A stretch of DNA of 34,305 nucleotides, from contig CACJUU010000018.1 in NCBI GenBank assembly GCA_902596605.1, positions 1-34,305 on the forward strand, in the 5' to 3' direction. The notes beneath the pieces are model-generated. The model was given only the letters and a program-made list of their open reading frames with translations, was not told where the DNA came from and did not search any database. Shown piece by piece: positions 1 to 34,305 of this stretch (the first letter of the stretch is position 1; each line of letters begins with the position of its first letter). The DNA is from an uncultured Alphaproteobacteria bacterium. Its GTDB lineage: Bacteria > Pseudomonadota > Alphaproteobacteria > Rhodobacterales > Rhodobacteraceae. Made by a program: the position numbers and the translations under genes.

Positions 1-566
1 TTAATGTCTGCCGCTATTGATGCCCCGAGATTTACTTGAGTATCTTCTATCGCGATGGCCTCGCATGGACTAACCCCAATTTTTTTGAGCGCGTTTTGAT
101 AAATTTCGGGATTTGGTTTTGGATGTAAGCAGTCTTTAGACGTAGTAATTATATCAAAGTCATTAAAGTTTACTTTATCTTCAAGTGCTTTAGATAACGA
201 CTTTATATTTGTCTCTGAAGTAGTTGTTATTAAACCAACTTTTAAATCACTTGCTTTGCTATGGTGAAATACTTCAACAAACTCAATCCGTGATATATCT
301 TCTTGCTCTATAAGTTCTGCGTAAATCTCTTCTTTAAGATTATGAATTTTATCAACCAAGTCTTCTGCTATGTTTGGTATTGTGAAATTTCTTATTCTAT
401 CTTTGCCGCCGGGGACTTTAAGCATTTCGCAATAGTTTGCTACGTTCCAGTAACAATCAATATTTAATCTTTTAAAAGCTAAATTGTAACTCCGTCTTTG
501 TATCTCAGAGGTTTCAGCAATTGTTCCGATAGACCCAAATAAGACTGCTTTTAAGTTTTTATTCAC
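1..566 (-). CDS. HAD-like (subfamily IA) protein lacking the nucleophile Asp, partial
   Basis: Reading leftward from a GTG at 566 gives 188 codons with no stop before the window edge, so the C-terminus is missing. The GTG is preceded by GGAGG six bases away, which decides the start because the nearby ATG runs straight into TGA. The fold reads as a HAD hydrolase of the beta-phosphoglucomutase/CbbY/phosphatase type: a start like AVLFGSIGTIAETSE, a motif II-like GLITTTSET, the motif III lysine in HPKPNPEIY and the motif IV acid in AIEDTQVN. Motif I should be DxDGT, but here it is GSIGT, so both the nucleophile and the general-acid aspartate are absent. It is the third gene of a leftward set after the NTF2-like and RraA-like genes. 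It may be a non-catalytic or repurposed HAD protein; I would not assign a phosphatase reaction. Confidence 0.75.
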   Translation of the reverse strand, partial: MNKNLKAVLFGSIGTIAETSEIQRRSYNLAFKRLNIDCYWNVANYCEMLKVPGGKDRIRNFTIPNIAEDLVDKIHNLKEEIYAELIEQEDISRIEFVEVFHHSKASDLKVGLITTTSETNIKSLSKALEDKVNFNDFDIITTSKDCLHPKPNPEIYQNALKKIGVSPCEAIAIEDTQVNLGASIAADI

Positions 567-603
567 TCCATACCTCCACTAAATTTTGTACCCCTTAACA
601 TTT

Positions 604-1299
604 TCATTTGATATCCCATGATGCCTGGAAAGCTTTTTTTAATTTCTCAATATTAAAATCTTTTTGTCTAGCCGCCTCCAAAATCGGAATCTCTTTCTTT
701 ACAACAAGGTCCAACGCATGAGGCAATGCATCCAAATGCTTTTTTGGCACTGTCATAGCTCCATGCTGGTCAGCATGTATAAAGTCTCCAGGCTTTATTT
801 CTAATCCTAATATATTTACAGGTGTGTCTAACTCAGTGATATGTACAAAGGCGTGACTAGGCCCTATGCTTCCCGCAATAACTTGATACCCAGAATCCAG
901 CATCCCTAAATCTCTTAGCAGTCCATTAGTAACAGTGCCTTTAATTTTCAATCCCTTATGTACAGCAACATTAAGCTCACCCCAAAAAGCTCCAATACAG
1001 TTAGGAAAGTCCGTGTCTTCTATAACGACTACAGGGTTTTTTTCGTTTTTGACGATATACTCGTAATATTCCATACGGATATTGTTAATATCTTTTTGAG
1101 ATTTGAGTGGGGGTGAAGAGGCACGTATTTTAGCCGTTTTTGCAAAACCAACAATGGGCTGGGTAGAATTTTGCGCTGTAACCATCGAGCTTTTAGTAAA
1201 CCCTATAGCGGATCTCGTGCCTAATATAACATCCATAGCATTACACATTGTTGGCGTATCATATTTAGAAGTTGTTTTAATAAGTTGATCAATATTCAT
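604..1299 (-). CDS. RraA / HMG-CHA aldolase family protein
   Basis: The 231-residue protein matches the RraA/menG-like fold, whose members include 4-hydroxy-4-methyl-2-oxoglutarate/4-carboxy-4-hydroxy-2-oxoadipate aldolase (divalent-metal class II, releases pyruvate) and the RNase E inhibitor RraA. Visible are FWGELN, then KGTVTNGLLRDL, with an acid-x20-Arg-Asp arrangement (E108, R129, D130) that I recall as the family signature. A C-terminal block follows: NILGLEIKPGDFIHADQHG then AMTVP. The catabolic neighbourhood favours an aldolase or decarboxylase-like role over RNase control, but the substrate cannot be read from sequence. It lies 31 bp after the NTF2-like gene and 37 bp before the HAD-like gene, in one probable - strand operon. 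The length is normal for the family. Confidence 0.8.
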   Translation of the reverse strand: MNIDQLIKTTSKYDTPTMCNAMDVILGTRSAIGFTKSSMVTAQNSTQPIVGFAKTAKIRASSPPLKSQKDINNIRMEYYEYIVKNEKNPVVVIEDTDFPNCIGAFWGELNVAVHKGLKIKGTVTNGLLRDLGMLDSGYQVIAGSIGPSHAFVHITELDTPVNILGLEIKPGDFIHADQHGAMTVPKKHLDALPHALDLVVKKEIPILEAARQKDFNIEKLKKAFQASWDIK

Positions 1300-1330
1300 T
1301 GTCTATTCTTTACCCAATTTTATGCTGCCA

Positions 1331-2329
1331 TCAAGGTGATATTTTCGTCGTCCTGTCCAATATGTCGATATCCTGCATCTTCCAAAAATGAAGAAGATCG
1401 ATGAATATCCAGTTTTCCTTAAGCTTCTTTCCTTCTCTCCTATAAATATCAATTACCCGCATATCGCCTCTTTTCCCTGTGGATGGCATCCCCATAAATC
1501 CTCCTGAATGGACCAACGAAAGATTTGGCCAACCAAAAAACCCTCCAAAAAATCCTTCTGTTATCCTACAAATATGCCCATTAAACTGGCGTTCCTTAAA
1601 ACTTTCTCGGAATGGTCTGCAGTGTTGCTCGGCATATCTTTCTATTGTATACGTGGCTCCTATACCTGATGGACCCCACCACAACATATCTTGGTGCCAG
1701 CTTTTTTTAAGCTCCTTTATTAATGAACCTCTATCAGTTGATTTCCAAACCTTTAGATCATCGATCATATCTTCAATAGCTTTTTTAGTTTTAATAGTTT
1801 CTGCCGCATCTTGATCTTCAAACAATAAACCATCATGTGATGACGGACCGGGTTGAACAAGATTAGCCCCTGTTTGATAATGGAAAGGGTATACCCCAGC
1901 TTGAGACATAAAGTGGGGAATATCAAAAAACATTGCTGTCTCCACGATTTTATTTGAAACTATTTTGTTGAATTCTGCATATCGTAGAAAAGTCAGTTTT
2001 TTATTTGGCGATATTTTTAGCCATGGTTTATCAAATAGACCCATAAAGTGTCCCATTGAAACAACCCAAACGCCCTCATGGCCAGGAATAGTATTAGCAC
2101 CTGCAAAAAAAATATCCATTCTGCGTGTTAAGGAGGAAAGACTTTTTTTTAATGGTTCCCAAAAGAGTTTGTATACAGTTTCTGAGTTATAAATTTCATT
2201 GAAGGGATGAAATCCACGCCATATGAGATCGTCAGAAACATATTTCTTGAACACAGATTTTGTTTCTGGCTCTTTGTCTAAAGCGTCATAAAAATCGAGT
2301 AGCACCTGTTTCTCAGACTGGAAATTCAT
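1331..2329 (-). CDS. two-domain NTF2/SnoaL-like protein A
   Basis: This 332-residue protein has two consecutive NTF2/SnoaL-like halves, about residues 1-135 and 195-325. Motifs are WWGPSGIGATYTIERY, FFGWPNLSLVH, GFMGMPSTG and a terminal KENWIFIDLLHFW. Those motifs recur in protein B at 7358-8413 ([33 protein letters not shown]), so the two are paralogues placed on opposite sides of the divergent promoter. The SnoaL-like fold is used by polyketide cyclases, ketosteroid isomerase and dehydratases, usually as small single domains. The reaction here is unknown; isomerase, dehydratase or lyase chemistry on the operon's intermediates is an inference. It is the first gene of the - strand operon. No good ribosome-binding site is visible before the ATG. 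Confidence 0.75.
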   Translation of the reverse strand: MNFQSEKQVLLDFYDALDKEPETKSVFKKYVSDDLIWRGFHPFNEIYNSETVYKLFWEPLKKSLSSLTRRMDIFFAGANTIPGHEGVWVVSMGHFMGLFDKPWLKISPNKKLTFLRYAEFNKIVSNKIVETAMFFDIPHFMSQAGVYPFHYQTGANLVQPGPSSHDGLLFEDQDAAETIKTKKAIEDMIDDLKVWKSTDRGSLIKELKKSWHQDMLWWGPSGIGATYTIERYAEQHCRPFRESFKERQFNGHICRITEGFFGGFFGWPNLSLVHSGGFMGMPSTGKRGDMRVIDIYRREGKKLKENWIFIDLLHFWKMQDIDILDRTTKISP

Positions 2330-2614
2330 ATAGGAAAAAAAAGTTTTAAAAAATCTCTATTTAGATTATCATCAAAAAATACATTTGCAAGCGTATGCAA
2401 TATTTATTCTATGGACTAAAATGATAATGTTTAAATATACAGAAAGCCCTATTAATGTATACCAGACTGAAGCTAATAAATTTCACCTAGATAATTTATT
2501 AAAATATACTAAATCTCAATATATTAAAATCCTTCATCCAGTTCACGGTTTTTATTACGTTTCCAATTCCATGGGCTCTCAAATATAGTGGGATTAAAAT
2601 TTTAAGGAGAAAAA
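2330..2614. promoter_or_regulatory. divergent control region between the two arms of the catabolic island
   Basis: These 285 bp separate the leftward NTF2-RraA-HAD set from the rightward transporter operon and must hold both promoters. The sequence is very AT-rich and contains one clear palindrome (2385-2400). For the leftward arm, TTGCAA within that palindrome followed 16 bp later by TAATCT would be a weak promoter, so a bound repressor would cover its -35 box. No strong rightward promoter was found by eye. The rightward leader is long, about 215 bp from palindrome to start codon, and ends in a good AAGGAG ribosome-binding site. The short open frames inside show no protein-like features. Confidence 0.5.
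2385..2400. promoter_or_regulatory. candidate LacI-family operator
   Basis: TTGCAAGCGTATGCAA is an imperfect palindrome of the form TTGCAnnCGnnTGCAA with a central CG, the usual shape of a LacI/GalR-family operator. It lies in the divergent gap, and a LacI-family gene is encoded in the operon it would control (9176-10189). Control of both arms by that regulator is inferred from position and symmetry only. Confidence 0.55.
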
Positions 2615-3829
2615 ATGAAACTTAAATCAATTATAGCAATACTAACTGCTACATTTATTTCAACAAGTGTGTGGGGTGGCCACCACGCTTGTGATTATAA
2701 AAACAAAGAAGAATTGACAATGCTTTCTAACAGTTACGATGCGTGGAAGGCAGTCACCAATGCTATGGCTTCGTGTGGGAACTTTACAGCAACACTTGAT
2801 AAAGATTTTCAGCAAAAGCATAGCGATGCTTTGGCGGCTAACCCATCTCTTTATGATATTGTAGGCATCTCTAATGGTTCCATCACGCCACTTATAAACG
2901 CTGGGACGGTAAGACCCTTAGACGATTTAGTAAAAAAGTATGGTTCTCAGTTGCTGCCAAACCAACTAATAAAGATTGATGGTAAAATTATGGCTATAGC
3001 AATGTCAGTAAATAACCAACATATGATGTATAGAGAAGATATTTTCAGCAAGCTTGGAATATCAGAGCCAAAAACTTGGAGTGATGTACTTTCTGCGGCA
3101 GAAAAAATCAAAGCATCCGGAATGGTTGAATACCCCTATGGAGGAGCATTCAAATCAGGATGGAATATCGCTGAGGAGTTTGTAAATATGTATTTAGGAA
3201 ATGGTGGATCGTTTTTTGGAAGTGGAAATGCTCCAGCTATAAATAATGCAATGGGTGTAAAATCACTGGAAACTTTAAAAAAGCTCACAGCATATATGGA
3301 TCCAGAATATCTAGCGTCCGACTCAACTTATGCTCAAAAGCAAATGCAACAAGAAAAAATAGCAATGGGCGTTTTATGGGCGACTAGAGCGGCAGCTATG
3401 GATAATGCGGAAGAAAGCAAAGTTGTCGGAAAGATCAAAATGGTGAGTGCTCCCATGGGGGACGCAAGACCAGCCTCAAGTTTATGGTGGGATGGAATAG
3501 CAATAGCCAAAAATATTTCAGATGCAGAAGCTGAAGCTGCTTTTCAGGTGATCATGGAAGGTATTGATAAAGAAATGGTGAAAGCTAACAATGATAAGGC
3601 GGTTTGGCTTATCGATGGCTATAAAGCCGGAAAATCTGCAATGGGCGCTAAAATGACCGCTGATAACGGTGCTGTACCCTATCCATCAGGAACAAGAATG
3701 GGTGCTATGCATGGGGCTCTTGGCACTGTAGTACCGGACTTTTTGACTGGAAAAAAGTCTGCCAAAGAAACTTTAGCGGCTATCGAAGATGCATATATTG
3801 CAAAGGCTAAAGAACAAGGCTTGATGTAA
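2615..3829 (+). CDS. ABC transporter solute-binding protein (carbohydrate type)
   Basis: A 404-residue periplasmic binding protein of the extracellular solute-binding family 1 (CUT1 sugar type). Residues 1-21 form a signal peptide ending near SVWG-GHH. The mature N-terminus has C26, and C54 follows, so a disulfide is possible; no lipobox is seen. Typical family stretches are YDIVGISNGSITPLINAG, the KTWSDVLSAAEKIK block and SLWWDGIAIAKN. AAGGAG lies a few bases upstream of the ATG, giving a strong start. It is the first gene of the rightward operon and is followed by a strong hairpin before the permeases. The ligand cannot be deduced; the downstream dehydrogenases and aldolase-like protein suggest a polyol, sugar acid or similar small hydroxylated compound. 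Confidence 0.88.
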   Translation: MKLKSIIAILTATFISTSVWGGHHACDYKNKEELTMLSNSYDAWKAVTNAMASCGNFTATLDKDFQQKHSDALAANPSLYDIVGISNGSITPLINAGTVRPLDDLVKKYGSQLLPNQLIKIDGKIMAIAMSVNNQHMMYREDIFSKLGISEPKTWSDVLSAAEKIKASGMVEYPYGGAFKSGWNIAEEFVNMYLGNGGSFFGSGNAPAINNAMGVKSLETLKKLTAYMDPEYLASDSTYAQKQMQQEKIAMGVLWATRAAAMDNAEESKVVGKIKMVSAPMGDARPASSLWWDGIAIAKNISDAEAEAAFQVIMEGIDKEMVKANNDKAVWLIDGYKAGKSAMGAKMTADNGAVPYPSGTRMGAMHGALGTVVPDFLTGKKSAKETLAAIEDAYIAKAKEQGLM

Positions 3830-3835
3830 TATATC

Positions 3836-3859
3836 TTGGGGGCTCACAAGAGCCCCCAA
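3836..3859 (+). terminator. intercistronic hairpin after the binding-protein gene
   Basis: TTGGGGGCTC, loop ACAA, GAGCCCCCAA: a perfect 10-bp GC-rich stem with a 4-nt loop, starting 7 bp after the stop codon. Only a weak T-rich tail (CCTTTCT) follows, and the permease start codon is 8 bp beyond the stem. It probably acts as a partial terminator or 3'-end stabiliser that keeps binding-protein mRNA above permease mRNA. Confidence 0.8.
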
Positions 3860-3866
3860 CCTTTCT

Positions 3867-4892
3867 ATGAAAAATAGAGATTTTATATTTTTTGTTGGCC
3901 CATCATTAGTGGCAATGTTTGTCTGCATTGCGATCCCTTTGATGTTTGTTCTAGAACAAAGCTTTTTTGTCAACAAAAAGGTATATAAAGAAGTAGAGGT
4001 TGAGTCTTGTGTTGCTGGTTTCACAGGCCAGATATGTAGCGTTGAGATGCAAACCAAACCACAACTAGATGAAAAGGGAGAAATTATCACTCAAAAAGAA
4101 TTTGTAGGTCTAGAGAGCTACGAGAGGCTCATTAATTTCGATGCAGTGAAGAAAGCTTTTTGGCAACAAAATTTTTTAGAGTTAGAAAATGTAAAGTTTT
4201 TTAGCGCTTTGCGTTTCACGGTAACTTTTTGTTTAATAACACTACCATTTGTAATTATTCTTGGGTTAGTTATTGCTTTAACGGTTAATAATTTATTATC
4301 ATCTCTAAAAGGCCCAATCATTTTCGTTTCTCTTTTGCCTTTTATAATTACACCAATAATCGGTGCATTATCCATTAGGTGGTTATTCGTTGGTGATGGA
4401 ATCATAACCGCATTCCTCGAATGGTTAACAAATTCGAATATTTCAATGTTTTCAAATTCTTGGACGCTTGAATTGATGATGATTTTATATCGTATTTGGC
4501 ATGTTTGTCCCTTTGCCTTCATTGTATTTTACGCAGGCTTGCAGACAATTAATAAAGAGATGCTTGAAAGTGCGATAGTAGATGGAGCAAATAGGTATCA
4601 TCGACTAAGATTTATAATAATCCCTCATTTAATGCCTCTCATAGTATTTGTATCACTTATCCATTTGATGGATAGTTATCGAGTTTTTGAGGAGATTATT
4701 GCCTTTTCTTCCGATGCATATGTTATTTCGCTACAATGGCTTACTTATGATTTTCTTAGGCTTGATGATACAGGTAATAGGTATATAAGTAGTGCTTCGG
4801 CAAGTTCAATTTTAACAATGATTGGAATATCTATTTTACTTTATCCTCTAATTAAAAAAACTTGGAATGACTACAGGGAGGGTAAATTATGA
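3867..4892 (+). CDS. ABC sugar permease, MalF-like
   Basis: A 341-residue inner-membrane permease of the CUT1 type. The cytoplasmic EAA loop that docks the ATPase is visible near residues 232-258 (MLESAIVDGANRYHRLRF then IIIPHLMP). The first membrane helix (about 8-33) is followed by a periplasmic segment of roughly 75 residues with two cysteines (C48, C57) before the helices resume near residue 115. This loop is longer than a minimal MalF-type six-helix core needs. The start codon lies only 8 bp after the hairpin. The stop codon overlaps the next permease by 4 bp (ATGA), as expected for a heterodimeric pair. No ATPase gene accompanies it. Confidence 0.88.
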   Translation: MKNRDFIFFVGPSLVAMFVCIAIPLMFVLEQSFFVNKKVYKEVEVESCVAGFTGQICSVEMQTKPQLDEKGEIITQKEFVGLESYERLINFDAVKKAFWQQNFLELENVKFFSALRFTVTFCLITLPFVIILGLVIALTVNNLLSSLKGPIIFVSLLPFIITPIIGALSIRWLFVGDGIITAFLEWLTNSNISMFSNSWTLELMMILYRIWHVCPFAFIVFYAGLQTINKEMLESAIVDGANRYHRLRFIIIPHLMPLIVFVSLIHLMDSYRVFEEIIAFSSDAYVISLQWLTYDFLRLDDTGNRYISSASASSILTMIGISILLYPLIKKTWNDYREGKL

Positions 4893-6031
4893 GTTTTTTA
4901 GATGCGTCAAATCAGCCATTTGCCCTAAAGGCATTCTCAACACTTTTTATACTCGTATGGTGTGTGATTGCCTGCTTCCCTCTTCTCTGGATAACAATAA
5001 TGAGTTTAAAATTGCCTTTAGATGCATTTGACTCGAATTTTTTCAATGTTTTGGTAGGACCGGTTACTTTACAACTTAAAAATGGAGTTTCTGTAGCTAG
5101 CATTCTAGCTATCTCTCTGTTTTCTATGTATTTTTATTCAAGACGTCAAAGGCTTCGGAATTATTTAAGAGCCTCAATCGGATATTCTGAAGATGTGACA
5201 TTGTTTTTGTTCATACTTTTACTATACATATTTTGTTGTATTTCCATTTCAATAATATTCAGTAAATTTTTTGATGCTTATTTAGGATTGTTTGGAGCAA
5301 AAATTTTTGGTTTTACGTTGGATCACTATCATGCAGTCTGGACAGAAAGAGGTTTTTCACTATTTTTTAAAAACTCTTTAATTGTGACCTCTGGAGTAGT
5401 TATTATTTCTTTATCATTGGGCACTCTTGCTGGGTATGGTCTTGCCAGAAAAGAAAGCTCAATTGCTTTTTGGATTCTGATTATTGCTCTAATATTTAGG
5501 GCTTTACCCCATTCGGTTCTGGTAGCGGGCTACTTACCATTTTTTATGAAATCAAATGCAATTTTATCACCAATTTTTGGAGAGTTCGCACCTATATTAT
5601 ACGGACAACCCTTGGCAGTAATCTTGGTCTTAGTTGCTATTAATCAACCATTTACAATCTGGCTTATGCGCTCATTTTTTCAAAATATACCAAAAGAGCT
5701 TGATGAAGCAGCAAGAATCGATGGATGTTCGCACTTTCAGGCCTTTCGAAAAATAATTATACCCGTCATGTGGCCCGGTGTTATAACAACCGGTTTATTT
5801 AGCTTCATGCTAGGTTATAACGACTATTTAGTATGTTCGCTATTATTAGATGGTCAAAACCAAACAATGGTGCCATCTATCACTGGGCTATTTAATAGAG
5901 ATACTAGTACGACTGATGAAATAGTTGCAATTGCAGCGGCGGTTTCTATAACCGCGCCTTTGTTTTTTATTGTTTTGATTTTCCAAAAACAGATAGTTAG
6001 TGGGTTAACAGCTGGTGCTGTTAAGGGATAA
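4889..6031 (+). CDS. ABC sugar permease, MalG-like, with extra hydrophobic insert
   Basis: A 380-residue permease partner. The EAA motif is clear (ELDEAARIDGCSHFQAFRK followed by IIIPVMWPG), and the C-terminus ends in the family-typical GLTAGAVKG. MalG-type proteins are usually near 280 residues. Here about 100 extra residues lie between helix 1 (about 16-38) and the conserved core that resumes near 160. That insert contains two additional strongly hydrophobic stretches, about 67-84 and 103-126, separated by the basic segment SRRQRLR. Two extra transmembrane helices are therefore likely. The gene overlaps the preceding permease and is followed 22 bp later by the dehydrogenase gene with its own AAGGAG site. 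Confidence 0.87.
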   Translation: MSFLDASNQPFALKAFSTLFILVWCVIACFPLLWITIMSLKLPLDAFDSNFFNVLVGPVTLQLKNGVSVASILAISLFSMYFYSRRQRLRNYLRASIGYSEDVTLFLFILLLYIFCCISISIIFSKFFDAYLGLFGAKIFGFTLDHYHAVWTERGFSLFFKNSLIVTSGVVIISLSLGTLAGYGLARKESSIAFWILIIALIFRALPHSVLVAGYLPFFMKSNAILSPIFGEFAPILYGQPLAVILVLVAINQPFTIWLMRSFFQNIPKELDEAARIDGCSHFQAFRKIIIPVMWPGVITTGLFSFMLGYNDYLVCSLLLDGQNQTMVPSITGLFNRDTSTTDEIVAIAAAVSITAPLFFIVLIFQKQIVSGLTAGAVKG

Positions 6032-6053
6032 TAATATTTTTAAGGAGTAAATA

Positions 6054-7361
6054 ATGGTTGATTTTTTAAAGAGAAGTAAACCCGAGGGTGAAAAATGGGA
6101 GGAGGATGAAAAAGTAAGAAAGTCTGTTGAAGAAATTTTAAGTAATATCGAGAAAAGAGGTGACTCAGCAATTAGGGAATTATCAAGGAAATTTGACAAC
6201 TTTTCTCCTGATTCTTTTCGTTTAAGTGAAGATGAAATAAGAAAGTGCATGGAAAAAGTGGACCAAAGGGATCTTGATGACATTATCTTTGCGCAAAAGC
6301 AAATACGGCGATTTGCAGAGGCTCAATTAGGTAGTATAAAAGATATAGAATTAGAGACTATGCCGGGAGTAATCCTAGGACATAGAAATATTCCAGTTCA
6401 GTCAGTGGGTTGTTATGTTCCGGGTGGTAAATTCCCAATGGTTGCATCTGCACATATGTCTGTTTTGACGGCATCGGTTGCTGGCGTGCCCAGAATAATT
6501 GCGTCGGCTCCACCCGTTAACGGAGAACCTCATCCAGCAATTGTTGCCGCTATGAAATTAGGAGGCGCTCATGAAATATATGTATTGGGTGGTATTCAGG
6601 CTGTTGCAGCTATGGCAATAGGAACGGAAAGCATAAAGCCCGTTGATATGTTGGTTGGACCCGGAAATGCTTTTGTTGCTGAGGCGAAAAGACAACTATT
6701 TGGAAGAGTCGGAATAGACTTATTTGCTGGTCCAACAGAAACAATGGTAATTGCTGATAATAGTGTTGACGCTGAAATGTGTGCAACGGATTTACTTGGT
6801 CAAGCGGAACATGGATATAATTCCCCCGCGTGTCTTATAACAAACTCCAAAAAACTAGCAGAGGATACTATTAGCGAAATTGAAAGACTTTTAAAAATAT
6901 TACCAACTTCCGAAACAGCGCGCGCTAGTTGGGATAATTATGGAGATATAATCTTGTGCTCAACACATGAAGAAATGTTGAATGTTGCTAATGATATGGC
7001 TTATGAGCACGTGCAAATTATGACTGATCGAGATGATTGGTATCTGAAAAACATGCATTCATATGGTGCTCTCTTTTTAGGACCAAGAACGAATGTAGCA
7101 AATGGAGATAAAGTAATCGGGACTAATCATACTTTGCCTACAAAAAAAGCAGGGAAGTATACAGGTGGACTTTGGGTAGGAAAATTCATCAAAACGCATA
7201 GCTATCAAAAAATCATCACAGATGAAGCTGCATCTTTTATAGGAGAGTATGGCTCCAGGCTTTGTATGTTAGAAGGCTTCGTTGGTCATGCAGAACAATG
7301 TAATGTGAGAGTAAGGCGGTATGGTGGAAAAAATGTGCCATATGGAGAAGCTGCTAAATGA
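6054..7361 (+). CDS. histidinol dehydrogenase-family alcohol dehydrogenase (HpsN-like)
   Basis: The 435-residue protein has the zinc-dependent NAD+ histidinol dehydrogenase fold, which oxidises a primary alcohol to a carboxylate in two steps. Family residues are present: zinc ligands Q250 and H253 in [12 protein letters not shown]352 in [14 protein letters not shown] and H412 in EGFVGHAEQ, plus the acid/base pair E318-H319 in AYEHVQIM. It is not in a his operon. From memory, the motifs [28 protein letters not shown] and KFIKTHSYQ resemble HpsN, the (R)-2,3-dihydroxypropane-1-sulfonate 3-dehydrogenase of roseobacters, more than biosynthetic HisD. No hpsO, hpsP or sulfolyase gene is in the window, so the substrate stays open. 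It overlaps the next gene by 4 bp. Confidence 0.82.
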
Positions 7362-8413
7362 TGTCTAATCAAAGATCGGCATTCTTAAAATCATTACTAG
7401 CACCATTATTTGAGGCGATGGGAGATTTTTCGCTTTCTCAAGTAAAACCTGAGTTGGAAAAAATATTTTCGCAAGATTGCCTCGTTCATATGTGTTTTCC
7501 ATTTAATGACATGCAGGGTTCTGATGCATTTTATACTAATTGCTTAGAAAAATTAAGCACAGCAGTTCCCGACCTCGAAAGAAGGAATTTAATTGTGCTA
7601 GCAGCAACAACAGAGCATGGTAATGAATGGGTTTCAACGATGGGTAATTATGTCGGTACATTTCAAGAGCAGTTTTTAGATATTTTTCCTACCGGACACC
7701 TTATGCATATGCGATTTCATGAATTCTTCAAATTTGAAGATCGGAATATTACTGAAGTGCAAGCTATTTGGGATATACCGGAGCTTATGATGATATCTAA
7801 TTCGTGGCCACTAGCCCCCCAATTAGGAAAATTTATTTTAACGCCATCCCCAGAAACAAACGATGGTATTTTCGTGTCAGGAGATGGAGCAAAAAATGAA
7901 CAGAAAATTAAAAACATGTTAACTGACTTATGCAGACATCCAGAGAACCCTGATCCAAAGGTGATGAATTTAGATCTTCACTGGCACCCAAATTTTAATT
8001 GGTATGGTCCTGCAGGGATAGGAACATGTCGAGGCATAGATGGCTTTAGAAACTGGCACCAAATCCCGTTTTTAAGAGGTATGCCAAACAGAAAAGTTGA
8101 CAAATCGTCCGATAAATTTTCGGATTGGGAAGCGCATACACACTGGATTAGTGAGGGTGATTATGTTTCAGAAACTGGTTGGCCGAACATGATCATGAAA
8201 TTAACCAATGATGGCTGGATGGGGATTCCGCCAGTAAACGAAGAAATTTTGTTAAGAAGTTTAGACTTTTGGCGTATTGGGAAAGATGGTCGTATAAAAG
8301 AAAATTGGGTTCTTGTCGACCTATTAGATATGTATAACCAAATAGGAGTTAACGTATTCGATAGAATGAGAGAGTTCAATAAGGCAAAAATATCTAGATC
8401 GGGGGCAACCTAA
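7358..8413 (+). CDS. two-domain NTF2/SnoaL-like protein B
   Basis: A 351-residue paralogue of the protein at 1331-2329. The N-terminal half runs to about residue 155 and the C-terminal half spans about 205-340. Shared blocks are [36 protein letters not shown], a [17 protein letters not shown] block and [13 protein letters not shown]. Histidines and acids recur in LHWHPNFNW and [12 protein letters not shown] and could line an active-site pocket. Members of this fold act as isomerases, cyclases or dehydratases, but this long two-domain subgroup is not one I can tie to a reaction. The start overlaps the dehydrogenase stop (ATGATG), so the two are probably translated together. Retention of both A and B suggests separate steps or a heteromer. 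Confidence 0.75.
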
Positions 8414-8414
8414 G

Positions 8415-9179
8415 ATGAACCTTCCTAAGACCCCTAGCTTTTCGCTTGCTAATAAAAACGCATTAGTGGTAGGAGCTTCTTCTGGGATAGGTCTTGCTTG
8501 TGCCGTGGCACTTGCAGACTATGGTGCTAAGGTAACTCTTGCTGCACGAAGAACAAAAAATATTAAAGAACTCGCAGAAAAATTGAATAAAAAAGGCTGT
8601 GATGCATCTATTTTGGATTTGGATATAAGTGATTTAGAAAATATTGAGGAAAATTTACTATCAAAAGGTCCTTATGATGTTTTGGTAAATTCAGCTGGAA
8701 TAGCGAAACATTCTTTATCAAAAAATACAAACGTTAGCGATTTTGATGAAGTACTAAATGTTAATTTAAAGGGGGCTTTTTTCTTAACACGGACTGTAGC
8801 TAACCAATTACTTAAAGACAAGAAATCCGGCTCGCTTATAAATATTTCATCCCAGATGGGTATTGTAGGTGGTTTAGAGAGATCTGTTTATTGTGCATCA
8901 AAGCATGCGGTAGAAGGATTTACCAAAGCAATGGCAATAGAATATGGACCATATGGAATTAGAATTAACACTATTTGCCCTACTTTTATTTTAACTGAGT
9001 TAACTCGTTCCACTTTTGAGGATGCAAAAAAAAGAAAATGGATAGAGGAAAAAATTAAACTAGGAAGAGTTGGGAAAGTTGAAGATATAATGGGTGCAGT
9101 TATTTACCTTGCGTCAGATGCCTCTTCATTAGTCACTGGTTCTGCTTTGATGGTAGATGGAGGATGGACCGCTGAATGA
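8415..9179 (+). CDS. short-chain dehydrogenase/reductase (SDR)
   Basis: A classical SDR of 254 residues. The cofactor motif is GASSGIG at 20-26, the structural motif is NSAG at 92-95, and the catalytic set is S146, Y159 and K163 (YCASK). The C-terminus ends with the usual VTGSALMVDGGW. The AARR after the second beta strand suggests NADP(H) could bind, but cofactor preference is uncertain. A likely role is oxidation or reduction of a secondary alcohol/ketone intermediate, complementing the HpsN-like enzyme. It starts 2 bp after the NTF2-like gene and overlaps the LacI gene by 4 bp. Confidence 0.9.
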   Translation: MNLPKTPSFSLANKNALVVGASSGIGLACAVALADYGAKVTLAARRTKNIKELAEKLNKKGCDASILDLDISDLENIEENLLSKGPYDVLVNSAGIAKHSLSKNTNVSDFDEVLNVNLKGAFFLTRTVANQLLKDKKSGSLINISSQMGIVGGLERSVYCASKHAVEGFTKAMAIEYGPYGIRINTICPTFILTELTRSTFEDAKKRKWIEEKIKLGRVGKVEDIMGAVIYLASDASSLVTGSALMVDGGWTAE

Positions 9180-10189
9180 AAATTAATAAGATAACTTCTG
9201 CACAAGTTGCAAAATTAGCTGGAGTTTCCCAATCAGCTGTAAGTAGGGTATTTACTCCCGGAGCATCCGTCTCTATTAAGACCACCAAAAAAGTAAAAGA
9301 AGCCGCTTTAAGCCTAGGATATCGACCCAACTCAATTGCTAGAGCTATGGTATCCGGAAAAAGTCGAATGATCGGTGTAGTCGTAGCATACTTAGAAAAT
9401 CAGTTCTATCCTGAGGCGCTAGAACGCCTCTCGAATTGTCTTCAGGAGAAAGGATATCATGTGTTGATTTTTATGGCGGGTAAAGACAGGCAAAGTATAG
9501 ATAACGTAATCGAAGAAATTTTGGACTATCAAGTAGATGGAATAATTGCAGCATCAGTGTCAATGTCCTCTGGTCTATCCGAAAGATGCCGTGCTGCTGG
9601 TGTACCCATGGTTTTATTTAATAGAGCTCAAGACGATCCAAATATGTCAGCCATCACCTCTGATAACATAGAGGGTGGTAAAAAAATTGCAAAATTCTTA
9701 ATTAGTTCTGGTCATAAGAAGATTAGTTACATAGCAGGATGGGAAGGTGCATCTACTCAAAGAGACCGCGAAGCTGGTTTTATATCTATACTCAATGATG
9801 CTGGACTATCTTTACATAGTAGGAAAGTAGGTAATTTTGTATTTGAAGATTCTAGAGAAGCTACAAGATCAATGTTCTTTAATAATACTCCTGAGGCGGT
9901 ATTTGTAGCTAACGATCATATGGCCTTCGCGGTTATGGATACCCTCAGATATGAGCTTGGACTAAAAATCCCTGACGATGTATCAGTTGTGGGTTACGAC
10001 GACGTTCCGGCTGCATCTTGGCCCTCATATTTACTAACAACTGTCCAACAGCCAGTAAATATCATGGTTAGAGAGACTGTAGAGATACTGATTGAAAAAA
10101 TAGAAAATCCCGAGGCGAGACCTCAAAAAATTAAGGTTGATGGACCGCTTATTTTAAGAAAATCAGCCAAAATTCATAAAGGAAATTAA
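9176..10189 (+). CDS. LacI-family transcriptional regulator
   Basis: A 337-residue LacI/GalR regulator. The helix-turn-helix is near the N-terminus (SAQVAKLAGVSQSAVSRVF, residues 8-26), followed by a hinge block YRPNSIARAMVSGKSRMIG and a periplasmic-binding-protein-like effector domain with VDGIIAASVSM, FVANDHMAFAVMDTLR and VVGYDDVPAASWPSYLLTT. The gene sits inside the operon, overlapping the SDR by 4 bp and ending 2 bp before the next NTF2-like gene, which suggests autoregulation. The central-CG palindrome at 2385-2400 is the best visible target. The inducer is probably the transported compound or an early intermediate, by inference. Confidence 0.93.
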   Translation: MKINKITSAQVAKLAGVSQSAVSRVFTPGASVSIKTTKKVKEAALSLGYRPNSIARAMVSGKSRMIGVVVAYLENQFYPEALERLSNCLQEKGYHVLIFMAGKDRQSIDNVIEEILDYQVDGIIAASVSMSSGLSERCRAAGVPMVLFNRAQDDPNMSAITSDNIEGGKKIAKFLISSGHKKISYIAGWEGASTQRDREAGFISILNDAGLSLHSRKVGNFVFEDSREATRSMFFNNTPEAVFVANDHMAFAVMDTLRYELGLKIPDDVSVVGYDDVPAASWPSYLLTTVQQPVNIMVRETVEILIEKIENPEARPQKIKVDGPLILRKSAKIHKGN

Positions 10190-10191
10190 TA

Positions 10192-11157
10192 ATGAAGGGC
10201 TTTGCAGAGAAATGGAAAGACTTACCAGAATATATATTGGGAATTACTAAAGAAATTTGGGAAGATAGGGGTATTGATACATTAAATCATTATTACACTA
10301 AAGATATTCCCATGCGGTTTCCTGAAGGTATTTCTATCGGCAATCAAAATACGATTAATGGAACCTTAGCAACTTTATCTGAATTTCCAGATAGACAATT
10401 AACCGGAGAAGATGTGATTTGGAGTGGAGATGATGAAACTGGTTTTTTATCTTCACACCGCTTATTAACGATGGGAACTCACCTGGGTAATGGCTATTTT
10501 GGTAAAGCAACTGGTAAGCGTTTTGTAATAAGAGCGATTGCAGATTGTTCCGCTATAAATAATCAGATAAATGATGAATGGTTAATCAGAGACACTGCTG
10601 GGATTGTTAAACAATTAGGAATGGACCCCAAAAAATTTGCAATAGACTTAATTGAAAGAGAGGGGGGTCCAGAAAATTGTATCAAGCCCTTTTCTCCATC
10701 AATAGATGTAAAGGGTCCTTACAGAGGCACTGGTAATGATAATGAGTGGGGCCAGAAGTTAAGTGATATCCTTTCTGGAATTATGCAAAAAAACTACTCT
10801 ATTATCCACAAAGAATACGATCGAGCTGTTCAAACCGAACATCCTGGAAGCACTACAGTGCATTCCTGGGCTGATACTGAATTTTTATGGATGGGGCTGA
10901 GATCGTCTTTTCCAAATGCAACATTTAAACTAGAGCATGTTATTGGCAGGGAAGACCCTATGCTTTCGCCAAGAGCGGCTGTCCGTTGGAGTTTAAGTGG
11001 TAAACACGAAGGTTGGGGTATGTTCGACGAACCCAGTGGTGCGGAGGTATACATTATGGGATTTACCCACGCCGAATTTGGTCCTTATGGATTAAGAAAG
11101 GAATTTACTCTTTTTGATCCAGTTTCAATTTGGAAACAAATATATATGCAAAAATAA
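10192..11157 (+). CDS. two-domain NTF2/SnoaL-like protein C
   Basis: A 321-residue protein with two NTF2/SnoaL-like halves, about residues 15-150 and 190-320. It is a different subgroup from proteins A and B. Its hallmark blocks are SSHRLLTMGTHLGNGYFG, SPRAAVRWSLSGKHEGWG, GAEVYIMGFTHAEFGPYG and the end DPVSIWKQI. The pattern AVRWSLxGxH...GxxFxxPxG...IMGxxHAxF is one I associate with uncharacterised NTF2-family proteins of marine alphaproteobacteria. The function is unknown. It is the third such gene in 11 kb, between the regulator and the bicupin. It starts 2 bp after the regulator stop and probably depends on translational coupling. Confidence 0.7.
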   Translation: MKGFAEKWKDLPEYILGITKEIWEDRGIDTLNHYYTKDIPMRFPEGISIGNQNTINGTLATLSEFPDRQLTGEDVIWSGDDETGFLSSHRLLTMGTHLGNGYFGKATGKRFVIRAIADCSAINNQINDEWLIRDTAGIVKQLGMDPKKFAIDLIEREGGPENCIKPFSPSIDVKGPYRGTGNDNEWGQKLSDILSGIMQKNYSIIHKEYDRAVQTEHPGSTTVHSWADTEFLWMGLRSSFPNATFKLEHVIGREDPMLSPRAAVRWSLSGKHEGWGMFDEPSGAEVYIMGFTHAEFGPYGLRKEFTLFDPVSIWKQIYMQK

Positions 11158-11187
11158 ATTTTATATTGGTAAAAAAAAGGAGAACTT

Positions 11188-12153
11188 ATGTCTCAGTTAG
11201 ATATCGAAAGCAGAATTATACGTTATGGTGAACTTATACCTTGTAAAACAGCCTTTATTGACGCCCATACACCAGGATCTGACCAAAAGGAAAACTTTAC
11301 TATTATAGGTGCGGGTGTTTCTGAGAGCCCAGATCAACACGTCCATCTTGCCCTTCCTCATGGATTTAATATTGGGGCTGCTGGGCAACCACCAAAATGT
11401 AGGAATTCGCTCCATAGTCACAGAACTGCTGAGGTATTTTTTGTATTGAAGGGAAGATGGCGCTTTTTTTGGGGTCGTTGGGGTACTGCGGGTGAGGTTG
11501 TTCTTCAAGAAGGAGACATTATTAATATTCCCACAGGAATTTTTAGGGGTTTTGAAAATATAGGGAATGACTATGGGATGATTATGGCAATTTTAGGGGG
11601 TGATGATGCCGGAGGAGGTGTCATTTGGGCTCCACAAGTTTTAGAGGACGCAAAAAATCATGGGCTCGTGTTGTCCGAAAAAGGTAAACTCTATGACACA
11701 AAAAAAGGTGAAAGCTTACCGGATAATATGAACCCAATGCCTTCACTAACAGAGAAAGAGTTATCTGAATTTCCAGAGCTAAAAGGGGATGATATTATTG
11801 CCAATCATGTTGCAAGATATTTAGACCTTTTATCTTTATCTAAAGATAATCCTGCTAAAGTTATTGGTGAAAAAGCTAAACTGGTAGACAAGCCAGGATT
11901 TGAAGTTGAATTTCTTTCTAGAAATTCACTTTCAAACACCCCTCAAAAATCAAATAAAATAAATGTTTTGATGCCCGTTAAGGGTCATTGGAAGTTCTTT
12001 TCCAATACTTTTAAAACAGTTTTAAATCCTGGCGACACTTTTTCTGTGCCAGAAGATCTAGATTATACATTAGAACCATCAATGACCGGTGAAAGTGGTT
12101 TATACAGGGTAATCCCTACAGACGATCCAGCTGGTGCAACATGGAGACCATAA
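11188..12153 (+). CDS. bicupin-domain protein
   Basis: A 321-residue protein with two cupin barrels. In the first, cupin motif 1 is present with H76, H78 and E82 (SLHSHRTAEVFFVLKGRW). Motif 2 (EGDIINIPTGIFRGFEN) has R120 where the fourth metal ligand is normally His. The second barrel (about 260-320) contains VKGHWKFFSNTF and LNPGDTFSVPEDLDYTLEP without the His/Glu ligands, so it is probably structural. Cupins of this size include dioxygenases, isomerases and sugar-binding proteins; the altered ligand set makes a specific assignment unsafe. An AAGGAG site precedes the ATG. The stop codon TAA is followed one base later by the GTG of the alkyltransferase-like gene. Confidence 0.82.
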   Translation: MSQLDIESRIIRYGELIPCKTAFIDAHTPGSDQKENFTIIGAGVSESPDQHVHLALPHGFNIGAAGQPPKCRNSLHSHRTAEVFFVLKGRWRFFWGRWGTAGEVVLQEGDIINIPTGIFRGFENIGNDYGMIMAILGGDDAGGGVIWAPQVLEDAKNHGLVLSEKGKLYDTKKGESLPDNMNPMPSLTEKELSEFPELKGDDIIANHVARYLDLLSLSKDNPAKVIGEKAKLVDKPGFEVEFLSRNSLSNTPQKSNKINVLMPVKGHWKFFSNTFKTVLNPGDTFSVPEDLDYTLEPSMTGESGLYRVIPTDDPAGATWRP

Positions 12154-12154
12154 A

Positions 12155-13276
12155 GTGAAAATACTAACAACACACGTAGGATCTCTTCCTAGATCTCAAA
12201 AAGTCGTAGATTTTATTTTTGCTAGAGAAAAAAATGAACCTTTTTCAATAGATGAATTTGATGACGTTATGAAGAAAGCAGTTGAAGCGACTGTAAAGAA
12301 ACAGAAAGATTCTGGTATTGATATAGTCTCTGATGGAGAAACAAGTAAAATTTCCTATGCTACATATGTCAAAGATAGGTATACAGGGTTTGATGGCGAT
12401 AGTCCAAGGAATGCACCTCAAGACTTGGAATTATTTCCACAATATTTAAAAAAGTTAGCCGATGACGGTGGAACCCCCCAGTACGCTCGTCCGATGTGTG
12501 TGGGTGAGGTAAAATCAAAAGAAAATAATGAACTCCAAAAAGACATAAAAAACCTAAAGTCGGCTATGAAAGTTAATAATGTTGAAAGAGGCTTTATGAA
12601 CGCTGCTTCACCTGGAGTTATTTCTCTTTTTCTTCAAAATGATTACTATCCTAGTAGAGAAAAATACCTTGAGGCCTTAGCTGAAGTAATGAAACAAGAA
12701 TATGATGCAATAGTTGCTGAAGGTCTCACGCTACAACTTGATTGTCCTGATTTAGCATTGTCTCGACATATGCTATTTAATGATCTATCCGATGAAAATT
12801 TTATTAAAATTGCGAACCTCCATGTGGAAGCACTGAATCATGCTTTAAGAGACATTCCTTCAGAAAAAATTAGAGTTCACATCTGTTGGGGAAACTATGA
12901 GGGTCCGCATGTTTGCGATATTTCAATGAAAAAAATGTTTGATACACTTATGTCGTCAAAAGCACAGTACTTACTTTTTGAAACCTCCAATCCAAGGCAT
13001 GCCCACGAATGGCAAATTTTTCAAGAGCGAAAGAATGATATTCCGGACAACAAAATACTTGTACCTGGATGCTTAGATTCTACTACGAACTTTGTTGAGC
13101 ATCCGATGCTTGTTGCTGAAAGAATAAATAAGTTCGTGAATATTGTAGGACACGACCGTGTAATTGGTGGCACGGATTGCGGTTTTGGTACATTTGCTGG
13201 ATTTGGAGCTGTAGATCCAGACATCGCCTATGCAAAGCTGAAATCATTAGCAGAGGGTGCGTCACTAGTAAAATGA
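12155..13276 (+). CDS. MetE-like zinc-dependent alkyltransferase (cobalamin-independent methionine synthase II family)
   Basis: A 373-residue protein equivalent to the C-terminal catalytic half of MetE. It opens with TTHVGSLPRS, and the zinc ligands are in place: H242 and C244 (VHICWGNYEG), E276 (LLFETSNP) and C342 (GGTDCGFGTF). Stand-alone proteins of this type include methylcobalamin:CoM and epoxyalkane:CoM transferases and various thiol alkyl/methyltransferases; full-length MetE is about twice as long. In this operon it most likely moves a methyl or other alkyl group to or from a thiol, perhaps demethylating the substrate, but donor and acceptor are unknown. I chose the GTG at 12155. An in-frame GTG at 12134 would only add seven residues overlapping the bicupin gene. 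Confidence 0.83.
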   Translation: MKILTTHVGSLPRSQKVVDFIFAREKNEPFSIDEFDDVMKKAVEATVKKQKDSGIDIVSDGETSKISYATYVKDRYTGFDGDSPRNAPQDLELFPQYLKKLADDGGTPQYARPMCVGEVKSKENNELQKDIKNLKSAMKVNNVERGFMNAASPGVISLFLQNDYYPSREKYLEALAEVMKQEYDAIVAEGLTLQLDCPDLALSRHMLFNDLSDENFIKIANLHVEALNHALRDIPSEKIRVHICWGNYEGPHVCDISMKKMFDTLMSSKAQYLLFETSNPRHAHEWQIFQERKNDIPDNKILVPGCLDSTTNFVEHPMLVAERINKFVNIVGHDRVIGGTDCGFGTFAGFGAVDPDIAYAKLKSLAEGASLVK

Positions 13277-13971
13277 AGCCATTTATCGTTCTTATACCAG
13301 GAATGATGTGCAATCGTGATGTTTTTTCATTTCAAATCAATGCGTTAGAACCATTTTTTAATGTTGTAGTTAAAGAGTTTAATGAATATAGTGATATTGA
13401 GTTGGGTGTTAAAAATTTAGTTTCAAATTTACCGAGCAAATTTCATCTTCTTGGGCATTCCATGGGAGGCATTGTTGCTATGGAATTTGTCAAGCAACAT
13501 AGTGAAAGAGTGCTCTCTTTAGTACTTCTAAATACTAACCCCTATGAAGAAAAACAGGAGATAAAGGACAGAAGAAATATAATACTTAAAGAGTTGGATG
13601 CATTAGATTTAATTACGTTAATGAAATCTGACTATATATCTCGATACTTTCCTGATGACTGCAGAGATAAAAATATACTAATTCAAAAATGTGTTGATAT
13701 GGCATCTACACTGGATAAAAAAGTGTTTTATCATCAATCTATTTCACTCAGAGACCGAAAGGATCAAACGGCCATTTTAGAAAACCTTAATTGCAAAACG
13801 CTACTTGTATGTGGTGAACGTGACAAAATGTGCCCTGTCTCCTATCATTCTGATATGAATAAAATGATAAAAAGTTCTGATCTTATAGTTTTGGAGGGCG
13901 TAGGTCACATGCCAACGCTTGAGTGCCCTCAAAAATTAAATAATCATTTAAAAAACTTTTTCTCCAATTAA
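13273..13971 (+). CDS. alpha/beta-fold hydrolase
   Basis: A 232-residue hydrolase with a standard triad: S63 in the nucleophile elbow GHSMGG, D184 in CGERDKMCP and H212 in GVGHMPTLE. The oxyanion-hole region is IPGMMCN. Members of this size include enol-lactonases, carboxylesterases and C-C hydrolases. Its place at the end of the operon suggests hydrolysis of an ester, lactone or thioester intermediate. The ATG at 13273 overlaps the previous stop (ATGA). The frame is open for another 96 bases upstream, but that extension would lie wholly inside the alkyltransferase gene. No terminator is evident before glk 42 bp downstream, so read-through into the glucoside region is possible. Confidence 0.87.
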   Translation: MKPFIVLIPGMMCNRDVFSFQINALEPFFNVVVKEFNEYSDIELGVKNLVSNLPSKFHLLGHSMGGIVAMEFVKQHSERVLSLVLLNTNPYEEKQEIKDRRNIILKELDALDLITLMKSDYISRYFPDDCRDKNILIQKCVDMASTLDKKVFYHQSISLRDRKDQTAILENLNCKTLLVCGERDKMCPVSYHSDMNKMIKSSDLIVLEGVGHMPTLECPQKLNNHLKNFFSN

Positions 13972-14013
13972 AAATAAGTAGTGTATAGTTCAAAATAGTA
14001 TTAGGGGGCTGAT

Positions 14014-15018
14014 TTGAAGCTATTAGTTGCTGACATTGGCGGAACGAATGCACGCTTTGGATACCAGGAAAATAACAAATCCGAAATAAAGCATATTGAG
14101 TTCCTAAATTGTATTGATTTTTCAAATATCGGCAACGCTATGGCTCACTATGTTTCTAAAAATAGACTAAATATTGAGAATTTATCTTTATCTATAGCAG
14201 GGCCCTGTGGCGATAATTTCGTGAAATTTACAAACAATCACTGGTCTTTTGATAAAAGAGATCTTTTAAACGAGACTAATTGCAATAGTTTGTTAGCCAT
14301 AAATGATTTTGCTGCGCAGGGATTAGGTTTTACAAACCTCTTCAGTTCTTCAAACTTTTTAGATAAAAAGATACTTGATCAGCACAAACTTACTTTATTA
14401 AACCACGGAAAATCTTTAGATGGGACAAATGTACTTATAACTGGTCCTGGGACCGGGTTAGGGGTTGGAACACTAGTTTTTATAGATAATATTCCTTTGC
14501 CAATTCAAGGAGAGGGCGGTAACGTCCACTTTTCGCCCGCGACTAACGAAGAAATAAACCTATTAGAGTGGTTATCTAAAAAGGTTGATTATGTTTCAAC
14601 AGAAGAAGTTCTGAGTGGTAGAGGTCTTGTGAATATTTATAATTATCTTTGCTTTAAAGAAAATCATACCTCTGAAATGTCTTCTGCAGATCAAATTGGG
14701 CTTGCTGCAAAGGATGGTAATATATTAGCTAGAAATGCTGCTAGGCTTATGGTCGAAATTTTTGCAACGTCTATTGCAAACAATATTCTTGTAACTGGAA
14801 GTCAAAAATGCGTAATTATTTGTGGTGGAATATCAGCAAAACTATCTGAAGTCTTTAATGATAGCATGTTTCATGACAGGCTCCGTAATAAAGGAAAATA
14901 CAAAAATTACGTTTCAGATGTACCTATTCTATTGTCGTTTGACGAAAACAATGGCTTGAAGGGATCAGCAGAAGCCTTCTACAGCCCATTTTTTCAAAGA
15001 CAAAAAGTTTCTATTTAA
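14014..15018 (+). CDS. glk: glucokinase
   Basis: A 334-residue glucokinase of the bacterial Glk family, ATP + glucose to glucose-6-phosphate, cytoplasmic. It starts with the phosphate-binding ADIGGTNARFGY, has the catalytic base D98 in AINDFAAQGLG, and shows the nucleotide-site loops TGPGTGLGVG and CGGISAKL. It lacks the ROK CXCGXXGCXE zinc motif. The start is a TTG with an excellent AGGGGG site (14003-14008) five bases upstream. The product would trap glucose released by the GH4 and GH1 enzymes nearby. The 3' end overlaps the convergent GH1 gene by 8 bp. Confidence 0.92.
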   Translation: MKLLVADIGGTNARFGYQENNKSEIKHIEFLNCIDFSNIGNAMAHYVSKNRLNIENLSLSIAGPCGDNFVKFTNNHWSFDKRDLLNETNCNSLLAINDFAAQGLGFTNLFSSSNFLDKKILDQHKLTLLNHGKSLDGTNVLITGPGTGLGVGTLVFIDNIPLPIQGEGGNVHFSPATNEEINLLEWLSKKVDYVSTEEVLSGRGLVNIYNYLCFKENHTSEMSSADQIGLAAKDGNILARNAARLMVEIFATSIANNILVTGSQKCVIICGGISAKLSEVFNDSMFHDRLRNKGKYKNYVSDVPILLSFDENNGLKGSAEAFYSPFFQRQKVSI

Positions 15019-16339
15019 GATTAGAGGAAAACTCGTACCACGACTTCTTTTTTATACGCTTCTGGGTTTCAAAATCAACATAGACAAGACCAAATCGTTT
15101 GTTATATCCAAAAGACCATTCATAATTATCCAATAAAGACCAAGCAAAGTAGCTTTTGATATTATAACCTCTATCCAAGAGCGTTTGTATTTCTTGAAGA
15201 TGCAAAAAATAATAGTCGATCCTCTTCTGGTCATCAACGTTTCCATCTACATTTAAATCTTTGTTTGCCATCCCATTTTCAGTGATATGGATAGGTAGTT
15301 TCAGATTGTAGCGATTAACTTCGGTTTCAATTACTTTTTTAAGCCCCTCCGGATAAATCTCCCAATTCATATCCGTTTTATTTAAAGGCCCTTCAATATC
15401 TGTTAATTGGCATATTTTTTCTTGCTTATCAAATTTTATTAAATTTCTTGTGTAGTAATTTATTCCAAGCCAATCTATAGGCGTTCCTATTATTTTTAGG
15501 TCCTCTTCGTATTTAACAGGCATATAATCTCCAAGGATATTTAGAAGATTCTCCGGATATTTAGATTTAAAAACGGCGTCACTAAACCAAGAGTTATGAA
15601 TTTCTTCATATAAGTTTGCGGCATCAATATCTTCAGCTTTATCTGAATAACTTTCTACAGCAGCTTTATTTAATACTATTCCGGCATTCTTAAATGAATA
15701 AGACCTTATTACTTCCATTCCATACCCATGCGCTAACATTATGTAGTGCATCGCTTTCGCTGTGCTTTCAATATCTTTAAGGCCTGGCGCATGGACACCT
15801 AAGTAGTGAGAAAGCCATGCGACACACCAAGGTTCGTTTATTGTAGCAACTGAATACAGTCTATCTCCATAATTTTTTATTATTACTTCAGAGTAATCAG
15901 CAAAATACTTCGCTGTATCTCTTTTTGCCCAGCCACCTAAATCTGCCAAATAAATCGGTAAATCCCAGTGGTAAAAAGTCCCAAATGGCTTTAAATCCAA
16001 CTCAAGCATTTTATCGATGAGTTTATCGTAAAAGGATATTCCTTTTTGATTTAAAGACTGATTCCCATCAGGCATCAATCTTGGCCAAGAGAACGAAAAT
16101 CTATAGGCGCCAAACCCCGCATCACTAACTAACTGAAGATCTTCTTCCCAATATTTAATATGATTGCATGCTATTCGTCCATCTTGTGAGTTGAAAACCA
16201 TGCCGTCAATTTTAGCAAATTGATCCCAATGGCTTTTCCCGGATTCGCCAAAACTATTCCCTTCTATTTGGTAGCTTGAAGTTGCTGTGCCAAATATAAA
16301 ATCTTTTGGGAATTTTTTTATTAGAGATAAATTATTCAA
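15011..16339 (-). CDS. GH1 beta-glucosidase
   Basis: A 442-residue family 1 glycoside hydrolase of full normal length, cytoplasmic (no signal peptide). The acid/base is E169 in TINEPW and the nucleophile is E354 in ITENG. Other family blocks are FIFGTATSSYQIEG, FSFSWPRLMP and the terminal DNYEWSFGYNKRFGLVYVD. It retains beta-glycosides such as cellobiose or aryl/alkyl glucosides as likely substrates. It is transcribed away from aglE across the 16340-16518 control region, so it may share regulation with the agl operon. The gene is usually called bglA or bglB in alphaproteobacteria. Confidence 0.93.
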   Translation of the reverse strand: MNNLSLIKKFPKDFIFGTATSSYQIEGNSFGESGKSHWDQFAKIDGMVFNSQDGRIACNHIKYWEEDLQLVSDAGFGAYRFSFSWPRLMPDGNQSLNQKGISFYDKLIDKMLELDLKPFGTFYHWDLPIYLADLGGWAKRDTAKYFADYSEVIIKNYGDRLYSVATINEPWCVAWLSHYLGVHAPGLKDIESTAKAMHYIMLAHGYGMEVIRSYSFKNAGIVLNKAAVESYSDKAEDIDAANLYEEIHNSWFSDAVFKSKYPENLLNILGDYMPVKYEEDLKIIGTPIDWLGINYYTRNLIKFDKQEKICQLTDIEGPLNKTDMNWEIYPEGLKKVIETEVNRYNLKLPIHITENGMANKDLNVDGNVDDQKRIDYYFLHLQEIQTLLDRGYNIKSYFAWSLLDNYEWSFGYNKRFGLVYVDFETQKRIKKKSWYEFSSNLK

Positions 16340-16518
16340 ATAATCAGTTCTTTTTTCGTTATCTATTTGGCTAAAATTTAGTCTATTGCTTAAAAGTTAA
16401 TCAGATATAGGCGCTATTTTCCAAAATAAAAAATTGATCGCACATAATAATTACGCTAGGTTTGTAACATTGTGTAACAGTTTGAGTATACTATAACAAT
16501 AATCAACTAGGGGGGATA
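16340..16518. promoter_or_regulatory. divergent promoter region of the GH1 and agl genes, with direct repeats
   Basis: This 179-bp gap separates the leftward GH1 gene from the rightward agl operon. It contains two copies of TGTAACA, at 16463-16469 and 16473-16479, exactly 10 bp apart and therefore on one face of the helix. A variant TATAACA occurs at 16492-16498. A possible rightward promoter is TTGTGT (16470-16475), 16 bp, TATAAC (16492-16497), which would place the repeats over the -35 box. AGGGGGG lies just before the aglE ATG. No central-CG LacI palindrome was seen here. Confidence 0.45.
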
Positions 16519-17832
16519 ATGAGAATAACACGTTTTTTTCTTATTGTACTATCAATAATAATATTGCCCTTTACCTCAGCGTTTGCAGGGGGGCATTACA
16601 GTGGGCCAGATCTTTCTGGTCAAAAAATTACAATTTCAGGACCGTGGTTGGCGCCACAGGATGACCAGTTTAGAAAAGTTATCAAGGCATTTACAGATGC
16701 TACTGGTGCGGTTGTCGAATATGGTGGGTCTGACTCTTTTGAACAACAGATCACCATTGACGTTAAAGCAGGGAGCCCGCCAAACCTAGCGATCTTTCCT
16801 CAACCAGGGCTCGCAGCTAATATTGCAGCTATAGGTGGATTAACACCACTTGGAGCTGATACTCAAAAGTGGGTATTGGATAATTACGCGGCTGGGCAAT
16901 CCTGGATTGACTTGGGAACATACCCAGATAAAAGTGGCAAAGACCAATTTTACGGCTTCTTCTACAGAGTTAATGTTAAAAGTTTAGTTTGGTATTCACC
17001 AGATAATTTTGAAGACAATGGTTATGAAGTTCCAAACACTATGGAAGAGTTAATAGCGCTTACAGAAAAGATGGCTAAAGACGGAAACACACCATGGTGC
17101 ATTGGACTAGGCTCAGGTGATGCAACAGGTTGGCCTGGAACTGACTGGATGGAAGACATAATGCTAAGAACACATGCGCCTTCAGTTTACGATGCATGGG
17201 TTACCAATGAGATGCCATTTAATGACCCAAAAGTTATTGAAGCTATGGATTTCTTTGGTTCTTTCGCGCGAAATGATGCTTATGTTGATGGTGGTGCTGC
17301 CGCTGTGGCAACCACTGATTTCAGAGACAGTCCTAAGGGTCTATTTACTTCACCTCCAAAGTGTATGATGCATAGACAGGCTAGCTTTATTCCTGCATTC
17401 TTTCCGGAAGGTGTTAAAGCTGGCGAAGATTATGACTTCTTCTACTTTCCAGCTTATTCAACGAAGAAGCTAGGAAACCCTGTTTTGGGCGGTGGAACAC
17501 TTTTCGCTATCACTAATGACAGCCCGGCAACAAGAGAGTTTATAAATTACCTTAAGCACCCTCAATCTAACCATATATGGATGGAAATTGAAGGTTCTGG
17601 ATTTTTAAACCCTCACAAGGGCATTGATTTAGCAAAACACTCAAGCGATACATTCAGAGGTTTAAATCAAATTCTACTTAATGCGACCACTTTTAGATTT
17701 GATGGCTCAGACTTAATGCCTGGCCCAATCGGAGCTGGTTCATTTTGGACAGGAATGGTTGATTATACCGGAGGTAAATCTGCTAAGGATGTAACCGCTG
17801 AAATCCAAAAGAGCTGGGATGCGATAAAGTAA
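16519..17832 (+). CDS. aglE: alpha-glucoside ABC transporter binding protein
   Basis: A 437-residue periplasmic binding protein of the AglE type. The signal peptide covers residues 1-23, with cleavage at SAFA-GG. The mature start ISGPWLAPQDDQFRKVIKAF and the blocks AGSPPNLAIFPQPG, PWCIGLGSGDATGWPGTDW and CMMHRQASFIPAFFP are typical of binding proteins for alpha-glucosides such as maltose, trehalose and sucrose. A strong Shine-Dalgarno run of Gs precedes the ATG. It heads the aglE-aglF-aglG-GH4-ATPase operon, and a hairpin follows at 17851-17875. The sugar spectrum is inferred from the family. Confidence 0.92.
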   Translation: MRITRFFLIVLSIIILPFTSAFAGGHYSGPDLSGQKITISGPWLAPQDDQFRKVIKAFTDATGAVVEYGGSDSFEQQITIDVKAGSPPNLAIFPQPGLAANIAAIGGLTPLGADTQKWVLDNYAAGQSWIDLGTYPDKSGKDQFYGFFYRVNVKSLVWYSPDNFEDNGYEVPNTMEELIALTEKMAKDGNTPWCIGLGSGDATGWPGTDWMEDIMLRTHAPSVYDAWVTNEMPFNDPKVIEAMDFFGSFARNDAYVDGGAAAVATTDFRDSPKGLFTSPPKCMMHRQASFIPAFFPEGVKAGEDYDFFYFPAYSTKKLGNPVLGGGTLFAITNDSPATREFINYLKHPQSNHIWMEIEGSGFLNPHKGIDLAKHSSDTFRGLNQILLNATTFRFDGSDLMPGPIGAGSFWTGMVDYTGGKSAKDVTAEIQKSWDAIK

Positions 17833-17850
17833 ATCGCTCGTTAAAATTTT

Positions 17851-17875
17851 AGAGGCGGTTTTTTTAACCGCCTCT
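17851..17875 (+). terminator. intercistronic hairpin after aglE
   Basis: AGAGGCGGTT, loop TTTTT, AACCGCCTCT: a perfect 10-bp stem starting 18 bp after the aglE stop codon, with a short TCTT tail. As at 3836-3859, it stands between the binding-protein gene and the first permease gene, and probably limits permease expression or protects the aglE message. Confidence 0.8.
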
Positions 17876-17895
17876 TCTTATTAATCACCAGAAAA

Positions 17896-18879
17896 TTGAC
17901 TTTTTTTAATTTTATAGTTTACGTCGTAATAGGCGTCTCAGCTGTTCTTAGCTATTTTGTGCTTGCTAACTGGGCTCACGACTATCTGGTAGGTAAGTTC
18001 AGCAAAAAAAACTTACAAGATTCTATATTTCGGCCTTGGATATTTATGGCACCAGCTCTCATAATTTTGTTAGTTTATTTAATTTATCCGGTATCAGAGA
18101 CTATTCGCCTTAGCTTTTTTGATAACTATGGCCGTGAGTTTACCGGAGTGAGTAACTATGTTTGGGCTCTGAATGATAGTGATTTTCGTCAAAGCATTCT
18201 AAACAATTTTTTGTGGCTCATCGTTGTTCCAACAACTTGTACTTTTTTAGGATTAACTATAGCTACGTTGGCGGATAGGGTTTGGTGGGGCGTATTTGCA
18301 AAAACATTAATATTTATGCCTATGGCAATCTCTTTTGTAGGTGCGAGTGTTATATGGAAATTTGTTTATGAATACAGAGGGGCTGGAAATGACCAGATTG
18401 GTATTCTTAACGCAATAATTGTTTATTTTGGTGGTGATCCACATGCATGGATAGCTATCCCGTTTTGGAATAACTTCTTTTTAATGGTAATAATGATTTG
18501 GATCCAAACTGGACTCGCAATGGTTATTTTCAGCGCTGCTCTAAGGGCTATTCCTGAAGAAACACTTGAAGCTGCAAGAATAGATGGCGCAAGTGAAGTA
18601 AGAATATTTTTTTATATTATTATTCCGTTTCTTTCAGAAACAATAGTAGTTATTTGGACCACTATTACGATATTAGTGCTAAAAGTTTTTGATATTGTTT
18701 TAGCAATGACAAATGGGCAATGGGGAACAGAAGTTCTTGCAAACTTAATGTTCGATTGGATGTTCAGAGGTGGAGGGGACTCGGGCAGAGGTAGTACCAT
18801 AGCGCTCTTTATAATGCTTGGCGTTATCCCAATAATGATTTGGAACCTAAGGCGGTTCAAAATGGAACAAGAAAGATGA
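17896..18879 (+). CDS. aglF: alpha-glucoside ABC transporter permease
   Basis: A 327-residue inner-membrane permease. An N-terminal helix is followed by FRPWIFMAPALIILLVYLIY, as in AglF. The EAA loop for ATPase docking is present (EETLEAARIDGASEVRIFFY then IIIPFL). The tail GGGDSGRGSTIALFIMLGVI also matches the family. The start is a TTG with only a poor ribosome-binding site. The next in-frame ATG (18046) would delete the first 50 residues, including a helix common in AglF proteins, so the TTG is preferred with modest confidence. It overlaps aglG by 4 bp. Confidence 0.9.
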   Translation: MTFFNFIVYVVIGVSAVLSYFVLANWAHDYLVGKFSKKNLQDSIFRPWIFMAPALIILLVYLIYPVSETIRLSFFDNYGREFTGVSNYVWALNDSDFRQSILNNFLWLIVVPTTCTFLGLTIATLADRVWWGVFAKTLIFMPMAISFVGASVIWKFVYEYRGAGNDQIGILNAIIVYFGGDPHAWIAIPFWNNFFLMVIMIWIQTGLAMVIFSAALRAIPEETLEAARIDGASEVRIFFYIIIPFLSETIVVIWTTITILVLKVFDIVLAMTNGQWGTEVLANLMFDWMFRGGGDSGRGSTIALFIMLGVIPIMIWNLRRFKMEQER

Positions 18880-20015
18880 AACACTTATCTTTTGGTAAAT
18901 TTCTAGCGCATTTCTTTTTGCTAATAATTGTGTTTATTTGGGTTATTCCTACCTTCGGGTTATTGATTAGCTCTTTAAGAGACAAAGACCAAGTAGCGTT
19001 AACTGGTTGGTGGACGGCGTTAAAGCATAATGAATTTAATGAAATTGTTAGAACTGAAAAAAGCACTGTTCAATTTGAAGAGAATGGTGTTTTTGTCATA
19101 ACAGGCAATTTGCTAAAAAATTCATCATCTAAATCTGTGATAAACTTTGGAATTACCAGCAAAAATCCAAAGGCATTTAAGGCTCCTTCAAAAGTAACGA
19201 TGAAGAATGGGAGTACTTTTTACCTGCAAAAGGATGGGAGCTATAGATGGACGTCTGATAAAGCGTTTAAGCATAAGAAAGGGAAAAGGGTTTTTCTTAC
19301 TGTAAACACGCCTCCCAGCCTAACCTTAGAAAATTATAAAGAAGTTCTAGTATTCCGGGGACTAGGGCAATCTTTTATTAATTCGCTAACAGTTGCTGTG
19401 CCGTCTACAATTATACCGCTAATAATAGGAGCGTTTGCAGCCTATGCACTTTCTTGGATGAATTTTTATGGGAGAGATCTTATTTTTGCTACTATTGTGT
19501 GCCTTTTAGTTGTCCCTTTGCAAATGTCGCTTATTCCTATTTTAACTGTTTATAATCAGATAGGTAGCTTCTTTGGTGTTTCTGCAAAATCCTACGTTGG
19601 CATATGGCTAGCTCATACTGGTTTTGGGTTGCCTTTGAAAATTTTTCTGTTGAGGAATTTCATAAAAAGCCTACCGCATGAGATGTTTGAGGCTGCTAGA
19701 GTTGACGGGGCCAGCCACTATCAAATTTTTATGAAAATAATATTACCATTATCCATACCAGCTTTCGCATCAATTGGCATTTTACAGTTTTTGTGGGTCT
19801 GGAATGATTTGCTGGTCGCGTTGGTATTCCTAGATAAAATGCCCAGTGAAATAGTTTTGACCTCTCGCTTAAGAGAAATGTTAGGTGAGTTTTCTCAGAA
19901 TTGGGAGATTTTGACAACAAGTGCTTTCGTTTCAATGATAGTGCCGCTATTTGTGTTTCTTTCTTTGCAAAGATATTTTATAAGGGGCTTAGTGGCAGGA
20001 TCTGTGAAAGGGTAG
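18876..20015 (+). CDS. aglG: alpha-glucoside ABC transporter permease
   Basis: A 379-residue MalG-type permease. After the first helix comes VALTGWWTAL and a roughly 100-residue soluble, beta-rich periplasmic insert before the core resumes at SLTLENYKEVLVFRGLGQSF. This insert is characteristic of AglG. The EAA motif is MFEAARVDGASHYQIFMK followed by IILPLS, and the C-terminus is RGLVAGSVKG. The ATG at 18876 overlaps the aglF stop. An earlier in-frame start at 18840 would lie inside aglF and is rejected. GH4 follows after 2 bp. Confidence 0.92.
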   Translation: MKHLSFGKFLAHFFLLIIVFIWVIPTFGLLISSLRDKDQVALTGWWTALKHNEFNEIVRTEKSTVQFEENGVFVITGNLLKNSSSKSVINFGITSKNPKAFKAPSKVTMKNGSTFYLQKDGSYRWTSDKAFKHKKGKRVFLTVNTPPSLTLENYKEVLVFRGLGQSFINSLTVAVPSTIIPLIIGAFAAYALSWMNFYGRDLIFATIVCLLVVPLQMSLIPILTVYNQIGSFFGVSAKSYVGIWLAHTGFGLPLKIFLLRNFIKSLPHEMFEAARVDGASHYQIFMKIILPLSIPAFASIGILQFLWVWNDLLVALVFLDKMPSEIVLTSRLREMLGEFSQNWEILTTSAFVSMIVPLFVFLSLQRYFIRGLVAGSVKG

Positions 20016-20017
20016 GA

Positions 20018-21334
20018 ATGGAGAAGATTGTTTTAATTGGTGCTGGTAGCCAAAATTTTGGATTGGGTATAATAAGCGACATCTTTAAGTCGGACACTTT
20101 GGATGGTTGTGAGATTTTTCTTCATGACATAGATAAAACAACACTTGCTAATACAAAAATAATTGCGAATGACTATAAAGAAAAGCTAGGGGTAAATGTT
20201 GATATAAAGGCCTCTATTTCAAGAAAAGAGGCTCTAAAGGGAGCAACTTTTTGTATAATCTCAATCGAGGTCGGAAAACGATTTGATCTTTGGGATCAAG
20301 ATTGGAAAATACCATTACAATATGGAATAAGACAGGTGTACGGAGAAAATGGTGGGCCCGGAGGGCTATTCCACTCTTTAAGGCAAATTCCTCCAATTTT
20401 AGATATTTGCCAGGACATAAATACAATTTGTCCTGATGCTTTTGTCTTTAATTTCTCAAACCCAATGCAACGAATTTGTCATGCAGTCACAACCAAGTTT
20501 CCAGATTTAAAATTTATTGGAATGTGCCATGAAATTGCATCAATGGAGAGGCAACTACCGGATTTAATGGAAACTGACTTGTCGAACATTGAATATAGGG
20601 CAGCTGGATTAAACCATTTCAGTATATTATTAGAAGCTAAATATAAGAATACAGGTAAAGACGGCTATCCGATAATTAAGCAAAACTTTTCAACCTATTT
20701 TGCAGACTTGATTAACAAACATGATGCTAGACCCTCTAAACCTGGTGCGGAGAGAGGCGTGTTTCGTGAACTTTTTAGAATTTATGGATACCTTCCAATT
20801 ACAACGGATAGTCATTTAGGAGAATACATACAGTGGGCTTACAGCGTAGCGGACCATGATGCAATTTTGGATTTTTATGATAATTATAAAGCGAAGTGTT
20901 TGGCCTTTTATGATGATAAAAGTTCATATGATCATTTCTTCGATCCTAAGAATATTGGCACACACGAAAGAGTAATTCCGATCATTGAAGGTATTTTAGG
21001 TGACTCTGGATATGAGGAAGCTGCGGTTAATATACCGAATAGGGGTTATATCGCATGCCTGCCAAGGGATATTGTAGTAGAAGTCCCTGGAAAGGTTAAT
21101 AAATCCGGTGTACATGGAATTTCATTCGAAAATTATCCCAGTGCCTTTGGATCACTCCTCAATCTACAATCAGGAGTTATACAAATGACCACAGACGCCG
21201 TTCTTAATTGTTCAAAACATTCAGCTTACCTAGCACTTTTGGCTGATCCTGTTGTAAATGACTCTACTCAAGCAGCAAGACTCCTTAACAATATGGCTGA
21301 GACTCAAAGCAAGTTTTTAAATTATTTGAAGTAG
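20018..21334 (+). CDS. GH4 alpha-glucosidase/alpha-galactosidase
   Basis: A 438-residue family 4 glycosidase, which cleaves via an NAD+-dependent redox-elimination mechanism needing Mn2+ rather than acid/base displacement. The nucleotide motif is VLIGAGSQNFG near the N-terminus, then SNPMQ (N148), C170 in GMCHE and H200 in AAGLNHF as metal ligands. These match the AglA/MelA branch, so alpha-glucosides or alpha-galactosides are likely, and phosphorylated sugars less so given ABC rather than PTS import. The ATG at 20018 sits 2 bp after aglG with GGTAGG upstream. A longer frame beginning at 19901 would overlap aglG and is rejected. Classical rhizobial agl operons carry a GH13 enzyme at this place instead. 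Confidence 0.88.
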   Translation: MEKIVLIGAGSQNFGLGIISDIFKSDTLDGCEIFLHDIDKTTLANTKIIANDYKEKLGVNVDIKASISRKEALKGATFCIISIEVGKRFDLWDQDWKIPLQYGIRQVYGENGGPGGLFHSLRQIPPILDICQDINTICPDAFVFNFSNPMQRICHAVTTKFPDLKFIGMCHEIASMERQLPDLMETDLSNIEYRAAGLNHFSILLEAKYKNTGKDGYPIIKQNFSTYFADLINKHDARPSKPGAERGVFRELFRIYGYLPITTDSHLGEYIQWAYSVADHDAILDFYDNYKAKCLAFYDDKSSYDHFFDPKNIGTHERVIPIIEGILGDSGYEEAAVNIPNRGYIACLPRDIVVEVPGKVNKSGVHGISFENYPSAFGSLLNLQSGVIQMTTDAVLNCSKHSAYLALLADPVVNDSTQAARLLNNMAETQSKFLNYLK

Positions 21335-21343
21335 GTAGCAAGC

Positions 21344-22420
21344 ATGTCTGAAATTGTTATAAAAAACCTGAATAAATATTATGGTAAAAACCACGTTATA
21401 CAAGATGTCTCTCTCAATATAGATAGCCAATCATTCACGGTTTTGGTTGGACCTAGTGGTTGTGGTAAATCCACCATTTTAAGAATGATTGCAGGACTAG
21501 AGAGTATAAACTCAGGGACAATCTCTATTGATGGAAACATTGTTAATGATTTGTCACCAAAAGACAGAAATATTGCGATGGTGTTCCAGTCTTATGCTTT
21601 ATACCCACATATGACGGTTTATAACAATATGGCCTTTGGGTTAAAGTTAGAGAAACTTACTAAGGATGAAATCGATAGCAGGGTTTATGATGCTGCAAAA
21701 ATTCTTCAGATAGAAGAACTTCTACAAAGAAAACCAAAACAACTTTCAGGCGGCCAAAGACAAAGGGTTGCTATTGGACGTGCAATCACTAGAAAACCTA
21801 AGGTTTTTCTATTCGACGAACCTTTATCAAACCTCGACGCCGCATTGAGAGTTCAAATGAGAGTTGAATTAGCAAAATTACATGATCAATTAGATGCAAC
21901 TATGATATATGTGACCCATGATCAAACAGAAGCTATGACCATGGCTGATAAAATTGTTGTGTTAGATCAAGGTAAAATATCCCAATCTGGAAGCCCAATG
22001 GATTTATACCATAATCCCAAAAATTTATTTGTTGGAGGGTTTATTGGCTCTCCTAAAATGAATTTTATAAAAACAAGAATATTAAAAAAGAGCAGCCAAA
22101 GTATTAGTATCGATTTGCTGGGTCAAAAAAGCTTTTTATTAAAAAAAACCAGCACAAATTTAAAGACTGGGGATGAAATAACTTTAGGCATAAGACCGGA
22201 GCACTTAAAAATTAGCAAAGATTTAAAAAATGCTTGGAAAGGCAAGGTTTTTGTTGTTGAAAAACTAGGGTCTGGCACTTTTCTATATCTAGATAAGGAA
22301 GGAGAGCCACTTGTAGTAGAAACAGATGGGGACTCGAAAATAAAAGTCGGAGACACCATTAATGTGGCTTTCAATCCAGACAAATGTCATGTTTTCAATG
22401 CAAATAAGGGAGTAATATAA
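21344..22420 (+). CDS. aglK: ABC transporter ATPase, MalK/UgpC/AglK type
   Basis: A 358-residue ATPase. Walker A is GPSGCGKST (36-44), Q-loop FQSYALYPHM, signature LSGGQRQRVAIGRA (134-147), Walker B VFLFDEP (154-160), and the switch histidine is H192 in THDQTEAM. A C-terminal regulatory OB/TOBE region (about 240-355) includes TLGIRPEHLKIS. It powers AglEFG by position. It is the only ABC ATPase in the window, and enzymes of this class can serve several CUT1 transporters, so it could also drive the permeases at 3867-6031. The start is 9 bp after the GH4 stop. Confidence 0.92.
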   Translation: MSEIVIKNLNKYYGKNHVIQDVSLNIDSQSFTVLVGPSGCGKSTILRMIAGLESINSGTISIDGNIVNDLSPKDRNIAMVFQSYALYPHMTVYNNMAFGLKLEKLTKDEIDSRVYDAAKILQIEELLQRKPKQLSGGQRQRVAIGRAITRKPKVFLFDEPLSNLDAALRVQMRVELAKLHDQLDATMIYVTHDQTEAMTMADKIVVLDQGKISQSGSPMDLYHNPKNLFVGGFIGSPKMNFIKTRILKKSSQSISIDLLGQKSFLLKKTSTNLKTGDEITLGIRPEHLKISKDLKNAWKGKVFVVEKLGSGTFLYLDKEGEPLVVETDGDSKIKVGDTINVAFNPDKCHVFNANKGVI

Positions 22421-22438
22421 TTTAATTTTTCAGGTTTC

Positions 22439-23413
22439 ATGATAAAAATGAAAAAAATTGCAGTTCTAACAAGTGGAGGGGATGCTCCTGGGATGAACGC
22501 AGCTATAAGAGCAATAGTTAGGACATCACTTAATAACAAAATTGATATAATTGGTTTTAGAAATGGCTATGAAGGGTTAATCGATAATGATTTTGTAGTA
22601 TTTGATAGAAGACTAGTAGGAAATATTATTCAGAGGGGAGGTAGCATTCTGCATACCTCTCGCTCATCAAGATTTGTAAATAAAAAATACCGAATGATTG
22701 CTGAAAATAATCTCCGCTCTCATAAAGTTGATGGATTAATAATCATTGGAGGGGAAGGATCTACGAAGGGAGCAATTGCTTTATCAAAAATTTCCAAAAC
22801 AAGATGCGTTGTGGTTCCTGCAACAATTGATAAAGATATGGCTTTAGTGGGGTCTACCATTGGATTTGACACAGCAATAAATACGGCATTGACAGCAATA
22901 GATAAAATCAGAGATACCGCCACTACTGCTAATGTTACTCATATAGTCGAGGTTATGGGTAGAAATTGTGGATGGCTTGGGATACTGGCTGGAATTGGTG
23001 CTGGGGCAGAAGTTACAATAATCCCGGAGGTTAAAACTAATATTACAAAGCTTGCTCAGAAAATTAAACATCAACTAAATAGAGGCAAAAAAGGGTGTAT
23101 TATTATACTAGCTGAGGGTGGATTTTCTAAAGGAGGGGCTTCACTGGCTGGTGCATTAAAAGAAAAGGGAAATTTCGACTTAAGAATTACAACTTTGGGT
23201 CATATGCAGAGAGGTGGGAATCCATCTGCAGTAGACCGAGTGCTAGCTACTGAGCTTGGAGTCAATGCTATTCTTGCTTTAAAAGACGGTTTTTCGAATG
23301 TGATCATTGCAAAACCAGTCGATACTATTAAAAAAGTTGAATTTGATAAGGTTGTTAATGCAAAGGTTAACGTAGATATGTATCTGCATGATCTTATTGA
23401 AAATACTGCTTGA
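22439..23413 (+). CDS. 6-phosphofructokinase-family kinase
   Basis: A 324-residue PfkA-family protein. It begins KIAVLTSGGDAPGMNAAIRA and contains HTSRSSRF, ATIDKDM with the catalytic D131, VEVMGRNCGWL and LGHMQRGGNPSA. In E. coli PfkA the metal/ATP loop is GGDGS and the catalytic loop is GTIDND; here they are GGEGS (residues 104-108) and ATIDKD. Length fits the short ATP-dependent type, and no aspartate marking PPi use (GGDD) is present. The substrate is probably fructose-6-phosphate, but another sugar phosphate is possible. It follows the glucoside operon by 18 bp. Two starts are possible (22439 and 22448); the first has AGG closer upstream. Confidence 0.87.
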   Translation: MIKMKKIAVLTSGGDAPGMNAAIRAIVRTSLNNKIDIIGFRNGYEGLIDNDFVVFDRRLVGNIIQRGGSILHTSRSSRFVNKKYRMIAENNLRSHKVDGLIIIGGEGSTKGAIALSKISKTRCVVVPATIDKDMALVGSTIGFDTAINTALTAIDKIRDTATTANVTHIVEVMGRNCGWLGILAGIGAGAEVTIIPEVKTNITKLAQKIKHQLNRGKKGCIIILAEGGFSKGGASLAGALKEKGNFDLRITTLGHMQRGGNPSAVDRVLATELGVNAILALKDGFSNVIIAKPVDTIKKVEFDKVVNAKVNVDMYLHDLIENTA

Positions 23414-23425
23414 GAAGGAATTAGT

Positions 23426-24535
23426 ATGAAATTTCTAAACATAACGCTGTTTAACTCATTGACGTTTTTCTTGCTGACAGTTGCATTATTTGCTTTTTCA
23501 GCTCCATCATTCACACAAGAGTACAAAGTTAAGAAAGTTGGAAAAGCTTTCTCTCATCCCTGGGGTATTTCTGTTTTTGATAATGACGAAGTTTTAATCA
23601 CTGAGAGAGGAGGAAACCTGTTTAAGGTAAATATAAAAAATGGTTCAAGATTAAAAATCAGTAACTTACCAGAGGTTTTTAACGTCAGGCAAGGTGGTCT
23701 TTTAGACGTACTGGTTGATAAAGAGTCGGTGTCTGAGAGAAAGGTTTATATTTGTTACTCATCTAAGGTTTCTGGAGGCTCCTCTACCACTTTGATGGCT
23801 GGGACCTTAAAAGAAGATAAACTCATCTCAAAAAAAATACTATTTAAATCTAATAATGTTTCGGAGTCAGGAGTCCATTTTGGGTGTAGGTTAGCAATTC
23901 TGAATGACGAAATTTTTATGTCTATTGGAGATAGAGGAAATAGATACGAAGCCCAAGATGCAAACTCTCATGCTGGCTCAGTCATCAGGGTAAATAAATA
24001 TGATGGTTCTACCGGGGAACAGAAGCCCCACGATAGCTGGCCCGCGGAAGTGTATACAAAGGGGCATAGAAATCCTCAAGGAATGGCAATAAATATTAAG
24101 ACCAATGAAATTTGGGTTAATGAACATGGTCCAAAAGGTGGAGATGAAATCAATGTGTTGAAGCCAGGGAAAAACTACGGTTGGCCAATCGTGACTTATG
24201 GCGAAGAATATTGGGGCGGAAAGGTAGGGCAGGGCATAACTTCATTAGAAGGTTTTGAGGATCCCTTATGGTATTGGGTGCCTTCAATTGCACCATCAGG
24301 CATGATATTTTATGACAAAAATATGTTTCCTGAATTCAAGGGGCACTTGTTAGTGTCCTCACTAAAGTTTAAAAGCCTTTATATAGTTAAATTAGAAAAC
24401 GATTTACCCCAAAAAGAGCTAGTGTTATTTAAAAAACGATTTGGTAGAATTAGGGATATTGAACAACTTAATGACGGCAGTATTCTTATTATTTCTGATG
24501 AAAATAAGGGCGGGTTGTACAGAATATATAGATAA
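23426..24535 (+). CDS. PQQ-type soluble aldose sugar dehydrogenase
   Basis: A 369-residue six-bladed beta-propeller of the GSDH/YliI family, which oxidises aldoses to lactones with PQQ in the periplasm. An N-terminal signal peptide ends about residue 30 (APSFTQ). Family residues include H151 in HFGCRLAI, R215 in GHRNPQGM and EHGPKGGDEIN (233-243). It starts 12 bp after the kinase gene with AGAAGGA upstream, so it appears to be the last gene of the glucoside operon. No PQQ biosynthesis gene is present in the window. It ends 3 bp from the convergent phaR. Confidence 0.87.
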   Translation: MKFLNITLFNSLTFFLLTVALFAFSAPSFTQEYKVKKVGKAFSHPWGISVFDNDEVLITERGGNLFKVNIKNGSRLKISNLPEVFNVRQGGLLDVLVDKESVSERKVYICYSSKVSGGSSTTLMAGTLKEDKLISKKILFKSNNVSESGVHFGCRLAILNDEIFMSIGDRGNRYEAQDANSHAGSVIRVNKYDGSTGEQKPHDSWPAEVYTKGHRNPQGMAINIKTNEIWVNEHGPKGGDEINVLKPGKNYGWPIVTYGEEYWGGKVGQGITSLEGFEDPLWYWVPSIAPSGMIFYDKNMFPEFKGHLLVSSLKFKSLYIVKLENDLPQKELVLFKKRFGRIRDIEQLNDGSILIISDENKGGLYRIYR

Positions 24536-24538
24536 AAG

Positions 24539-25153
24539 TTACGGGTTCTTCTTTGTAATTATATCTCTTAATTCTTCAATTTGTTGCCTTAAGGAGTCTA
24601 TTTCTTCCACATTACTATTATCTTTTGACACATTAGAGTTAGACGGCTCTTCAGATGTCTTTTCTTTAAAAAGGGGATTGTTAAGCCAAGGCTGCATCAT
24701 CTTTTCCATTATTTCAGCCTGACTTTTTTGCCACTCTTCAAAAAAAACGGCACTGTTTTCACTAGACTTATTCTCTTTTGTCGGTGAGTTGAATGCTTTT
24801 AAAAAACTCTGTTGTTGCTGGTGAAATACTTCGAATGTTTTTGATAATATCTCAGGCATGAATTTTTGGGCTGTATTGTTATAACTTAGAATTATCTCTT
24901 TTAACACATCTTGAGGAAATACATTACCCTCTTTATTTTCGAGGTCTGATATTATCTGTAGCAAATATTGATTGGTAATATCTTTTCCAGAATCCTTATC
25001 TATAATCTTAAAATTTTTGCCTTCGTTTATTAGCCTACAGAGATCATCTAATGTTACATATTCGCTAGAATTGGTATTGTATAAGCGTCTGCTGCTATAC
25101 TTATTGATGATTATTGTATCTGAATCATTATCCATAATGTTGTATTTTATCAA
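24539..25153 (-). CDS. phaR: polyhydroxyalkanoate synthesis repressor
   Basis: A 204-residue PhaR. The N-terminal DNA-binding domain is clear (NKYSSRRLYNTNSSEYVTLD, then IIDKDSGKDIT), followed by the PHB-accumulation region (LKEIILSYNNTAQKFMPEIL). The tail is polar and low in complexity, with a coiled-coil-like LRQQIEELRDII end. PhaR represses phasin and its own gene and binds PHA granules, which relieves repression when polymer accumulates. It is the last gene of the phaC-phaP-phaR group, separated from phaP by 75 bp that contain a terminator. TGC/GCA half-sites typical of its operators occur upstream of phaP. Confidence 0.93.
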   Translation of the reverse strand: MIKYNIMDNDSDTIIINKYSSRRLYNTNSSEYVTLDDLCRLINEGKNFKIIDKDSGKDITNQYLLQIISDLENKEGNVFPQDVLKEIILSYNNTAQKFMPEILSKTFEVFHQQQQSFLKAFNSPTKENKSSENSAVFFEEWQKSQAEIMEKMMQPWLNNPLFKEKTSEEPSNSNVSKDNSNVEEIDSLRQQIEELRDIITKKNP

Positions 25154-25178
25154 CTAGATGATATTTTGGTAAGTTAAA

Positions 25179-25205
25179 AAAAATGGCCGCTAAGCGACCA
25201 TTTTT
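25179..25205 (-). terminator. rho-independent terminator of phaP
   Basis: On the - strand a 12-bp stem (AAAAATGGTCGC with GCGGCCATTTTT, one mismatch) closes a TTA loop and is followed by a run of Ts, 23 bp after the phaP stop codon. It should end most phasin transcripts and insulate phaR. Confidence 0.85.
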
Positions 25206-25228
25206 AGGAGGAAATTATCACGTAAAGT

Positions 25229-25636
25229 CTACTCTTTCGGAGAAGAAGCTTTCTTTGTCACATTGGTAAGCTCTTCCTGGGCATCTTTTCCGGCCTTCAT
25301 CATCAAATCGATTGTTTCTAGCTGAGCCTTCTTAGCTACCTCTGCAAACTCTGCTATATGCTTTGGTGTGCTTTGGGTTTGTGAGCTCACGTAATCGGTG
25401 GCAATTTTCATAAAATCTTCTGGTTTTTCAGTACTTTTTACAAACGGGTCTAAGGCCGATAAACTTTCCTTTGCCCATGTCTGTGACAGCTCAGTATTCT
25501 TTTTTACTGTGTCTAAAGCTATCTTCCCAAATTTTGAGTTGTAATCCATTATGGACTTCATTGCTTCATCGATCTTTATAGGGCTTTGTGACATCATTTT
25601 TTCAAAATTCTTAGTATAATCTTCAAAATTAAACAT
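25229..25636 (-). CDS. phaP: phasin, PHA granule-associated protein
   Basis: A 135-residue helical, lysine- and glutamate-rich protein without cysteine or signal peptide. The phasin pattern is visible in the N-terminal YTKNFEKMMSQSP, in LSQTWAKESLSALDPFV and in KHIAEFAEVAKKAQLETIDL. Phasins coat PHA granules and control their number and size. GGAG lies 6 bp before the ATG, and a near-consensus promoter overlapped by PhaR-like operators lies upstream. It is flanked by phaC and phaR, as in Rhodobacter and Paracoccus. Confidence 0.92.
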   Translation of the reverse strand: MFNFEDYTKNFEKMMSQSPIKIDEAMKSIMDYNSKFGKIALDTVKKNTELSQTWAKESLSALDPFVKSTEKPEDFMKIATDYVSSQTQSTPKHIAEFAEVAKKAQLETIDLMMKAGKDAQEELTNVTKKASSPKE

Positions 25637-25666
25637 TTTATGCTCCTTTTTTTATGCGGATAGAGT

Positions 25667-25696
25667 AATATATGCTGCATTTGCATAAAACGTCAA
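25667..25696 (-). promoter_or_regulatory. phaP promoter
   Basis: Reading the - strand, TTGACG (25696-25691) and TATATT (25672-25667) are separated by 18 bp and lie about 30 bp upstream of the phaP start codon. Both boxes match sigma-70 consensus in at least 5 of 6 positions. This is the best promoter found in the window. Confidence 0.75.
25675..25686. promoter_or_regulatory. candidate PhaR operator 1 (inside the promoter spacer)
   Basis: CTGC-ATTT-GCAT on the + strand is one base from the TGC-rich palindrome CTGC-N3/4-GCAG described for PhaR of Paracoccus. It falls between the -35 and -10 boxes of phaP, where a bound repressor would block RNA polymerase. It also lies within a wider TATGC-N7-GCATA symmetry (25671-25687). 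Confidence 0.6.
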
Positions 25697-25706
25697 TATT
25701 TTTTTT

Positions 25707-25718
25707 TTGCAATCGCAG
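25707..25718. promoter_or_regulatory. candidate PhaR operator 2
   Basis: TTGC-AATC-GCAG is again one base from CTGC-N4-GCAG. It is centred 32 bp (three helical turns) from operator 1, between the phaC stop and the phaP -35 box. Same-face spacing would allow cooperative binding. Confidence 0.55.
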
Positions 25719-25720
25719 AA

Positions 25721-27526
25721 TTATTTGTAATTTTTCATAACGTATTTGCCGGGTGCCAGCCCCAAAGAGGGATAGTCTTTATGAGAACCAGGCACATATG
25801 CTTTGTCATGGGAGCTAGCTCTAGCTTTGATCCAGGTAGACCAATATGGCCACCAAGATCCCTCATGTCGATCTGCAGTCTTAAACCAATCGTCGGGATC
25901 CGAAAATGATTTCGAGTTTGTCCAATAGCCATATTTCTTACTATATGCTGGGTTAATTATACCCGCAATATGCCCACTACCTGCTAAAACAAACCTTTTC
26001 TTACCTGAGGACTTGTTTAAACCATAAAAGGATGATCGCCAAGGAGCAATGTGATCAGTGTGCGTTGCCACGACGAAAATAGGTATATCAATGTACTTTA
26101 GTGAAAGCCTTTCCCCCATTAATGTTAATTCGCCTCTAGACAGTTGGTTTTCCTTGTAAAACTTATTCAAATATTCCAGTGCCATTTTTCCCGGTAAATT
26201 GGTAGAATCTCCGTTCCAATAGAGCAAATCAAAACGAGGTGGCTTTTTCCCCATTAAATATGATCGAACAGCAGGCCCATAAACTAAATCATTCGATCGT
26301 AAAAAACTAAAAGTTTGAGCAAGGAAGGACCCTTCCATATACCCGACCTTTTCAATTTGTCGATTTATCTCCTCCAGATATTCATCTGTAATAAATAATG
26401 ACAAATCTCCGGGATCTTCAAAGTCAGTCAGCGTAGTAAAAAAAGTTGCAGAATTTACAAAGTTTTCACCCTTTTTGCATAGGTAAGATAAGGCCGTAGC
26501 TAAAAGTGTTCCTCCTATGCAGTACCCTATGCAGTTTATTTTTTTCTGTTCCGTAATAGCTTTTACTACTTTTGAAGCCTCTAAAAAGCCTGTTTGAATA
26601 TAGTCTGTGAAATCAACCTCAGTATGCTCCTTACCAGGATTTACCCAGGAGATAATAAAAGTTGAAATACCTTGTTCTACTGCAAATTTAACGAAACTAT
26701 TTTTTGGTTGAAGGTCTAAATTATAAAACTTGTTGATCCAAGGAGGAACAATGAGTAGTGGAGTCTTTGAAACCGTCTCCGTTAGTGGCTTGTAGTGTAT
26801 TAACTCAAATAAATCATTTCTGAAAATAACTCGACCTTCAGTAATTGCAAGGTTTTCTCCTACTTCAAATGCCTGAGTGTCTGTCAGAGATACTGTTAGA
26901 TCTCCAGTGCTGTTTTCTACGTCAGTTACAAGATTTTCAAGACCATCAACCAAAGACTTTCCATTAGTTTCAAGAGCTTGTGTTAGAGCTTCGGGATTTG
27001 TTCCAAGAAAGTTTGAGGGAGAAAAAAATTCAATCATTTGCTTTGTAAAAAAACTGATCTGCTTTTTATCAGACTTACTCAATCCGTTTAAATCATCGAT
27101 TGTTTCTTCAATGATCTTTGATGATATGGTGTAATGCTGTTTAATTAGTTTGAAATAAAGGTTTTCATCCCAACCTTGGTCACTCTTTTTTGTTTCTTTC
27201 ATCTGATCTTTATCAGAACCAGCACTTTTAAGAATTTCATTCTGGATATTTGTCCAGTGTTCCAAAGTTGACTTGTAATATTTAACTTGGTTTTCAATTA
27301 ACTTGGTAGGATTAGACAAAATTTCTGAAAAATATTTTGCGGAAGCTTTATAATAAAGCTCTTGAGAAGGTTGAGTTTTAACTGCAGGATCAGGTGTTTT
27401 AGAGGATAAAGCAATCACCAAGCGTTTTGTAAGTGTGTCGATTTTGTCGAAATTGTTAAGTAATTCCTGGTATTCTTTAGGACCTACAGCAACGTCATCT
27501 TTCAGATTTTCGTTTTCTTCTTGCAC
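25721..27526 (-). CDS. phaC: class I poly(3-hydroxyalkanoate) synthase
   Basis: A 601-residue class I PHA synthase that polymerises 3-hydroxyacyl-CoA. The lipase-like box is GYCIGG with nucleophile C336, the aspartate is D491 in ATHTDHIAPW and the histidine is H519 in AGSGHIAGIINP. PPWINKFYNLDLQPKNSF is the usual domain entry. The N-terminal 220 residues are the more variable, helical part. The start appears to be GTG at 27526 with no strong ribosome-binding site. The stop codon is 3 bp from PhaR-like operator 2. phaZ is divergent across 65 bp. Confidence 0.95.
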   Translation of the reverse strand: MQEENENLKDDVAVGPKEYQELLNNFDKIDTLTKRLVIALSSKTPDPAVKTQPSQELYYKASAKYFSEILSNPTKLIENQVKYYKSTLEHWTNIQNEILKSAGSDKDQMKETKKSDQGWDENLYFKLIKQHYTISSKIIEETIDDLNGLSKSDKKQISFFTKQMIEFFSPSNFLGTNPEALTQALETNGKSLVDGLENLVTDVENSTGDLTVSLTDTQAFEVGENLAITEGRVIFRNDLFELIHYKPLTETVSKTPLLIVPPWINKFYNLDLQPKNSFVKFAVEQGISTFIISWVNPGKEHTEVDFTDYIQTGFLEASKVVKAITEQKKINCIGYCIGGTLLATALSYLCKKGENFVNSATFFTTLTDFEDPGDLSLFITDEYLEEINRQIEKVGYMEGSFLAQTFSFLRSNDLVYGPAVRSYLMGKKPPRFDLLYWNGDSTNLPGKMALEYLNKFYKENQLSRGELTLMGERLSLKYIDIPIFVVATHTDHIAPWRSSFYGLNKSSGKKRFVLAGSGHIAGIINPAYSKKYGYWTNSKSFSDPDDWFKTADRHEGSWWPYWSTWIKARASSHDKAYVPGSHKDYPSLGLAPGKYVMKNYK

Positions 27527-27591
27527 TTTTATTGCTATCGTTATTAATAGAGTAGATATATAACCATAATTACAAAAAGCTAGTAAAAACT

Positions 27592-28815
27592 ATGCTAATA
27601 CCAACATACGATTATTTCGAAAATTTAAGACAATACAATCAGTGGTTCGCTTCAACGACACGCACCTTCTGGGAAAATCCAATGTTTGGTCTCTTTCCTA
27701 GCCCTATTCCGTCGACTTTTGCTGCATGGGGTAAGATAACCGAACATAGTTTATCCAGAATAACATCTAAGCCAGATTGGGGAATAGATTCCGTTGTTTC
27801 TGACGGCATTGAATATTTGGTTGCACTAGAGAAAATAAAAGAACTCCCCTTTTGCAATTTAATAAAGTTTAAAAGCACTCGGCAAAAAAAAGTTGATAGA
27901 AAAGTTCTAATTATTGCTCCAATGTCTGGACATTATGCTACTTTGACTAGAAATACTGTTATTTCACTTCTCCCTAACTGCGATGTATATGTTACAGATT
28001 GGAAAAATGCGCGCGATGTTCCTTTTTCTGAAGGTAAATTCGATATTGAAGATTTTACAAAGTACTTAATAGAATTTTATCGTGACTTGTCTCCACGCCT
28101 CAATGTTATGGCTGTTTGTCAACCAGCTCCTCTGGCTCTTGCCGCCGCAGCAATAACTTCTGACAAATTTTCTGAATTTAATCCACAAACACTTACCTTA
28201 ATCGGTGGACCAATTGATCCGGATGCTAATCCAACAGATGTTACAGATTTTGGTCACAGAACCTCGATGGAGGCTCTCGAGACAACTGTAACTATGCCCG
28301 TTGGTTTGAATTATAAAGGTGTTGGACGGGAGGTATATCCTGGCGCTATCCAATTAGCCTCTTTTATGGCAATGAACCAAGAGACGCATAGCAAAGCATT
28401 TGCAAATCAAATTGAGAAAGAAGCAGCAGGTCATGCCTCGGAGTATGACCGCCACAACAAATTTTATGATGAATATCTTGCAGTTATGGATATGACAGCA
28501 GAATTTTATCTGTCGACAGTAGATAGAATTTTTAAAAAACGTGAAATCGCTAAGAATGAGTTTTCTATTGATGGAAAAACCGTTGATCTTAAAAAAATCA
28601 CTTCCATTCCAACATTTGTCATTGAAGGCACTAATGATGATATTTCAGCACCTGGCCAATGCTCAGCAGCTTTAAATATTTTGAATAAGCTACCGAAAAA
28701 TATGAGGTTTTCACACTTACAAGATGGGGCAGGGCACTACGGTATTTTTAGTGGAAAAGCATGGCGAACAGAAATTAGACCACTTTTTCTGAGTTTTATT
28801 GATAAGTATAATTAA
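27592..28815 (+). CDS. phaZ: intracellular polyhydroxybutyrate depolymerase
   Basis: A 407-residue PhaZ of the intracellular type that mobilises native PHB granules. The nucleophile is C176 in AVCQPAPLALAAA, the acid is in EGTNDDISAPGQC and the histidine is in GAGHYGIFSG. The start MLIPTYDYFENLRQYNQWF is typical of the family. No Shine-Dalgarno site is visible before the ATG, and the 65-bp gap to phaC contains no CTGC/GCAG pair. The 3' end lies 4 bp from the convergent iorB stop. Confidence 0.94.
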   Translation: MLIPTYDYFENLRQYNQWFASTTRTFWENPMFGLFPSPIPSTFAAWGKITEHSLSRITSKPDWGIDSVVSDGIEYLVALEKIKELPFCNLIKFKSTRQKKVDRKVLIIAPMSGHYATLTRNTVISLLPNCDVYVTDWKNARDVPFSEGKFDIEDFTKYLIEFYRDLSPRLNVMAVCQPAPLALAAAAITSDKFSEFNPQTLTLIGGPIDPDANPTDVTDFGHRTSMEALETTVTMPVGLNYKGVGREVYPGAIQLASFMAMNQETHSKAFANQIEKEAAGHASEYDRHNKFYDEYLAVMDMTAEFYLSTVDRIFKKREIAKNEFSIDGKTVDLKKITSIPTFVIEGTNDDISAPGQCSAALNILNKLPKNMRFSHLQDGAGHYGIFSGKAWRTEIRPLFLSFIDKYN

Positions 28816-28819
28816 ATTG

Positions 28820-31171
28820 TTAGGCTTTTTTGTCTAAACCTTCAAAAAGTTCTTCTCGTGAAAAGGGAAGCGATCTCAATCGAACCCCTGTTGCATTGAA
28901 TATTGCATTTCCAATTGCCGGTGCAACAACGCAGGTTGCAGGTTCACCAACACCACTTGGGAATATACCATTTTCAACAATGTGTATTTCTAACTCTGGA
29001 ATTTTTGTTATATTTTGCCATTTATAACTATCAAAGTTTCTCTCTGAGACCATACCATCTTCTAAAGTCATTTTTTCTAATAGTGCATTTGAAAGACCCC
29101 ATAATAAGCTACCTTCTACTTGTGCCCTAATGCCATCAGGGTTGATTGCGATACCAACATCAAGAACACACGTTAATTTCTGAACATTTATTGCTGCCGA
29201 GTTTTTATCTACATTTACCTTTGCAACTAAAGCTAAAAAGCAAGGAGCCCAACGATTTTCTGCCCCTGTAATTGCAATTCCTAAACCCTCGTATTCGCCT
29301 AAGTTTTCCAGCCCATAATTAGCAAGTCCACTCGCGATCTTCAAAACATTCGCAAGTCTTTTTCCTCCACCATAAGAGGCTGGGGTATTAGATCCTGCAT
29401 TTATGCCAACACCATTTAAATAATTAAGTCTAAATGTCATTGGATCAACTCCAATTTCTTGACTTACTTCATCTATAAATGTCTCAGTTGCAAACACAGT
29501 GTAATTATTACCTACGCTCCTCACATTTCTTACTGGAATTGTATCTTCTATTGAGGCTTGCCTAAAATAATTAACAGTTTGGTTTTCAATATCGTACCAG
29601 TTATCTGCTCCTACTACGGTAAAACTCTCAATTTTGTTTTCACTTTCGACAGGAATCCCATCCACGATTGGGTTTCGCAAAAACTGCGGCATCAATTTAT
29701 CGAATTGCATGGTAGCAGAAGCAATTTCTTGCTTGTAACCTAAACATTCATTTCCAGAAATAACAGCTTCAAGTCGTTGAACTGTTGGCGTTCTGGGATG
29801 AGAAAATGCCATATCGTCTTCACGAGTCAAAATTAGTTTTATTGGTTTTTTAAGCTGAATGCTAGCCAATGAGGCAAGCGCGATCATCCCAAACTCAGTC
29901 CTTTTACCAAACGAACCACCAACCAAATGAGGGTGATAAATAATTTTATCTGGAGAAATGCCAGTGAATTGCCCAATTATGTTTGGCAGAAGTGTTCCGA
30001 CTTGGTGACCCGCATAAATATGCAAAACCCCGTTGTCAAAATTAACCAATGCTGACATAGGTTCCAGAGCAACATGTGCAATCATTGAGGTTTTGTATGA
30101 TCTCTCTAGCTTCTTACATTCTTTTCCTTCTCCACAAGTATCATAGTTTCCAATTTTCCATGAAAGACTTCCATTATTTCTATCTTTTAATAGTTTATAA
30201 GCCTCTGTCTCAAAATCAGCAGACGATGCTGTAGAACATGCATCGGTGTTCCATTTTACATCAATTAATTTTGCAGCTCGCATTGCAGACGGGTAATCAG
30301 ACGCAACCACTAGCGGCACGTGTGTAAGAACGCCTCCATTTAGAGCTTCATCAGGAAAGTTAAAGGGTATAGTAGTTAGATACCCTTTGATCTGTTTTGC
30401 TTCCTTATCGTCAATAGATATTATCTTCGCGCCCAACCTTTTTGGTGGGGCTATTATTTTCGCATACACCATATTTGGGACTTGAGCGTCAATTGCATAT
30501 CTAGCAGATCCATTAATTTTTTCAGCAATATCTAAGGCTTGCACCGACCTGCCAATAATCTTGTAGTCCTTTTTGTCTTTTCTTTTGACATTTTCTAAGT
30601 CTTCTTCAGTAACTTGATAATCGATTACGGTTTCTGAAAGTATTTCTGAAAAAGAAATTTTCTCACCCATCAAAGTGTCTTTAACAATGCTGTTTTCAGC
30701 CATACAATCAGCTATGTCTGCTCCAAGAAGGTCAGCTCCTGACTCAACAATAATTTGGCGCGCGGCTGCAGATACTTTTGAGAGTTTATCAAATTCGGAA
30801 ACCACACTCCAGCTTCCACCCGTGAGTTGCATTCCGTATGTATCATATGTATTGGAATCCATTTGAGGATAATCTATTGTGACATCCTTCCAGCTTAAAC
30901 ATAGCTCTTCGGCTACAATTTGAGCTAAAGATGTACCAATATGTTGCCCCATTTCATTTCTAAAGATATGAACAGTTGTTCTTCCATTTGACTCCATGGT
31001 AAACCATACAGATGGTGCAAAATTGGGAGGCAACACAAGAGGACTAGCCGGGTTTAAGAGATCAACGGCCTCTTTAGCGTTAACGATATTATTCGCAAAG
31101 ACTAAAGAAGAAGCACCTGCTGCAGAACTTATTAAAAAAGTCCGCCTAGAAAATTCCTTATTATGCATCAT
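28820..31171 (-). CDS. molybdenum hydroxylase large subunit (IorB type)
   Basis: A 783-residue molybdopterin subunit of the xanthine-oxidase family, closest in layout to isoquinoline 1-oxidoreductase beta. A twin-arginine signal (SRRTFLISSAAGASS) at residues 7-21 indicates periplasmic export. Mo-site blocks are VGGSFGKRTEFG, NVRSVGNNYTVFATETFIDE and GVGEPATCVVAPA with the catalytic glutamate at about residue 743. It overlaps the 2Fe-2S subunit gene by 4 bp. With no FAD subunit, electrons should pass to the c-type cytochrome encoded first in the operon. Substrate unknown: aldehydes or N-heterocycles are typical. The name iorB would overstate the specificity. Confidence 0.9.
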   Translation of the reverse strand: MMHNKEFSRRTFLISSAAGASSLVFANNIVNAKEAVDLLNPASPLVLPPNFAPSVWFTMESNGRTTVHIFRNEMGQHIGTSLAQIVAEELCLSWKDVTIDYPQMDSNTYDTYGMQLTGGSWSVVSEFDKLSKVSAAARQIIVESGADLLGADIADCMAENSIVKDTLMGEKISFSEILSETVIDYQVTEEDLENVKRKDKKDYKIIGRSVQALDIAEKINGSARYAIDAQVPNMVYAKIIAPPKRLGAKIISIDDKEAKQIKGYLTTIPFNFPDEALNGGVLTHVPLVVASDYPSAMRAAKLIDVKWNTDACSTASSADFETEAYKLLKDRNNGSLSWKIGNYDTCGEGKECKKLERSYKTSMIAHVALEPMSALVNFDNGVLHIYAGHQVGTLLPNIIGQFTGISPDKIIYHPHLVGGSFGKRTEFGMIALASLASIQLKKPIKLILTREDDMAFSHPRTPTVQRLEAVISGNECLGYKQEIASATMQFDKLMPQFLRNPIVDGIPVESENKIESFTVVGADNWYDIENQTVNYFRQASIEDTIPVRNVRSVGNNYTVFATETFIDEVSQEIGVDPMTFRLNYLNGVGINAGSNTPASYGGGKRLANVLKIASGLANYGLENLGEYEGLGIAITGAENRWAPCFLALVAKVNVDKNSAAINVQKLTCVLDVGIAINPDGIRAQVEGSLLWGLSNALLEKMTLEDGMVSERNFDSYKWQNITKIPELEIHIVENGIFPSGVGEPATCVVAPAIGNAIFNATGVRLRSLPFSREELFEGLDKKA

Positions 31172-31635
31172 ACACTCCCAGCTCTGATCGATTTCCCGGC
31201 TTTTTTTACGGCATTTTTTATTCTATTATACGTCATGCATCGACATAAGTTTCCTCGCATAGATATTTCAATATCTTCATCGGACGGATCATTATTTTCT
31301 GCTAAAAGCGCTGCCGCTTGCATTATCTGCCCGGACTGACAGTATCCGCATTGCGGAACTTGGAGATCTAACCAAGCCTTCTGCACTGGATGATTTGATG
31401 CAGCATCTAATCCTTCAATAGTTGTTATGATTGCGTTCTCCACGTCTCCAACCCTGATCCTGCAGCTTCTCATTGCCTCACCATTGATATGAACAGTACA
31501 GGCACCGCAATAACCACCACCACAGCCAAATTTTGTGCCTGTAAGTTTTAAGTCCTCTCTTAATACCCATAGAAGAGGAGTGTCAGGTTCATTTCCTACG
31601 AAATAACTTTTTCCATTTATCTTGAGTTTAGCCAT
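31168..31635 (-). CDS. 2Fe-2S subunit of molybdenum hydroxylase (IorA type)
   Basis: A 155-residue subunit with two [2Fe-2S] clusters. The plant-ferredoxin-type cluster uses C38, C43, C46 and C58 (FGCGGGYCGACTVHI then SCRI). The second uses C96, C99, C131 and C133 (QCGYCQSGQ and RGNLCRCMTYNRI). It relays electrons from the Mo centre. There is no signal peptide, so it would be carried out by the Tat signal of its partner after assembly. GAGGAG precedes the ATG, and it starts 9 bp after the cytochrome gene. Confidence 0.94.
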   Translation of the reverse strand: MAKLKINGKSYFVGNEPDTPLLWVLREDLKLTGTKFGCGGGYCGACTVHINGEAMRSCRIRVGDVENAIITTIEGLDAASNHPVQKAWLDLQVPQCGYCQSGQIMQAAALLAENNDPSDEDIEISMRGNLCRCMTYNRIKNAVKKAGKSIRAGSV

Positions 31636-31644
31636 TACTTCTCC

Positions 31645-32238
31645 TCATTTTTTTCCAATAAACTTATTCTCAATATAAAAAAATACGGATGTAGCCATTA
31701 TGTCCATTATATCTTTTCCTTTGAACTTTACCTTTTCTCTTTTAAGGTTTCTACTCATTGAACGAGTATTTTTTTTAAGTAATTTGGAATGGATTCCAAT
31801 CATTTGCTCGTCAAAAAATATAACATTGCTTCCAGTATATTTTTTTATTGCAGGAGCTAACTCTTGGTTCCAATCTTCTGCACCAAGTCGTACCAATGAT
31901 AACGAAATATCTCTTTGCGAAAGCATTTCACTTTCACCAGAATACTTTGTAATTATTTTATAGGAAGTCCACGTCGTGGGATCTCTAAGATCAGCAATGT
32001 TCTTGTTTTTTTTTGAAGTATTAGAGTTTGTTGCATCTACTTTCATTCCCTCTGCGCCATGACACGACCAACACCCATCACCAGGTTGGTTGTATATTTT
32101 CTCTCCAATGAGAAGCTTTAAGTCAGCCCTATCTATTTCAATATATTGCCTTACGGGATTAGCAATAGATTTCATTATGCCCAAGAGGGGGTAAACTAAG
32201 ATTAACAATGAAAATATTATACTTAATCTATTTCTCAT
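31645..32238 (-). CDS. monohaem c-type cytochrome
   Basis: A 197-residue exported cytochrome. Residues 1-26 form a signal peptide or anchor (LSIIFSLLILVYPLLG). The single haem site is C56-W-S-C59-H60, and DEQMIGIHS contains a plausible axial methionine. The length and the DGCWSCHGAEG context are somewhat SoxX-like, but no sox gene is nearby. As the first gene of the cytochrome-2Fe-2S-Mo operon it is the probable electron acceptor of the hydroxylase. The C-terminal 60 residues are very basic (MSRNLKREKVKFKGKD). Confidence 0.82.
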   Translation of the reverse strand: MRNRLSIIFSLLILVYPLLGIMKSIANPVRQYIEIDRADLKLLIGEKIYNQPGDGCWSCHGAEGMKVDATNSNTSKKNKNIADLRDPTTWTSYKIITKYSGESEMLSQRDISLSLVRLGAEDWNQELAPAIKKYTGSNVIFFDEQMIGIHSKLLKKNTRSMSRNLKREKVKFKGKDIMDIMATSVFFYIENKFIGKK

Positions 32239-32288
32239 AAAATAATTTTTATTGAATCAACTATTTCAATGCTATCGTAACTATATAT

Positions 32289-32300
32289 TATTGTACAATA
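32289..32300. promoter_or_regulatory. 12-bp perfect palindrome in divergent gap
   Basis: TATTGTACAATA is perfectly symmetric and lies in the 88-bp gap between the cytochrome operon and the adenylate cyclase gene, 27 bp before the cyclase ATG. It may be a regulator site, although short AT-rich palindromes are common by chance here. Confidence 0.3.
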
Positions 32301-32326
32301 GTTTCATTTATAAACTTTAAGATTTA

Positions 32327-34305
32327 ATGCTTTTAAGAACTAGAATACTTTTAGCTTTAGCTGCAGCCTTTACTGTTATTACTCTGATAATGCTCTATCA
32401 GAACTTTTTATCTAGAGAGCAAATACAAAAGGCTTTAATTAAAGAAGTTTCACTTGGGCAAAATGTAATCTGGGATAAAATCTTGTCTGGTAGTCATGAG
32501 CAAATGGAGTTTTATGCTTATGACAGTAGGCCCGGCACCCCCTCTATATGGGCTTTAAGGGGCAAAAGAAGCGCAGTAGCAGCCGTCGAGAAGAAAAACC
32601 CGAGACTTATTACTAGAGTTATTGGAAAGTTTTACAATGGTCTCTTTAAAACAGGTGTTATCGATCACCTTTTCATTTTTGATGAGGAGGGGGCTCCTAT
32701 ACACCATTTATCAGAAGATAATATTCTAAAATTTAATCTTGAAAAGATAAGCGTCAAAGCTTTGAGCAAAGAAACCAACAATGAGACGATATCAGGATTA
32801 ACTTTGATCAATGACGAAATATGCTCTGTTGTAATATTCAAAATTTTTTCTAATGGCAGGGTTATAGGACAAGTAGTATATGCGAAAAAAATACTTCCGC
32901 TGGTAAATGACTTTGTTGAGAGTGCTCAAGCCGATTATGTCGCTCTTGTTGATCCCTTGCCATTATATACGCAAAAATATATTGAATTTTCAGATTTTAA
33001 AAATAATAGAAACAATGAGGGCGATATAATAGTCTTTGCAGGCAAATTTTTCTCAGTAAATAGATATGATACTTTGTTGTTAGATGAAAGCACTATTCCT
33101 CAATATTTTATTAGAGATATAACCGAAGCTATAACAGAGTATAATAGAACTTTTATAATTTCTGCCATTTTAATTGTTCTTGCTCTTTTTGCTATAGGCG
33201 TAATAATCACTGCGATATTAAGATCTGGCTTTAAGCCTTTATATAGTGCAATCAATGCATTAAATTTATTATCAGCAGGGAATACAGATGTTGATGTAAA
33301 AGTTGAAGGCAAAGATGAGGTCAGCCAAATAGCTAGCGCTGTAAAATCTTTTCGAGAGACTTTACTGAACTACAGAAATGTTAGATCTGTTGCAATAAAA
33401 AACAGACAGAACCAAGAAGAAAAAATTATTGGCGAAACTCTAAAACTTTCATCATTATTACCTACTGAACAAAGAAAAGCTTTACAAAAAGATGTCTATG
33501 CAATGGAAAATTTGAATAGAACAAATAAGAATGCAGAGAAAAATTTATTTTCTACAGATGAAAATCAAACCATGGCAATTCTCACTATTGCATTCAGTCG
33601 CATCGCTAAAGAAATAAAAGCATTATTTAGAAAACAAGTTCAATTGACTGAGGCTTACCAACGATTTGTTCCAGAGCAATTACTTGAGAGCCTAGACAAA
33701 AAGTCAATACTTGACGTAAAGCTAGGTAACCAAGTTCAGAAGGAAATGACAATACTGTTTTCAGATATAAGATCCTTTACAAATATTTCTGAAAAATTAG
33801 AGCCAGCTGAAAACTTTAAATTTGTTAATGATTATTTAGCCGCAGTTGTTCCATCTATCAGGAAATATGATGGTTATGTCGATAAATATATCGGAGATGC
33901 AATCATGGCTTTATTTACAAAAAAGAGCTCTGATGCAGTTTATAGCGCTATCGATATGTTATCAAAATTAGACAAACTTAATAAAAAGAGAGTTAAGGAA
34001 GGCTTGCCCAATATCTCTATTGGTATTGGGATAAATACTGGGTCAGTAATGCTAGGCACATTAGGGGTGCCCGATAGAATGGAAGGGTCTGTAATAAGCG
34101 ATACTGTTAATCTTTCGGCAAGACTTGAAGAATTAACAAAGTTTTACAAAGTACCGCTTATTGTAAGCTCCGAGACAGAGAAAATGTTACCTCATTCGAT
34201 TTTAAGAAGAGAAATTGATGAGATTGAGGTAAAGGGAAAAACAAATAAAACCAGAATATTTGAGGTATTTCATTGGGAGACAAAAAAAATAAGAGATAAA
34301 AAAGT
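32327..34305 (+). CDS. membrane class III adenylate cyclase with HAMP, partial at 3' end
   Basis: 659 codons are visible with no stop before the window edge, though the catalytic domain appears complete. Layout: transmembrane helix at about 7-25, a roughly 245-residue periplasmic sensor region, helix at about 275-297, a HAMP linker to about 345, a linker helix with QRFVPEQLLESL, then the cyclase domain (about 473-640). Metal aspartates are D480 (LFSDIRSFT) and D524 (KYIGDAIMALF). K520 and D592 are the adenine-selective pair, and N595 and R599 the transition-state residues (VISDTVNLSARLE). It should make cAMP in response to a periplasmic signal. The sensor shows no family I can name. It is divergent from the cytochrome/Mo-hydroxylase operon. 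Confidence 0.92.
   Translation, partial: MLLRTRILLALAAAFTVITLIMLYQNFLSREQIQKALIKEVSLGQNVIWDKILSGSHEQMEFYAYDSRPGTPSIWALRGKRSAVAAVEKKNPRLITRVIGKFYNGLFKTGVIDHLFIFDEEGAPIHHLSEDNILKFNLEKISVKALSKETNNETISGLTLINDEICSVVIFKIFSNGRVIGQVVYAKKILPLVNDFVESAQADYVALVDPLPLYTQKYIEFSDFKNNRNNEGDIIVFAGKFFSVNRYDTLLLDESTIPQYFIRDITEAITEYNRTFIISAILIVLALFAIGVIITAILRSGFKPLYSAINALNLLSAGNTDVDVKVEGKDEVSQIASAVKSFRETLLNYRNVRSVAIKNRQNQEEKIIGETLKLSSLLPTEQRKALQKDVYAMENLNRTNKNAEKNLFSTDENQTMAILTIAFSRIAKEIKALFRKQVQLTEAYQRFVPEQLLESLDKKSILDVKLGNQVQKEMTILFSDIRSFTNISEKLEPAENFKFVNDYLAAVVPSIRKYDGYVDKYIGDAIMALFTKKSSDAVYSAIDMLSKLDKLNKKRVKEGLPNISIGIGINTGSVMLGTLGVPDRMEGSVISDTVNLSARLEELTKFYKVPLIVSSETEKMLPHSILRREIDEIEVKGKTNKTRIFEVFHWETKKIRDKK

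Follow-up and report, generated by a model that had tools for sequence, protein, structure and literature searches.

Several described systems resemble parts of the locus examined here. DHPS catabolism (HpsN, HpsO; PMC11382572, PMC11131964) uses a HisD-family four-electron alcohol dehydrogenase, HpsN, together with an SDR, as these sources describe it; His126 of HpsN is reported to recognize the sulfonate (PMC11382572), and the pairing of HpsN with an SDR is a feature of the DHPS clusters covered in PMC11131964. A second point of comparison is provided by the OtnK/OtnC/OtnI pathways for acid sugars, and further ones by the CHA/HMG aldolases of aromatic catabolism and by double-cupin dioxygenases such as salicylate 1,2-dioxygenase and quercetinase.

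The stretch of DNA we analyzed, hereafter the window, comprises 34,305 nucleotides of contig CACJUU010000018.1 from an uncultured member of the Rhodobacteraceae (GCA_902596605.1). Positions 1-13971 form a LacI-controlled divergent island (Table 1). Profile searches recovered, on the expected strands, all the families listed in an initial annotation made from the sequence alone: a HAD-like and an RraA-like protein, a solute-binding protein, two permeases, a HisD-type dehydrogenase, an SDR, a LacI regulator, three two-domain SnoaL/NTF2 proteins, a cupin, a protein resembling the MetE catalytic domain, and an alpha/beta hydrolase. The tight coupling that the initial annotation described is also present, as ATGA overlaps at 4889/4892, 7358/7361, 9176/9179, and 13273/13276. 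Its ABC importer held up as to the binding protein and both permeases, but the island has no importer ATPase; such a gene is present in 53 of the 80 loci of the best named relatives (best 80 of 575). The HAD gene is incomplete, running past the start of the window and contig. It indeed lacks the nucleophile, with LFGSIG at the expected position and GSI replacing DxD, and the same motif occurs in four other HAD homologs of the scanned loci (L062, L070, L168, L184). For the hydrolase, 13273 is the most probable start, not the mechanically called TTG at 13177.

Table 1. Features of the island, with window coordinates and the evidence for each assignment.
Feature	Coordinates	Strand	Evidence
HAD-like protein without nucleophile Asp	3..566	-	Pfam HAD_2 4.5e-15; LFGSIG motif
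RraA-like protein, proposed pyruvate aldolase	604..1299	-	Pfam RraA-like 9.7e-17; Arg129-Asp130; under every NCBIfam cut-off
Two-domain NTF2/SnoaL protein A	1331..2329	-	Pfam SnoaL 2e-10
Predicted LacI-type operator TTGCAAGCGTATGCAA	2385..2400	.	Exact match; between divergent operons
ABC importer solute-binding protein	2615..3829	+	Pfam SBP_bac_1 3e-21
ABC permease 1	3867..4892	+	Pfam BPD_transp_1 1.1e-5, slightly under cut-off; position kept in relatives
ABC permease 2	4889..6031	+	Pfam BPD_transp_1 6.5e-21
HisD-family dehydrogenase, nearest solved relative HpsN; proposed to convert 3,4-dihydroxybutanoate to malate	6054..7361	+	Bit scores, residues
Two-domain NTF2/SnoaL protein B	7358..8413	+	Pfam SnoaL 6.5e-17
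SDR, proposed 4-hydroxy-3-oxobutanoate reductase	8415..9179	+	Pfam adh_short_C2 5.6e-57
LacI-family regulator	9176..10189	+	Pfam LacI 4e-11, Peripla_BP_3 4.6e-30
Two-domain NTF2/SnoaL protein C	10192..11157	+	Pfam SnoaL 1.4e-12; model pLDDT 96.6
Bicupin, proposed ring-cleaving dioxygenase	11188..12153	+	Pfam Cupin_2 1.8e-8; invariant residues; fold matches
MetE-like zinc protein (cobalamin-independent methionine synthase II type), accessory	12134..13276	+	Pfam Meth_synt_2 2.9e-10
Alpha/beta hydrolase, proposed methyl esterase	13273..13971	+	Pfam Abhydrolase_1 1.2e-13 (query from 13264); Ser66, His215

The initial annotation proposed that these genes form one pathway and would take the recurrence of six or more of the families together as support. 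We scored nine families, each called from a top BLAST match exceeding 70 bits and not from curated models, in named loci taken as the best 80 of 575 confirmed bicupin relatives, a sample biased to Alphaproteobacteria. At least six families were present in 59 of the 80 loci, and in 43 of the 56 with full flanks; the other 21 of the 80 had fewer than six, contig ends being partly responsible. We found the set again in Rhodobacterales, SAR116, Rhizobiales, and other groups, including soil and plant-associated bacteria, and records from Klebsiella, Pantoea, Deinococcus, and Priestia carry it with the gene order rearranged. Ruegeria sp. AD91A and Roseibium aggregatum are examples of environmental carriers that are in culture. 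Within the window's phylum, 25 of 398 sampled genomes encode the bicupin (29 matches, of which 26 were examined anew alongside the window, L065, and L068). Among plasmid records, 61 had a cupin match; 18 of these were examined together with Marinovum, hand-picked for diversity. The loci are related by common ancestry, with L105/L191 and L227/L228 as close pairs, so that Fisher values calculated on them serve as description. In a comparison of 125 loci, an amidase and NTF2 protein B (at least 45% identity) occurred together once, the amidase alone 12 times, NTF2 protein B alone 55 times, and neither 57 times, a pattern that is at most suggestive.

A predicted LacI-type operator, TGCANNCGNNTGCA, lies in the gap between the divergent operons. 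Its core was found at 72 sites (versus 1.95 in shuffled sequences), spread over 48 of the 96 related loci scanned, and its long form is a single site in the window's (incomplete) genome. In Novosphingobium L106 the operator sits at three distinct promoters, including the one that precedes a HisD-SDR-HpcH-amidase operon. A scan of the window for perfect CG-centered palindromes had no useful outcome. As judged from sequence, the operator common to related loci is regulatory evidence for co-regulation, and it bears out the view of a single LacI-controlled locus. We conclude that the genes are one conserved, co-regulated set and, given co-occurrence and the common operator, that they very likely form one pathway. 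Our literature searches found no paper describing such a pathway, in agreement with the initial annotation.

The core of the cluster consists of the bicupin, the alpha/beta hydrolase, and a pyruvate aldolase. The modeled bicupin adopts a double-cupin fold that comes closest, among PDB structures, to salicylate 1,2-dioxygenase and quercetinase. The fold search also matched it to oxalate decarboxylases and seed storage proteins, at a TM of about 0.5 and an rmsd near 10 A. A sequence search of the PDB gave no convincing match, the best (0.0015) spanning the metal motif alone. The first-motif ligands HxH(x3)E are invariant as His76, His78, and Glu82. Cupins usually have a third metal His in motif 2; unlike the dioxygenases it resembles, the bicupin has Arg120 there, without exception in sets of 19 and 42 sequences. 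Dke1, a diketone dioxygenase, performs chemistry of the kind required for a 1,3-diketone. In the hydrolase, Ser66 and His215 are conserved, and its best profile scores are to enol-lactonase models, under their cut-offs, which counts against the scheme proposed below.

The aldolase is RraA-like in the window and HpcH-like in Deinococcus, Priestia, and gammaproteobacteria. This exchange with a pyruvate-aldolase family supports an aldolase role for the RraA-like protein, and with it the earlier suggestion that the pathway may end in aldol cleavage to pyruvate. An Arg-Asp pair is the active-site motif of RraA-fold HMG/CHA aldolases, and the corresponding Arg129-Asp130 is kept in 46 relatives. At an E threshold of 0.01, a PDB sequence search with the window protein did not retrieve 3noj, a CHA aldolase; the RraA protein of L101 matches 3noj weakly (4.2e-5), and the pair was aligned to 3noj through it. 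The window protein shares with these aldolases the RraA fold, the motif, and a proposed retro-aldol cleavage of a tertiary alcohol to pyruvate. It differs in scoring under curated cut-offs (18.4 bits to ligK_PcmE, cut-off 304.5), and its proposed substrate would carry CH2OH instead of a carboxylate.

Two alternative modules accompany this core. The SDR and HpsN-like HisD are found in 78 of 125 loci and a 3-oxo-tetronate kinase (OtnK) in six (L105, L107, L108, L191, L227, L228), with no locus having both modules. All six OtnK loci contain the cupin, HpcH, and hydrolase, and none contains HisD, SDR, or RraA. OtnK from Thioclava electrotropha scores 534 bits with the curated 3-oxo-tetronate kinase model, above its cut-off of 350. 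In the annotated kinase clusters L105, L107, L108, and L191 there is no listed dehydrogenase, which would leave the core trio as the source of the keto acid. This sister form ends with OtnK and OtnC, as in the acid-sugar pathways, whereas the window has HisD and SDR without a kinase.

We propose, with a probability of roughly 0.38, that this LacI-controlled regulon serves to catabolize a C7-cyclitol ring compound; the most likely candidate is 4-deoxygadusol derived from mycosporines or mycosporine-like amino acids (MAAs). In favor of the scheme are the co-occurrence of the families, the common operator, the RraA/HpcH exchange, the OtnK loci, the residues of the HisD (Met129 for the sulfonate-recognizing His126, with Lys353 kept), and the fold of the bicupin. 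According to one review (PMC3083659), hydrolysis of mycosporine-glycine yields a beta-diketone and bacteria form 4-deoxygadusol from MAAs. Our tentative choice of substrate is mycosporine-derived 4-deoxygadusol, with gadusol in the kinase form. After import by the ABC system, NTF2/SnoaL proteins would prepare the ring, for example by hydrolyzing the enaminone to which the amino acid is attached. The bicupin would then use O2 to cleave the 2-methoxy-1,3-diketone into a carboxylate and an alpha-keto methyl ester, the hydrolase would remove the methyl ester, and the RraA-like aldolase would split the tertiary alcohol into pyruvate and 4-hydroxy-3-oxobutanoate. The SDR would reduce the latter to 3,4-dihydroxybutanoate, the carboxylate analog of DHPS, whose primary alcohol the HpsN-like HisD would oxidize to give malate. 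Gadusol, with one hydroxyl more, would yield 3-oxo-tetronate at the aldolase step and dihydroxyacetone phosphate as end product, which would explain the 3-oxo-tetronate kinase and decarboxylase of related loci lacking HisD. The initial annotation placed alcohol oxidation first; its dehydrogenases are kept, but ring and aldol cleavage would now precede them, leaving them to finish the C4 product. HisD could instead act on the CH2OH group while the ring is still intact, leading to CHA and from there to oxaloacetate, an order we prefer less since action after cleavage gives the SDR a use and parallels OtnK/OtnC.

For NTF2 protein C, a model (pLDDT 96.6) predicts an NTF2 fold in both halves and matches Lsd19, itself a tandem protein, and SnoaL-type cyclases. 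Proteins A and B are assigned to SnoaL/NTF2 by Pfam only, and PDB sequence searches with the NTF2 proteins gave no useful match. Counting against the MAA scheme, L155, L182, and L187 have the cupin without the rest of the set. Arg120 and the other fold matches of the bicupin, as well as the missing match of the window RraA to 3noj, also weigh against it. OtnI (2-oxo-tetronate isomerase), found in five of the six kinase loci, is left unexplained by a direct 3-oxo-tetronate product and is a further point against the scheme.

That OtnI would be accounted for if the same machinery acted on a different ring, such as another C7 cyclitol, a quinate- or shikimate-type acid, or some other ring compound of plants or algae, with aldol cleavage giving pyruvate and an aldehyde, for example a C4 semialdehyde, for OtnI in the kinase form or HisD in the window form. 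The occurrence of the set in soil and plant-associated bacteria fits this reading too. We nevertheless consider it somewhat unlikely: it offers no clear task for the hydrolase and SDR, and Ensifer L108 has OtnK and OtnC without OtnI in the stretch examined.

Closer to the initial annotation is a substituted or methylated linear sugar, sugar acid, or polyol, dealkylated by the MetE-like protein, oxidized by SDR and HisD, and cleaved by the aldolase to pyruvate. In its favor, the importer and the LacI regulator are both of a sugar type. MetE binds zinc through His, Cys, Glu, and Cys, and the MetE-like protein keeps this pattern in 56 relatives (His249, Cys251, Glu283, Cys349); its best curated equivalog score, 101.9 bits, falls short of the cut-off of 406. 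MetE was not seen in 24 of the 80 named loci (best 80 of 575 relatives), contig ends explaining some, and clusters L099, L100, L101, and L103 seem complete except for it. On these four we rejected MetE-driven demethylation as the pathway core, alkyl removal being unlikely as the central step. Kinase-type clusters, moreover, function without HisD or SDR, and a linear substrate has no obvious need for a bicupin of ring-dioxygenase-like fold. We regard such a substrate as unlikely.

A sulfonate pathway, with HisD as a DHPS 3-dehydrogenase, is very improbable. The HpsN-like label stands insofar as HpsN is the nearest solved relative (373 bits, versus 266 to the best histidinol dehydrogenase), and the pairing with an SDR is shared with the DHPS clusters of PMC11131964. 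The window HisD also keeps the catalytic Glu318, His319, and Asp352 of HpsN and its sulfonate-contacting Lys353, the last kept in 101 of 102 HisD-type hits of the scanned loci. However, Met129 occupies the place of His126, the HpsN-like RYSH motif occurs in one of those 102 hits, and the island's neighbors are cupin, hydrolase, aldolase, and NTF2 proteins, with sulfolactate lyase absent from the families found within the window; on the His126 test, we rejected sulfonate as the substrate. A role in histidine biosynthesis as the organism's hisD was likewise rejected: a separate, better-scoring HisD (E at most 1e-149) is present in 9 of 22 same-genus genomes, one of which (G247) has both copies; in the window's own incomplete genome the window copy alone was seen. 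By reasoning only, we set aside ascorbate cleavage, in which the aldolase would have no role, and pantothenate, raised by the amidase of some clusters, in which cupin and hydrolase would have none. Finally, chance adjacency of independent genes, to which the variable clusters and the loci with fewer than six families might point, is very improbable given co-occurrence in distant phyla despite changed order and the operator common to related loci.

According to PMC3083659 and PMC7828830, producers of mycosporine-class sunscreens include algae, cyanobacteria, and fungi, and our literature searches found no paper assigning genes to their breakdown. At clearly less than even odds, the island might be the genetic basis of bacterial mycosporine/gadusol mineralization, in which the trio splits the C7 ring and a relative of HpsN, its preference shifted from sulfonate to carboxylate, makes malate. 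The retention of this set in a genome of ~2 Mb and the frequency of the bicupin in the phylum imply that the substrate should be widely available. Genes annotated as histidinol dehydrogenase, methionine synthase, ester cyclase, and RraA in such clusters are probably misnamed. Even with another substrate, the operator-defined regulon and the order of its enzymes are open to testing.

The initial annotation had proposed that the genes of the island serve one pathway, and every family it named was found, on the strand it had given. Using a bicupin alignment as query on a collection of named genomes, we confirmed 575 relatives and retained the best 80. Among these best 80 of 575 loci, LacI was present in 67, the NTF2/SnoaL-like protein NTF2_C in 62, the HpsN-like dehydrogenase HisD in 59, the SDR in 57, the MetE-like gene in 56, an ATPase in 53, NTF2_B (another NTF2/SnoaL-like protein) in 46, RraA in 46, the hydrolase in 41, and the alternative aldolase HpcH in 6. 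At least six of nine families co-occurred in 59 of the 80; the figure is 43 of 56 when loci with complete flanks are counted alone. Fourteen of the 80 also carry a small gene resembling SAM-dependent methyltransferases adjoining the cupin and MetE genes, as in L110. A survey of the taxonomic class with NTF2_B as query hit 19 of 240 genomes, two of them weakly and one being the genome of the window itself, with the window's gene order repeated in many of the neighborhoods fetched, and a phylum survey found the bicupin in 25 of 398 genomes. The MetE-like gene occurs in 12 of 21 other genomes of the window's genus, and the uncultured alphaproteobacterial single cell AG-426-E23 has a similar cluster (L111) with a 97% identical bicupin. 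The gene set is found across Rhodobacterales, SAR116, Rhizobiales and Geminicoccaceae and, with altered gene order, in Klebsiella, Pantoea, Deinococcus and Priestia.

Some loci run counter to a single system: L155, L187 and L182 hold the cupin without the remaining cluster genes, and L141, like two shorter loci (L126 and L147), holds it with RraA or MetE and without HisD. In L155 and L187 the bicupin follows an SBP_bac_5-type (peptide/Opp-like) importer and a GNAT acetyltransferase; the lone gene of L182 has a TGCANNCGNNTGCA site 28 bases upstream and adjoins glycosyltransferase and sulfotransferase genes.

The loci also share a predicted operator. The site in the window is an exact match; chance would give 1.46 sites in the window with two mismatches allowed, a figure that refers to this looser criterion. 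Its core, TGCANNCGNNTGCA, occurred 72 times among the 96 loci with a LacI at least 50% identical, in 48 of them; five of these 96 (the window and four loci of its genus) were added by hand. Twenty mononucleotide shuffles gave 1.95 occurrences on average. A few of the 72 sites are intragenic and may be chance matches. The 54 loci outside this group, likewise cupin or NTF2 loci, held 26 sites. Across the window's genome, the longer form TTGCANNCGNNTGCAA had one site and the same pattern read backwards had none. In Novosphingobium (L106), the site lies at three promoters, linking a HisD-SDR-HpcH-amidase operon with the cupin, hydrolase and NTF2 genes, and a kinase-type cluster in Ensifer (L108) has three sites within two intergenic regions. 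The nine other genomes searched had additional sites away from the cluster, often TTGCAACCGGTTGCAA, which perhaps belong to another regulator; no core families were found near one such site in G455 and one in G628. In five genomes (G154, G365, G455, G626 and G628), TTGCAACCGGTTGCAA sites away from the cluster come in pairs spaced 4 to 5 kb, which looks like another LacI-type regulon.

We conclude that the island encodes a real, widespread, co-regulated catabolic pathway, and put the probability that it is one pathway above 0.9. It is apparently undescribed: a search of titles and the openings of abstracts, mostly open access and without preprints, returned neither a description of the gene set nor genes for breakdown of mycosporine-like amino acids, although such absence is not proof.

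Features of the window and of related loci
Feature	Location	Strand	Remark
Catabolic island	1-13971
HAD-like gene	3-566		truncated by contig start
RraA	604-1299	-	proposed pyruvate aldolase
Predicted LacI-type operator	2385-2400		TTGCAAGCGTATGCAA; between divergent operons
HisD	6054-7361
NTF2_B	7358-8413
NTF2_C	10192-11157
Bicupin	11188-12153	+	proposed ring-cleaving dioxygenase
Hydrolase	from 13273	+	most plausible start; ATGA overlap on MetE-like gene
Glucokinase and following sugar genes	14014-24535
Polyhydroxybutyrate and other genes	24539-34303		ordinary by Pfam
Bicupin with importer	L155:4495-10969
Lone bicupin	L182:9940-10966
Methyltransferase-like gene	L110:15963-16565

The window (34,305 bases, 37% G+C) belongs to contig C18 of a 1.97-Mb genome in 48 contigs, 84% complete. 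Some details of the initial annotation were amended: the hydrolase most plausibly starts at 13273, the HAD gene is incomplete, and the island holds no importer ATPase. In the HAD subfamily, LFGSIG stands where the DxDGT nucleophile motif would be expected, both in the window and in L062, L070, L168 and L184; the subfamily is conserved alongside the cluster in several lineages, so a local mutation does not explain the loss. Glucokinase starts 42 bases past the hydrolase, and beyond it come GH1, a second ABC importer, GH4, an importer ATPase, phosphofructokinase and a sugar dehydrogenase. In same-genus loci (L087, L089, L090) glucokinase remains next to the hydrolase while the genes further on vary, and in L165 GH1 sits within the cluster; this proximity perhaps points to glucosylated substrates. 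The rest of the window holds a PhaR-like regulator, PhaC and a depolymerase, a molybdenum hydroxylase pair and an adenylate/guanylate cyclase-domain protein.

The core of the system is the bicupin, the hydrolase and a pyruvate aldolase. An HpcH/HpaI-family aldolase occurs in 11 of 19 plasmid loci (Klebsiella, Vibrio, Novosphingobium, Thioclava, Ensifer, Priestia, Salinivibrio, Pantoea, Roseomonas, Rhizorhabdus and Deinococcus; family models were run for four of the 11). Over 125 loci, HpcH and RraA are seldom together (both in 5, HpcH only in 22, RraA only in 59, neither in 39), and 78 hold both HisD and SDR, 10 HisD alone, 7 SDR alone and 30 neither. Six of the 125 encode 3-oxo-tetronate kinase (OtnK); each of the six combines cupin and HpcH with the hydrolase and lacks HisD, SDR and RraA, and an NTF2 gene is present in one. 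Genomes G626 and G628 each carry one locus of each finishing type (L250 with L228; L251 with L227). From this distribution and the presence of both types in these genomes, the two finishing modules, HisD with SDR and the kinase, appear to be alternative endings of a single chemistry. A third is possible in L146 and L163, where cupin and RraA accompany NTF2_D and an importer, and HisD and OtnK are absent; in L146 an Ldh_2-type dehydrogenase and a PfkB kinase follow. An amidase, a further HisD (in L100, L103 and L106 sharing about 43% identity with that of the window) and NTF2_D tend to co-occur, mostly without an NTF2_B orthologue (L099, L100, L103, L106, L109, L115, L119, L125, L171, L172, L183), possibly a subtype for a different conjugate. 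The amidase is present in 7 of the best 80 of 575 bicupin loci; that it hydrolyzes a vinylogous amide is speculation.

The closest solved relative of HisD is HpsN (373 bits; the best histidinol dehydrogenase scores 266). PMC11382572 gives His126 as the mark of DHPS dehydrogenases, whereas Met129 occupies the aligned place in the window's HisD. Among 102 HisD-type hits, 83 share its KFPM motif, 12 have KYPL and one has the HpsN-like RYSH; Lys353, which in HpsN also touches the sulfonate, is retained in 101. An anionic, non-sulfonate diol is the natural guess for the substrate. Such a diol could be 3,4-dihydroxybutanoate, which is DHPS with carboxylate replacing sulfonate, and the product would be malate.

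The best PDB fold matches of the bicupin model (pLDDT 80, residues 18-51 poor) were salicylate 1,2-dioxygenase and quercetinase, and the matches also included oxalate decarboxylase and seed storage proteins (all TM ~0.5, rmsd ~10 Å); Arg120 is an unusual residue. The NTF2_C model (pLDDT 96.6) ranked the tandem epoxide hydrolase Lsd19 first and single-domain cyclases next; the low TM to Lsd19 (~0.35) reflects either halves oriented differently or a loose match.

If the aldolase released pyruvate (C3) and the kinase module received 3-oxo-tetronate (C4), the ring-opened precursor would be a C7 acid, a tertiary alcohol bearing CH2OH. RraA-fold aldolases act on tertiary alcohols such as 4-carboxy-4-hydroxy-2-oxoadipate. 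PDB 3noj, an aldolase of this type, is a weak relative of the RraA of L101 (E 4.2e-5); a PDB search with the window's RraA did not reach it. The C7 skeleton could come from cleavage of a C7-cyclitol 1,3-diketone. Gadusol would yield 3-oxo-tetronate and pyruvate, and 4-deoxygadusol would yield 4-hydroxy-3-oxobutanoate and pyruvate, the former of which SDR and HisD could convert to malate. Dioxygenolysis of this kind is the Dke1-type reaction; it would turn a methoxy between two carbonyls into a methyl ester, and so provide a task for the hydrolase. OtnI, present in five of the six kinase loci, counts against the scheme, which does not explain it. We give the mechanism, in outline, about an even chance of being right; that the organisms use it to consume a mycosporine or gadusol is a more tentative proposal, somewhat short of even.
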